Part shown: in pieces, positions 1 to 47,894 of the stretch
Layout of the letters: each line of letters opens with the position of its first letter
How positions within the stretch are numbered: the first letter of the stretch is position 1
Source of the DNA: a virus
Reading direction: 5' to 3' (one strand)
Virus record (IMG/VR): IMGVR_UViG_3300038629_000162
Span: 1 to 47,894 of that record
Length of the DNA stretch: 47,894 nucleotides
Position numbers and translations under genes: made by a program
The notes under the pieces: generated by a model
What the model saw: the letters and a program-made list of their open reading frames with translations, nothing else
The model's database searches: none
Told to the model about the DNA's origin: nothing

Positions 1-113
1 CATCCAAGGCTGGGCTCATGTACCAGCGTTGGGAATGCAAAGCATGTGGAGGCTACTCACAGAGCAGGTTCGCTGATCGTGAGTACACCAAGACATCAGA
101 CAGAAGGAAGTGA
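1..113 (+). CDS. 3' end of a gene with a CxxC zinc-ribbon half (partial)
   Basis: An open frame enters from the left edge (codons from base 3) and stops at 111-113. The visible C-terminus reads YQRWECKACGGYSQSRF followed by a basic tail. The CxxC pair next to an aromatic/basic stretch looks like half of a zinc ribbon; any partner cysteines would lie outside the window. An ATG at 18 is in frame but has no ribosome-binding site, so this is more likely the tail of a longer gene than a 31-residue protein. The next gene's ribosome-binding site overlaps the stop. Function unknown. Confidence 0.5.
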   Translation, partial: SKAGLMYQRWECKACGGYSQSRFADREYTKTSDRRK

Positions 114-118
114 TCCCC

Positions 119-295
119 ATGAGCGACCCAACACCCGAGGACACCTGTTGCTGTGACGACGGCACATGGTGCTCCTGTTGGCCCGAAGTGACCAACGCTG
201 CACTGCGTGAGCCACACGGTGACGTCCCAGACGACGGGGCCATAGCCGAGATCGTGGACGCCCTTGAACGTGGAGACACCGAGGTTGGCCTCTGA
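119..295 (+). CDS. Small Cys-rich acidic protein, unknown function
   Basis: A 58-residue product. The ATG at 119 is preferred over the in-frame GTG at 110 because the purine-rich AGAAGGAAG lies directly upstream at good spacing. The N-terminus carries a dense cysteine cluster (CCC then CSCW within 12 residues), which could bind a metal; the rest is acidic and probably helical. It overlaps the next start codon by two bases (TGATG), suggesting coupled translation. No family recognised. Confidence 0.6.
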   Translation: MSDPTPEDTCCCDDGTWCSCWPEVTNAALREPHGDVPDDGAIAEIVDALERGDTEVGL

Positions 296-400
296 TGGGT
301 GGCGGCTGGCAGGAACACCTCGCCCTTGGCCTAGGCGCCCTGTAACGTTGTGGGCGTTAGCCTCGTGTGCTGGGGCCAGATCTACTGGGGCTGGCTATGA
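294..400 (+). pseudogene. Possible small membrane protein split by a frameshift
   Basis: ATG 294 opens a 16-residue frame (MGGGWQEHLALGLGAL, stop 342-344) coupled to the preceding stop. A second open stretch in another frame, GTG 350 to TGA 398-400, encodes GVSLVCWGQIYWGWL and ends with an ATGA overlap to the next gene. Joined, the two halves would make one short transmembrane protein like the neighbouring single-helix proteins. No canonical slippery heptamer lies at the junction. A one-base indel, real or from sequencing, explains it best; two unrelated micro-ORFs are the alternative. Confidence 0.3.
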
Positions 401-582
401 GCATCATCCTCGACATCTTCACCAACGACGTGAGCGTCGAGTGGATACTGGGCACACCGGAGCCACTGCCCACCACCGTGGCCGACTGGCGTCGGCAATA
501 CATGACAGACAGGCCCACCCTGCCACCGCCCGTGCTATCCCCTCGACAGGCACGACGGCTACGACAGGCCCTTGAGCGATGA
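397..582 (+). CDS. Small protein with a basic C-terminus, unknown function
   Basis: A 61-residue product from ATG 397, which overlaps the upstream TGA (ATGA). The N-terminal 20 residues are hydrophobic and beta-like (MSIILDIFTNDVSVEWILG). The middle is Pro-rich, and the end is a basic helix (RQARRLRQALER). The stop overlaps the next ATG (gATGA). Position and overlaps mark it as a real link in a run of small coupled genes. No family recognised. Confidence 0.55.
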   Translation: MSIILDIFTNDVSVEWILGTPEPLPTTVADWRRQYMTDRPTLPPPVLSPRQARRLRQALER

Positions 583-695
583 TCGCCATCCTCGTCATGT
601 GCGTGGTGGGCTGGTACGCCGTGAAGGTGTGCTGGTGGATCATCACCAACTGGGACGCCGAGCTCAAGGCCGCACAGGAGCGCCTCGGCCTATAA
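579..695 (+). CDS. Short single-pass membrane protein
   Basis: A 38-residue frame starting at ATG 579, overlapping the upstream stop by four bases. The N-terminus is one hydrophobic helix (MIAILVMCVVGWYAVKVCWWII) followed by a short charged amphipathic tail (DAELKAAQERLGL). It is the last gene before two hairpins that close this forward cluster. Tiny one-helix proteins like this are common in actinophage early regions; the role is unknown. Confidence 0.55.
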   Translation: MIAILVMCVVGWYAVKVCWWIITNWDAELKAAQERLGL

Positions 696-720
696 CCGCA
701 TATCCGCATATCGGGTGGTG

Positions 721-745
721 GGTGTTTCAGGTGAGGTGAAACACC
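721..745 (+). terminator. Hairpin after the first gene cluster
   Basis: A perfect 9-bp stem, GGTGTTTCA at 721-729 with TGAAACACC at 737-745, and a 7-base loop. It lies 25 bases after the last forward gene. No clear U-tract follows, so termination is inferred from position. Confidence 0.45.
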
Positions 746-762
746 GCCGTTTGTGAAACAAC

Positions 763-807
763 TGAGCCCCACTCCCTTCCCTTTCATCAGGTCGGTTGTG
801 GGGCTCA
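763..807. terminator. Likely bidirectional terminator between convergent genes
   Basis: A perfect 10-bp inverted repeat, TGAGCCCCAC at 763-772 and GTGGGGCTCA at 798-807, with a 25-base loop that includes a pyrimidine-rich run. A second small dyad (GGGATCC / GGATCCC) follows near 810-830. The element sits between the forward cluster ending at 695 and the reverse gene ending at 853, where a two-way terminator is expected. Confidence 0.5.
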
Positions 808-852
808 GGGGATCCGTCTATGTCGGGATCCCGTCTGTGGAGTTCCAGTGTA

Positions 853-1485
853 CTACAACTTGCGTGTGCCGTATAGGGCCGCTGTGGTGAGCACAGCGAG
901 CATGGCGAGCACGGCGAGCCCAACCGCAAGGGCCGAGGTGGGCTCCTCAGGTATGTCCGTCTGAATCTCAGGTATCGTTGTCACAGGCGTCTCGGGCACC
1001 GTAGTGGGCGGCACCGTAGTGGGCGTTGAACTCGTTGTCGGCGTTGTTGAAGTAGTGCTCGTGGTTGTCGTTGGTGAAGGCAACGTCGTGGACGTCGTGC
1101 TGGTGCTCGATGATGTCGTTGTTGGGACCGTGGTGGTGGTGGGTGGGTCCGTAGTTGTTGTCGTTGATGGCGGCACCTCTAGGCAATGGGAGACGGTCAG
1201 CACGTTGGTGTTGTCGATCCAGTGTATACCCGCTGGGCACGGCAGCAGCTCTGCACCGTTGCCTGTCCACTGATGCCTCTCTGAGAACGCTGAGCTCGGG
1301 TTGGTATCCGGCGTCTCGTAATGCACGGTAGGCCCTGACCCCGTGATCTTCGTGGGCTCATACAGAGCTCCATCCACATTGAGCTTGTGGTGGGTGGTGG
1401 CGTGAGCCACCGCTGCGTTCACCATGAACAGAGCAAGCCCGAACAGGGCCGCAAGGAACAGGCGTCGAAGGAAGGTATCGGTCAT
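853..1485 (-). CDS. Secreted, membrane-anchored Thr-rich surface protein
   Basis: A 210-residue reverse-strand protein. Residues 1-29 form a clear signal peptide (basic LRR, hydrophobic core, AVAHA-type cleavage site). A compact domain of about 75 residues follows, with two cysteines (C83, C101) that could form a disulfide. Residues 107-165 are a low-complexity Thr/Ser/Pro stalk, and a C-terminal transmembrane helix (about 184-205) ends in a short basic tail. The layout is that of a cell-surface protein held by its C-terminus. AAAGGA upstream of the ATG is the likely ribosome-binding site. It stands alone, opposite to its neighbours and flanked by hairpins, as prophage or phage cargo genes often do. 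A role in altering the host surface or excluding other phages is inference. Confidence 0.75.
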   Translation of the reverse strand: MTDTFLRRLFLAALFGLALFMVNAAVAHATTHHKLNVDGALYEPTKITGSGPTVHYETPDTNPSSAFSERHQWTGNGAELLPCPAGIHWIDNTNVLTVSHCLEVPPSTTTTTDPPTTTTVPTTTSSSTSTTSTTLPSPTTTTSTTSTTPTTSSTPTTVPPTTVPETPVTTIPEIQTDIPEEPTSALAVGLAVLAMLAVLTTAALYGTRKL

Positions 1486-1569
1486 GGGGTGGGTGTCCTT
1501 TGTTGTGTGTTGGCGTGACAGGGAAAGGGTACCTCGGTATGCAGTGCGTGGGTAGGGCCATACTCACAG

Positions 1570-1585
1570 TAGTTAGATGTAACTA
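1570..1585. promoter_or_regulatory. Dyad upstream of the surface-protein gene
   Basis: TAGTTA and TAACTA separated by four bases form a perfect 6-bp dyad. A further AACTAC at 1601-1606 pairs with GTAGTT at 1569-1574. It lies about 85 bases upstream of the reverse gene's ATG and could be an operator. No convincing -35/-10 pair was found for that gene. Confidence 0.3.
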
Positions 1586-1732
1586 GTGCGTGCGACGTAG
1601 AACTACAGTTTCAATTGAGGATGTCGCAAGTTACGCATACCCCCTAGGGTATGTGTGGGTGTGAAGTGGGCCGAGGGGAAGGCGTGTTACACAGGGTTTC
1701 GCATACACATGAGGGTGCTGTGTGTGCGTAGC

Positions 1733-2001
1733 GTCACAGGTGTCACACAAACGTCACAGGAGAAATCCAGTGCCAGTAGGGGCAAAGGTGTGGTGAGTGA
1801 CAGTGTGACAGTAGTGACGGGGGTTAGTGTGTATATATAGGGATGATGAATTGGGTGCCATATGCATGATCAATCCCCAGTACGTGGCCGTGAATATTGG
1901 TGTCAGTGGTGTCACAACGTCACTGGCTTCCGGTTAGGCCAAGGGGCACTTGATGTGTAGCCTGTGACACCCGGCATATGAGGGTGTATGGGGGTGTCAC
2001 A
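1733..2001. repeat. Cluster of GTCACA / TGTGAC words
   Basis: The hexamer GTCACA or its complement occurs near 1733, 1742, 1753, 1804 (complement), 1911, 1963 (complement) and 1996, with extra GTCAC/GTGAC partial copies near 1796, 1814 and 1919. Seven exact copies in about 270 bases is well above chance. Copies point both ways and spacing is irregular (9, 11 and longer gaps), so this resembles binding sites for a DNA-binding protein more than strict iterons. Confidence 0.5.
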
Positions 2002-2074
2002 GGGGGGTACCGGGTCATGTGATGTGTGGTCTGCCTGTTCCTGTCTCTGGGCGCACCGTGTGGTGGCGGGTAGA

Positions 2075-2096
2075 GGGGGCGGGGTGGGGGAGGGGG
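2075..2096 (+). other. G-quadruplex motif
   Basis: Four G-runs of 5, 4, 5 and 5 bases are separated by single-base loops (C, T, A), with further G-runs at 2068-2070 and 2105-2109. Single-base loops and long runs give the most stable class of parallel G-quadruplex. It lies in the gene-free region, G-rich on the forward strand. Confidence 0.6.
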
Positions 2097-2291
2097 CCAC
2101 CAGAGGGGGCTCTGTGTGCGTGTGAGCGGGCTTCGCATGTGCGTGTCCCTGTGTCTGTGCACAGACGCCGCACTCCACAACACTCACAGACAGGGCGTCC
2201 CATGTGCGGGGCAGCGAGGGGGGCCTCAATGTGTGCGTGTGTTCGCACAACTCTTGTCCTGAAGGATTCTGTAACTGTTGTGTTGTTGTGT

Positions 2292-2305
2292 TGTTGAGCT
2301 CAACA
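2292..2305. promoter_or_regulatory. 14-bp perfect palindrome, possible operator
   Basis: TGTTGAGCTCAACA is a perfect palindrome with no loop, the form of a homodimeric repressor site. It lies about 110 bases upstream of the -35 region of the promoter at 2416, preceded by a TTG-rich stretch. Confidence 0.35.
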
Positions 2306-2415
2306 CGCATTCGTGTGTTCGTCGTCGCCCGCCGCCGCCGCCGAAGCCAACTCCGAGACTTTCGGCGATCGTCGCCGGGGTGCCGGGGAGCCCAGCAAGG
2401 ACCGTGCGATATAAC

Positions 2416-2445
2416 CTAGCCAAATACCCCTAGACGTGCTACGCT
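2416..2445 (+). promoter_or_regulatory. Promoter for the ALTED gene cluster
   Basis: The -10 box is TACGCT at 2440-2445. The preceding core, ATACCCCTAGACGTGC, closely matches the promoter at 3983-4012 (one gap, few changes). At the same 18-base spacing the -35 position reads CTAGCC, a weak match, so this copy may need an activator. Transcription would start near 2452, about 20 bases before the ATG at 2472. Confidence 0.5.
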
Positions 2446-2471
2446 CGCATCAGCCTAGGTCAGGAGACCGC

Positions 2472-3146
2472 ATGTCAGAGTCCGAGTTCGGGTACGACCA
2501 CCTCGATGCCGTGGATCACAACGCAGACGACGAGTGGAAGGCGTGTGTTGATAACTGCATCCAAACCCTTGTCGACCGCAGCTACGTCAGCTACTTCACT
2601 GCTGATGACGTGAACGAGTTGATGGCCGAGCGCTTCCCCCTTGTCAGCACGCACGAGCGCAGGGCGATGGGTCCACGTTTCCTTGCGGCCAAGAAGTCGG
2701 GGGTGATCATCGAGGCGGGCAATTGGGTCCGCTCGAATCGAGAGGTGGCTCACGGCCGGAAGCTCACGGTGTGGACGTCAGCCGACGGCGACACCTTGCT
2801 TGCAGAGGCGATGGGTGCCGAGCCCGACACGACACTACCGCCCAGAAGCGCAATGCACCGGGACACACCACCGGGAAGCAGACTTGAGATAGCGAACGCC
2901 TACGCCGTTGGCCGGTTGGTTGACGGGCAAGCCCTTCAAGCCATCACAGTCGCACATGAGGCCATGCGAGAGGCGAACAAAGAAGGTGGCGACGAGTTCG
3001 TGGATGCGTACCAAATACGTGAACGTCTATTGAATGCTCTCACGGAGGACAACAACGATGGGTGTATCGAAGCCGATAACGGAGGATGCACAGTCCATGA
3101 TGAACCTTGTGAGCTTGAACCACAGGAGGACAACGATGTTTCCTGA
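2472..3146 (+). CDS. Winged-helix-like phage protein with ALTED motif
   Basis: A 224-residue product from ATG 2472, chosen because AGGAG lies 6 bases upstream; an in-frame ATG at 2436 sits inside the promoter. Residues about 20-110 show a pattern seen in many actinophage proteins: helix, FTADDVNEL, a GPRFLAAKKSGVI helix-strand, then a GNW..SNREVAHGRKLTVW hairpin, compatible with a winged-helix fold. The second half carries LQAITVAHEAM and LLNALTED, also present in the genes at 3136 and 3528. After that motif comes a Cys/Asp/Glu-rich tail that may be a late extension: an ATG in another frame at 3058 sits where the next gene would start in sister copies. DNA binding is inferred, not shown. Confidence 0.65.
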   Translation: MSESEFGYDHLDAVDHNADDEWKACVDNCIQTLVDRSYVSYFTADDVNELMAERFPLVSTHERRAMGPRFLAAKKSGVIIEAGNWVRSNREVAHGRKLTVWTSADGDTLLAEAMGAEPDTTLPPRSAMHRDTPPGSRLEIANAYAVGRLVDGQALQAITVAHEAMREANKEGGDEFVDAYQIRERLLNALTEDNNDGCIEADNGGCTVHDEPCELEPQEDNDVS

Positions 3147-3402
3147 CTACGAAGCAGCAATAGCTGCCGTAAAGAAACTTAGGCAGCACACGGTCTATGA
3201 CTTCTGCAAATCCTGTGAGGTCGATGCTCGTGCGGCTGTGGATGCTGCGTTGGGTGACGGTGACCCTGAGAAGCAAGCCATCGCAGACGCATGGAACGCA
3301 ATTAGCGACATGATTACAGGCGACACATACTCGGACATGTATATCAACATGCCGCATCTGGTGAATCTGTTGGATGCTCTCACGGAGGACAAGCATGGGT
3401 GA
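3136..3402 (+). CDS. Small helical protein ending in DALTED
   Basis: An 88-residue product. ATG 3136 is preceded by AGGAGGACAACG at good spacing and overlaps the upstream gene by 11 bases; an in-frame ATG at 3058, also with a GGAGGA site, would add 26 residues. The sequence is largely helical (FPDYEAAIAAVKKLRQH), with one close cysteine pair region (YDFCKSCEVD). The second half carries KQAIADAWNAISDMI and LLDALTED, matching the C-terminal parts of the genes at 2472 and 3528, so these look like paralogues. Function unknown. Confidence 0.6.
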   Translation: MFPDYEAAIAAVKKLRQHTVYDFCKSCEVDARAAVDAALGDGDPEKQAIADAWNAISDMITGDTYSDMYINMPHLVNLLDALTEDKHG

Positions 3403-3535
3403 CTTTCGTATAGCAGTTGGAAGGTTTCTGATGGAACTCAGTGTCGTGTTTGCTGAGTGGTCGATGGCGGTTCATAAGCGAGGTCGTGAATGGGTGAAGG
3501 CTGGGGATGCGCTCACGGTGGACGACGATGAGTGA
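3395..3535 (+). CDS. Truncated member of the DALTED family
   Basis: A 46-residue protein from ATG 3395, overlapping the upstream stop by 8 bases and driven by the GGAGGAC repeat copy at 3374-3390. It has one amphipathic helix (FLMELSVVFAEWSMAVHKRGREW) and ends DALTVDDDE, a diverged form of the shared motif. It is too short to hold the paralogues' helical domain, so it is probably a reduced copy. Function unknown. Confidence 0.55.
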   Translation: MGDFRIAVGRFLMELSVVFAEWSMAVHKRGREWVKAGDALTVDDDE

Positions 3536-3860
3536 CCTGACAACCTACCGAATCAGTACCAACCCTGATCGAGACAACGTGGATATCACCGAGTATTGGG
3601 TATCAGACCATGAACAGCGAGACGCAGGATGGTTGGTTCCTGACACTCGGTTGCAAGCCATCGCAGACATACTCCCTGACCTTCTGGAACTGGCCGAGTC
3701 CGGTATCGGGTACACGCCTGACTACTTCGTGGAGAAGTGGGGCATGGACAAAGAACTGGCAGAAATCAAAGCCAAGATCAAGGATGCTCTCACGGAGGAC
3801 GTGAGCGGCCCACGGCAGGACATCCTGCGTGAACAGTTACGGGGAGACAACGATGCATAA
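3528..3860 (+). CDS. Paralogous small protein with internal DALTED motif
   Basis: A 110-residue protein from ATG 3528, which overlaps the upstream stop; the upstream repeat copy reads GGTGGA, a weaker ribosome-binding site. The N-terminal half is beta-rich (TTYRISTNPDRDNVDITEYWV). The second half has RLQAIADILPDLLELAES and IKAKIKDALTED, matching the neighbours. About 18 residues follow the motif, beginning with an in-frame GTG, as if two ancestral genes had merged. It overlaps the next gene by 8 bases. Function unknown. Confidence 0.6.
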   Translation: MSDLTTYRISTNPDRDNVDITEYWVSDHEQRDAGWLVPDTRLQAIADILPDLLELAESGIGYTPDYFVEKWGMDKELAEIKAKIKDALTEDVSGPRQDILREQLRGDNDA

Positions 3861-3966
3861 GTGCTTCACGTCTGACGGAATGACCATCAGTTGCATGTGT
3901 GTGCGTGGCGTTGACCATGACGAAGCCTTGTTCGATGTGCCCGTGACGGAGAACACCGAGACCTGA
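3853..3966 (+). CDS. 37-residue Cys-containing peptide
   Basis: ATG 3853 overlaps the upstream stop, with GGGGAGACAACG as ribosome-binding site. The product (MHKCFTSDGMTISCMCVRG, then an acidic tail) has three cysteines and one histidine in its first 16 residues, a possible metal site. It is the last gene before the promoter at 3983. No family recognised. Confidence 0.45.
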   Translation: MHKCFTSDGMTISCMCVRGVDHDEALFDVPVTENTET

Positions 3967-3982
3967 AAAAATCTCAAACGAC

Positions 3983-4012
3983 TTGACGGCAATACCCTAG
4001 CCGTGTTACGCT
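3983..4012 (+). promoter_or_regulatory. Early promoter upstream of the structured leader
   Basis: -35 TTGACG at 3983-3988, an 18-base spacer, and -10 TACGCT at 4007-4012. The spacer and -10 (ATACCCTAGCCGTGTTACGCT) are nearly the same as those of the promoter at 2416-2445. Predicted start is near 4019, immediately before the 4020-4163 RNA stem. It likely drives the long operon from 4200. Confidence 0.65.
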
Positions 4013-4019
4013 CATCTCA

Positions 4020-4163
4020 GTTGATCGAGAGCTGTCTGCCGGTAGGCGGAATAACGGAGCGGGTCATTCCCGTAAGTGTCCACCTTCCACAGACCGTGTG
4101 GCGGCAACGTACGAGCCAATATGCGCAGGGGGCTTCGTCACCGGCAGAGAGCCCTCGATCAAC
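4020..4163 (+). ncRNA. Structured leader RNA, possible riboswitch or small RNA
   Basis: Bases 4020-4043 pair with 4140-4163 over 24 positions with 22 Watson-Crick pairs and two mismatches (4030/4153 and 4034/4149). The enclosed 96 bases can form at least three short hairpins: CGGG/CCCG at 4060-4072, CCACA/TGTGG at 4087-4101, and ACGAGCC with GGCTTCGT (one bulged T) at 4111-4138. The stem starts at the predicted transcription start and ends 37 bases before the ATG at 4200. It could be a cis-regulatory leader or a processed small RNA. It matches no RNA family I recognise, and it is not a tRNA. Confidence 0.6.
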
Positions 4164-4199
4164 AAGTCAGCCGAGATACGGCACCGATAGGAGAAGACA

Positions 4200-4424
4200 A
4201 TGCCAGCACCAGACGATCAGGTGATCAGGTTCATCGATAAGCACACGCCGTCCCTCGACCGGATCGAGCGGATCAGGGCGGTCGGGCTCATGCTCGACAT
4301 GGACGGCGACGAGCAGGGAGCTCGGGACGTTCAGTCCATCGTGGACACGTTCACCGCTCTCCGGCAGCTTCGGGGCAAGCCCGTAGCTCACGCCCTCGGC
4401 GGCATGGATCGGGCGGGCGTCTGA
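4200..4424 (+). CDS. Small helical protein, first gene of the long operon
   Basis: A 74-residue protein from ATG 4200 with TAGGAGAAG upstream. Mostly helical and charged (DQVIRFIDKHTPSLDRIERI; DEQGARDVQSIVDTFTALRQ). It follows the structured leader directly and would be the first gene under its control. The stop overlaps the next ATG (TGATG). No family recognised. Confidence 0.6.
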   Translation: MPAPDDQVIRFIDKHTPSLDRIERIRAVGLMLDMDGDEQGARDVQSIVDTFTALRQLRGKPVAHALGGMDRAGV

Positions 4425-4672
4425 TGGCTGAAGCAAACGAGCTGGTGCCCGACTACGAGCCGCTGTTCAGGTACCGATCGACAGACTCCAGCCTCGCTGT
4501 TGGGATCCCCACCAATAAGCAACGTCCAGACCTTGACCAGATCCTGATTGAGATCGACCTTGTGTTCCGATCCAGAGAGGACAACCTGTGGCGCTATGTG
4601 GGCCAACAGGTATGGATCGGAATCGCCCAACTCATTCGCATCGAGGAGGTTGCCCATGCCGACCAAAGCTGA
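4424..4672 (+). CDS. Small acidic/hydrophobic protein, unknown function
   Basis: An 82-residue product coupled to the upstream gene through TGATG. It begins with a charged segment (ELVPDYEPLFRYRS) and continues with IEIDLVFRSREDNLW and VWIGIAQLIRIEE, alternating strands and a helix. The 3' end overlaps the next gene by 17 bases and supplies its GAGGAGG ribosome-binding site. No family recognised. Confidence 0.55.
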   Translation: MAEANELVPDYEPLFRYRSTDSSLAVGIPTNKQRPDLDQILIEIDLVFRSREDNLWRYVGQQVWIGIAQLIRIEEVAHADQS

Positions 4673-5006
4673 GCTCGTGATAAACCTGAACGACAACAAC
4701 CGAGTCATTGCGGAGAAGGACCGCCTGCTCAAGGAACAGCTCGCTCGACATGATCAGACCAAGGCTGAGCTCGACGCCCTGCAGGAGGAGTTCGACAAAT
4801 ATCAGGAGTCCACTGAGAAGGCCACCTTCGGGAACGCCAACGATATCCGATTGGAGATGCTGGCTCTCGTTCGCATGGAATCCCCGGTCTACGCCATTGC
4901 GTACGCCGAGGCCGCACTCGCAGAGTTCCCCGCTCTGCCTGATGACAACACGGTCGACCTGTCTCGGGTGCCTCCGAGCCAGAGCGTCCTGAGGGAGTTC
5001 GGATGA
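4656..5006 (+). CDS. Coiled-coil protein, unknown function
   Basis: A 116-residue protein from ATG 4656, selected over upstream in-frame starts because GAGGAGG lies about 9 bases before it. Residues about 5-60 are a heptad-like coiled coil rich in Lys/Glu/Leu (NRVIAEKDRLLKEQLARHD; KAELDALQEEFDKYQE). A second helical segment (DIRLEMLALVRMESPVYAIAY) and an acidic C-terminus follow. It overlaps the next gene by four bases. Probably a multimer; role unknown. Confidence 0.6.
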   Translation: MPTKAELVINLNDNNRVIAEKDRLLKEQLARHDQTKAELDALQEEFDKYQESTEKATFGNANDIRLEMLALVRMESPVYAIAYAEAALAEFPALPDDNTVDLSRVPPSQSVLREFG

Positions 5007-5245
5007 TCAACGGCATCAAGGACTTCATCCTGTTCGTGTACGACGACGTCGACAGCGTGCCGCTCACCGTCTTCGTCATATCGGTAGCCACGCTCCTCGC
5101 TATGACGGTGCTGGGGCTTGTGGGGCTCTTGGTCGGGCTCATGGTCACGGATTGGTTGGGCAGGGTGGTGCTGGGGCTCATCGTGCTCATCGTCTGGGTG
5201 GTCACCAAGATCACCAAGGACGTCATTGCTGAGGAAGAAGCATGA
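5003..5245 (+). CDS. Two-helix membrane protein
   Basis: An 80-residue protein starting in an ATGA overlap. It has two long hydrophobic segments, about residues 20-46 (LTVFVISVATLLAMTVLGLV and following) and 52-68 (RVVLGLIVLIVWVV), then a short charged tail (KITKDVIAEEEA). It sits among several other one- or two-helix proteins in this operon. Role unknown; it is far from the lysis cassette, so a holin role is unlikely. Confidence 0.6.
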   Translation: MINGIKDFILFVYDDVDSVPLTVFVISVATLLAMTVLGLVGLLVGLMVTDWLGRVVLGLIVLIVWVVTKITKDVIAEEEA

Positions 5246-5355
5246 GCCAGTTCATTCTGCTCGCCCTGTACAACCTCGTGCTGACGTTGTGGCTCGCCGA
5301 GATCGGGTTCGTCCTCTATTGGCACCCTGACCTGATGGAGGACTTAGGCATATGA
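5242..5355 (+). CDS. 37-residue single-helix membrane peptide
   Basis: ATG 5242 overlaps the upstream stop, with GAGGAAGAAG as ribosome-binding site. The product is one hydrophobic helix (FILLALYNLVLTLWLAEIGF) with a short acidic tail. It ends in an ATGA overlap with the next gene. Overlap on both sides supports translation. Role unknown. Confidence 0.55.
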   Translation: MSQFILLALYNLVLTLWLAEIGFVLYWHPDLMEDLGI

Positions 5356-5534
5356 GCAGAGCCAAACGCACGTCAAAGAGGCAGCTCAGGCACGACCTTG
5401 TCTTCGCACGGGACGACATCGAAGCCCTCGAACTGAGGCTGCTGATCAGGGACAACTACATCATCGCTCTGGAGCAGATCCTGAGACTCAGGGACGAGCT
5501 GATCGCCATCCTCAGAACAGGGAGTCAAACATGA
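5352..5534 (+). CDS. Small basic helical protein
   Basis: A 60-residue product coupled upstream through ATGA. The N-terminus is strongly basic (SRAKRTSKRQLRHD); the rest is one amphipathic helix with Leu/Ile heptads (IEALELRLLIRDNYIIALEQ), compatible with a short coiled coil. A basic end plus coiled coil could bind nucleic acid, but this is only a possibility. It overlaps the next gene by four bases. Confidence 0.5.
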   Translation: MSRAKRTSKRQLRHDLVFARDDIEALELRLLIRDNYIIALEQILRLRDELIAILRTGSQT

Positions 5535-5884
5535 ACATCAACATTATGGAAGTGATCGGTCTCGCTCTTCTCTGCGTGGTATTCAGCGCATCGTTGGTGG
5601 TTGCGACCTTCACCGTCGTTGAGATCATCCAAGAGTGGTACGCCAAGTGGCGTGCTCCCGACGAGCCGAAGACGACCTACGTCGAGCCACGGATCAACCT
5701 GCGGATCTGCTCCACACATCGTGGCATAGCCGCACGCCAGCAACGCAAGGGCGGCGGCAAGGTCTACTACTGGATGAATTACTGCTCTCGGGGCGCTGAG
5801 GTGGCGTGCCGGATGAAGACCATCAGGATCACAAGGATCGAATTCGATGCCCTGTTCGGAGAGTACACGGAGGTACCACTATGA
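5531..5884 (+). CDS. Membrane-anchored protein with a Cys/basic domain
   Basis: A 117-residue protein. One transmembrane helix (about residues 6-30) is followed by a cytoplasmic-looking, basic domain with three cysteines (ICSTHRG, YCSRGAEVAC) and a conserved-looking REGION of strands. The Cys/His pattern could hold a metal. Start in an ATGA overlap; GTTCG..GGGAGTCAAAC upstream gives a GGGAG site. No family recognised. Confidence 0.5.
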   Translation: MNINIMEVIGLALLCVVFSASLVVATFTVVEIIQEWYAKWRAPDEPKTTYVEPRINLRICSTHRGIAARQQRKGGGKVYYWMNYCSRGAEVACRMKTIRITRIEFDALFGEYTEVPL

Positions 5885-6264
5885 AACCAACCAGCAACAA
5901 CGACGTTCCGAGAGATGGACTGGAGGCGCTGCCCACAGTGTCTGACGCCATGAAGAAGATGGCTGAGGCTATGGATCTGTTCAGCGAGGCGTTCTCCGCA
6001 TTCGTTGATCTCTGGGAAGACTCTCTGGTTGCCCAGAAGATCAGGGCCGCTCGCATACAGATGGAGCTCGCCAACAACACAGAGGTGTCTCGCACGGTGC
6101 TCAACGACGCCATCGAGGTCTGGACGCTGCCTGACGATCCCCTCCGTGAAGAGCTCGAAGCTCTGGACCGACCAATACCCCACATTCTCAGCACCGAGGA
6201 GCTCGATGCCATCGAGGACGAGGACGAGCGTTGGGCCAAGATCGACAGTCAGGACACAATATGA
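5881..6264 (+). CDS. Helical acidic protein, unknown function
   Basis: A 127-residue product from ATG 5881, which overlaps the upstream stop (ATGA) and follows ACGGAGGTACC. The central part is a run of amphipathic helices (MKKMAEAMDLFSEAFSAFVD). The C-terminus is very acidic and ends EELDAIEDEDERWAKID, a segment similar to the end of the product of the gene at 6454 (GEIKAINDEDALWTYID). That shared ending suggests common descent or a shared partner. Confidence 0.55.
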   Translation: MKPTSNNDVPRDGLEALPTVSDAMKKMAEAMDLFSEAFSAFVDLWEDSLVAQKIRAARIQMELANNTEVSRTVLNDAIEVWTLPDDPLREELEALDRPIPHILSTEELDAIEDEDERWAKIDSQDTI

Positions 6265-6419
6265 GGTGCCCGTCCAAGTTCAAGATCGAGGTGGCCGGGA
6301 CGACAACGGTGCTCCCCTTCCAGTGTGACGCTGACACCAAGGGTCACGCTGGTCGGCACTACGGCGTCAAGCACGGGTACTACATCCGCTGGAACACAGA
6401 ACAGGAGACGAGCCGATGA
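6261..6419 (+). CDS. Small Cys/His-containing protein
   Basis: A 52-residue product starting in an ATGA overlap. It carries MRCPS near the start and FQCDADTKGHAGRHYGVKHG in the middle: two cysteines and three histidines, spaced as in a small zinc-binding knuckle. The pattern C...(about 18)...C-D-x(6)-H-x(3)-H recurs in small actinophage proteins, but I cannot name a family. It ends in an ATGA overlap. Confidence 0.5.
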   Translation: MRCPSKFKIEVAGTTTVLPFQCDADTKGHAGRHYGVKHGYYIRWNTEQETSR

Positions 6420-6457
6420 AGTTGGCAACGCAATACCCCGAGCTGGGGATCAAATGA
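6416..6457 (+). CDS. 13-residue coupling peptide (tentative)
   Basis: ATG 6416 overlaps the upstream stop, follows ACAGGAGACGAG and opens a 13-codon frame (MKLATQYPELGIK) whose stop overlaps the next ATG at 6454. It fills an otherwise unexplained 37-base gap and has start-stop overlaps on both sides. It may act only to carry ribosomes to the next gene. Confidence 0.3.
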   Translation: MKLATQYPELGIK

Positions 6458-6714
6458 GTATCTGGATGGAGCTTCCTGCGGACATGACCTTCGCTGACCT
6501 GCCTGATGGCGCCAAGTGGTTGGTCGACCCTCGTGAGCCGGGAGTGCAGGCGGGCGGTCGGTACGTCGTTCCTGTGGAGCCCGCATATATTCACGTACCT
6601 GAGCAGCTCGTGCCGGAGGAAGAGAACGACCCCTACGTGCTGAGCGAGGGAGAGATCAAGGCAATCAACGACGAAGACGCACTTTGGACGTACATAGACG
6701 GGACGGGACCATGA
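6454..6714 (+). CDS. Small acidic protein, unknown function
   Basis: An 86-residue product from ATG 6454 (GAGCTGGGGATCAA upstream). The first half is strand-like and Gly/Pro-rich (ADLPDGAKWLVDPREPG). The second half is acidic and ends GEIKAINDEDALWTYIDG, similar to the end of the product of the gene at 5881. It overlaps the next gene by four bases. No family recognised. Confidence 0.5.
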   Translation: MSIWMELPADMTFADLPDGAKWLVDPREPGVQAGGRYVVPVEPAYIHVPEQLVPEEENDPYVLSEGEIKAINDEDALWTYIDGTGP

Positions 6715-6875
6715 CAGAAGCCGAAGTGGATTACGACACCGTGTACGACGACCTGCTCAACGACGGGTATGAGAGTGACGTGGCTGAGCGGATGGCTGAG
6801 AAGGTCACGAACGCCAAGTTCACGCACGAGCAGTTCCAGCAGATCAGGGAGATCATGGAGGCGTCGTTCACATGA
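6711..6875 (+). CDS. Small acidic helical protein
   Basis: A 54-residue product from ATG 6711, overlapping the upstream stop. It is acidic and helical (YDTVYDDLLNDGYESDVAER and FTHEQFQQIREIM). The LLNDGY.SDVAERMAEKVT stretch resembles a UBA-like three-helix pattern, but the match is too weak to assign. It overlaps the nucleotidase gene by four bases. Confidence 0.5.
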   Translation: MTEAEVDYDTVYDDLLNDGYESDVAERMAEKVTNAKFTHEQFQQIREIMEASFT

Positions 6876-7486
6876 ACCACGACACCATGCCCATCATCAA
6901 CGTGGACGTCGACGGCGTGCTGTACGACTTCACTGGAGCCATGCGTAACGAGGTGGTCGCCCAGATGGGGATCGCCCCTGACTCCCTGCCAACGCCGACC
7001 GAGTGGCGACTCCACAAGGCGTGGCCGCTGACGTGGGCGCAGGTGCACGGCATCATGCATGACGGCATTGCTCAGGGTCGCCTGTTTCGCCGTGGCGAGG
7101 TGATCGACTTCGGTGGAGCTACGCTCGCACTGCGAAACATCATGGCACTGGGCTGGCATGTGCGCCTTGTGACAGCAAAGACGTTTGATGACACCTTCAT
7201 CACTATGCAGGCTCGCAAGAACATGCTCGACTGGGTCTATGAGAATGAGATCCCTCATCACACGATCAGTTTCAGTGACCGTTCCGGCAAACTCTCCTAC
7301 ACGGCTGACGCTGTCATTGATGACAAACCGTCACTGGAGTGGTGCCAGTGGAACGCTGAGAACTTCCTGTTCGATCAATCGTGGAATCAGGACGTGGATG
7401 ACACCGAGTACACAGACAACGGCTCGGAGATCATGAGGGTGAGATCGATCGCTGACGTGTACGAGATCCTGAAGGGCTCACCGTGA
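6872..7486 (+). CDS. HAD-superfamily 5'(3')-nucleotidase-like phosphatase
   Basis: A 204-residue protein of the haloacid dehalogenase superfamily. Motif I is VDVDGVLYDFTGA with nucleophile D12 and general acid/base D14. Motif II is LVTAK (Thr), followed by a conserved Lys. Motif III is AVIDDKP (D150, D151), binding magnesium. Length and motif layout fit the phage and bacterial 5' nucleotidase/deoxyribonucleotidase group, which removes phosphate from nucleoside monophosphates. Together with the kinase-like gene at 7896 it would adjust deoxynucleotide pools during replication. Start in an ATGA overlap. The substrate is inferred. Confidence 0.75.
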   Translation: MNHDTMPIINVDVDGVLYDFTGAMRNEVVAQMGIAPDSLPTPTEWRLHKAWPLTWAQVHGIMHDGIAQGRLFRRGEVIDFGGATLALRNIMALGWHVRLVTAKTFDDTFITMQARKNMLDWVYENEIPHHTISFSDRSGKLSYTADAVIDDKPSLEWCQWNAENFLFDQSWNQDVDDTEYTDNGSEIMRVRSIADVYEILKGSP

Positions 7487-7704
7487 GCAAGAGGAAGAAA
7501 CCGCCGTGCTCCTGTGAAGCAGACTTCACAACTGTTGGAGAGATGGAGGTGCGTGTGGTGCGTGTTTGGGATCGCAAGCTGAAGCGTGCTCGGAACTACA
7601 CGAGAAGGATCGCAGCGAAGAGAATCACACACAGGCTGGGAGACAAGTTCTTATGGCACTGGTCCGACCAGAAGAACCTGAGGAGAGTCACACATGACCA
7701 TTGA
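7483..7704 (+). CDS. Small basic protein with CxC, unknown function
   Basis: A 73-residue product from GTG 7483 overlapping the upstream stop (GTGA), with GAAGG upstream. It is highly basic (SKRKKPP at the start; DRKLKRARNYTRRIAAKRIT in the middle) and has a CSC pair near the N-terminus. Strand-rich middle (EVRVVRVWD). A nucleic-acid-binding role is plausible from charge only. It overlaps the next gene by 11 bases. Confidence 0.5.
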   Translation: MSKRKKPPCSCEADFTTVGEMEVRVVRVWDRKLKRARNYTRRIAAKRITHRLGDKFLWHWSDQKNLRRVTHDH

Positions 7705-7903
7705 GAGGCAACAGGCCGCAGCCATCGTGAAGATCTCACGAGAGCTGGAAGAGATCAAGGACATTCTCAAACAGGCATTCCCGCCCGCCGACACACGTCC
7801 ACTCGCAGAGCGGATGAAAGAGGCCACCGAAGCAATGGTTGGATCTCTGACGCCCGAGTCTCGTGCAATGGTTGAGGCGCAACTGGGTGGCTTCAATGAC
7901 TAG
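7694..7903 (+). CDS. Small helical protein, unknown function
   Basis: A 69-residue product from ATG 7694, with GAGGAGAG upstream. Two helices separated by a Pro-rich turn: IVKISRELEEIKDILKQAF, then RMKEATEAMVGSLTPESRAM. The first helix has coiled-coil spacing. It overlaps the kinase gene by 8 bases. No family recognised. Confidence 0.5.
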   Translation: MTIERQQAAAIVKISRELEEIKDILKQAFPPADTRPLAERMKEATEAMVGSLTPESRAMVEAQLGGFND

Positions 7904-8441
7904 CAAGCTGTACGTCGGGTTCACAGGCAAGGCCGGAGCTGGCAAGGACTACATTGCCGACAAGCTCATCGAGCGACTCATTCCGCATGCCTCCACGGTT
8001 CGAGTGCCGTGGGCGCAGGGCGTCCGTGACGAGATCGAGATCGAGCTCGGGACGGGCTGCATCGAGAGGCTTCACGAGAAACCAACGCCCTATCCCATCC
8101 GCAGGTTGCTGCAATGGTGGGGCACGGACTTCCGGCGACAGCAGGATCCTGACTACTGGGTGAACTGGGGTCTCGGGGTTGCGGAGTCGACACTCTCGAA
8201 CATCGTGTTCTTCACAGACACACGGTTCGAGAACGAGGTGGACGCCATCATACGCAGAGGCGGAATCATCATCAACGTGCAGGCCAGCGAGTGGACTCGT
8301 GTGGACAGGATCGGTGAAGTGCCGAGCCACGCATCAGAGGAGCTCGCCGACCTGCTGCGGTACGACGTTCGGATCGACAACACCATCAGCACGCCCGACA
8401 CAGACGAGGCGTACAGCCTCATACGACGACTCACCGACTAG
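7896..8441 (+). CDS. P-loop nucleotide kinase-like protein (dNMP kinase type)
   Basis: A 181-residue protein from ATG 7896; an in-frame ATG at 7863 has no good site and would deepen the overlap. The Walker A loop is GFTGKAGAGKDYIADKL (G11 to K17), in the GK.G.GKD form typical of phage deoxynucleoside monophosphate kinases and adenylate-kinase-like proteins. WWGTDFRRQQDPDYWV and a VFFTDTRFENEVDAI strand-helix (with D and R) match the body of that group, where the TD.RF..E segment is the Walker B region. Expected reaction: ATP-driven phosphorylation of deoxynucleoside monophosphates. Substrate range is inferred. Confidence 0.7.
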   Translation: MTSKLYVGFTGKAGAGKDYIADKLIERLIPHASTVRVPWAQGVRDEIEIELGTGCIERLHEKPTPYPIRRLLQWWGTDFRRQQDPDYWVNWGLGVAESTLSNIVFFTDTRFENEVDAIIRRGGIIINVQASEWTRVDRIGEVPSHASEELADLLRYDVRIDNTISTPDTDEAYSLIRRLTD

Positions 8442-8456
8442 TACGAGGAGGATGAC

Positions 8457-8816
8457 ATGGATACGAAACCCACCCACCTAGCCACAGCGAACCGCCCCGG
8501 CGAGATCTGGGAGCTGAACGGCAACCGCATCGGAGGTGTCCACTTCCGATATGAGTGTGGAGACACGCCGTGCGTGCTGCACAACCCGACCGACCACTCC
8601 ATGCGTGGCTTCAGCCTGCACTGGAGAGACGATCGAAGCATCTTCGAGAGGGTCTGCGAGCACGGGATCGGACACCCTGACCCAGACCAGTTCGAGTACT
8701 GGAAAGAGAATGAGAAGAGCAACCGTTTCGTAGAAGCTGGCTGGGCCGACGCCATGATGGTTCACGGCTGTGACGGGTGCTGCGTAACCACCAACAAGAG
8801 AGAGGAACGACCATGA
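8457..8816 (+). CDS. Cys/His-rich protein, unknown function
   Basis: A 119-residue product with a strong GAGGAGGA site before ATG 8457. The N-terminal half reads PGEIWELNGNRIGGVHFRYE, and a possible metal site follows with paired Cys and His (ECGDTPCVLH, CEHGIGHPD, HGCDGCC). Six cysteines and several histidines suggest a zinc-binding fold. It overlaps the next gene by four bases. No family recognised. Confidence 0.55.
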   Translation: MDTKPTHLATANRPGEIWELNGNRIGGVHFRYECGDTPCVLHNPTDHSMRGFSLHWRDDRSIFERVCEHGIGHPDPDQFEYWKENEKSNRFVEAGWADAMMVHGCDGCCVTTNKREERP

Positions 8817-8971
8817 TCAACAAGTGCGGCTGGTGCGGACGTAGGATCTACCCTTGGTCCCAGAGCATCGTCCAGACAATGTACGGCAAGAGGCACATAA
8901 CGTGCCACATCGCAAAGAACCTGAGTGTGCACAAGACGGCACAACTCTCGAACAGACTGGAGACAACATGA
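8813..8971 (+). CDS. Small zinc-finger protein
   Basis: A 52-residue product from ATG 8813 (AGAGAGGAACGACC upstream), overlapping the prior stop. It has CGWCGRRIYPW near the start and KRHITCH in the middle, giving a CxxC...HxxxCH pattern of a treble-clef-like zinc finger, then a basic Ser/Leu tail. Likely nucleic-acid or protein binding. It overlaps the next gene by four bases. Confidence 0.55.
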   Translation: MINKCGWCGRRIYPWSQSIVQTMYGKRHITCHIAKNLSVHKTAQLSNRLETT

Positions 8972-9228
8972 GTCAAGGTGGAGCCCGAGCAGGGCAGGAC
9001 GCAAGGAAGCTGATCGCCAACGCACAGGAGCAGAGGCTCCAGTTGGCGATGAACGACGTACAGATCAAGCTGGAGTGCCACCAGCGAGCAGTGTCGTCAA
9101 CGACGCTGTTCGAGCGGATCGGCGAGACGGAGCGCACGACGCCCGCTGCCACGGAGATCCAGCTCGCCTACGCCAAAGCGATCTACGACTGGGTGACGAC
9201 ATCGCTCGTTATCGAGCCGGGAGAATGA
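8968..9228 (+). CDS. Small helical protein, unknown function
   Basis: An 86-residue product from ATG 8968 (GGAGACAAC upstream). Nearly all helix: ARKLIANAQEQRLQLAMNDV, a central Cys/His (LECHQR), and a final helix (EIQLAYAKAIYDWVT). It overlaps the next gene by four bases. No family recognised. Confidence 0.5.
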   Translation: MSQGGARAGQDARKLIANAQEQRLQLAMNDVQIKLECHQRAVSSTTLFERIGETERTTPAATEIQLAYAKAIYDWVTTSLVIEPGE

Positions 9229-9419
9229 GACCAGACAGGGTCGAGTACCTGATCCTGTTCGCAGGTGATGCGGAGCCTCAGGTCAAGACCGACACGAGAT
9301 CGGCCGCAGAGATGTGGGCCAGAGCCTACATCTCTCGGACTGGGCACGAGGTTCGACTTATCCGCAGGACGTGGTCAAAGGTCGACACGCCGATCGAGAT
9401 CAGGGAGGAACAAATATGA
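9225..9419 (+). CDS. Small alpha/beta protein, unknown function
   Basis: A 64-residue product from ATG 9225 in an ATGA overlap, with GGGAGA upstream. The order strand (VEYLILFAG), helix (SAAEMWARAYISR), strand (HEVRLIRRTW) and strand suggests a compact alpha/beta fold. It overlaps the next gene by four bases. No family recognised. Confidence 0.5.
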   Translation: MRPDRVEYLILFAGDAEPQVKTDTRSAAEMWARAYISRTGHEVRLIRRTWSKVDTPIEIREEQI

Positions 9420-9739
9420 CCGCAAAGAACCAGACAGTGGAAGTAGTTACGTCGACCGAGTCTGAGGACAGTCAACTCACCCAGTCCATGAAGTTGTCGT
9501 GGTTCACGATGCTCGTGGCGAACGTGTCCGTGAAGAACTTCCCTGACGTGGAGACACCTCTGGTAGCTGACATCGTCTCGGCGTTTCTGGACGAGCTCAG
9601 GGCCAACAGCGGTAAGTTGGTGAAGGGCGGTTTGCTCGCTGACTACGGAATCGATCTGAGGGACCTGAACAACTTACTTCGGTTCCTCGGTGAGGACAGG
9701 GTCAAGGTCGAGGGCGTTGTGCTAAGGTCATCGACATGA
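9416..9739 (+). CDS. Helical protein, unknown function
   Basis: A 107-residue product from ATG 9416 (AGGGAGGAACAAAT upstream). After a polar N-terminus come helices (TQSMKLSWFTMLVANVSVKN, LVADIVSAFLDELRA) and a final segment, YGIDLRDLNNLLRFLGEDRV, that resembles a helix-turn-helix end. A DNA-related role is possible but not supported by a recognised family. It overlaps the next gene by four bases. Confidence 0.5.
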   Translation: MTAKNQTVEVVTSTESEDSQLTQSMKLSWFTMLVANVSVKNFPDVETPLVADIVSAFLDELRANSGKLVKGGLLADYGIDLRDLNNLLRFLGEDRVKVEGVVLRSST

Positions 9740-9879
9740 ATATCGTAATCGGAGTCCTCATGGGAACCGCCGCCTACTTCATTGCTACGTTGTACACCAT
9801 GCGGTACTACCTCGGCCCAATGCTGAAGGCAAGCAGGGAGCAGTACGAGCTCGTGGACGGGGAGACAGATGAGTACTGA
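9736..9879 (+). CDS. 47-residue single-pass membrane protein
   Basis: ATG 9736 overlaps the upstream stop. One N-terminal transmembrane helix (IVIGVLMGTAAYFIATLYTM) is followed by a short acidic tail (REQYELVDGETDEY). It overlaps the next gene by 11 bases and provides its GGGGAGACAG ribosome-binding site. Role unknown. Confidence 0.55.
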   Translation: MNIVIGVLMGTAAYFIATLYTMRYYLGPMLKASREQYELVDGETDEY

Positions 9880-10195
9880 GCACCAGCACCATATGCGGCC
9901 ATCTCGTGTGGTCATCGAGACTCGTGGTGAGGACGACATCGAGTGGTCAACCGAAGACGGTCTGCGTGGCATAAACGTGGCCCCCTTCGGAGTGGTTGGG
10001 GAGTTCGAGGGGAAGGAGATCACGCAGCAAATGGTGAGCTGGTACGAGATCTCCAAGTTCACGATCTTCGATCTTGACTTCCGACAACCAGAAGAAAAAC
10101 CACCAGTTCAGATGTGCATCGAATGCAAGGGCACCGGCCTGACCAATGGTGGAGAAACCCGTTGTGAAGCGTGCGACGGGTATGGGCACGTCTGA
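9869..10195 (+). CDS. Protein with DnaJ-like half zinc domain
   Basis: A 108-residue product from ATG 9869. The N-terminal two thirds are strand-rich (RVVIETRGEDDIEWS; SWYEISKFTIFDLDF). The C-terminus has two CxxCxGxG repeats, CIECKGTGL and CEACDGYGHV, equal to half of the DnaJ cysteine-rich zinc domain; phage proteins often carry this half-domain as a zinc knuckle. There is no J domain, so it is not a chaperone of the DnaJ type. It overlaps the WhiB gene by 14 bases. Confidence 0.6.
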   Translation: MSTEHQHHMRPSRVVIETRGEDDIEWSTEDGLRGINVAPFGVVGEFEGKEITQQMVSWYEISKFTIFDLDFRQPEEKPPVQMCIECKGTGLTNGGETRCEACDGYGHV

Positions 10196-10457
10196 CCGTG
10201 AGTGGGTCGACAGGAGTGCCTGCCTCCAGTCGTACGACGAGCGGTTCTTCCCCTCTCGTGGAGACTCGAACAAAGAGGCTAAGGCGATCTGTTTCGACCA
10301 GTGTCCAGTCCGAGAGGAATGTCTCGAACACGCCCTTACGAAACCGGAGCGGTTCGGGATCTGGGGAGGCACCTCGGAGCGTGAGCGTCAGGAGATTCGC
10401 CGCAGACGAAACGTCGAGGCGAGATTGGAGATGAGCCGTGGCAAAGAAAAGACGTAG
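10182..10457 (+). CDS. WhiB-family iron-sulfur transcription factor
   Basis: A 91-residue protein. The four cluster cysteines are C14, C37, C41 and C47 in the standard order (C, then CFDQCPVREEC), followed by the family turn GIWGGT (59-64) and a basic C-terminus (RRRRN) for DNA contact. WhiB proteins hold a [4Fe-4S] cluster and bind the host sigma factor; the family is limited to Actinomycetota and their phages, so this fixes the host group. Start chosen at ATG 10182; an in-frame ATG at 10146 would overlap the previous gene more. Phage WhiB proteins can alter host transcription or block expression of the host's own WhiB; which applies here is not known. Confidence 0.9.
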   Translation: MGTSDREWVDRSACLQSYDERFFPSRGDSNKEAKAICFDQCPVREECLEHALTKPERFGIWGGTSERERQEIRRRRNVEARLEMSRGKEKT

Positions 10458-10524
10458 AGGCATCAGATCTCAGTCGAGACTGAAGCGACGAGTAGGTGCA
10501 GGTCGCAGGAAGAAGAAGAAGTAG
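10438..10524 (+). CDS. 28-residue highly basic peptide
   Basis: GTG 10438, overlapping the WhiB gene by 20 bases with GGAGATGAG upstream, opens a frame for MAKKRRRGIRSQSRLKRRVG and a GRRKKKK end. About half the residues are Arg or Lys and none are acidic. This composition suits binding to RNA or DNA, as in small ribosomal or protamine-like proteins. It could also be a chance frame, but start, site and gene spacing are all suitable. Confidence 0.45.
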   Translation: MAKKRRRGIRSQSRLKRRVGAGRRKKKK

Positions 10525-10546
10525 GCTGGGTGGCAGGAGGTGCAGT

Positions 10547-10777
10547 ATGACGTACCTTGAGCACACCATTGAGATGGTCAATGCGTTCGAGGACTCCTGC
10601 CTCTGTCGGGAGATCGAGCAGGCAGAGATCGATCGGATGCGAAACAATGAGCCTTTGATGAGGCCAGCCAGCAGGTTCGCTTACTACCAGATGAGGCTGA
10701 TGGTCTCGATAGCTGAATCCCTGCAGATGATATCTGGCGAGGTGAAGAAGAAGAAGAAGAAGAAAGGGCTCCCGTGA
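10547..10777 (+). CDS. Helical protein with poly-Lys tail, last gene of the long operon
   Basis: A 76-residue product from ATG 10547 with an excellent AGGAGGTG site. Helical throughout (YLEHTIEMVNAFEDSCLCRE; YYQMRLMVSIAESLQMISG), with a CLC pair, and ends in seven lysines plus GLP. The stop codon lies inside the terminator loop at 10765-10787. No family recognised. Confidence 0.6.
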   Translation: MTYLEHTIEMVNAFEDSCLCREIEQAEIDRMRNNEPLMRPASRFAYYQMRLMVSIAESLQMISGEVKKKKKKKGLP

Positions 10778-10787
10778 TGGGAGCCCT
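10765..10787. terminator. Terminator of the 4200-10777 operon
   Basis: A perfect 9-bp stem, AGGGCTCCC / GGGAGCCCT, with a 5-base loop GTGAT, followed by CTCTCTAGTT. It overlaps the last codons of the forward gene and faces the reverse gene that ends at 10795, so it probably acts in both directions. Confidence 0.7.
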
Positions 10788-10794
10788 CTCTAGT

Positions 10795-10893
10795 TCATGA
10801 GCAGCCGGTGGTCTCTCCGCAGGTGAGGCAGATCATGCAGGTACCAGCGGGCTGCAGGTGAGTGTTGCCGCAGTTGGCGCACTTCTCAGGCAT
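10795..10893 (-). CDS. Stand-alone zinc ribbon resembling the class II RNR C-terminus
   Basis: A 32-residue reverse-strand protein. The start at 10893 is preferred over a longer frame from 10998 because AAAGGAAC precedes it at proper spacing. It has CANCGNTHLQ, then GTCMICLTCGETTGCS: CxxC and CxxCxxC-type pairs in the order seen at the C-terminal end of B12-dependent (class II) ribonucleotide reductases. Here the catalytic part is missing. It may be a leftover tail, a free electron-transfer module, or simply a small zinc ribbon. The remark about the reductase comes from family memory and was not searched. Confidence 0.5.
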   Translation of the reverse strand: MPEKCANCGNTHLQPAGTCMICLTCGETTGCS

Positions 10894-10972
10894 TTGCCAG
10901 TTCCTTTGCTCGGCCCACCAGCTTAGCCGAAAACGGGACCCAAAGAAACTTTGCAACTGTTGGATAAATCGC

Positions 10973-11001
10973 TTGACTTGTGATACGTCTACCCCCATAA
11001 T
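10973..11001 (+). promoter_or_regulatory. Promoter giving a leaderless transcript
   Basis: -35 TTGACT (10973-10978), a 17-base spacer and -10 CATAAT (10996-11001). The ATG at 11008 begins 6 bases after the -10 box, at the expected transcription start, and has no ribosome-binding site, so the first gene would be translated from a leaderless mRNA. Confidence 0.7.
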
Positions 11002-11007
11002 GAAACC

Positions 11008-11124
11008 ATGCTCACAGCCACACTCATCATCCTGATCACAATCGCAGCAATCGCAGCGACCCTTCAGGACGTAATCAGCTACCTCGGTGAGGCCCTCACC
11101 GACTCGATCAAGGAGATCAAATGA
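11008..11124 (+). CDS. 38-residue single-pass membrane protein (leaderless)
   Basis: The first gene of a three-gene operon. An N-terminal hydrophobic helix (MLTATLIILITIAAIAATL) is followed by an amphipathic tail (ISYLGEALTDSIKEIK). Its ATG coincides with the predicted transcription start. The stop overlaps the next ATG (ATGA), and GGAGATCAA inside its end serves the next gene. Role unknown. Confidence 0.6.
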   Translation: MLTATLIILITIAAIAATLQDVISYLGEALTDSIKEIK

Positions 11125-11468
11125 CCCACACGTTCATCAAGACCACCTACTCACGCATGGACTCAACCAAGACCCTGATTCGCAGAACAGACAATTGGGC
11201 ACACGCCCAGAAGCTCGCCAACTTCCTCGGACGTAAGGGCTGGGTTCTCAAGGACATGGTCACGACTGATCACGCTGCAACCGTCAGGTACGTTGGAAAG
11301 ACGTTCTTCGAGGAAGGTGCTGGACTCGGCGCAAAGAACGGCTGGGTGTTCGACTGCAACTGCGGAGATGGCGACAGCACCGGATACAAGGCCGACATCG
11401 TGAAGATCGCCAAGCGTCACACGCTCAACCTGACGATCAACAACAAGAATGGGACGGTGACCAAATGA
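11121..11468 (+). CDS. Alpha/beta protein, unknown function
   Basis: A 115-residue product from ATG 11121 in an ATGA overlap, with AAGGAGATC upstream. It contains a helix (DNWAHAQKLANFLGRKG), strands (WVLKDMVTT, AATVRYVG) and a Cys-containing turn (WVFDCNCGDGD), then KADIVKIAKRHTLNLTI. The fold order suggests a small single-domain protein. No family recognised. Confidence 0.55.
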   Translation: MTHTFIKTTYSRMDSTKTLIRRTDNWAHAQKLANFLGRKGWVLKDMVTTDHAATVRYVGKTFFEEGAGLGAKNGWVFDCNCGDGDSTGYKADIVKIAKRHTLNLTINNKNGTVTK

Positions 11469-11878
11469 CCAGCACCGTCACCATCTACCACGGCTACGAG
11501 GCAGACGGACGCATGGTCTTCCCGCTGGACACCTCAGCTCTCCCCGAGCTCCTCGTTGAGAAGTACTCCTACCACACGGACGACCGCACGAGCCTCGATG
11601 ACATCTATCGGGACAACAACGCTGTCGACGGCTCCGAATGGAACGTCCAGTTCGAGGCTCGCTCGCTGAGCATCGGTGACATCATCGGGTTCCGCACCAG
11701 CATCAAGGACGGCTCAGTGTGGCGCACTCCAGAGATCTACACGGTGGTCGACAGCTTCGGCTTCACCCCGGTCTCAGCGGATCGATTCGACAGCATCACG
11801 AAGACCACAGAAGAGGACATCAAGGATCGTCGGTTCGAGCTCAACCGCAGGTACGCAGAAAGGGAGTATCACGGCTAG
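11465..11878 (+). CDS. Beta-rich protein resembling small phage YodL-type proteins
   Basis: A 137-residue product from ATG 11465, overlapping the upstream stop. A beta-rich start (TVTIYHGYEADGRMVFPLD) and two phrases typical of small phage regulatory-region proteins stand out: LDDIYRDNNAVDG and RSLSIGDII..R. The RS[LM]SVGD motif recurs in conserved actinophage proteins, including the YodL/DUF3846 neighbourhood; exact membership is not certain. It is the last gene before the dyad and promoter at 11891. Molecular function is unknown. Confidence 0.5.
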   Translation: MTSTVTIYHGYEADGRMVFPLDTSALPELLVEKYSYHTDDRTSLDDIYRDNNAVDGSEWNVQFEARSLSIGDIIGFRTSIKDGSVWRTPEIYTVVDSFGFTPVSADRFDSITKTTEEDIKDRRFELNRRYAEREYHG

Positions 11879-11890
11879 AAAGAAATCTGC

Positions 11891-11938
11891 GTCAAGCCCA
11901 CATTGGGGCTTGACAACTCTGCAATTGTTTGATACTTT
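11891..11938 (+). promoter_or_regulatory. Near-consensus promoter overlapped by a 9-bp dyad
   Basis: -35 TTGACA (11910-11915, consensus), a 17-base spacer, and -10 TACTTT (11933-11938). The dyad GTCAAGCCC (11891-11899) / GGGCTTGAC (11906-11914), loop 6, covers the -35 box. It could act as a repressor operator or as the terminator hairpin of the gene ending at 11878, or both. The start would be near 11945, 33 bases before ATG 11978. Confidence 0.65.
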
Positions 11939-11977
11939 GTACTTGTCAGTCCGAAACAGCCACAAGGAGGCCACCAC

Positions 11978-12325
11978 ATGAACAACCATTCCACGAAGCT
12001 AGACGAAGCACTGGAACGCCTCGCAGACGAGATAGCACACACCCAAGCCGTCGCCAACGGAACGCACATCTGCACCGACGACTGCCCACTAATAGGAGGA
12101 AAAGAAGTCGTTGAGGCCGCACCGAAGACGCAGGTCAAGGCCACGTACGAGCTCGAAGTAGGCGACATCCTCGCCAACGACGGCGCAGAGATCGTGGCCG
12201 TTGTTCAGGTCATCGGCAGCCGGGACTACGCAATCACCCTCCGCTGGACGAGTGAGTACGGCTCCAAGCACATCGGTGCCCGTGTCGAACCCATCAGCAT
12301 GACGTGGGAGGTGGTGTCCAAATGA
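11978..12325 (+). CDS. Small protein with SH3-like region, unknown function
   Basis: A 115-residue product from ATG 11978 with AAGGAGG upstream. The N-terminal helix (KLDEALERLADEIAHTQAVA) is followed by a Cys/His patch (HICTDDC). A strand-rich half resembles an SH3/Tudor-like barrel (LEVGDILANDGAEIVAVVQV, then ITLRW..EYGSKHIGARVEP). The first gene of the operon leading to the TIGR03299 protein. No family recognised. Confidence 0.5.
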   Translation: MNNHSTKLDEALERLADEIAHTQAVANGTHICTDDCPLIGGKEVVEAAPKTQVKATYELEVGDILANDGAEIVAVVQVIGSRDYAITLRWTSEYGSKHIGARVEPISMTWEVVSK

Positions 12326-12507
12326 CCGATATCACCACCGAACGTCCAGAGATCTGGATCGACACCCCAGTGGATCAAGGCTTCGGCTGGACCGTCCTCT
12401 GCGGAGCCTGCGACTACAGCGAGAAAATGCTCTCGAAGAACGGTGCAGAGTTCCTCGCCAAAGAGCACCGCAGCGTCCACATCCCAAAGATCGTGGTGTC
12501 CAAATGA
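12322..12507 (+). CDS. Small zinc-finger-like protein
   Basis: A 61-residue product from ATG 12322 in an ATGA overlap. GWTVLCGACDYSEKM followed by FLAKEHRSVH gives a CxxC...HxxxxH arrangement like a C2H2 zinc finger. GGTGGTGTCC upstream is a fair ribosome-binding site, and the same GTGGTGTCCAAATGACC words recur before the gene at 12504. Role unknown. Confidence 0.55.
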   Translation: MTDITTERPEIWIDTPVDQGFGWTVLCGACDYSEKMLSKNGAEFLAKEHRSVHIPKIVVSK

Positions 12508-12800
12508 CCGAGCTAACCGTAGAGCAGAGGGTCGACGCAGCGGTCGACGTTGTCAGGCCAGAGGCCAAAGAGTATGTCGACTCACTCGACGCCATCAAGA
12601 TCTCGACCACCAAGGACAACTACGGCAACGTGCTCGGGTTCCTCGGCAAGCTTCTGAAGGCTTCCGGTGAGATGGCTCCCCTGTTCCTGATCGCAATGGT
12701 CGGCGAAGGCTACCCAGCCGAAACCGCACACCAGCTCGTGACACTGTTCCAGTGGCCGGTCAGCGTCACCGAGGCAATCGAAAGGGCGGCAACCAAATGA
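12504..12800 (+). CDS. Helical protein, unknown function
   Basis: A 98-residue product in an ATGA overlap, preceded by GTGGTGTCCAA as at 12322. It is helical (EQRVDAAVDVVRPEAKEYVD; NVLGFLGKLLKASGEMAPLF), with a hydrophobic centre that is too short and polar to be a clear membrane segment. It overlaps the next gene by four bases. No family recognised. Confidence 0.5.
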   Translation: MTELTVEQRVDAAVDVVRPEAKEYVDSLDAIKISTTKDNYGNVLGFLGKLLKASGEMAPLFLIAMVGEGYPAETAHQLVTLFQWPVSVTEAIERAATK

Positions 12801-12952
12801 TCACCCGCACCAGCAATCGGTTCATCGCCTGCCCGACGTGCGAGCGTCGAGACTTCGATCACGCCGACTGGTGCGACTTCGCAGCAACCTCTATACAACA
12901 GTCAGAGAGTGTGATACACTCAGCCAATCAGCCCGACACAGTGAACCGATAG
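12797..12952 (+). CDS. Small Cys-containing protein, unknown function
   Basis: A 51-residue product in an ATGA overlap. FIACPTCERRDFDHADWCDF gives CxxC, then H and C, a possible zinc knuckle. Its 3' third covers the dyad at 12907-12921. The stop lies 10 bases before the next ATG. No family recognised. Confidence 0.5.
   Translation: MITRTSNRFIACPTCERRDFDHADWCDFAATSIQQSESVIHSANQPDTVNR
12907..12921. promoter_or_regulatory. Dyad before the TIGR03299 gene
   Basis: GAGTGT-GAT-ACACTC is a perfect 6-bp dyad with a 3-base centre, inside the end of the upstream gene and 41 bases before ATG 12963. A TACACT box (12915-12920) within it could be a -10 element, but no fair -35 was found at 17-18 bases. 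It may be an operator. Confidence 0.3.
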
Positions 12953-12962
12953 GAGGACACAC

Positions 12963-13922
12963 ATGTCACACGGAATCGAATTGAACGACACGATGTTCAG
13001 CGCAAGGCAGGTACCTTGGCACGGACTCGGAACGGTGGTCGAGGAAGAACTCCTCGCAGCCGAAGCACTCAAGACCGCAGGTCTGGACTGGGAAGTAATT
13101 CTCGCTCCGGCCATCGCAGAGGTGCCGGGACTCGGTGACCAACCGACGAACGCATACTTCCCGATGGCGAAGATCGATGGTCAGTACGAGTTCATCGGCA
13201 ACGCCACCAGAGTAGTGAGTGACAAGTACGAACTGTTCCAGAACGCCAATGCGTTCAGTTTCTTGGACAACCTCGTGGATCAGGGTCTCAAGTACTCGAC
13301 TGCAGGATCCCTGAGGAACCGTGCTTGGGTCTGGGCGACGGCCAAGCTGCCACAGACCATCCTGCTCGGTGGTGAGGAAGCTCACGACATCTACTTGCTG
13401 ATCTCGAACAGCCACGACGGGACCAAGGCCGTCAGGGTCGACGTGACCCCAGTGCGAGTGGTCTGCCAGAACACGCTCAACCTTGCTTGGGGATCTGCTC
13501 GCCAGTCATGGTCAGCTCGTCACCTGAGCTCGATCGAGGGTCGTGTTGAGGAAGCACGCAAGACGCTGGATCTCAGCTTCTCGTATCTCGATGACTGGAA
13601 GATCAACGCCGAGCTCCTGCTCGCAACGGTCTTCGATGACAAGCAGCTCATCGAGCTTCTCGACAACACTGTGGAGGAAAGTCCTCGTGACAACATCCAC
13701 AAGACAACCATCCGGTCGCTCTTCTCAGACTCGCCCACCATCAAGGGCACCATTGCTGAGGGGAATGCGTGGGGCGCAGTGAACGCCATCGGTGAGTACT
13801 ACGACCACATCAGGTTCGCCAATCCTGACGGCCGAAACACCGAGTCCTCGCAGGCCGTAGGATCGTGGGAAGGCGTGGGAGCACGCACCCGCAACAGGGC
13901 CGTCAAGCTGCTGCTCTCCTGA
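12963..13922 (+). CDS. TIGR03299 / DUF932 phage-plasmid protein
   Basis: A 319-residue protein with AGGAGGACACAC before ATG 12963. The opening, FSARQVPWHGLGTVVEE, is the hallmark of the TIGR03299 (DUF932-like) family found in phages and plasmids, and the length fits. Further family-like stretches include DKYELFQNANAFSFLDNLV, VWATAKLP, ISNSHDGTKAV and VRVVCQNTLNLA. The biochemical role is not established; family members often lie near replication or host-takeover genes. It ends its operon and is followed by a strong terminator. Confidence 0.85.
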   Translation: MSHGIELNDTMFSARQVPWHGLGTVVEEELLAAEALKTAGLDWEVILAPAIAEVPGLGDQPTNAYFPMAKIDGQYEFIGNATRVVSDKYELFQNANAFSFLDNLVDQGLKYSTAGSLRNRAWVWATAKLPQTILLGGEEAHDIYLLISNSHDGTKAVRVDVTPVRVVCQNTLNLAWGSARQSWSARHLSSIEGRVEEARKTLDLSFSYLDDWKINAELLLATVFDDKQLIELLDNTVEESPRDNIHKTTIRSLFSDSPTIKGTIAEGNAWGAVNAIGEYYDHIRFANPDGRNTESSQAVGSWEGVGARTRNRAVKLLLS

Positions 13923-13951
13923 GAGACTGTCTCCAGTAGCCACGGACGAGG

Positions 13952-13978
13952 AAGAGCCCCGCTCAAGGCGGGGCTCTT
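13952..13978. terminator. Strong intrinsic terminator before the late genes
   Basis: A perfect 11-bp stem, AAGAGCCCCGC / GCGGGGCTCTT, with a 5-base loop TCAAG and a short T-rich end. It separates the TIGR03299 operon from the structural genes. A smaller dyad, CGGTGA / TCACCG (13990-13995, 14006-14011), follows. Confidence 0.85.
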
Positions 13979-14061
13979 TCTCGTTCGCACGGTGAGATAG
14001 GAGTATCACCGATCTGATGAGTGTAGCGCAAAGATTGAGTGCGTGGTGACTCTGTAAGTGT

Positions 14062-14067
14062 TACAGT
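14062..14067 (+). promoter_or_regulatory. -10 element of the late promoter, probably leaderless
   Basis: TACAGT lies 7 bases before ATG 14075, which has no ribosome-binding site. TACAGTTA..CG..ATG is the same arrangement as before the DNA polymerase ATG at 44622. The only -35-like hexamer, TTGAGT at 14035, is 21 bases away, too far for normal spacing, so a phage-specific or activator-dependent promoter is possible. Confidence 0.5.
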
Positions 14068-14074
14068 TACCCGA

Positions 14075-14920
14075 ATGAAGCCATTCATCGATCTCGAAGA
14101 CACAGAAGATCCTACGTCACTGCCTCCCCCTCCGATCACAGACGAGGTGCAGTTGGCCGGACCCAAGAAGGATCAAGACGCACAGGGCCGCTACGGTCAC
14201 CTACTCCCGCACGGCACGACCGTGTCACCTGACTGGAATGAGGACTGGATCCGAAAGGTGATCGAGACCGAGAAGCTACAGGGCTTCGCCATCTGCGGGG
14301 CCAAGCGCAGCACCAAGGACATGACACTAGAAGAGATCGAGGCCGCTGAGACGACCACGCTCGTGTGCAAGCGCAGAGCTGGGTGGGACACGGTGCACCT
14401 CGGTGAGGGACGCTGCCGAACCCACGGAGGCAACGCATCGATCGCCAACAACAAGACCGGAGCGTTCTCGCTGCTCAAGCACAACAAGCTCGGTCCTCGT
14501 GTGCAGGAGTTCTTCGAGAACGAGAGCATGATGGACATCACCTCGGCCATCGCAACTATCTACGCAGCGACTGACGCCATGCTGGAAAGCGAAGACGAGA
14601 TCACTCCACGAGTGGCGAACGACATCGGGGCCAGCATGACCCGTGTCGCCAACATGATCAAGCAGCACAATGACATACAAGAGAAGCGCAGGATCTCGAT
14701 CGAGGTACCAGAGTTCATGGCATGGGCCGAGTACTTCTACGAGCTCGCTGTGAAACACATAATCGAAGCAGGAGGAGACCCCGCTCCCTTCTTGAGGGAT
14801 GCAGGTACGTTCTATGATCGCACAGTCACCATCGTTGTCGGACCTGAGTCAGGTAGAAACCGCCTTGGAACGGGCGGGGAAGTCAGTGATCTCTCGGATG
14901 AGGGCGTACCACGACCCTGA
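14075..14920 (+). CDS. Terminase small subunit (probable)
   Basis: A 281-residue protein. An N-terminal Pro/Asp-rich stretch is followed by a Cys/His region: CGAKRS, CKRRAGWDTVH and GRCRTHGGN. The C..C..AGW.T.H.G.GRC..HGG pattern is common in the small terminase and neighbouring proteins of actinophages. A helical half follows (MTRVANMIKQHNDIQEKR). It lies directly before the large subunit, which it overlaps by 122 bases. The role would be recognition of packaging sites on phage DNA. ATG 14075 is chosen over an in-frame start at 14039 because of the -10 box 7 bases upstream. Confidence 0.65.
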   Translation: MKPFIDLEDTEDPTSLPPPPITDEVQLAGPKKDQDAQGRYGHLLPHGTTVSPDWNEDWIRKVIETEKLQGFAICGAKRSTKDMTLEEIEAAETTTLVCKRRAGWDTVHLGEGRCRTHGGNASIANNKTGAFSLLKHNKLGPRVQEFFENESMMDITSAIATIYAATDAMLESEDEITPRVANDIGASMTRVANMIKQHNDIQEKRRISIEVPEFMAWAEYFYELAVKHIIEAGGDPAPFLRDAGTFYDRTVTIVVGPESGRNRLGTGGEVSDLSDEGVPRP

Positions 14921-16430
14921 GTCGAAGACGCCCGAAGCTCGCAGAGCTCGTATTGACCCCATCTACTTCGGGGAGCGGTACATCAAACCGCACGACGCTC
15001 GTTGGACAATCGAAACAAAGCAGTTCCAGAAGGACATGGTTCAGCACCTGCTGAAGGGGTCTCGGTTCGATCCGACCAACCTCGCTATCTATCCGAACCC
15101 TTCATCACCGGAGGCCAAGGCTGACTCCGTCACATCGTTCCGCACTGCGTGGATCCCAATCGAGCACGCCAAGACGACGTGGCTGTCCATCACTCTTCCT
15201 CTGTGGGCGCTGGCCGTAGATCAAGAGGCCATGATCTGTCTCATGGGCAACAGGGTGAAGGATGCCCAGAAGTCTCTGGGTCCGATCAAGTGGCACATCG
15301 AGCACAACCAGTTGCTCCGTGCTGACTTCCCCGAGCTCAGGCCGGACGAGTCTGCTGGCTGGTCCGACGAGAGGATCTTCGTGGAGAGGAAATCACGATC
15401 GAAGGATCCATCAATTCAGACCGCAGGTATCACAACCACGATTCAGGGCTCACGTCTGGACTTCGTTCTGGGTGATGACGTTCAGGACCGGACCCGAGCT
15501 CTATCCGATCTCAAGAACCAAGCTGATCAGGAGAACTGGCAGGAGATCGTTGAGAACCGTGTTGTCGACGGTGGCGTCTGTGCGTCCTACGGCACGCTGC
15601 AGACCTCACGAGATCTCAACGCAACGCTCTCACGCTCTGAGGGATACGAGCACATGCACCTCGCTGCTCGTGACCTCGATGGGACGTACGGTCCTGTCGG
15701 AGCTCCCCTGTTCCTGACGGAGCAGAGAATCGCTACGGCGCAGAAGAGGCAGGGAGCTCGACGTTTCGCTCGTAAGTACATGAACGACGCCAAGGACGAG
15801 GGTGGCAAGCTGCTCGGTGCCGAGCTCCTGCACTACGTCCACCATGACGACGTGCCGTGGAAGAATCTCATCTACTTCGCAGGTGTGGATCCGGCGACCG
15901 GCGAGTCCGAACAGGCCGAGCCAGACGAGTACTCCATCGCAGTGGTTGGCGTCGACCGCAAGACCAGCACTGCCTACCTCGTCGCAACGTACGGGTCAGC
16001 GCAGTGGAACATCGCCGAGGGCACCAAGCAGCTCCAGAAGCTCCACGAGAAGTACAACTTCCACAGGGTGGCAGTCGAGGCTGTGGCGTTCTCGGTTGCA
16101 GCCAAGCAGAACATCTGGTCCGAGACTGCGATCCCCGCATACAAGTCACCGACCACCAAATCCAAGCACATCAGATTCGATACGATGTCCCACTTGTTCG
16201 AGGTGGAGAGGGTGTTGGTGGTGGAAGAGGGGCCGGGAATCTTCCCTGATGCGGACGACGATCTGATCGAGAACTTCTACGACCAGTGGATCGACTTTGA
16301 TGAGGGCAGACACGACGACAGATTGGATGCAGTCGAGAAGGCGTGCGAAGCAGCTATGATCTCTGCAACTGTTCCACAGACCAAGACTGATAGAGTACGA
16401 GAAGCTCTATCGAAAGCGAGCTTCGGGTGA
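14799..16430 (+). CDS. Terminase large subunit
   Basis: A protein of up to 543 residues; it is the packaging motor ATPase plus headful nuclease. ATPase: a Walker-A-like WIPIEHAKTTWLS (K125) and Walker B DFVLGDD (221-227). Nuclease (RNase H-like): FAGVDPATGES (D364), RVAVEAVAFS (E), and DDRLDAV (506-511). Start is uncertain: ATG 14799 overlaps the small subunit widely; ATG 14814 and ATG 14898 are in frame and none has a good ribosome-binding site, so coupling is likely. All three keep every motif. It ends in a GTGA overlap with the portal gene. Confidence 0.9.
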   Translation: MQVRSMIAQSPSLSDLSQVETALERAGKSVISRMRAYHDPESKTPEARRARIDPIYFGERYIKPHDARWTIETKQFQKDMVQHLLKGSRFDPTNLAIYPNPSSPEAKADSVTSFRTAWIPIEHAKTTWLSITLPLWALAVDQEAMICLMGNRVKDAQKSLGPIKWHIEHNQLLRADFPELRPDESAGWSDERIFVERKSRSKDPSIQTAGITTTIQGSRLDFVLGDDVQDRTRALSDLKNQADQENWQEIVENRVVDGGVCASYGTLQTSRDLNATLSRSEGYEHMHLAARDLDGTYGPVGAPLFLTEQRIATAQKRQGARRFARKYMNDAKDEGGKLLGAELLHYVHHDDVPWKNLIYFAGVDPATGESEQAEPDEYSIAVVGVDRKTSTAYLVATYGSAQWNIAEGTKQLQKLHEKYNFHRVAVEAVAFSVAAKQNIWSETAIPAYKSPTTKSKHIRFDTMSHLFEVERVLVVEEGPGIFPDADDDLIENFYDQWIDFDEGRHDDRLDAVEKACEAAMISATVPQTKTDRVREALSKASFG

Positions 16431-17932
16431 TCACCACCTACGACCCTAATGACATGACCAACATGAGGAAGACTGGAGACTTCCCCAACATCGGTCAGGC
16501 AGAGTTCACCAGCCCTTACCGGCTGGACTCCTCTCGTGTGGACGTCAACCTCGCACGCAAGCTCTACTACAACACAGACCCCCGGTACAAGCTCGGCGCT
16601 GGATTCGCTCGACCCGCTATTGACGTGCCGGTCGGCTTCATGGGCGTGCCTCGGCTTATGGCCGAGGACAAGGTTGGTGAAGGGCAGGAGTGGCTCGATC
16701 GGTTCACGAAGGATCAGGCCGGGAACATCATCAAGGCGCACAAGATGGCGCTCCGTGATGGTGAGGTGCTGCTGCGTCTCAGACCAAAGTACAGAGCGTC
16801 GGCGTACCAGAAACTGTTCGGAGCTGACGACAAGGATCTCGAAGTCGCCCTCGTTCCGTCGGAGGCGTTCGAGACGATCGGTGACCCCGAGGACAACGAC
16901 GCACTGCGAGGCATCAAGGTCAAGCACGTCCTGATCCAGTACGACTCTGGTGGCAATCCACAGGAGGTTGTGCTCTTCGAGACAGTGACCGCTGACACCA
17001 TCGTGCTCAAGTACGAGAACGATGAGTTCCCCCGACGAGAGTTCCCGAACCCGATGGGATTCGTTCCCGCCGTTGTGTTGGAGAACGAGCCTGAGCGTCA
17101 CCAGCTCCACGCCAGCTCTGACCTTGAGCCCGTTGAGCCGTATCTCAAGTTCTACAACGACGTGATGCTCCACGCTGGATCAGCGTCGGCACTCCACTCG
17201 ACTGCCAAGCTCGTGCTGCGAGCTCGGGACGTTGAACGGTTCGTCAAGAACAACTTCACAGACACAGAGATCGATGAGAAGCGTCTGCGATTCAAGAACA
17301 AGGACGTGCTCTTCTTCGAGTCAGGGGATCCGTCAATCAACACGGCGGGCTCCTCGATCTACGCAGAAGGCGCAGAGATCATTCAAGCGTCTGCCCCCCT
17401 CGGCGACACCAACACGCTGCTGGAGTTCATCTTCCTGAACATCGTGGATGTGACCGAGGTACCGGAATGGGCATTCGGCGGTGCGATCGCCAGCTCGAAG
17501 GCATCCGTAGGTGAGCAGTCCGCTCCGCTCGTCCACAAGGTCGGCCGCAAGCGCACGATGGTCGAAGGCGCATGGGCGCTCATCGGCAGGATGATGCTCC
17601 AAACCGTGACGAACACATCCGAGCGTGTGACGGTCGAGTGGGATCAGCTCGCTATGCGAGATCTCAAGACTGAGGGTGAGGCATTCCGCAACTTCTCGGA
17701 CTCGCTGATCGCTCTCAACGAGGTTGGAATCGTGTCCAAGATCACCACTACAGAGATCCTCGGCAAGCTCAACAGAGACATCATTCCATATGCTGTTGAC
17801 GATGAGAAGACAGAAGAGGGTAGGATCTCTGCAGAACTTGCAGAGAAGCAAGAACGTGCAGAGCAACTGATGGCAACAATGGAGCCTACAGATAATGAAG
17901 ACAGAGAGACAGGTCGCAGCGTTGTCGAGTGA
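16427..17932 (+). CDS. Portal protein
   Basis: A 501-residue protein from GTG 16427, overlapping the terminase stop. Size and position, between the large terminase and the protease, are those of the dodecameric portal at the capsid vertex. It has the expected plan: N-terminal ARPAIDVPVGFMGVPRL, a middle rich in strands (VLLRLRPKYR, VALVPSEAFETIG), and a C-terminal helical part with WAFGGAIASSKASVGEQSAPLV, similar to the SP.(x)SG.AL..  region of actinophage portals. It overlaps the next gene by 38 bases. Confidence 0.8.
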   Translation: MITTYDPNDMTNMRKTGDFPNIGQAEFTSPYRLDSSRVDVNLARKLYYNTDPRYKLGAGFARPAIDVPVGFMGVPRLMAEDKVGEGQEWLDRFTKDQAGNIIKAHKMALRDGEVLLRLRPKYRASAYQKLFGADDKDLEVALVPSEAFETIGDPEDNDALRGIKVKHVLIQYDSGGNPQEVVLFETVTADTIVLKYENDEFPRREFPNPMGFVPAVVLENEPERHQLHASSDLEPVEPYLKFYNDVMLHAGSASALHSTAKLVLRARDVERFVKNNFTDTEIDEKRLRFKNKDVLFFESGDPSINTAGSSIYAEGAEIIQASAPLGDTNTLLEFIFLNIVDVTEVPEWAFGGAIASSKASVGEQSAPLVHKVGRKRTMVEGAWALIGRMMLQTVTNTSERVTVEWDQLAMRDLKTEGEAFRNFSDSLIALNEVGIVSKITTTEILGKLNRDIIPYAVDDEKTEEGRISAELAEKQERAEQLMATMEPTDNEDRETGRSVVE

Positions 17933-18953
17933 GATCTCAGTTCTCACTCCGGCAGAAGTAGAGGCATCACCGATCCCATTCGCACCGGGGTTTGATCTCG
18001 ATGCTCTGAAGCTGGTAGACGCAGACCCTGTGTTTGCGACAGTCAAGATTCGTGCGAGCAGAGGCGACCAAGGGAAGGGACCAGAATACGACGCTGCCCT
18101 CCTGCAGAAGCTGGAACAACAGATCAACGAGAAGCGTCCTCCCGGCTACAAGGGACATCAGAAGCCAGAGGACGTGGAAACAGAATATCGGGAGCCAGTG
18201 ACGGCGTGGGTGGGAGCCCGCTTCGGCACGAGTTCCGATGGAACGGGTGAGCTTACGGTCAAGGGGTACATCCCAACGACCGCATCAGACCTGCGAACGC
18301 AGCTCAAGCTCGCCGAGGCAGGGGCCGACATGGTCAACTCAGTCAGCATCTTCGGGATGCGTGAGATTGACAAGTCGTCCAACAAAGTGACGGACTTTGA
18401 TCTCTGGTCACTGGACTGGACCCCCAAGGGTCGGGCTGGTATGGAGACGGAGCTCGTCGGAGTAAGTGGCGAACTAGCCAAGGAGAATGAGATGACTCGT
18501 GAAGAAGTCATCGCTGGCCTAACCGCACAGGACGTGCCTGCGACAATCGCAGACGGGTTCCGTGCCGAGGGTGTGGCATCAGTGGAAGCTGACACTGCAC
18601 TGGCTGGCGAGATGCGAGTGATCTTGGAACTGGACAACGATGTTGATCCAGACGCCGTGGTCGAAGCGGTACGAGGATTGACCTCGAAGGCGAAGGCCGA
18701 CGAGTTCGCTACCCGTGTCGAGTCGATCATAGACGGTTCCGAGATCACTGCGGAGATGGCGAAGGAAGCTGTGAGGCACGCATTGCTCACAGCCGACAAC
18801 TCCAGCTCCACAGACGAGGAGCTTGCTGGGGAACTCAGCTCGCTTCTTGAACAGCCGTACATCAAGACTCTCGTGGATGGCAAGACCATCCCCGTGATTA
18901 GTGGTGGTGCGGGAGACAGCGACGAGGCCCGTCAGGGCACTCGTTGGGAGTAA
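17895..18953 (+). CDS. Capsid maturation protease fused to scaffold
   Basis: A 352-residue protein. Residues about 40-190 look like a prohead serine protease: PPGYKGHQKPE (H88) and MVNSVSIFGMRE (S149/S151) supply the likely catalytic His and Ser, with GYIPTTASDLR between. The C-terminal half (about 200-310) is acidic and helical (TREEVIAGLTAQDVP, MAKEAVRHALLTADN), fitting an internal scaffold that is cut out during head maturation. It lies just before the DUF2190-like and capsid genes, the usual order. The protease class (S78-like) is inferred. Confidence 0.75.
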   Translation: MKTERQVAALSSEISVLTPAEVEASPIPFAPGFDLDALKLVDADPVFATVKIRASRGDQGKGPEYDAALLQKLEQQINEKRPPGYKGHQKPEDVETEYREPVTAWVGARFGTSSDGTGELTVKGYIPTTASDLRTQLKLAEAGADMVNSVSIFGMREIDKSSNKVTDFDLWSLDWTPKGRAGMETELVGVSGELAKENEMTREEVIAGLTAQDVPATIADGFRAEGVASVEADTALAGEMRVILELDNDVDPDAVVEAVRGLTSKAKADEFATRVESIIDGSEITAEMAKEAVRHALLTADNSSSTDEELAGELSSLLEQPYIKTLVDGKTIPVISGGAGDSDEARQGTRWE

Positions 18954-18968
18954 GGAAGAGAAGGACAA

Positions 18969-19328
18969 ATGGGACATAAAGTTTCAGACGGTCAGTCTCT
19001 CGTGGTCACCAATGACTCTGGTGGGCCGATCAGCAAGGATGACCCAGTGAACATCAGCGGAATCTTCGGCTTTGCCGATGCCGATGCTGCTGACACTGAG
19101 AAGGTGTCCGTGTCGATCGCTCAGGAAGAGCGTGAGGTGCAGCTACCTGCAAAGGGCGGCGGTTACGCAGTCGGAGATCTCATCTATTTCGATGGGACTG
19201 TCTTCGATGACATAGCTGGATCCGCTCCGTGGGACGTGCCTGTGGGTACCGTCTCTCGTGCAGTGGCTGCTGCTGGTGGGTTCGGATGGGCAATTATCCA
19301 TCCCAATGCATTCAGCGGGAGGGCGTAA
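18969..19328 (+). CDS. DUF2190-like capsid decoration/stabilisation protein
   Basis: A 119-residue protein with AAGGAC before ATG 18969. The sequence KVSDGQSLVVTNDSGGPISKDDPV, then GIFGFADADA, GGGYAVGDLIYFDG and VPVGTVSRAV, follows the pattern of DUF2190 (RecA/RadA-recombinase-like annotation), small beta-barrel proteins found beside major capsid genes. They are thought to decorate or stabilise the capsid. Position between protease and capsid supports this. Confidence 0.7.
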   Translation: MGHKVSDGQSLVVTNDSGGPISKDDPVNISGIFGFADADAADTEKVSVSIAQEEREVQLPAKGGGYAVGDLIYFDGTVFDDIAGSAPWDVPVGTVSRAVAAAGGFGWAIIHPNAFSGRA

Positions 19329-19331
19329 CAC

Positions 19332-20462
19332 ATGGCACGCCTTATCACGAGCGATTACATGATCGAACAGAACCGGCGTGGTGACAAGATTGTCACCCAG
19401 TACGCCGTGGGCGAAGCAGCGAAGTTCGGTACCGAAGGTACCCGCTTTGAGATCCCCCGTGGGCCTGACGGCACACTACGGAAGCTCGCCCTCACCAAGC
19501 CAGTCGGTGAGTTCCTAGGCACTGGAAACATGGTCGAAGAGCTGATGCAGTACGTAACGGTGCAGGTCGAGAGCGGCAAGGATGAAGTTCCACTTCTCTA
19601 CAAGCCGATCTATCGGTCGCAAACCAATGCGAACTTCCCTCGGTTCCTCCAGAGCGAAATTGGCAACGTCAGAGCAGACGTTGTCTTCTTGAACCATCTC
19701 GAAGGTCAGGAAGTTCGCTTCGGAACGACACGCACTGAGCAGGGACCAACGGTTCCTATTCTCACCTACTCGGCTGGTTTCGAGTGGGACGAGGATGTTG
19801 AGGTGTACGACGAAGGTTGGAAGATAGAGTCTGCAAGCGTGGCAATGGGTGAGGCGTACAACGCACTGCTCAACCACCTGCACCTTTCTCCTCTGATCGA
19901 CTTCACGTACACGACCAACACGACCGCTCTTCAGGTGGCACCTTCGGGTAACCGTCTGGAAGCGATCCGTCTGACACTCCGTCAGGCTCTCGCTGATGCA
20001 GCGGGCAAGGTAGACGACTTGGGCCGTAAGGCTCCGATCCGTCCGACCATCGCTCTTTGCAACCTTGCGACGGCATACGAACTGAACGATGCGCTTGCGC
20101 TCATTCAGAACACGTCTGCCATCGGTGCAGGAACCAACGCAACAGACCTGTTCCTCGGACGTCAGTCCGACACAGCAGGTCCGAACCCGAGTGTGAACCA
20201 GATCAGCACCATCATCGCTTACGACGGAGCGTCCATGCAAATGGGCAACCTTGAGTGGGCGTACGGTGGACTTGCTGACGACGTGGTTCTCTTGATTCAG
20301 CCGAAGAAAAACCTCTTCGAGTACATCAAGCACGACCTTCGTGTCGACACTGAGCGACCTGCCGACCTCTCCCGCTTGATTGCGGCACAGATGGTCGGTC
20401 GTGCACGTCGAGGACTCCTCGCAGTGCCAGAGAGCTCCGTCTGGGAGGTGAACCTAGCATGA
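19332..20462 (+). CDS. Major capsid protein (HK97-like fold probable)
   Basis: A 376-residue protein with GGAGGGCG before ATG 19332. Place, size and composition fit the major capsid: beta-rich (FGTEGTRFEIPRGPDG; VTVQVESGKDEVPLLYKP), with a FEWDEDVEVYDEGWKIE spine-like stretch and a final PADLSRLIAAQMVGRARRG. Codons are well balanced and the gene lies directly after the decoration protein. It would assemble into the icosahedral head around scaffold. The HK97 fold is assumed from order and family, not shown by a motif. Confidence 0.85.
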   Translation: MARLITSDYMIEQNRRGDKIVTQYAVGEAAKFGTEGTRFEIPRGPDGTLRKLALTKPVGEFLGTGNMVEELMQYVTVQVESGKDEVPLLYKPIYRSQTNANFPRFLQSEIGNVRADVVFLNHLEGQEVRFGTTRTEQGPTVPILTYSAGFEWDEDVEVYDEGWKIESASVAMGEAYNALLNHLHLSPLIDFTYTTNTTALQVAPSGNRLEAIRLTLRQALADAAGKVDDLGRKAPIRPTIALCNLATAYELNDALALIQNTSAIGAGTNATDLFLGRQSDTAGPNPSVNQISTIIAYDGASMQMGNLEWAYGGLADDVVLLIQPKKNLFEYIKHDLRVDTERPADLSRLIAAQMVGRARRGLLAVPESSVWEVNLA

Positions 20463-20665
20463 GTTGGGAACGATACCCCAACGCCAACTACCCAGAACCT
20501 TGGGATGAAGCGAACATGGTGAAAGCCACGGACGTTGCAACCAACGAGGACGGCGGCAGCTTAGTTGTTGACGCAGTTGGCGCAGGAAATGGTCCGCTCC
20601 AAATCACGGCTGACATGGTGCCTGATCGCACCGAAGAGGCAGTGGTCGAGGAAGAGACCGAATAA
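20459..20665 (+). CDS. Small acidic protein after the capsid gene
   Basis: A 68-residue product in an ATGA overlap with the capsid gene. It starts SWERYPNANYPEPWDEANM and ends in a very acidic tail (EEAVVEEETE). Small acidic proteins at this place are common in actinophages, sometimes as head fibre or connector parts. The hairpin at 20681 follows. Role unknown. Confidence 0.55.
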   Translation: MSWERYPNANYPEPWDEANMVKATDVATNEDGGSLVVDAVGAGNGPLQITADMVPDRTEEAVVEEETE

Positions 20666-20680
20666 CACGATGCTGGTTGT

Positions 20681-20700
20681 GGGAGGGCTTCGGCCCTCCC
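20681..20700 (+). terminator. Hairpin with UUCG tetraloop after the capsid gene
   Basis: GGGAGGGC and GCCCTCCC form a perfect 8-bp stem closed by a C(UUCG)G tetraloop, the most stable RNA loop known. No U-tract follows. Behind the capsid gene it may end a share of transcripts or protect capsid mRNA from 3' decay, giving high capsid expression. Confidence 0.7.
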
Positions 20701-20722
20701 CGTCCAGCCTGTCGGAGGAAAC

Positions 20723-21148
20723 ATGACGCCCACAGAACAGGTGCGCTTGTACCTGAGGGATCAGGTTGAAGAGAATATCGACAACCGTTTCTCTGACGAG
20801 GACATCGGTGAGCTCATGAAGCTCAACAACGACTCCGTCTTCGGAGCGACCGCACTCGGTTGGCTCCTGAAGGCAGCGGACACCCCTGAGGGTGCGATCT
20901 CGATGTCGATCGGTAACACCTCGGAGTCATACGGTGGTCCCACAGAGCAGTACAAAGTCAGCATGGCTATGCACCAGTTCTGGAAGGGCAAGTTTCAAGA
21001 GGAACAGGGCACGGACTACGCCGCTGGTCTCTGGATGGAACTGGTGCCAGATTACGCAGAGGGAACTGGTGGCGTAGTGGCCGAGCTCATGGAGCACGAC
21101 GAGTGGCTACGAACCTACTGGACGAATACCGCAGCGTATCCCGCTTAG
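20723..21148 (+). CDS. Head-to-tail adaptor (probable)
   Basis: A 141-residue protein with GGAGGAAAC before ATG 20723. It is helical: TEQVRLYLRDQVEENIDNRF, DEDIGELMKLNNDSVFGATA, GWLLKAADTPEG, and a C-terminal helix around HQFWKGKFQEE. This helical plan with a DE-I..L..LN..SV..A..  motif resembles gp6/gp15-type adaptors that dock to the portal. Its place after the capsid gene supports that role. Assignment is by context and pattern only. Confidence 0.55.
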   Translation: MTPTEQVRLYLRDQVEENIDNRFSDEDIGELMKLNNDSVFGATALGWLLKAADTPEGAISMSIGNTSESYGGPTEQYKVSMAMHQFWKGKFQEEQGTDYAAGLWMELVPDYAEGTGGVVAELMEHDEWLRTYWTNTAAYPA

Positions 21149-21151
21149 ACT
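21146..21151 (+). promoter_or_regulatory. Possible -10 box before the giant gene
   Basis: TAGACT overlaps the upstream stop and lies 6 bases before ATG 21158, which has no ribosome-binding site. The spacing is like the leaderless starts at 11008, 14075 and 44622, but no -35 box is visible. Weak support. Confidence 0.25.
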
Positions 21152-21157
21152 GGGCTC

Positions 21158-24100
21158 ATGCCTTACCGAGCCCCCGGAACAGATGACGACAGACTCAAGT
21201 GGATTCTGCGTGAGATCCAGAAGTCACAGCAGACTCTGGACGAGTCGATCGCTGCTGCCGAGCGCCTTCCTGACCACGATCTGAGCAAGACCCAACGCCT
21301 TGCGAGGTACCGTGAGCTCAAGCGTGAGGTGGACAAGTCGTTCTTCGGTCTCGACAAGAGCGTCAGCACATGGGCTGATCGTGATGTCAGGAGCTTCTAC
21401 CAGACTGGGTGGTTCGCCGGAGCTGCTCAGGTCAACGGTGCGTCATTCGACTTCACACTTCCACACCGTGAGGCTCTCGACATCATCTCGTTCGATGCGT
21501 ACGACGATGTAGCCACGAGGCTGCAGGGCGTCCGGCAAGGATTCACGGACACCATCGACCTGCAGGAGCTCTACGAAGGTCTCTCGATCGAGGAGATCGC
21601 TGCACTGCAGGCACGCACACGATCGTCGGTCGCACAGGCGCTGCTCACTGGAGAGGCTGACCCAAAGAAGGTCGCTCGGTCGCTGACCAAGGACATCTGG
21701 GAGGACAACCCCAAGCTGCAGATCATCGATGGTGGCGGCAACCACTGGCAGATGCAGAACTACACACGCATGCTCGTTCGGACGAAGTCCGCTAACGCAT
21801 ACAATTCTGGCACTCTCAACAAGTACGCCGAAGAGGGCGTGCGCAGAGTCAAGGTATTCGATGGTGTGGAGGACGACGAGTGCGCCAAGGCCAACGGTGA
21901 GACATGGTCACTGCGCTACGCCATGAACCATCCGATCGCACACCCGAACTGCGTCCGTGCATTCGCTGCAGTCTCTGGCACAGGTGACGTGAACCGTGAC
22001 ACCGAGACCAAAGGGCTCGTGCTGTTTGACAGGGCCGAGCTCGGCATTGGAGCTCTCGCTGCACTCAGGTACTTCAACAGGACCGGCGAAGTCAACATCT
22101 CCTCAACACTCGCACGGTTGGCGTGGGAGCTCGTGGAGGTGGGCACGTTCCCGATGCCTCTGGTCGATGAGTTCATCACCGGCCTTGCGCACCTAGGGCT
22201 GAGAGAGGTTGATGGTTGGATAGAGTCGTACATCGATCCCGTTCTCTATGCCGCTGGACTCATACAGAAGATTCCGAACAGGGCAACGCTCCGTGCTATG
22301 AACAGACCAGAGCAGGTGCTGGACGCAATCGCTAAGGCAATGGTCGAGGCTAACCAAGCTGCGTTCGGGACGGACTACCATCCAGCGGTTAGACGTGTGG
22401 TCGACAACTTGGCTCGTGTCGGTGCACTGATTGAGTCCGGCGTGTGGGCAATCAAGGCCGAGACTACAAACCACGTCGGAGGGCTCAAGTGGATTGGTCC
22501 GCTGGTCACACAGGTAGTCGACATGAACCACCTCGGGCAACTCACAGCAGAGACGTTCCTCAGAGTGCGAGATGGTGAGCAGTTCACCGATGCGTTCAGA
22601 TCCGCAGACTTCCTACTCAACCAGTTTAAGGATGTGAAGCGTCTCCACCTTGCCGCATCCAACAGCACACACGACGAGCTGGTGGAGATCTTCCGAGACC
22701 TCGACAGGATCAGCCGGACTGCAGCTCTGCTGCTCGGCGACGAGATCAAACTGGCCGAGGCTCCTGAGGCGTTTGTTGACTTCCTGCAGAGATACGGTCT
22801 GTCGACCAGCGACTTGAGTGATGAGACGTTCGTTCGTCGCAGGCTGGCAGAGCTACTTAACGACGTGCGTAGGACACAGCGTCAGGTTCTCCACCAGATC
22901 GAGACGTTCGAGGGTGTGCCACGGCAGCGTCAACTCGCAATGGCGGTCTCATCAGGCAAGGACATCCCAGCACACGCCTCTGCGCTGTACGACCCTGACA
23001 ACTACACAGCCGCTGCAGACACACTGGCCGGGAACATGGTCAAGTCTGCTCCAATGTTCAACACCATCCTGTTCCGTGACTACGTTGACTTCTTTCGTCA
23101 GGTGCGCAACCATCCTGAGTCTGAGATGTACCAGTTGATTCTGGACACCCTCGATCCAGAGAGGCTCAAGTTCACACTCACGGCACAGAAATACAACCCA
23201 GCGGTTGCCTCCTACTTGACTGAGCTCACTGACGATCCAGCGTCATATTTCGATGCGTTCGTCAACCTGCTCAACGGTCTCTTCCAAGACCAGAACGGTG
23301 TGTACCGTCTCGCAGTCAGAGGAAAGAACAGCGGCGCAGAGATCGTTGACGAGATCGTTGGTGGGTGGATGGAGGACGTTCTGAAGTGGATCAGCCCAGT
23401 GAAGGTGTTCGTAGACAGCCCCGAGGTGTGGGCCAAGTTCATCGATGACAACACTGTGCCGTCTTTGATCACCAGACGACTAGCCTCGGTCTACGGCTCA
23501 GATGTGAACCCTGTGATCGTGGCGATCGGGTACAGAGATCTCGTTGACGACCTCGCACAGGGAGCAGCAGGATCGGGATCTGTCGTAGGGTATACGAACC
23601 TTGATCGCTGGCTGGTCTCTTTGTATGGAGAGGCCAACGTGGAGTTTCTCAGCACTGCGGGAGTCAACGGACAGACGTACAGTGTGTGGGATGAGGTGGC
23701 AGGGACTCAGCTCTTCATCAAGAAGCTGGCGTCGACTGCTGGTCACACTCATCCAGAGGATGCAACGCTCTCGTACATCATGACGAACTGGATGGCCGAG
23801 CAGCTCGGCACCGTGAGCGTTCCTCCTGTGAGGGTCATGTCCCTGAACCCAGACGAGGCGATCGCTGTTCTTCCCTACATCGATGACGCTGTTCCGTGGT
23901 TCCATCTCGATCCGTACACAGAGATCGAGTACATCTCTGCGAGACGTGTCTACTTCTTTGACCTCGTGTCTGGTGAGTCCGACAACCACCTCGGCAACGT
24001 CATGATGGACGCCTTTGACGACTCTGGAGAGATCATCATCGACCGTGAGATGAGCTTCGGGTTCTACACAGGAGGCAACAGATTCGACGCTGACCAGAAG

Positions 24101-27100
24101 GACGGACCAATGTATATATTGGCCGACAAGCTGGGTGAAGAGTGGTTCGTCGGAGACGACGTGGTGTCCACCATCGACCGGCCTGTGCGACTGGGGAACA
24201 TCACGCAGGCTGAGTTCGAGACCTACGCCGGAATGCCAGCCTTCGATCCAGTCCGCAAGGATCCATACGGAGGACTGACAAATGTAATCTTCGACGTGGA
24301 CGGGCACAACTTCCCGCTGGTGCTTAGGGAATCTGCCGGTCCACGTCTGGAGCTCACTGGAGATCCGAAGGACATCATGGATGTCGCCATTCCGTACGGT
24401 CGTGTCGGGTGGTACCAGCAGCTCGGCCATCAGCAGTATGCACCGTCGATCACACCCACGGACTCAGAGCTTGCTCTCGTGCAGAAGATTCTCAACCAAC
24501 CAAGACAGGAGCTCCACGACGAGCTCGTTGCCTACATCGAGGCAGCACTCGGTGACGTGTCAGACGACAGCCTCATCAAGGCCAAGATCGGAGAGATCTG
24601 GGGAGTGGCCGAGTTCCCATCTGACGTTGAGGGCGTCGGTGGAGCTGTCGACTACGCACTCAACTTCCTCAAGCTCCGTGTGTCCCGGTACGTTGACGGC
24701 GGTGTCATCAACACATCTGGAACCAAGACCAGACATGTGAACACAAACGGTGACGTGTTTACCATCGGTGAGGCCATGTCACTCACCGACATAGACGGCA
24801 ACGTGCGTGTCGGCACAGTGTTCAACATTGCGGAAGACACGCAAGGCAACACGAGGGTGCACTGGCTTGAGGGTGTCGGCCACAAGCTCGACATCAACGA
24901 CATGCCAGCGGTAGGCAGGGTCGACGTTCTCGATCCCGAGCAGCACATCGTCTACAGAAAACCAGCTCTTGAGCTGAAAGACATGGCCGATCTCGCAGAC
25001 GAGGTATCGGAGAAGATCACACACGTCTCTCAGGTTGACGTAGTCGACCTAACTCCTCTTCGCAGAGAGACCGTGAAGCTGGATGCAATCGGACTGCCGG
25101 TGGGTATCGAAGAGTCCACAGTTGTTGTGGAGTATGTGGGATCTGTGGACGACGCTGTCAGGATCGTTGACGACGCCGAGCACATAACCTCGCTGAGAGC
25201 TCAGAAGATCGCAGAGCAGTCAGCACTGCCGTACATCGAGGCCGAGCTGTCTAGAATCCCAGCGCAGTTCCGACCGAGGAGCGTCAAGGTTCACCTCAAC
25301 ATGCTTGAGACCACCGACGGCAAACCGGCGTTCGGGTACTTCGATCCAGAGACCAAGGATCTACACGTCACTCTCGCTGAGATCTTTGATCTGCCTGTTG
25401 AGGACGTGAGGGGAGTGTCAGCGTTCAGGCTCCCTGCGGGCCAGCACTCGTACGAGGCGTTCGATGACCTTGACTGGGATCCGTTTGTTCGTCTGCTCCG
25501 CCACGAGATTGGTCACTCTGTTGGAGAGACGATGCTGGATGCTCAGCGCACGGTGATACTCACAGACGTGGCACGCAAGCTCTCTGACGAGTTCCCCGAC
25601 GTGGTCACACGGGGGGATCTCAATCAGCTCGCATTGGATCTCGTTCCTCAGGACATCAACCTCGCAAAGTACGAAGATGCATTCGACGCTCTCGTGCAGA
25701 CAAGGGCTGACCTGATCGAGGATGTCATCCACACGAACAGAGTGGTCGAGGCGTCTCACCTGCTCGATGACTCAGAGAATGTACCTGAGTGGATCAGTCG
25801 GGCGTACGCAGGAGTGCAGCGTGGCGACACAGACGCCGTTGATGAGTTCGTTGCAGACGTGTTCGCAAGGGTCTCGACACGCATGGCAGACGACGCCACA
25901 GAGTTCAGGCAGGCCACTCGTGACGTGGCAGACGAGCTCGGCATAGACAAGTCCGCTGTGACCAGACTGTTCAATCCTGTCGTTGACGAACTGCCACCCA
26001 CGTTTGACATCACCAGTATCGACTTCCAACTCTGGCTGAGCGAGGCGCTCGACCCTCGTGCCCAGAAGATCATCCCCAAAGAACGAAGTGGGGTTCGTGT
26101 TCTGTGGAAGCGCATCAACATCGACGTGGAACGAGTGGTCAGAGAGCAGGCTGACGGATTCACTTTAGACCTTGATGGTGTTGCTCCAACTACAGGGTAC
26201 TCTGTCGCACTTCGACAGTTCGAGGAGATCATCCCCGCAGGAGATGACCCATCAGAGGAAGTTCTCAACGCCTTCCTTGTCAAGCACAGGAAGCTACTTG
26301 AGGAAAACCCAGAGCTCAGGTACGGCGGTTGGTTGGATGACAAAGGAGACTTCTATCTTGACATCGTTCGTTTGTTTGACGACCGCATTGACGCTGCCAA
26401 CTACGGATTCATTGAGCACCAGAAAGCAATGTTCGGGTTTGATGCCCTTGAAGAGATACCTCTCATGGACGACGCACCTGATTTCACGACGTGGATGTCA
26501 CGTCACTACCCAGATGACCCGTTCGAGGAGTACCTCGCCAAAGAGAGACGTGTGGGTGCTGTCAGAACCAAGCGCACAGTCGACACGAAAGAGGTGCTGG
26601 AAGTTCTCGCTGATGAAGAGGGCGACTACTTCCCGATCTCACTCGAAGCATTCAATGATGTACAACAGAAGAAGCTGATCGACTCGTTGGACGCCTACTA
26701 CAAAGAGGCAACCGATGCGGAGATCGAGGCGCTTGAGTCGCTGACCGTTGGCAAGCTCAGAGAGGAAGCACGCCAGCTCGGGATCAAGGGCTACTCGAAG
26801 ATGAAGAAGGCCGCACTCGTCCAAGAGATTGCGATCAAGGCAGCGAACCCAGAGAAGCTCACACCTGAGCTCATCAAGAAGAGACTCATCCATGTGCTTG
26901 ATACGTTCGAGGAGCACAACACCACGTCACCACCGGAGCGGTTGATCAACCTGTCCGACGGGCGTGAGTTCCAAGACCTCCGAGGCAAGTACAGGTTCTA
27001 CACACACTGGCGTGACGAGTTCGTGGATGTCTCTCTGGAGACCGGAGTTCCGGCACCTGCCATCATCGCTGGAGCTGCTCGGATGTCTGCTGGTCTCGAT

Positions 27101-27850
27101 GCGGACGCCAACCTATGGATCGCTCGGTTCATGGCTCAGATGGTCGCTGAGAATGGCGGCACAGGACACGTCCTGACCAGAGCTGAGGCCAAGGCGGTTC
27201 GTGAGTTCCTCGGCACGTCGCTTGAGGACAAGGGTGGGCAAGCGTATCGGTACCTGCACAAGTTCGACAAGCCAGAGAGAGCCGATGGGTTCGTGGCAAT
27301 GTCCAAGATCGTGAAGGCCAACAGATCGGTCAACCAGTATGACCCTGTCACTGGTGCGTACATCATGCACGTTCTGACGATCCTCAACTCCAAGGGGCTC
27401 GGTCGCACCGGCAAGGGCTACAGCTTCGCAACACAGTACGGCTACCCGCAGTTCCAGATTGCACTCCAGTCCATGCAGGGGAGACTCTCTATCGAACAGG
27501 TACTGGGAGACTCAAAGGTGCGATCGTTCTACAACAACATCATCGACCCAGAGAACATCGCTGGCATTGGAGACGTGACGGTCGACTTCCACATGACTGA
27601 CATGGCGCTCGACGGTATCGGTGCAGCGGGGAAGGGAAAGTACAAGGGCGACGAGCCAAGAATACTTGGAGTTGGGGCTGGACTCAGACCTATCATTGGT
27701 GATACAGTAAGGGAGCTCTTCGATGAAGGTTGGGGAGCACGAGTAGGTGCCGCAACCCCCGCAGAACTGCAAGAGATTCTGTGGGGCATGTGGCGTGACG
27801 GCAAAGAGTGGGGTCTCTGGGGAGATCTCAGGAGGATTAACAAACGATGA
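21158..27850 (+). CDS. Giant MuF-type virion protein with kinase-like and metallopeptidase domains
   Basis: A 2230-residue protein in one open frame. Residues about 100-275 match the phage Mu F head-morphogenesis domain: LVRTKSANAYNSGTLNKYAE, then DDECAKANG (C242) and HPNCVR (262-267). About 275-830 is mainly helical. About 830-1000 shows a lipid-kinase/HipA-like core: FIKKL (K855/856), DNHLGN (D942, N947) and IIIDRE (D962). About 1400-1600 holds HEIGH (1449-1453), with DEFVAD (E1563) as possible third zinc ligand. A SAP/Rho-N-like segment, LTVGKLREEARQLGIKGYSK, begins at 1862. The C-terminal part (about 1930-2230) includes DVTVDFHMTD (2139). MuF proteins are packed in the head, and some carry effectors ejected with DNA; an effector role here is inference. 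No frameshift or stop interrupts it. Confidence 0.8.
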   Translation: MPYRAPGTDDDRLKWILREIQKSQQTLDESIAAAERLPDHDLSKTQRLARYRELKREVDKSFFGLDKSVSTWADRDVRSFYQTGWFAGAAQVNGASFDFTLPHREALDIISFDAYDDVATRLQGVRQGFTDTIDLQELYEGLSIEEIAALQARTRSSVAQALLTGEADPKKVARSLTKDIWEDNPKLQIIDGGGNHWQMQNYTRMLVRTKSANAYNSGTLNKYAEEGVRRVKVFDGVEDDECAKANGETWSLRYAMNHPIAHPNCVRAFAAVSGTGDVNRDTETKGLVLFDRAELGIGALAALRYFNRTGEVNISSTLARLAWELVEVGTFPMPLVDEFITGLAHLGLREVDGWIESYIDPVLYAAGLIQKIPNRATLRAMNRPEQVLDAIAKAMVEANQAAFGTDYHPAVRRVVDNLARVGALIESGVWAIKAETTNHVGGLKWIGPLVTQVVDMNHLGQLTAETFLRVRDGEQFTDAFRSADFLLNQFKDVKRLHLAASNSTHDELVEIFRDLDRISRTAALLLGDEIKLAEAPEAFVDFLQRYGLSTSDLSDETFVRRRLAELLNDVRRTQRQVLHQIETFEGVPRQRQLAMAVSSGKDIPAHASALYDPDNYTAAADTLAGNMVKSAPMFNTILFRDYVDFFRQVRNHPESEMYQLILDTLDPERLKFTLTAQKYNPAVASYLTELTDDPASYFDAFVNLLNGLFQDQNGVYRLAVRGKNSGAEIVDEIVGGWMEDVLKWISPVKVFVDSPEVWAKFIDDNTVPSLITRRLASVYGSDVNPVIVAIGYRDLVDDLAQGAAGSGSVVGYTNLDRWLVSLYGEANVEFLSTAGVNGQTYSVWDEVAGTQLFIKKLASTAGHTHPEDATLSYIMTNWMAEQLGTVSVPPVRVMSLNPDEAIAVLPYIDDAVPWFHLDPYTEIEYISARRVYFFDLVSGESDNHLGNVMMDAFDDSGEIIIDREMSFGFYTGGNRFDADQKDGPMYILADKLGEEWFVGDDVVSTIDRPVRLGNITQAEFETYAGMPAFDPVRKDPYGGLTNVIFDVDGHNFPLVLRESAGPRLELTGDPKDIMDVAIPYGRVGWYQQLGHQQYAPSITPTDSELALVQKILNQPRQELHDELVAYIEAALGDVSDDSLIKAKIGEIWGVAEFPSDVEGVGGAVDYALNFLKLRVSRYVDGGVINTSGTKTRHVNTNGDVFTIGEAMSLTDIDGNVRVGTVFNIAEDTQGNTRVHWLEGVGHKLDINDMPAVGRVDVLDPEQHIVYRKPALELKDMADLADEVSEKITHVSQVDVVDLTPLRRETVKLDAIGLPVGIEESTVVVEYVGSVDDAVRIVDDAEHITSLRAQKIAEQSALPYIEAELSRIPAQFRPRSVKVHLNMLETTDGKPAFGYFDPETKDLHVTLAEIFDLPVEDVRGVSAFRLPAGQHSYEAFDDLDWDPFVRLLRHEIGHSVGETMLDAQRTVILTDVARKLSDEFPDVVTRGDLNQLALDLVPQDINLAKYEDAFDALVQTRADLIEDVIHTNRVVEASHLLDDSENVPEWISRAYAGVQRGDTDAVDEFVADVFARVSTRMADDATEFRQATRDVADELGIDKSAVTRLFNPVVDELPPTFDITSIDFQLWLSEALDPRAQKIIPKERSGVRVLWKRINIDVERVVREQADGFTLDLDGVAPTTGYSVALRQFEEIIPAGDDPSEEVLNAFLVKHRKLLEENPELRYGGWLDDKGDFYLDIVRLFDDRIDAANYGFIEHQKAMFGFDALEEIPLMDDAPDFTTWMSRHYPDDPFEEYLAKERRVGAVRTKRTVDTKEVLEVLADEEGDYFPISLEAFNDVQQKKLIDSLDAYYKEATDAEIEALESLTVGKLREEARQLGIKGYSKMKKAALVQEIAIKAANPEKLTPELIKKRLIHVLDTFEEHNTTSPPERLINLSDGREFQDLRGKYRFYTHWRDEFVDVSLETGVPAPAIIAGAARMSAGLDADANLWIARFMAQMVAENGGTGHVLTRAEAKAVREFLGTSLEDKGGQAYRYLHKFDKPERADGFVAMSKIVKANRSVNQYDPVTGAYIMHVLTILNSKGLGRTGKGYSFATQYGYPQFQIALQSMQGRLSIEQVLGDSKVRSFYNNIIDPENIAGIGDVTVDFHMTDMALDGIGAAGKGKYKGDEPRILGVGAGLRPIIGDTVRELFDEGWGARVGAATPAELQEILWGMWRDGKEWGLWGDLRRINKR

Positions 27851-28107
27851 CAACCAAAGACCCCGTAACAGGTAGACCACTCCACGAGTTCGTGGTGGAT
27901 CCTCTCGCTGCGCCCACCGGACTTCCCACCGAAGGTACACCGACCGATGAGCCGGGAGTCCAGCAGGCTCCACACGGCAAACCTCGGAGATCTCCTGTGC
28001 TCGTGGTCACCATCGACCCACGTCTCGACACAAAGACGGCTGCGAAGCAACTGGCGGAGGTGATCAGAGATGCCCGACTCAAACTCGATAAACGTCGACA
28101 AGGTTGA
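27847..28107 (+). CDS. Small Pro-rich protein, unknown function
   Basis: An 86-residue product from ATG 27847 (AGGAGG upstream), overlapping the giant gene's stop. The first two thirds are Pro/Thr/Gly-rich and probably disordered; the end is a basic helix (AAKQLAEVIRDARLKLDKRR). It overlaps the next gene by 38 bases. Part of the head-neck set by position. No family recognised. Confidence 0.5.
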   Translation: MTTKDPVTGRPLHEFVVDPLAAPTGLPTEGTPTDEPGVQQAPHGKPRRSPVLVVTIDPRLDTKTAAKQLAEVIRDARLKLDKRRQG

Positions 28108-28300
28108 CGTTCATTCAAGGAACGTGCGTGGCATCCGTGGGTCGGTCTTCGCCGTGGCAACACAGGCCGAGCTAGACAGCTACGTCGGCCAACTCGATGC
28201 CGCCATCCCCGAGGATCTGGCATACGACAATCTCGCTGAGACCATCGCCCGAAGAGTCGCCAGTGTGACTGGCCCGTTCAAGGATCCTGACCCAGTATGA
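28070..28300 (+). CDS. Small head-neck region protein
   Basis: A 76-residue product from ATG 28070 with GGAGGTG upstream, inside the end of the previous gene. It begins with strands (VDKVDVHSRNVRGIRGSVFA) and ends with a helix (LAYDNLAETIARRVA). It overlaps the next gene by four bases. No family recognised. Confidence 0.5.
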   Translation: MPDSNSINVDKVDVHSRNVRGIRGSVFAVATQAELDSYVGQLDAAIPEDLAYDNLAETIARRVASVTGPFKDPDPV

Positions 28301-28602
28301 AGACGCTCAGGATCTACGCAACCACGAGAGACCGTGAGATCGCCATCCAGCGGATGAACGACCGCATGGAATACCACAAGGGCGTGGACTCCAACATCCA
28401 CGGCGGAGCGAGCCCCGTTCTCTACCACTCACTGCTCAGGCCGAAGGTCATCGTCTTCCCAGACTGGTGGACTGATGCCGATCTACGAAACTACGCTGAT
28501 AGGATGTCTGTGATTGTTCTGGAGTTGGAGGACGAACAACATGACAGCATCATCGCTCAGCTTGACCGCAGATCGGTCATCGACACAACTACGCCCCGGT
28601 AG
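28297..28602 (+). CDS. Basic alpha/beta protein of the neck region
   Basis: A 101-residue product from ATG 28297 in an ATGA overlap. It opens TLRIYATTRDREIAIQRMND and has a strand-turn-helix (KVIVFPDWWTDADLRNYAD) and a final strand. It overlaps the next gene by 62 bases, where both frames are open. No family recognised. Confidence 0.5.
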   Translation: MKTLRIYATTRDREIAIQRMNDRMEYHKGVDSNIHGGASPVLYHSLLRPKVIVFPDWWTDADLRNYADRMSVIVLELEDEQHDSIIAQLDRRSVIDTTTPR

Positions 28603-28909
28603 CACCCAAGACAACTGGGGTGGAGACGAGACCGTAACCCTCTCCGTTCTGGACGACGACCTCGTTGTGAGAGTCGAATGGTCAGAAGGTAAGTCAGCAG
28701 ACTGGGACATCTGGTGCTTCGACCACACTGCCTCATTCGAGACCGGCGACATACTTCTGTTCGAGGACGCTGATCTCACACTCGCTCTCGTGGTGACACG
28801 GTTCGCATCGTTCACCACGCTCAGGCGCAAGTCGTTTCACCACTGGGAGGTTCTGTGCGAGGAGCACGAGCTCTCCGTGGCTGAGCTCAAGACGGAAGCA
28901 GGCATCTGA
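28541..28909 (+). CDS. Head closure/stopper-like protein (tentative)
   Basis: A 122-residue product. ATG 28541 is preferred over an in-frame start at 28514 because GGAGGACG lies just upstream. It is strand-rich (VTLSVLDDDLVVRVEWSEG; ETGDILLFEDADLTLALVV) and ends with HHWEVLCEEHE and a short helix. Its place directly before the gp10-like gene, plus the small beta-barrel character, fits a head-tail stopper. The start overlaps the upstream gene by 62 bases. Confidence 0.5.
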   Translation: MTASSLSLTADRSSTQLRPGSTQDNWGGDETVTLSVLDDDLVVRVEWSEGKSADWDIWCFDHTASFETGDILLFEDADLTLALVVTRFASFTTLRRKSFHHWEVLCEEHELSVAELKTEAGI

Positions 28910-29241
28910 TGGCAGAGGCAGGCGGCATCCGGTACGAGCTCCAAATTGACGACGCAGCGATCCAACGTCTCGCTGGTGGCCCAGACGTGACCAAGGCGTT
29001 GGTAAGTATCGGTCAGGTCGGGGAGAAGTCTGCCAAAGAGAACGTCCGTGTGGACACTGGCAATCTCCGTCGATCGATCACACATGAGCTCGGTCAGTAC
29101 GACCCACTCCATCGATACGTTCGTATCGGCACCAACGTGACTTACGGTCTCTTCCAAGAGATCGGCACTAGGTTCATGTCACCACAGCCGTTCCTGCGGC
29201 CAGCTATGGAAGCGATACGACGCTTCGTGAAGGCGGGATAA
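28909..29241 (+). CDS. HK97 gp10-like tail completion protein
   Basis: A 110-residue protein starting in a TGATG overlap. It carries the family's central signature: VRVDTGNLRRSI, then VTYGLFQEIGTRFMSPQPFL and RPAMEA. These match the HK97-gp10-like group, which acts at the neck between head and tail during joining. Length fits. It is followed three bases later by the tail terminator gene. Confidence 0.8.
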   Translation: MAEAGGIRYELQIDDAAIQRLAGGPDVTKALVSIGQVGEKSAKENVRVDTGNLRRSITHELGQYDPLHRYVRIGTNVTYGLFQEIGTRFMSPQPFLRPAMEAIRRFVKAG

Positions 29242-29244
29242 CAC

Positions 29245-29700
29245 ATGGTCACAAGAAGTATTCTCCCAGAGGCGAAAGAGATCCCGTCGGTAGTCGACAT
29301 GGTCGTTGATTGGATGCGTGCCGTGCCAGAGGTAGCTGCCTTGGCGCAGGGCATCAGCTCAACAATGCCAAAGAACGATGACGACAAGCTCTACCCGTGG
29401 CTCACAGTGAAGAGGATCGTGGGAGTCACCATGACCCCAGAGGCTGCGCTCGATCGTGCTCGCATGCAGTTCGATGCGTGGGGCGGAGTCAAGTCCAACG
29501 GCTCACCAGACTGGGAGCCAGCCGACGAGCTCATTCGAGCAGTGGAGCTGGAGATCCGGCGCACACTGCAGGTAAAGATTCCCGGCAAGGGTGCCCTGCG
29601 TGGCATTCAAGGTCTGGAAGGGATCCAGCAACTTGAGGATCCCGACACTGACGGCGCACGTTTCTGGATGGATTCGATCGTCGTCGCAGTACCCGAGTAA
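29245..29700 (+). CDS. Tail terminator protein (probable)
   Basis: A 151-residue protein from ATG 29245. The plan fits tail terminators (lambda gpU-like or actinophage minor neck proteins): an N-terminal helix (SVVDMVVDWMRAVPEVAAL), PWLTVKRIVG, AARMQFDAWG in the form ARMQFDAWGG, and an ELIRAVELEIRRTL helix, then strands. Proteins with xxLQ.DvWg at this place cap the tail tube. Ribosome-binding site is weak (GCGGGATAAC). Assignment is by pattern and position. Confidence 0.65.
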   Translation: MVTRSILPEAKEIPSVVDMVVDWMRAVPEVAALAQGISSTMPKNDDDKLYPWLTVKRIVGVTMTPEAALDRARMQFDAWGGVKSNGSPDWEPADELIRAVELEIRRTLQVKIPGKGALRGIQGLEGIQQLEDPDTDGARFWMDSIVVAVPE

Positions 29701-29710
29701 GGAGCCATAC

Positions 29711-29962
29711 ATGGTGAAAGCAAGAATACGTCCCGGCGTGCGTGGCCTAGACGCCAAGGTCATCAACGATGACCTCACGATCACGAAGAACTGGACAACA
29801 GTTGCGGATGATGCGGTTGAAGGGCTGCTACGCTACCAATACAAAGGTTCGCCTGTGATAGAAGTAGATGTGCCTCCGGTTGTGGTGGATGAAGCCCCAA
29901 CCGACTTCTTCATAGCCGACGAAGACCACGACACGGAGGATGAATCCGATGGCACGGAATGA
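29711..29962 (+). CDS. Small acidic-tailed protein before the major tail gene
   Basis: An 83-residue product from ATG 29711 with TAAGGAGCC upstream. A basic start (VKARIRPGVRGLDAKVINDD) gives way to LLRYQYKGSPVIEVDVPPV and a very acidic end (DEDHDTEDESDGTE). Small proteins of this form appear near tail tube genes; role unknown. It overlaps the next gene by 14 bases. Confidence 0.5.
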   Translation: MVKARIRPGVRGLDAKVINDDLTITKNWTTVADDAVEGLLRYQYKGSPVIEVDVPPVVVDEAPTDFFIADEDHDTEDESDGTE

Positions 29963-30566
29963 GAACGAAGTTCTCTTGGGACCGGGGTATTTCTACATAG
30001 CACCATCAACTGCTGTGACACCAGAATCGCCCCCTACGTTCGATGAGAACATGGAAATTGATACAGCTCCCGGTGGAAACTGGGACGACGTTGGCTACTC
30101 CGAAGACGGATGGTCACTCGTAGGATCGAACGAGTTCTCGTTCTGGACCCCTGCGGAACTACCTGACCCGATCGCAACGATCAAGGACTCTTCGGAGTAC
30201 TCGCTGCGTGGAGTCATGGCGCAGTTCACGCTGGAGAACCTCCAGATCGCTCTCGCAGGTGGAACGATTACTGAGGACAGTGCTGGCGTAGCCGACACGA
30301 CTCCCGGTCTTCGGCACTACAGCCCACCACAGTCGACAGCATTCTCGTACTTCTCTGCTCTGTTCGTAACAGGCAAGAATGACGACAACGACACCACCAG
30401 CTTGCCGTGCGTCCGCATGACGTACGTCCCGTTCGTGGTCTCGGTTGCCGAGGTGGAGATCCCACATACCAAAGGTGCGAACCCATCATTGGTCGGAGTT
30501 GAGTTGAGGGCCATCAAGCGTGCCGCCAACGACATCTTCCGTATCGATGAGCAGTTCGAGGTCTAA
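29949..30566 (+). CDS. Major tail (tube) protein
   Basis: A 205-residue protein. ATG 29949 is favoured because GGAGG at 29935-29939 sits 9 bases upstream; the in-frame ATG 29940 is too close to that site. It is beta-rich, opening RNENEVLLGPGYFYIAPS, with WDDVGYSEDGWSLVGSNEFSF written in the typical 'G.WxxxGyteDG' style of actinophage tube proteins, and VVSVAEVEIPH later. It stands directly before the tail assembly chaperones, the usual order. It would form the hexameric tail tube. Confidence 0.8.
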   Translation: MARNENEVLLGPGYFYIAPSTAVTPESPPTFDENMEIDTAPGGNWDDVGYSEDGWSLVGSNEFSFWTPAELPDPIATIKDSSEYSLRGVMAQFTLENLQIALAGGTITEDSAGVADTTPGLRHYSPPQSTAFSYFSALFVTGKNDDNDTTSLPCVRMTYVPFVVSVAEVEIPHTKGANPSLVGVELRAIKRAANDIFRIDEQFEV

Positions 30567-30595
30567 GTCATCCAACAAGAAAGAAGGACAGCCTC

Positions 30596-30904
30596 ATGAC
30601 AGACAATCCGTACAAGGATTTCGACGCAGTAGAGCGGGAAGTGAACGAGACCCCTATTGGGTTCAAAGTTGAGAGCGAAGAGTTCGTTGCCAACATGAAC
30701 CTGAACGCAGGCGACACACTGGTGTGGATGCGCAAAGCAGGAGATCTCAGTGCGACCCCGATGCTGATCGAGATGGTTCTGGGTGAGAAGGAATACGAAC
30801 GACTGATCAAGGCGCTTCGTGCTTCCAAGCTCGATGCAGGCTTCCTGTTGGAACTCGTTGAGTACCTCGGAGAGCATCTGCAGATGGGCGAATCGGGAAA
30901 CTGA
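30596..30904 (+). CDS. Tail assembly chaperone, upstream (G-like) product
   Basis: A 102-residue protein with AGAAGGAC before ATG 30596. Acidic, alpha/beta start (YKDFDAVEREVNETPIGFKV) and helical second half (ALRASKLDAGFLLELVEYLG). It ends at a stop set directly behind the slippery heptamer GGGAAAC. The place between tail tube and tape measure, with a frameshift, identifies it as the lambda gpG counterpart that holds the tape measure during tail assembly. Confidence 0.85.
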   Translation: MTDNPYKDFDAVEREVNETPIGFKVESEEFVANMNLNAGDTLVWMRKAGDLSATPMLIEMVLGEKEYERLIKALRASKLDAGFLLELVEYLGEHLQMGESGN

Positions 30905-31302
30905 TTCCCTACCGGCAGTGGCTCAACCGCTGGCGGGGAGCTCTCACCCAATGGAGTGAGATCGAGACGAGCATGCAGATGAACTACAACCTGACATCAG
31001 ACGAGCTCTGGAACATGTCATGGCGTAGATTCAGCGTGTTGTTTCATCACATCTTCAACTGGACTGATGGCGAAGAAGCAAGCGAAGGCTCTCTCCCTGA
31101 GCACCATGCCAAGGGAGGGAGTCGACGTTCCCACTACGAGCAAGCCGTGCACGAAGCACAGGGTGCCGCAGGGGAGATCTCTCGTTCATTCGACTGGGAC
31201 AAAGCACTTGGACGTGAAGCACCGGACAGTCGTGACATAATCACTACCCAAGAGCTCCTGTCGGGCAGCAAGTCCGCAGGCGGAAACAGAGTCGAAACGT
31301 AA
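30596..31302 (+). CDS. Tail assembly chaperone, frameshifted (GT-like) product
   Basis: A -1 shift on GGGAAAC (30895-30901) avoids the TGA at 30902 and reads on as LIPYRQWLNRWRGALTQWSE until 31300, giving 235 residues. The downstream part has an aromatic/basic start typical of the T domain, a short helix (LWNMSWRRFSVLFHHIFNW), and an acidic/basic end. In lambda and most siphophages a small share of ribosomes makes this fusion, and the ratio matters for tail assembly. The stop overlaps the tape measure ATG. Confidence 0.85.
30895..30936 (+). other. Programmed -1 ribosomal frameshift signal
   Basis: A canonical heptamer G GGA AAC (30895-30901) is followed directly by the zero-frame TGA. Ten bases later a hairpin forms: 30912-30921 pairs with 30927-30936 (six pairs, one being G-U, a G-G mismatch, then three G-C pairs) around loop CTCAA. 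Heptamer, spacing and stem are all as expected for -1 frameshifting. Confidence 0.85.
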
Positions 31303-34300
31303 TGGCATCACCAGCAGGCAGCAAGCTCGCAACAGCGTTCATCGAGGTGGGCGCTAACTTTGGTGACTTCGGCAAGGCACTGGAGCAAGGCGTCGGCAAT
31401 GCCATCACGTCAACTGGCGCTGCTCTCGGCGCAGCAATGGAGGGGTTTGGCAAGGAACTGTTCAAGCGGTTCACGATCCCGTTTGCCATCGCTGCCGCAG
31501 CGAACATCGCACAGTGGCAGGGATTGGAGCGTGCGATCGGAGAGACGCTGACCCTGTTCGGAACAGCACCAGCTCTCGTTGATGAGACGTTCGATGCTAT
31601 GTCGGCGGGGATCACAAGGGTCTCTGAGGAAGTAGGCGGTCTTGAGAGAGATATAGCGGATGGTCTATACCAGACGATCTCAGCAGGTGTGCCTCGTGGT
31701 GACGCCTTTGAGTTCCTCAACGTGGCACAGCTCGCTGCAACAGCGGACAAGACGGCTGACCTGACGACTGCTGTCGACGGTATCACCACGGCGATCAACG
31801 CATTCGGACTTGAGTTCTCCGACGCAGGAACAGTGGCAGACCAGTTCTTCGCCACGGTCGCACGAGGCAAGACCACGTTCGGTGAACTGTCACAAGCTCT
31901 CGGTCGTGTTGCTCCACTCGCAGCTAACGCAGGAACCAGTCTGCAAGAAACTCTCGCAATCGTCGGCCAGCTCACGACCAGCGGTCTGCAGACTTCCGAG
32001 GCTGTGTCATTCCTCCGTGCTGCTATCACAGGACTGCTCCGTCCAACGGACGAGCTCAACGACATCTTCCAGCGTGTGGGCTTCGAGACTGCTGAGGCAG
32101 CGATCCCTGTCATCGGTCTGCAGGCTGCTTTCGAGAAAGTGGTCTCTGCTGCTGGTGGGTCTACCTCCAAGCTGCAGGAGCTCATCGGAACCTCCGAGGG
32201 TGTGTCAGCGATCCTCGGTGTGACCGGGGAGAACGCAGAGAAGTTTGCATCCGTGCTCAACTCAGTGGAGAACTCCGCAGGATCTGCACAGAATGCGTTC
32301 GACATAATCGACGGTACGATCTCTCGTTCCTTTGGCAAGCTCACCGAGGCGTTCGACCGCATGGGGAACCTCTTCGGGTCATTCGGCGCTCAGTTCGCTC
32401 AGCCAGTGGTCGACATGTTCACAGACATCATCAACTCAGTCACATCTAACTTCCAGAAGATGACTCCTGTCGTATCCAACTTCGCTGACACGTTCACACA
32501 TGTGCTCAAGGCATTTGACAACCCAGTGTTCAGGCAGATGGCAGCAGCGATAGCAACCGTTGTTGTTGGGTTCGGCGCAATGCTTGGATTGATCGGTGCC
32601 ATACTATTCCCGCTTGGGAAACTGGTTGGTTTGTTCTTCAAGTTGTCAGCAGTGAAGGTGATCCTCAAGGCTCTGTCAGGACAGCTTGTCGACCTACGTT
32701 TCAACATGCGACTCTGGGGCAAGTCCATACAACTTGCTGGTGCGAAGATGGCAGCGGCGGCAACGTCCACCAGTGCGCTAGGAAGGATCATTCAGGCTCT
32801 GGGAGTCACCATGCAGACCACGTTGGGCTCGATCGCTGCTGTGACAGTCGTCATACTGGCGGTAGCCGCTGCCGTTGCTGGTGCTGTGATCCTTTGGTCT
32901 CGGTGGAAGGACTCAATGGAAGCAGCGTTTGACGCTGAGCAGACGTTCACCCTCGGAGTGGAACGTCTCGCTGTCGCTGTTGGCGCAACCACCCACGCTA
33001 TGGAGCTCGGCAAGGATTCAACGGAGGACTATGTGTCCTCTCTTGATGAGTTCCTGTTGACCAACGGTGACCTCGTTGGCAAGCTACAGGAGGTGCAGCT
33101 CACGCTCGGCAACCTCGCAGCGAAGAGGTTCCTGATCTCGATTGCTGCAGACCTGCAGCTCAAGGGTGCCTCTGCAGACGAAGCTCTTCGTGCCGTCAAG
33201 CTGTTGCTTGAGGGATCGGGACTGGCGATACCCATCACATTCGATGAGGTTGAGTCTGCTAACAACTTCGATGCGCTGCTGGGGTCGTTCAGTGACCAAA
33301 TAACGACTTGGAACAGAGATGTTGGCACAGAGGTGGATAAGATCGGCAACGTCCTCAACGCTCAGATAGAGAACACAGTCGCCCAGATCACAGATGGATT
33401 CGTCGCTGCGAGCAAGGCCGGTAAGACGATCGAGTTCTTCCAGCAACTGAATGAGGATGCTGCTGGCATAGAGAACGTGTTCGTAGCCAACGAGCTGATC
33501 AAGCAACTGGCTTTGTCCATCGAGGAGGCTTCTGGTAGAGATCTGAGACTCAGTACGAGTGACATATCGAGTTCCCACGACCCTGTTGCTGAGTTGATAA
33601 GACAGCTCACGCTTGTCAACGCCATCACTCCAGAGGTTGCAGAGCAACTGAATGCGCTGGGTGACGTGGAGATAGAACCCCACATACCGAAGGATCTCAC
33701 AGGCGGTCTCGCATCTGACATCGAGACGTTCGGGATCGCATTTGTGGAAAGGATGCCGGGGATCATCGAGCTCACGGACACACAGCTCAGCAACTTGACA
33801 GAGCTCAAGAACGGGATTGACGGAATCCTCGACGCAGGAACACAGTACATCACGGACCACTTCAATGAGATGAACACGCAGATCACAAACCAGATGCCAC
33901 TGCTCGGCATCTATGAGGGCGCTGTTGACCAGACGTTCAGTGCTTGGGAGAAGGGGTCCAAGCTATTTGTGGAAGACCTAGGTCGTGTCGATGACGCACG
34001 AGCGAAGCTCATCGCCAAGGTCGGTGACGGTTCTGAGCTCGTAGACGCATTCGATGCGGCACCCATTAGTGAACAGGTGTGGCTGGCAAGGCTGGGGCCG
34101 AAGAACTTTGAGAAGGCGCTTGAGCAGCTTCTAGCTCAACAGGACGCCGTAGAGAACTCTGTTGCTACCCGCATGGAGCAGGATCAGGGCGAGATCATGG
34201 CAGGTGTGCAGAACGCCATGAACGAAGCGTACGCAGAACTGCTGGCAGAGGCACAGGCCAACGGTGATGGGGTCGCTACCTTGTGGCAGATCAACTTTGA

Positions 34301-34565
34301 CCGCAAGTCTGCTGGCTGGGTCACGACAGCGCAGTCTGTCATGGACGAGATCGCAAGGATCACCGGACAACCTATCGACGGACCAGTCATTGGTCCAATC
34401 CAGTTCACTGGCGGCAGCAGCTACGGACCTGACGGCGGCACACAGGGTGGTGGTGGTGGTGGCGACGTGAACCTGAACATCTTCAACCCGAACACGACCA
34501 ATCTCACTGGCGACACACAGCGTGCCGTTGGTATCGTCAAGACTTCACAACTGTTGAGGACATAA
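31302..34565 (+). CDS. Tail tape measure protein
   Basis: A 1087-residue protein, the longest tail-module gene except the beta-helix protein. Residues about 130-280 match the TP901-type PhageMin_Tail core (FLNVAQLAATADKTADLTTA; GELSQALGRVAPLAANAG; GLQTSEAVSFLRAAITGLLR). Two hydrophobic segments lie near 412-445 (AAAIATVVVGFGAMLGLIGA) and 505-530 (SIAAVTVVILAVAAAVAGAV), the usual membrane-inserting parts. The C-terminus is Gly-rich. It sets tail length; at about 1.5 angstrom per residue this suggests a tail near 160 nm. Translation seems coupled through TAATG. Confidence 0.9.
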   Translation: MASPAGSKLATAFIEVGANFGDFGKALEQGVGNAITSTGAALGAAMEGFGKELFKRFTIPFAIAAAANIAQWQGLERAIGETLTLFGTAPALVDETFDAMSAGITRVSEEVGGLERDIADGLYQTISAGVPRGDAFEFLNVAQLAATADKTADLTTAVDGITTAINAFGLEFSDAGTVADQFFATVARGKTTFGELSQALGRVAPLAANAGTSLQETLAIVGQLTTSGLQTSEAVSFLRAAITGLLRPTDELNDIFQRVGFETAEAAIPVIGLQAAFEKVVSAAGGSTSKLQELIGTSEGVSAILGVTGENAEKFASVLNSVENSAGSAQNAFDIIDGTISRSFGKLTEAFDRMGNLFGSFGAQFAQPVVDMFTDIINSVTSNFQKMTPVVSNFADTFTHVLKAFDNPVFRQMAAAIATVVVGFGAMLGLIGAILFPLGKLVGLFFKLSAVKVILKALSGQLVDLRFNMRLWGKSIQLAGAKMAAAATSTSALGRIIQALGVTMQTTLGSIAAVTVVILAVAAAVAGAVILWSRWKDSMEAAFDAEQTFTLGVERLAVAVGATTHAMELGKDSTEDYVSSLDEFLLTNGDLVGKLQEVQLTLGNLAAKRFLISIAADLQLKGASADEALRAVKLLLEGSGLAIPITFDEVESANNFDALLGSFSDQITTWNRDVGTEVDKIGNVLNAQIENTVAQITDGFVAASKAGKTIEFFQQLNEDAAGIENVFVANELIKQLALSIEEASGRDLRLSTSDISSSHDPVAELIRQLTLVNAITPEVAEQLNALGDVEIEPHIPKDLTGGLASDIETFGIAFVERMPGIIELTDTQLSNLTELKNGIDGILDAGTQYITDHFNEMNTQITNQMPLLGIYEGAVDQTFSAWEKGSKLFVEDLGRVDDARAKLIAKVGDGSELVDAFDAAPISEQVWLARLGPKNFEKALEQLLAQQDAVENSVATRMEQDQGEIMAGVQNAMNEAYAELLAEAQANGDGVATLWQINFDRKSAGWVTTAQSVMDEIARITGQPIDGPVIGPIQFTGGSSYGPDGGTQGGGGGGDVNLNIFNPNTTNLTGDTQRAVGIVKTSQLLRT

Positions 34566-35329
34566 TGGCTATTACAGGATGGACAGTTGCAGGACAATCA
34601 CTCCGAACACCGGGGTGGGAGATCATGAGCGTCGACGGGTGGGATTCCTATCCAGCGTTTCGTGGTGAGGATGTCGTTGTGTCCAACATGCACGGCAAGT
34701 GGGTCAATAACCGCAGGTTCGCAAACAGCAGATCACTGATCCTTCCAATGGTTGTGTTCCCGTACGACCCAGTCACTGGGCTCCAACCGAACACACCAGA
34801 CGAGCATCTGCAGGAGAACATAGACTCCCTGCTCGGGCTCCTCTACAGCGGTGTGTACGACAGCATCGGACTGGTGCGCACAATGCCGGACGGAACCACT
34901 CGCACCATCAAGGGTGAGGTGATTGACGCTGTCGATGTTGGTGGTGGTCCCGGCTACAAAGAGCTCTCCCTGCAGTTCGATTGTCCGTACCCGTTCTGGC
35001 ACGGAGCTGCTGTGAGCGACACAGGCAACAGCGGCACGTTCGTTGTGACCAACAGCGGCAACGCTCCTGTTGGCGACCTCGTGGTTACGTTCAGCGGAAT
35101 TGCAACACTCACCAACGACGACACAGACGACTCGTTTGAGATCGTGTCTGGAGCGAACACCATCGTTGACGCAGGAGCCCGCACGATCAAGAGATCTGGT
35201 CTCCACGTTGACACAGACTTCACTCTCGGAGACACGGGCTACTGGATGGAGCTCGTTCCCGGCGTCAACAACTTCACGCTCACAGGAGCTGGAACGGTGG
35301 ACATCGACTTCTTCGATGGATGGCTGTAA
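34565..35329 (+). CDS. Distal tail protein (Dit)
   Basis: A 254-residue protein from ATG 34565 (GAGGACAT upstream). N-terminal half: WTVAGQSLRTPGWEIMSVDG, and RRFANSRSLILPMVVFP, similar to the hub domain of siphophage Dit proteins. LSLQFDCPYPFWHG leads to a C-terminal jelly-roll-like part with FDCPYPFW and VVTNSGNAPVGDLVVTFSG, typical of the galectin-like domain. It forms the hexameric ring between tail tube and tip. It overlaps nothing downstream; the next ATG is three bases on. Confidence 0.8.
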   Translation: MAITGWTVAGQSLRTPGWEIMSVDGWDSYPAFRGEDVVVSNMHGKWVNNRRFANSRSLILPMVVFPYDPVTGLQPNTPDEHLQENIDSLLGLLYSGVYDSIGLVRTMPDGTTRTIKGEVIDAVDVGGGPGYKELSLQFDCPYPFWHGAAVSDTGNSGTFVVTNSGNAPVGDLVVTFSGIATLTNDDTDDSFEIVSGANTIVDAGARTIKRSGLHVDTDFTLGDTGYWMELVPGVNNFTLTGAGTVDIDFFDGWL

Positions 35330-35331
35330 CC

Positions 35332-38300
35332 ATGAGCAAGAACGTAGAAGTCTGGACACAGCCAGAAACTGGGACATTCACAAAGAAGATCGCTGACCTC
35401 CCGTGGGCTCGCATAGGGTTCAACAGAGGTATCTCAATCGTGGGTCAGGGTCAGATTGAGCTGCCTGCATCGTACGATCGACTTGACGAACTCATCGATC
35501 CAGAAAACAACTCAGGCTCCATGATCAGAGTGTGGCAGGACGGCCAGAACGTCGAGTCGTTCTACGCAGACGAGGTGACCTTCGATGAGGGGAAGCAGGG
35601 CACTGTCACGATCTCTGGTCCAAACATCGAGCACGGACTTGAGAAGGGCGTCGTGTATCCGTGGGACTGGACGCCGGGGGCGACAGCAACGCTATTCCCA
35701 GACTGGGTGTACGGGGTGGGGTCCAGCATCATTCAGGACATCAGCTTTGACGACTCCATCCAGTCTCCTCTGGTCAACGGTGACTTCGAGAAGGGTGACG
35801 CAAGTGGGTGGGCCGTGTTCGGCAAGGATCCTGATGACGAGGACGACCCCGGCCCTTCACTCGACGTTGTCAACAACCCAGCCAATGCGTACGAGGGCAA
35901 CTACTTCGTCATCATCGACCCGACCGTGGTGCACGGTGGACTCAAGCAGGAAGGCATCAGGGTCTACCCCAACAAGACAAACGGATTCAGTGCACGAGTC
36001 AAGGGACCGGGACCGATAGGTGACCGCATCACCATGAACTACAGGGCAGAGGCTGGCACAGTCGCTGCCACAGGGTCACCGTACTTCCAGACCTACACCA
36101 ACGGAGAGATCCAAGCCGAGCTCGACAACGCTGTGTACGAGACTGGAGCCACAGACGGAACGTGGCAAGAGATCATCATGAACGCCACATGGGGTGGAGA
36201 CCAGTACGACACTGATCTCTACGTCCAGTACGACGACCACAGCAAGGCCAACGGTGAAGTCTTCTGGTTGGACGCCTTCACAATGACTGGGTTCGGCGTC
36301 GGCGTCGGCCCGTGGGAGGCCGTCGGCACAGAGTGGATGACTGTCTTCGAGGGTTCCTCGTTCATCGCCCATTCAGGAACACAGTCGCTCGCCATGTCAA
36401 TGAGCGGGATTGCTCAACCATCGGGAGCGGTAGGAATCAGACAGCCGGTCGAGTTCGAGGCCGGAGCACCGTACACAGCAGAGGTGTGGGTGTGGACACC
36501 AACAGGTGGTTCACCGACGGTGAGGCTGGCCGTGAGTCAAGCCGATGGTGGAGCTGAGCTTGGCAGCGTGGAGGTTGACGTTGTCGCCAGCACATGGACG
36601 AAGCTAGAGGTACAGGTCACTCCTCCTGAAGGGATACTCGATGGGTTCATCGGGTTGGCTTGGGTGGAGACCTACGCAGGAACGCTCTACGTTGATGACT
36701 TCGACGTGAAGGACGGACTGCCCGCTGCAACTGCTGGAAAGATTGTTGGTGATGCGCTGACCGCCGTCACCACCAGAGACGGTGGAGACTCCGCTCTGCT
36801 GTGGCTCAAGTGGGATAGCTGGGACGAGACCTACGACACCAACGGACAACTCTGGGGGGAGGAGCTGGACATGCGTGTGTCCAGAGGCATGACGATACGT
36901 CAGCTCCTCGATCGACTCTCAGACTGGGGCATCGAGTGGGAAGTGGTATGGAACGTAGGATCCTCTCAATACGAGCTCAAGCTGTACAAGAAGTTCGACG
37001 GCACCACAGGTGGAGCTGGTGGAGCGTCCACAGTCAGGCTCATCAGCGGCAAGTCATTCCGAACCGGACAGGTGCGGCTCCGTGACGCTGGCCCCAACAC
37101 ATTCCTCGCTGAGGGTGCTGACGGGACGATCATGGAGAAGCAGAGCGCAGCGTTGGAAGCTGGGTATGGTCGTGTCGAGGGGTACATCTCACAGGGCAGC
37201 GCAGAGGGAGCCGAGACACTGGAGTCGATCATCGACACCTCGCTCGTGGAGTCCGAGAACCAGAAGTTCGGCATCAAGGCTGCACTGTTCCAGCGTCCCT
37301 TTCCCCTGCTCGACTTCGATCTCGGTGACCGTCCAGAAGTGAACCTACCTCCGCACCTACCTGACGACACCTACAGGGTTGTTGGGTACACAGGTGCGTG
37401 GGACGCCGCAGAGGACAGTGATGAGTACACGCTGAGTTTCTCCACGCACGTCTTCGATGATCCATTCGGCGGCACCACATCCGAGGCTACCTCCGCAGGA
37501 CTCAACTACCTGCTCGGGAAGTACGAAGGGTTGCCTGACATTGATCGTGTGTCTGGTACCTCCACCACAATCGGCACTGTGGGCGCAGAACCAGCTCCGA
37601 TTGAACGAGTCCCTACGTTCACTGTGGCGTCTAGCTATGCCCGACAGTACGTCAAGAACCTCGCCGACTTCGTGTGTGACGGCATAGATGATCAGATCGA
37701 TATTCAGCGAGCGTTGGATGCGTTGCCATCTGGAGGCGGGCGAGTGGTGTTGACGGAAGGCTGGTACAACTGTGTGATGCCGACCACTGGGGCGGACACG
37801 ATCGTCATCCCGTTTAGGTCGACCTTGCAGGGCATGGGTAAGGGCACAGTACTTCTGTTCACTGGTGGTAGCACGGGCTGGAACTCCGGTATCGCCTTGG
37901 TGTCGGAAGCACGCTGCCAGTCAATGACTGTCAACACCAGCGGAATGGCTGTCGACAAAGTGATCTCGGTAGACAGCGCAGACAAAGCGTGGGTGTCTGA
38001 AGTCCAGTTCACGGGAATGTCTGACAATGGGCAAACCGACCAAGTATATCTCCAGATGCCGTGGCGTGCCTTGACGAGAAACTGTGAATTCTATGACCTC
38101 GGAACACAGGACTTCGCTACCGAACGAATCGGTATCGACTGTAGTGGTGGGCTCGTGGAAGGCTGCTATTTCGAGGGTGGGTATGACGGAGGACAAATCT
38201 ATGACGGCATCGGCCTATATGGGTACGGGCAGTTCACCGGGAACATCTTTCACTATGCGAGCTTGTGGGCAAGAGGCTTCTCAACGTCTGTCGGCAATAA

Positions 38301-39729
38301 CAACTTCTATGTGGGTGGCCTCGTATTGGACATGGCTGGCGACATGCTAGTCACAGGCAATGCCTTCACTGGCCTTCCCTCTGGTGGTGACCCAGACTTT
38401 GACAAGATACGTTTCCACAGCTCATGTACCGGCGTCAGCATTGTCGGCAACGACTTCTACGACACCGAGATCCAGTTCGACTGGAACACGACGCAGTACA
38501 ACCACACGATCGTCGGTAACAACTTTGAGCGCAGCGACGGCATCAGAATGAACGGTGCACCGTCGGACGAGTGGTTCTCCCTTGAAGGGTTCGTGATTGC
38601 GAGCAACCAGATGTCATCCGCTTGGGACAGCGGCGAGATACGGATCCACCTTGGCGACGACGCAGCGAACTTCTGTAGAGTAATAAACGGAGTCATCGCA
38701 AACAACACGATGTACTCAGACTTCGTTGGCGCCGTGATCGAGATCACCGACAAGGGCTCCACGGGCACCAGCGTTGCAGATGGCACGCTCCTAATCGCTG
38801 ACAACGTAATCAACGGTACGGACCCCGATCATTGGGGCGTCAAGATCAACGCCGACCATGATGCGGCACGGTGGAACTCACGCACCTACGAAGTCAAAGA
38901 CAACAACCTTACTGGCACGGACGGGATCTATGTCGACGGTGGAGGCATGACGGTCGTGACTGGCAACACGATGTCACAGATCGGTGCAGCCACGGACTTC
39001 TATGCAGTTGATGTGTGCGGACAGATCGCCGTGTACTCACATGAGCAAGCGATTGTCCGTGACAACTTCATCTCCATCGGTAAGCACATATCGGCGCTCA
39101 CGAACAAGGCTGTTATTTGGGTTGACTCTCCGAAGGGAACTGTCGCAGGGAACATCGTTGAAGGACACGTCATCGCTGGTGCGAACGGAATCGACACAGC
39201 GATCCTTCTCGACACTGGAGCGTTCAATGTGTTCGACAACTACTACGACGGTGTTGGTGCTCGATGGGCTTCTGGGTTGACCCCGCTCACAAACGAACTC
39301 GTCATCACTGGTACTGGATCGAAGGTCGGCGAGAACGGGATGACAGTTGACAACTCTGGCGGCACAGGGACAGAGTTTGCAGACGTTGACTCGGAACGCT
39401 GGTCAATGGCTGGCGTAGTCGATGTGAAGGTTGGCGAGCTTGAGATCACATGGTCGACGGACATTGAGATCCTTGAAATAGAATCACGCACGAAGGTTGC
39501 GCCCACCGGCACAGCAGTCATCATTGATGCCCACAAGAACGACACCACAACTCTTTACACGACGCAGGCGAACCGTCCAGAAATCGCAACGTCAACCAAG
39601 GCAGACACCACGACACCGGACATCACATTGGTAAGCGCTGGCGAGCCGGTTCGGATTGATGTCGACCAGAAGGACTCCAACAACGTAGCCGAGGGGCTGA
39701 CTGTTAGTGTTCGCTACAGGAGGGTCTGA
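35332..39729 (+). CDS. Tail tip protein with binding modules and a pectate-lyase-like beta-helix
   Basis: A 1465-residue protein. ATG 35332 is chosen over in-frame ATG 35320 inside the Dit gene. Residues 1-140 resemble the hub part of ReqiPepy6 Gp37-like proteins (GISIVGQGQIELPASYDRL). Two beta-sandwich, carbohydrate-binding-like modules follow, near 148 (NGDFEKGDASGWAVF) and 330-460 (HSGTQSLAMSMSG). Near 515, MTIRQLLDRLSDWGIEW continues the hub. At about 770 a beta-helix begins with ADFVCDGIDDQIDIQRALDA and GGGRVVLTEGWY, the pectate-lyase 3 signature, lasting to about 1330 with many GN-N turns. The last 130 residues are a beta domain. It probably binds or degrades a host surface glycan. Confidence 0.75.
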   Translation: MSKNVEVWTQPETGTFTKKIADLPWARIGFNRGISIVGQGQIELPASYDRLDELIDPENNSGSMIRVWQDGQNVESFYADEVTFDEGKQGTVTISGPNIEHGLEKGVVYPWDWTPGATATLFPDWVYGVGSSIIQDISFDDSIQSPLVNGDFEKGDASGWAVFGKDPDDEDDPGPSLDVVNNPANAYEGNYFVIIDPTVVHGGLKQEGIRVYPNKTNGFSARVKGPGPIGDRITMNYRAEAGTVAATGSPYFQTYTNGEIQAELDNAVYETGATDGTWQEIIMNATWGGDQYDTDLYVQYDDHSKANGEVFWLDAFTMTGFGVGVGPWEAVGTEWMTVFEGSSFIAHSGTQSLAMSMSGIAQPSGAVGIRQPVEFEAGAPYTAEVWVWTPTGGSPTVRLAVSQADGGAELGSVEVDVVASTWTKLEVQVTPPEGILDGFIGLAWVETYAGTLYVDDFDVKDGLPAATAGKIVGDALTAVTTRDGGDSALLWLKWDSWDETYDTNGQLWGEELDMRVSRGMTIRQLLDRLSDWGIEWEVVWNVGSSQYELKLYKKFDGTTGGAGGASTVRLISGKSFRTGQVRLRDAGPNTFLAEGADGTIMEKQSAALEAGYGRVEGYISQGSAEGAETLESIIDTSLVESENQKFGIKAALFQRPFPLLDFDLGDRPEVNLPPHLPDDTYRVVGYTGAWDAAEDSDEYTLSFSTHVFDDPFGGTTSEATSAGLNYLLGKYEGLPDIDRVSGTSTTIGTVGAEPAPIERVPTFTVASSYARQYVKNLADFVCDGIDDQIDIQRALDALPSGGGRVVLTEGWYNCVMPTTGADTIVIPFRSTLQGMGKGTVLLFTGGSTGWNSGIALVSEARCQSMTVNTSGMAVDKVISVDSADKAWVSEVQFTGMSDNGQTDQVYLQMPWRALTRNCEFYDLGTQDFATERIGIDCSGGLVEGCYFEGGYDGGQIYDGIGLYGYGQFTGNIFHYASLWARGFSTSVGNNNFYVGGLVLDMAGDMLVTGNAFTGLPSGGDPDFDKIRFHSSCTGVSIVGNDFYDTEIQFDWNTTQYNHTIVGNNFERSDGIRMNGAPSDEWFSLEGFVIASNQMSSAWDSGEIRIHLGDDAANFCRVINGVIANNTMYSDFVGAVIEITDKGSTGTSVADGTLLIADNVINGTDPDHWGVKINADHDAARWNSRTYEVKDNNLTGTDGIYVDGGGMTVVTGNTMSQIGAATDFYAVDVCGQIAVYSHEQAIVRDNFISIGKHISALTNKAVIWVDSPKGTVAGNIVEGHVIAGANGIDTAILLDTGAFNVFDNYYDGVGARWASGLTPLTNELVITGTGSKVGENGMTVDNSGGTGTEFADVDSERWSMAGVVDVKVGELEITWSTDIEILEIESRTKVAPTGTAVIIDAHKNDTTTLYTTQANRPEIATSTKADTTTPDITLVSAGEPVRIDVDQKDSNNVAEGLTVSVRYRRV

Positions 39730-40748
39730 TGGCAATACTATTCATGGACGGATTCAACGCTGACGCCATTGATCTTCGGTGGACTATCGGCGGCAACGTG
39801 CCTGCCACTCTCACCAACTGGGGTCGACTGGGTGGAGAAGGTGCACGGTGCGGAGATCAGGTCAACAGCTCAGCAACGAGGACCGTGACAATCAGTGGAG
39901 GTGCCACGAAGATTGCTGTGGCGTTCGCTGTTTACATCGATGACGCTGCGACGATCGACTCGTTCATGAGGAATATGTTCGGATCGAACACGGTGATGTT
40001 GTGGGAAACTGGCGACGAGATCGGTATCTACAACGTACCGGATGACGCCTCCGACTATTCGTCGTCAACAGGTCCGCTCACGAAACTGGCGTGGCATTGG
40101 GTCGAAGCTGAGGTGTTCTATTCCAACACGGTCGGGACCATCAAGTGCTGGGTCGACGGAGTTCAGGTGATCGATGCTTCTGGGCTGAACACGCCAACGA
40201 TCCCGGCAACAGTCAGCGTGCAGATCGGCGGGCAACTGTCCTCTGACGCTGCAGAAGTCTGGTACGACGACCTGATCGTGTACGACGACACAGGCTCCTA
40301 CAACAACACTGCTCCGCTCGGAGACACGCAAGTGCTCGCCCTGTTCCCCGACGGTGAAGGCAACGTGAACGCTCTTGTCGGATCGGATGGCAACTCTGTG
40401 GACAACTACCTGCTTGTCGATGAGTTTGATCCCGACACGGCCACCTACGTTGGGTCATCCGCCGAGGGCGATAAGGATCTGTACACGTTGGAGGATCTTC
40501 CGTCGACTGTGGGAGACGTTCTCGCTATCTCAGTCGAACGATATTCAGCGAAGACAGACACCGGAGCGAAGTTCATGCGGTCAGTGATTCGTACCGCAGC
40601 GACAGATTACCCACAGTCCTCGATCGCATTGTCCACAACATACGAGTACCAGTCAGAGGTGCTCGAAGAAGACCCGAACACGACGGCGGCATGGACCGGA
40701 ACGAACATCAACAGTTTGCAGGCTGGCCCCGAAGTGAGGAATTCGTGA
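39729..40748 (+). CDS. Minor tail protein with LamG-like domain
   Basis: A 339-residue protein with AGGAGGGT before ATG 39729. The first 190 residues are a concanavalin/LamG-like jelly roll: LFMDGFNADAIDLRWT, AVAFAVYIDD, then EAEVFYSNTVGTIKCWVDGV and VWYDDLIVYDD. The rest is strand-rich with Asp/Thr turns. Proteins of this kind in actinophage tails bind host surface sugars. It stands just after the tail-tip gene. Confidence 0.7.
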   Translation: MAILFMDGFNADAIDLRWTIGGNVPATLTNWGRLGGEGARCGDQVNSSATRTVTISGGATKIAVAFAVYIDDAATIDSFMRNMFGSNTVMLWETGDEIGIYNVPDDASDYSSSTGPLTKLAWHWVEAEVFYSNTVGTIKCWVDGVQVIDASGLNTPTIPATVSVQIGGQLSSDAAEVWYDDLIVYDDTGSYNNTAPLGDTQVLALFPDGEGNVNALVGSDGNSVDNYLLVDEFDPDTATYVGSSAEGDKDLYTLEDLPSTVGDVLAISVERYSAKTDTGAKFMRSVIRTAATDYPQSSIALSTTYEYQSEVLEEDPNTTAAWTGTNINSLQAGPEVRNS

Positions 40749-40841
40749 GTGAGAGTGTCATCCGTCGACTCGCTCTCTAGTTGGACCGCTGAAGAGCGTG
40801 TCCTGATTGATCGTGGAGCTCTTACGAAGTTGGTTGACTGA
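40749..40841 (+). CDS. 30-residue peptide between tail genes
   Basis: GTG 40749 follows the upstream stop directly, with GAGGAATTC as ribosome-binding site, and the stop overlaps the next ATG (TGATG). The product, RVSSVDSLSSWTAEERVLID plus RGALTKLVD, is helical. It fills the 92-base gap exactly and likely couples the two tail genes. Short proteins of this form are seen among actinophage tail genes, but no family is named. Confidence 0.45.
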   Translation: MRVSSVDSLSSWTAEERVLIDRGALTKLVD

Positions 40842-42757
40842 TGGCGTTCGCACTTACTTCGCACATAGCAACCACGGCATCATCGTCTAGTACGCCACCG
40901 TGGACTACGGCATCGTTCACACCAACAGCTAACTCTCTGCTTGTGGTCGCTGCCGTTTCTGAGCACGAGTCCAGCGGCAACAACGGTCCACTGACGATAT
41001 CCGACTCGGAGGGTTTGACGTGGACGCTCCAAGAATCTGACGGAGACAGCGATGCGTGGGATGGTTATCACGCCGTGTGGACGGCTCCGATAGGCGGGTC
41101 GCCTGTCTCGATGACCGTCACCGTCGACCTGACTGGTGACACTGGCAATATCTGGCCCGGAGTCCAAGTGTTCGACATCACAGGTCACGACGTAGCTGCC
41201 CCCGTTGTGCAGTCCGTGACATCGTTCGTGAACAAGTCGGGTGGTGACTCAGAGTCGCATACGATCACGCTCGATGGTGGCAACCCGACATCCGGCAACC
41301 TCGTCATCGGTATCTTCATGTCGCAGAACGACTCATCGAGTGTGCACGCAGTGCCGTCTGGGTACACAACCCTGTCGAACCTCGCCGGTACCTTTGTCCA
41401 CTCGATGGTCGCCCAACGGGACGACACAGCCTCGACAACAATCGCATCGTCCGATCTTGGGCAAGACATCTGGTGGGTGTTCGGGACAGGACTTGAGATC
41501 GCTGCTGAAGACGTGGTTGAGGCACGCACAGCACGGATGGTCGTTCAGGTCGCTCGTCAGGGCGAGGGCGGATTCGCACGCACAGCACGTATGGCTGTTC
41601 AGGTCGCTCGTCAGGGCGCAGGTGGTGACGCACGCACAGCACGGTTGGTCGTTCAGGTCGCTCAGAACATAGAGCTCGGTCAGTCGATTGCTGTTGGTTC
41701 TGCGTCTGAGACCGAGGCTGTAGTCGCCGTGCTCAACGACACGACTGTTGAAACAACAGTAGGCAAATCGACTGAGTCCGAAGCAGCCAATCTGGTGAGT
41801 GCAGCAGGAGTGCTATCCCGCTCGGTGGTCAAGGCTTCCGAGTTGGAAACTGCGATCGCAGCTATTGTCGACAGCGCACGAACAGTTCCTGTGGTCGCTG
41901 CGTCCGAGGTGGAAACTGCCAAGGGTGTGTACGCTGACACGGGCACCTCGATCGTCATCGCACTGGAGGTGGAGACTGCCAACGCCGTGCGTGTGATCAT
42001 GTCACATCTGGTGGTAAGTGCTGCTGAGGCCGAGTCAGCCAACCCCATCGCTGTCTCTGCAACACTCACAGAGTCTGTGGTTGCTGCTGCTGAGACGGAG
42101 TCCGCAGGACTTACCACAGTGTCTATCGGGAACGTCGACGTGACGGTCGACGTTGCCAGCGAACTAGAGCTTGCCAAGGTGGTGGATGTTTCTGCGGGCG
42201 GCAACCTTGTTCGTGCGCTCGAAACAGAAGCAGCGAACCCTGTTGTCGTAAACGCAGGGCCAATTTCTGACACAATCGGCAGCGTTGCTGAGTCTGAGGC
42301 TGCAACCGCCGTGGCGGTTTCAACGTCAACGACGGTGAGCGTAGGTGTTGCCGCAGAGACCGAGGCAGTGAGCAGCGTCGGCATTGTGACGGGCGCCGTG
42401 TCCGTTGGTGTACTCACTGCAACCGAGCTCGAAGCATCGAACGTGGTCGGCGTAGTGACTGGTGCCACCTCCATTCCTGTTGGCGTTTCTGTTGAAACTG
42501 AAGTCGGTCGTGCAGTATTCAGTGATCACGTCACTGCAATCGTGTGGGCTCAGGAAGTTGAAACCGCCAACCCAGTTGGTGTCGTCCAAGGTGGAGTCTC
42601 TGTTGCGGTCGGGGCGGCGAACGAAGTAGAGTCTGTCATTGGATTGAAGCTCGACCTGTCGGTGCTCGTTGTTGCTGCATCAGAGAGTGAGTTCGCTATC
42701 TCGATCGCTGCGACAGAGGGCGGCGCGATCGAGTCTTGGGGCTTCATTCCTATTTAA
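40841..42757 (+). CDS. Repetitive tail fibre-like protein
   Basis: A 638-residue protein coupled to the upstream peptide. Residues 1-225 form a beta-sandwich of a type common in phage tails (NSLLVVAAVSEHES, PVSMTVTVDLTG, PSGYTTLSNLAG). Residues 228-275 are three 18-residue repeats (ARTARMVVQVARQG). From about 285 to 630 come 16 units of 20-22 residues, each with an [AS]xExE[AST] core followed by small hydrophobic residues. The regular beta-like repeat suggests a long thin fibre. The C-terminus is short (IESWGFIPI). Receptor binding is inferred. Confidence 0.7.
   Translation: MAFALTSHIATTASSSSTPPWTTASFTPTANSLLVVAAVSEHESSGNNGPLTISDSEGLTWTLQESDGDSDAWDGYHAVWTAPIGGSPVSMTVTVDLTGDTGNIWPGVQVFDITGHDVAAPVVQSVTSFVNKSGGDSESHTITLDGGNPTSGNLVIGIFMSQNDSSSVHAVPSGYTTLSNLAGTFVHSMVAQRDDTASTTIASSDLGQDIWWVFGTGLEIAAEDVVEARTARMVVQVARQGEGGFARTARMAVQVARQGAGGDARTARLVVQVAQNIELGQSIAVGSASETEAVVAVLNDTTVETTVGKSTESEAANLVSAAGVLSRSVVKASELETAIAAIVDSARTVPVVAASEVETAKGVYADTGTSIVIALEVETANAVRVIMSHLVVSAAEAESANPIAVSATLTESVVAAAETESAGLTTVSIGNVDVTVDVASELELAKVVDVSAGGNLVRALETEAANPVVVNAGPISDTIGSVAESEAATAVAVSTSTTVSVGVAAETEAVSSVGIVTGAVSVGVLTATELEASNVVGVVTGATSIPVGVSVETEVGRAVFSDHVTAIVWAQEVETANPVGVVQGGVSVAVGAANEVESVIGLKLDLSVLVVAASESEFAISIAATEGGAIESWGFIPI
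41522..41667 (+). repeat. Three 54-bp tandem repeats in the fibre gene
   Basis: Units start at 41522, 41576 and 41630 (the third is cut short). Each begins GCACGCACAGCACG and keeps GGTCGCTCGTCAGGGCG. The protein unit is 18 residues, ARTAR.(V/A)VQVARQG.GG. High DNA identity points to recent duplication. Confidence 0.85.
41702..42715 (+). repeat. Sixteen 20-22-residue protein repeats
   Basis: The core ExE recurs with its first Glu codon at 41708, 41774, 41840, 41906, 41966 and 42026, and on to 42683, an average period of about 65 bases. Units read like ASETEA, STESEA, ASELET, ASEVET, ALEVET and so on. The DNA is well diverged, so these are old repeats held by selection on the protein. Confidence 0.8.
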
Positions 42758-42795
42758 TGCTAGAGCTCAATAACGGTGTATAGAATGGGTGGACA

Positions 42796-43248
42796 ATGAC
42801 AACAGCAGACGCCGCAGGCGAACGAAGACTCCCCGGTAATGCGGAAGTGATCACAACACTCAGAGAGATCATGGAAGACCACAAGGTCAGCTCGCATGCC
42901 GGGATGGACAAGGAGACAATCGAGGTGCTGGTGACTGAGCACCGAGAGCTGTATGATGAGGTAGCACCCTTGGCAAGGGACACGAATGAGAAGGTAACCT
43001 TGCTGGTGGACGACATGTATGGAGAACCTCACCCGACGGCTGCAGATCCTGACCGGCGAGAAGGCGGATGGGTGACTACACTTCGCTCCATGCAACAGGA
43101 CGTTCACACGATGCAGCAGCAATCCATGAACGGCGGGATCAAGATTCGTCGCACATGGTCGTCTGGTCAGTGGGCGTTCTACGGTTCAATCGGGGGCTCT
43201 GTCATCGCAGCATGCGGAGCAATAGTTGTGTCACTGCTTGTAGGGTGA
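42796..43248 (+). CDS. Membrane protein of DUF2746 type (holin-associated, probable)
   Basis: A 150-residue protein from ATG 42796 (GGGTGGACA upstream). The body is charged and coiled-coil-like (EVITTLREIMEDHKVSSHAG; ETIEVLVTEHRELYDEVAPL), and the C-terminus is one transmembrane helix (WAFYGSIGGSVIAACGAIVV). MQQQSMNGGIK before the helix recalls DUF2746 proteins found beside lysins in mycobacteriophages. It may assist lysis. Confidence 0.6.
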   Translation: MTTADAAGERRLPGNAEVITTLREIMEDHKVSSHAGMDKETIEVLVTEHRELYDEVAPLARDTNEKVTLLVDDMYGEPHPTAADPDRREGGWVTTLRSMQQDVHTMQQQSMNGGIKIRRTWSSGQWAFYGSIGGSVIAACGAIVVSLLVG

Positions 43249-43285
43249 CTAGTCTGATACCCATGCCTCACACAAAGGATCTCGT

Positions 43286-44206
43286 ATGACTCTCATGCTC
43301 CAGCTTCCTGCTGCCCTAGAAGCAGCCGGGATCAACGTCCGCACCCTCGACGGCTGGGACGAGCCTCACGTCCTAGGGAGTAAGCCGTATCTGTACCGTG
43401 AAGCTGACGGTGAGCCCGCAGGTGTAATGCACCACCACACAGCCAGTGGCCGTTACCTGCCCAACCGTGACAAGGCGACCGCCTTCGTTGGACTCTCTTA
43501 CCTTGGCAGTGACTGGTTGTACCAAGAGCGGTATCTGGAGTTCGGTTACGAACCTGTCATCACATTCGCTAACGCCTACCCTGCACCGATCAGCGCTGGC
43601 GCAGGAAGTTTCCCCGTGTTGGAAGATGTGCGAGACGGAATTGGGGTCACTGGTAGACCGGGAGACGACACACCGGGATGGTACGGCAATACGCACTACG
43701 TCAACTACGAATGGGTCCTTGAGGGGGATGGCGACCACGTCGATCCTGACGTCTGGGAGATGATGCTAGTTGTGTGTGCCGTCCAGAACGATCTGTATAA
43801 GTCAAAGCTGTGGACACCCAACAATCACATCGCTCATGGACACCACACAGGGCGAAAGGTCGACCTGTGGGCCGGACAATTCTCAGACACGAACCAAGAC
43901 GGATTCGACAAGACGATCATTGCTCTTCGTGAGCAGTTAGGAGCAATAGATATGGGACTATGGGCCAACGATTGGACAGATAAGAGTTGGATGACGTGGT
44001 TCGATGACACGGACATACCAGACGTGGACGGTAACGGGCGGTACTACTGCTCGAACGACGGTTCCTACGTCTTCGACCCTCCGTGGGGTGAGGGTCCGGT
44101 CGACACCAACGGCGTGTGCGAAGATGGCAGAGCCACCTACGCAGCGAAGATCAACGCCGTCAACTACGTGTTCAGTGGCTTCGCACTAGCACTTGACCAG
44201 AGCTAG
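43286..44206 (+). CDS. Endolysin: N-acetylmuramoyl-L-alanine amidase (Amidase_2 / PGRP)
   Basis: A 306-residue protein with AAAGGATCTC before ATG 43286. The zinc site is given by GVMHHHTAS (H49-H51) and HIAHGHHTGRKVDLW (H181, H184, H186/187; K191, D193), the standard Amidase_2 signature. It would cut the bond between muramic acid and the stem peptide L-Ala. Residues about 215-306 (WMTWFDDTDIPDVDGNG and a C..C-containing end) are a separate domain, perhaps for wall binding. It sits next to the holin, as lysins do. Confidence 0.85.
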   Translation: MTLMLQLPAALEAAGINVRTLDGWDEPHVLGSKPYLYREADGEPAGVMHHHTASGRYLPNRDKATAFVGLSYLGSDWLYQERYLEFGYEPVITFANAYPAPISAGAGSFPVLEDVRDGIGVTGRPGDDTPGWYGNTHYVNYEWVLEGDGDHVDPDVWEMMLVVCAVQNDLYKSKLWTPNNHIAHGHHTGRKVDLWAGQFSDTNQDGFDKTIIALREQLGAIDMGLWANDWTDKSWMTWFDDTDIPDVDGNGRYYCSNDGSYVFDPPWGEGPVDTNGVCEDGRATYAAKINAVNYVFSGFALALDQS

Positions 44207-44215
44207 GAGATAACC

Positions 44216-44452
44216 ATGTGGACACTCAATTTCTGGAAGGACGTCGCTGAGCGAGCGCTCAAGACCGCTGCGCAGGCAGTGATTCTTGGGATCGGACTCG
44301 CTGAGGGAGCCAACCTATTCGAGATGGACTGGAGGGCAGCTCTCGGGTTCGCAGCCGGAGGCGCAGTCCTCTCGTTTCTGACATCAGTAGCGTCAGCTCC
44401 CTTCGGAACAAAGGGCACAGCGTCCCTTGAGACCGAGGTTGACTACAAGTAG
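44216..44452 (+). CDS. Holin, r1t type
   Basis: A 78-residue protein with AGGAGATAACC before ATG 44216. The pattern FWKDVAERALKTAAQAVILG, DWRAALGFAAGGAVLSFLTS and VASAPFGTKGTASL matches the r1t holin family: two transmembrane helices with a conserved GT.SL end. It makes holes in the membrane that let the endolysin reach the wall. The terminator at 44476 follows directly. Confidence 0.85.
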   Translation: MWTLNFWKDVAERALKTAAQAVILGIGLAEGANLFEMDWRAALGFAAGGAVLSFLTSVASAPFGTKGTASLETEVDYK

Positions 44453-44475
44453 GTTCCGTCGGTAACGGAAACAGG

Positions 44476-44501
44476 AGAGCCCCCTCGTGAGAGGGGGCTC
44501 T
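44476..44501. terminator. Terminator at the end of the late operon
   Basis: A perfect 11-bp stem, AGAGCCCCCTC / GAGGGGGCTCT, with loop GTGA, followed by TTCCGTTTGT. It lies 24 bases after the holin stop and divides the late module from the replication genes. Confidence 0.85.
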
Positions 44502-44532
44502 TCCGTTTGTCAGCCAGATCACCCGATAGGAG

Positions 44533-44551
44533 ATCCTCTTTGAGAGAGGAT
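44533..44551 (+). promoter_or_regulatory. Small hairpin before the DNA polymerase gene
   Basis: ATCCTCT / AGAGGAT, 7 bp, loop TTGAG. Its right arm holds GAGAGGA, a possible ribosome-binding site for the in-frame ATG at 44556, so the hairpin could hide that site in read-through mRNA. Confidence 0.4.
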
Positions 44552-44584
44552 TCAGATGTCCGAGCTCTCAGCGTATCATGCCTA

Positions 44585-44614
44585 TGGACATCTGTCACTA
44601 TTGTGTGCTACAGT
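44585..44614 (+). promoter_or_regulatory. Promoter of the replication genes, leaderless
   Basis: -35 TGGACA (44585-44590), an 18-base spacer, -10 TACAGT (44609-44614). ATG 44622 follows 7 bases after the -10 box, so transcription would begin at or beside the start codon. The -10 and its surroundings match the late promoter at 14062. Confidence 0.65.
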
Positions 44615-44621
44615 TAGCGGC

Positions 44622-46370
44622 ATGGAGAATGTCAGCCTCAATCTCGTGGAGTCAGTCGATGACGCCTCAGCACTCATGTCATGGCTCGGTGAACGCCGAC
44701 CGTGGCTCGGTGTCGACACTGAGACTGGTGGTCTCGACTTCTACCGGAACCGACTGCGCCTAGTGCAGGTCGGTGACGCCAACACAGGGTGGGCCATCCC
44801 GTGGGAGCAATGGGGCGGGGTAGCCAAGCAAGCCATCGAGGGGTACACAGACCTGACCGTCATGCACAACTCGAAGTTCGATCTCTCCTTCCTTGAATAC
44901 AACGGCGTCAAGTATCCACGACGTGGGCTCCATGACACCATGCCGATGGTCGGTGTTGTCGAACCCGCCAAGGCCAAGGGACTCAAACCAGCCTCCGAGC
45001 GCCACGTCAGCCACGGCGTTGGATACGGACAGAAGCAACTCAACAAGATCAAGGCCAAGAACAAGTGGACATGGGACACCATCCCCATCGACGTTCCAGA
45101 GTACTGGTCGTATGGTGCACTGGACGTGGTGCTCACGGCTCGACTCGCTGACATCATGTACCCGAAGGTGATCGAGGGCGGTCTCAAGAAGGTGTACGAC
45201 GTGGAGGTGGCGCTCGCTCAGGTGCTGTGCGACATGGAGCGCAAGGGTCTGCTCATCGACGTCGACTACTGCCGAACTGTGTCCGCAGATCTGCGGGGCA
45301 AAGAGGACGAACTGTTCTACTGGTTCAAGGACGAGCTCGGCATCAAGAACCCACGCAGCGATGCGAACCTGATCACATGGTTTCAAAGTCAGGGGTTCGT
45401 CTTCACCCAGCTCACCGAGAAGGGGAACATCTCCATCGACGGTGACGTGCTGTCTGAGATCGGGGTCAACGCTCCGCACCTCCGTGAGATCGCTGAGGCA
45501 GTGGACAGGCTGCGTGACTTCCACAAGATGAGGGTCACGTACTTCGATTCGTTCCTTGAGTTCGCAGACCACGAAGATAGGATTCACACGCAGATCAATC
45601 CCATGAAGGCCATCACTGCTCGCATGTCCTCGGAGCGTCCGAACATGCAGAACGTACCGGCGAGGAAGCACGGCAAGTTTGTCCGTGACGCCATCATCCC
45701 AGCTCCCGGCCACAAGCTGATCGCTGCTGACTTCGATCAGATCGAGTACCGCATCATGGTCGCTCGTGCTGGTGAGCAGCAGCTCATCGATGCGATCAAC
45801 AACGGCCAAGACCTACACACATACATGACATCGGTTGTATACAACAAGCCGTACGAGGACGTCCAACCTGCCGAACGAGGCGTCATGAAGAACGCCACGT
45901 TCGCATTCCTCTACGGTGCTGGTGACGCCATGTTCTCCGGCATGGCTGGGATCCCTATCGCTGATGCGAAGGCGTTCCGTAACATGTACCAGCGGAAGTT
46001 TCCTGCCATCGCCCAGTACGCCCACATGATCACAACCGTTGGTCGCAACACTGGAAGCGCAACGACCGGATACCTCGGTCGCAAGCAGGTGGTGCGTGAG
46101 TCGAACAAGGCGTACAAGCTGCTCAACTACGCCACGCAGGGTGAGGCCGGTGACGTGCTCAAGCTCAAGATGGTTCACCTGTCGATGACTGACGCTGGAC
46201 CGTATATGCGCCTGCCCATCCACGACGAGATTCTGTTCGAGGTACCAGACGCAGAGGTTCCTCACATCCAGCAAGTAATCGAGGAGGTTATGCCCGAGCT
46301 CGACCACTTCTCAGTACCCCTGTCAGTTGGTACTGACGTGGTCGAGCGCTGGGGCGACAAGTATGAATGA
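44622..46370 (+). CDS. DNA polymerase I (family A) with 3'-5' exonuclease
   Basis: A 582-residue protein from ATG 44622; an in-frame ATG at 44556 would add 22 residues but lies upstream of the promoter. Proofreading domain: VDTETGG (D32, E34), HNSKFDL (N83, D87), YGALDVVLT. Polymerase domain: ARMSSERPNMQNVPA; motif A AADFDQIEYR (D370); motif B RGVMKNATFAFLYG (R419, K423, F427, Y431); motif C IHDEI (H534-E536). The residue equal to E. coli F762 is Phe. There is no 5' nuclease domain, as usual in phage enzymes. It copies the phage genome with the helicase and resolvase downstream. Confidence 0.95.
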   Translation: MENVSLNLVESVDDASALMSWLGERRPWLGVDTETGGLDFYRNRLRLVQVGDANTGWAIPWEQWGGVAKQAIEGYTDLTVMHNSKFDLSFLEYNGVKYPRRGLHDTMPMVGVVEPAKAKGLKPASERHVSHGVGYGQKQLNKIKAKNKWTWDTIPIDVPEYWSYGALDVVLTARLADIMYPKVIEGGLKKVYDVEVALAQVLCDMERKGLLIDVDYCRTVSADLRGKEDELFYWFKDELGIKNPRSDANLITWFQSQGFVFTQLTEKGNISIDGDVLSEIGVNAPHLREIAEAVDRLRDFHKMRVTYFDSFLEFADHEDRIHTQINPMKAITARMSSERPNMQNVPARKHGKFVRDAIIPAPGHKLIAADFDQIEYRIMVARAGEQQLIDAINNGQDLHTYMTSVVYNKPYEDVQPAERGVMKNATFAFLYGAGDAMFSGMAGIPIADAKAFRNMYQRKFPAIAQYAHMITTVGRNTGSATTGYLGRKQVVRESNKAYKLLNYATQGEAGDVLKLKMVHLSMTDAGPYMRLPIHDEILFEVPDAEVPHIQQVIEEVMPELDHFSVPLSVGTDVVERWGDKYE

Positions 46371-46806
46371 CATCACAGGAGTAATCGCATTCGATCCCGG
46401 CAAGGCCACAGGGTGGGCTCGCATACAGGATGGCGTGTTCGCCAGCGGACAGGGTCCGTTGTGGGATGTCATGTTCTGGTTCGATGCCATTCTGGAGTTC
46501 GGTCGACGCCCCACTGTGTTCTGTGAGGACTTCATCATCACCACGGCCACGGCCAAGAAGAGCAGACAGACCGAGCCCCTCGATGGGATAGGTACGATCA
46601 AGTTCCTCGCAGGGAAGTACGGCCTCGAACTCACCATGCAGCCGCCTGCCAAGGCGAAGTCGTTCGCCACCGACGACAAACTCAAGCGACTTGACTGGTA
46701 CACACCAACCAAGGGCGGGCACGCCAACGACGCTGCTCGTCACCTCATGGTGGGACTCGTCGGCCAGAAGCTCATCAACCCACGTCAGCTATTACCGGAG
46801 GAATGA
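46363..46806 (+). CDS. RuvC-like Holliday junction resolvase
   Basis: A 147-residue protein from ATG 46363, overlapping the polymerase stop by 8 bases. RNase H-like fold markers: IAFDPGKATGWA (D11), VFCEDFI (E55), and GHANDAARHL (D123), an acidic triad for metal-dependent cutting. Length and motifs fit phage RuvC-like resolvases, which clear branched DNA before packaging. The next ATG is two bases after its stop. Confidence 0.8.
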   Translation: MNDITGVIAFDPGKATGWARIQDGVFASGQGPLWDVMFWFDAILEFGRRPTVFCEDFIITTATAKKSRQTEPLDGIGTIKFLAGKYGLELTMQPPAKAKSFATDDKLKRLDWYTPTKGGHANDAARHLMVGLVGQKLINPRQLLPEE

Positions 46807-46807
46807 A

Positions 46808-47894
46808 ATGCCCTACGCAGAAATGTTCGATGACCGTATCTATGTGACCACCGAGCTCCGAGACAAGGAACTCATCAAGCAGGTTCCCGGCACACGCTGG
46901 GACAAGGACGAGCACATGTGGCACTGCCCGCTCTCGTGGGCGTCATGTGTTGCTCTGCGTGGTGTGTTCGGTGAGGAGCTGGAGGTTGGTGACGCACTCA
47001 ACGAGTGGGCCGCTGCCGTACGCTACTACTGGATCGACAAGGTGACTCCCCTCAAGACAGCTCTAGAAGAGGCCAGCCTCATGGACTCCGAGCCCAAGCT
47101 GTTCCCATTCCAACGTGTGGGTGTTCACTTCCTTGAGACAGCAGGCCGAGCTCTGCTCGCTGACGACATGGGCTCTGGCAAGACCATCATGCTGATCCGC
47201 ACCATCGCTCGCCTGCAGGAGGCACACGGCAACGCACTGCCAGTGCTCATCGTCTGCCCTAACTCGATGAAGTACACATGGAAGAAAGAGATCGAGAAGT
47301 GGTACCCCGACACAGCAGTGGGCGTCATAGATGGATCCAAGGCCGTGCGGGATCGTGTGATAGAAGCAAAGGACTTTGACGAGGGAGAGGGTTACGACTT
47401 CTACATCATCAACTGGGAGGCACTGCGCCTGCATACGAGGATCGCAGGGTACGGGTCCATCGCACTGACTGACAAAGAGAAGACCCCCGGCAACCTAAAC
47501 GCAATCGAGTTCAAGGCGGTCATTGCAGACGAGGCACACCGTGCCAAGGATCCGAAGAGCAAGCAGACTCGTGCGCTCAAGTGGATCTCAAAGGACGCCG
47601 TGTATCGGTTCGCTGCGACGGGCACGCCCATCGAGTCGAGCCCCGATCAGTACTGGTCGCTCATGAACTACATCTCCCCGGCAGACTTCCCGAGGAAGAC
47701 ATCGTTCATCGACCGCTACTGCCAGCAGGCGTACAACCCGTTCGGCGGGATGGACATCGTTGGGCTGAACCCTGCAACACTTCAAGAGTTCTACGCAATC
47801 ACCGAGCCACGCAAGCTCCGACGTCCGAAGGATGTCATCCTGCCTCAGCTCCCGCCGAAGGTGGAGAGTGTGCGCTTCCTGCCGATGGTCGGCA
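46808..47894 (+). CDS. SNF2-type DNA helicase (3' end outside the window)
   Basis: The first 362 residues are visible from ATG 46808, with GGAGGAATGAA upstream. Residues 1-95 are a small N-terminal domain (TRWDKDEHMWHCPLSWASC) common in phage helicases. Then come motif I LLADDMGSGKT (A118-T126), VLIVCPNSMKYTWKKEIEKW (Ia), motif II VIADEAHRAKD (D241-H244) and motif III FAATGTPIESSPDQYWSLMN. These are SNF2/superfamily 2 motifs. The second RecA-like lobe lies beyond the edge. Likely role: replication or recombination with the polymerase. Confidence 0.9.
   Translation, partial: MPYAEMFDDRIYVTTELRDKELIKQVPGTRWDKDEHMWHCPLSWASCVALRGVFGEELEVGDALNEWAAAVRYYWIDKVTPLKTALEEASLMDSEPKLFPFQRVGVHFLETAGRALLADDMGSGKTIMLIRTIARLQEAHGNALPVLIVCPNSMKYTWKKEIEKWYPDTAVGVIDGSKAVRDRVIEAKDFDEGEGYDFYIINWEALRLHTRIAGYGSIALTDKEKTPGNLNAIEFKAVIADEAHRAKDPKSKQTRALKWISKDAVYRFAATGTPIESSPDQYWSLMNYISPADFPRKTSFIDRYCQQAYNPFGGMDIVGLNPATLQEFYAITEPRKLRRPKDVILPQLPPKVESVRFLPMVG

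Follow-up and report, generated by a model that had tools for sequence, protein, structure and literature searches.

What does a long base-paired stem do at the predicted start of a phage early transcript? This question is raised by a locus in an uncultured tailed phage, of which we analysed the whole 47.9-kb record (hereafter the window). The window carries terminase, portal and DNA polymerase I genes and also encodes a WhiB regulator, which indicates an actinobacterial host. It is probably an incomplete genome, since a related contig (G008, described below) matches its right end (47477–47887) and then runs on for 11.8 kb, with genes that by eye are methyltransferase-like and primase-like. 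The polymerase I gene (44556–46370) best fits ordinary polymerase I, with a weaker match to the models of aminoadenine-incorporating DpoZ (2e-31, far under their cut-off). A free-standing gene (10795–10998, minus strand) encodes a 67-aa protein whose NCBIfam match (E about 2e-7), to vitamin B12-dependent ribonucleotide reductase, covers just the C-terminus of that enzyme. The features of the early leader are these:

3983–3988, + strand: -35-like TTGACG of the early promoter, found by pattern search of the sequence
4004–4012, + strand: extended -10, TG-T-TACGCT; the same block stands at 2437–2445, ahead of the upstream operon
4019–4020, + strand: predicted transcription start, A4019 or G4020, placed by promoter spacing 7–8 nt past the -10
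4020–4043, + strand: 5' arm of the closing stem, from inverted-repeat search and folding
4044–4139, + strand: enclosed 96 nt, with no stability beyond shuffles when folded against them
4140–4163, + strand: 3' arm of the closing stem, from inverted-repeat search and folding
4164–4188, + strand: linker from the stem to the ribosome-binding site, with the small hairpin GCCGAGATACGGC
4189–4193, + strand: Shine-Dalgarno AGGAG, outside the stem
4200–4424, + strand: first gene of the early operon, 74 aa, without a family match

The early promoter spans 3983–4012 in the layout TTGACG, 18 nt, TG-T-TACGCT. The window has exactly two copies of the block TAG[AC]CGTG[CT]TACGCT (2431–2445 and 3998–4012), against a chance expectation of 0.0004 for a second copy, a recurrence that very probably marks a phage promoter. 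Both promoters also have an upstream AATACCC block in common, and these likenesses suggest that the two early operons may answer to a single regulator or use the same type of promoter. Separately, about 900 bases at 1490–2430 have no clear gene and are G-rich (GC skew 0.27 at 1001–2000); GTGTCAC/GTCACA repeats are enriched there (three of the window's five GTGTCAC), and the region is possibly a replication origin or an operator array.

Between 4020–4043 and 4140–4163, 22 of 24 positions form Watson-Crick pairs (mismatches A4030·C4153 and G4034·G4149), in three near-continuous runs that amount to about two helical turns. When the transcript 4019–4260 was folded, all 22 closing pairs were predicted with a probability of 0.98–1.0, and the whole element folded at z -4.9 to -5.6 relative to dinucleotide shuffles. 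On our own scoring the closing stem was the top long-range inverted repeat of the window (33.5, as against best-of-window scores of 23.2–30.4 in the 30 simulated windows that served as the null), and by a Gumbel fit a repeat of this kind is expected anywhere in the window with P of about 0.004. When the + strand was scanned by z-score, the 150-nt segment at 4021 came fourth of about 800; the top two coincided with hairpins at 13943–13987 and 44469–44508. The minus strand of the element folds equally well, so that folding energy alone cannot tell which strand is relevant. These results demonstrate that the closing stem is a real, non-random feature. They agree with the preliminary description of this locus, which had reported a 24-position stem with two mismatches, held it to be beyond chance and placed its onset at the predicted transcription start: position 4020 lies 0–1 nt after that start, as predicted from promoter spacing.

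The same description had placed at least three hairpins inside the stem, in a multi-branch junction, and this part was not borne out. The minimum-free-energy fold within the stem consisted of a 6-bp extension (4045–4050/4134–4139), two hairpins and a weak third, with some inner pairs at a probability of only 0.36–0.55. Folded alone, the interior (4044–4139) reached -27.4 kcal/mol, where shuffled sequences gave -30.6 (z +0.91, P 0.82), which makes it less stable than most shuffles. The excess stability of the element is thus confined to its closing stem. The AGGAG lies 26 nt beyond that stem, and the predicted fold does not strongly mask the ribosome site. No terminator was found after 4163; the element therefore reads as a leader rather than as a free-standing RNA, and the latter reading was set aside. 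An upstream-ORF reading was also set aside, as the internal ATG at about 4121 has no Shine-Dalgarno sequence.

No homologue of the leader was found, by sequence or by structure, in the phages, plasmids, IMG/VR, related contigs and actinobacterial genomes searched. An Rfam scan, a check proposed in the preliminary description, returned no family at gathering score in the window and, with E relaxed to 10, none in 3900–4300, the leader included. BLAST against phages and plasmids gave no significant match to the leader. IMG/VR scans with arm patterns gave 16 and 35 matches, none of which rebuilt the stem; any pairing slightly beyond the pattern was scattered, and they were treated as chance. Among the relatives, a one-sequence covariance model hit the window and the window's reverse strand and nothing else; it also found nothing in 6 genomes or in the 297 of the actinobacterial-genome set, and hence no host copy in either set.

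Relatives of the phage proved informative. Protein scans for close relatives found one 4-kb contig (L002, 80% DNA identity, without the leader) plus more distant genomes; capsid and terminase searches supplied G002 with G008 and G004 with G005, each pair being one genome, and G006. G002 and G008 overlap at 99.98% over 9.8 kb and make up one 52-kb genome, whose capsid is 58% identical to that of the window. Six TGATACAAT promoters in this merged genome are each followed by a hairpin at about +1 and then by a ribosome site of the GGAGGTCA type and an ATG (units at 1966, 5451, 6414, 7701 and 9523 in G002 coordinates, and at 39068, which is G008 25472). The ribosome sites are near-identical, whereas the hairpins vary in sequence, length and loop with their position kept. 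Compared with shuffles, the hairpin energies gave P values, in the same order, of 0.004, 0.004, 0.018, 0.046, 0.006 and 0.078 (combined 7e-7); for the unit at 9523, folding the leader by itself gave a best structure that begins three bases in. Two more promoters of this type (957 and 51592) have leaders that are short or absent. A 7-bp hairpin at +1, ahead of a ribosome site, also occurs in the distant relative L082.

A second long-stem RNA was found in the same merged genome. In G008, a TTTGCA..TGATACAAT promoter is followed directly by a 22-position stem (38447–38426/38272–38251, minus strand), on the strand opposite to the structural genes, and a second stem of 31 positions adjoins the first (38248–38218/38140–38110). 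The stem pair folds at z -4.75 and has no Rfam match. The element at 38447–38251 is an analogue of the window leader with no recognisable shared sequence. Positions 38110–38447 on the minus strand (19325–19662 of L024) form about 340 nt of apparently non-coding DNA, and the two-stem element lies beside a gene at the contig end that by eye is sigma-factor-like. Among 861 kb of fetched loci, only the window leader and the G008 RNA had an extended -10 immediately ahead of a long-range repeat; the chance of an extended -10 ending 2–9 nt upstream is 0.004 per site, a statistic that is supportive only, since the loci were partly picked for repeats and some contigs are redundant.

A base-paired 5' end calls for a stem at +1 but leaves its sequence free to change. 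We tentatively favour the explanation that the leader is an outsized 5'-terminal base-paired stem by which the polycistronic early mRNA is stabilised. Transcription by RNA polymerase would begin at A4019 or G4020, and the first bases of the transcript would be locked into the 24-position helix, leaving at most one unpaired nucleotide at the 5' end. Enzymes of 5'-end-dependent decay (an RppH-like pyrophosphohydrolase, RNase E, RNase J) would be denied a landing site, and we propose that the early message would therefore be longer-lived. Lying 26 nt beyond the stem, the ribosome-binding site would be left outside the helix, and the 96-nt interior would be mainly loop, for which a specific fold is unnecessary. 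We infer the start site from promoter spacing, and we likewise infer that the leader is transcribed and that it stabilises the message. The hairpins of G002 and G008, which keep the position of the stem while their sequence changes, speak for a base-paired 5' end, as do a non-chance stem whose onset is 0–1 nt from the predicted start, the long stem at a promoter in G008, and an excess stability that resides in the closing stem alone with the Shine-Dalgarno outside it. Against it, a short hairpin would suffice, and a 24-position stem with a 96-nt interior exceeds the need; the window promoters at 2437 and 11930 have no +1 hairpins, and these are equally missing from the small number of promoter-leader units identified in G004/G005; and our searches yielded no homologous leader showing compensatory change. 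Among the functions listed in the preliminary description, resistance to nucleases is the one favoured by the relatives.

Other roles for the stem in the nascent or finished transcript were considered. The helix may be an RNase III site, at which cutting would trim the early mRNA and free a fragment of roughly 100 nt; the 22 pairs in 24 positions accord with the dsRNA of about 20 bp that such an enzyme takes as substrate and make the stem a plausible target for a double-strand nuclease, but the promoter hairpins of G002 and G008 are mostly too short for the enzyme and cleavage is invisible in sequence, and we regard this role as doubtful. Such cleavage could possibly occur along with 5'-end protection, the two not being exclusive. 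Improbable in our judgement is a put-like action, in which the nascent stem would bind RNA polymerase and cause pauses and terminators to be ignored throughout the long early operon. The HK022 putL element, located immediately after an early promoter, needs no phage protein to act on terminators at a distance of 10 kb (PMC9378689), and the window leader, too, is placed at the predicted +1 ahead of a long early operon, as a structured RNA that would start the phage early transcript. However, putRNA is about 70 nt in two stem-loops with a defined fold and conserved sequence (PMC9378689), whereas the window leader is one long stem (144 nt) with an interior at z +0.9 and no sequence match to put. 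It would have few terminators to overcome, as no strong intrinsic terminator was found on the + strand from 4164 to 10756, and the hairpin sequences of G002 and G008 vary freely.

A protein-binding or riboswitch-like leader controlling the operon would fit the position ahead of the operon, and the large loop could carry a recognition sequence; yet the interior is unstructured, Rfam gave no match at E up to 10, and the expression platform of a riboswitch, be it a terminator or an anti-Shine-Dalgarno, is absent, so that this makes a poor candidate. The ligand-sensing or ornate RNA entertained in the preliminary description is accordingly not supported, an unstructured interior coming with neither a terminator nor a clearly sequestered ribosome site to act as the switch, and with no host copy among the 6 and the 297 genomes. 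The stem might finally have no RNA role and be a DNA feature, either a small inverted-repeat insertion or a template-switch palindrome beside the promoter. Like MITE-like elements, it has terminal inverted repeats (24 bp, in 144 bp total) around a short, non-coding and here unstructured interior; both strands fold equally, and removing the element leaves an ordinary leader of roughly 40 nt. It differs from them in lacking a target-site duplication (flanks compared at 2–12 bp) and in being single-copy in the window, with no other copy in phages, plasmids, the IMG/VR arm patterns or the 297 genomes, and an insertion would have had to hit the predicted start site to within a single base. Because of the missing duplication, the single copy and this exact placement, a MITE-like insertion is disfavoured, and we consider a pure DNA feature very improbable.

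A broader proposal builds on both long-stem elements. This phage group may possess a family of promoter-proximal leader RNAs, ranging from short +1 hairpins to long-stem elements of 140–200 nt, of which the window leader and G008 38447–38251 would be the large members, acting on the transcribing polymerase or on the decay machinery in a way undescribed for actinobacterial phages; we think this unlikely as it stands. Should the base-paired 5' end that we favour be correct, actinobacterial phages would routinely cap early messages in this manner as a promoter accessory, sometimes a very large one, and the leader would offer a simple part for raising mRNA lifetime in mycobacteria. The first reading of the locus would be corrected as well, with the signal coming from the stem at +1 rather than from a new ligand-binding fold.

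GOLLD and ROOL RNAs are often phage-borne. They are noncoding RNAs, as is the window leader, and were first found in uncultured microbes, but they are large, ornate and covarying (PMC12286853), whereas the window leader has neither an ornate interior nor an Rfam match. Closer likenesses are found among 5'-terminal stabilising stems. The DrrS RNA of M. tuberculosis has a stem from nucleotide 1 and a half-life above 6 h; it was destabilised when unpaired 5' bases were added, and its stem raised expression three-fold when placed before a lacZ reporter (PMC5360333). BsRppH requires at least two unpaired 5' nucleotides (PMC3997798). Going by its predicted start, the window leader would share with DrrS (PMC5360333) and the E. 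coli ompA/papA type (cited in PMC3997798) a stem no more than one base from +1, ahead of a ribosome-binding site or RNA body that is left free. The window stem differs from these in its 24 positions, in closing a 96-nt loop and in heading a phage early operon, with its stabilising effect a predicted one. On present evidence the leader is most likely a large variant of these known 5'-terminal stabilising stems, not a new RNA class.
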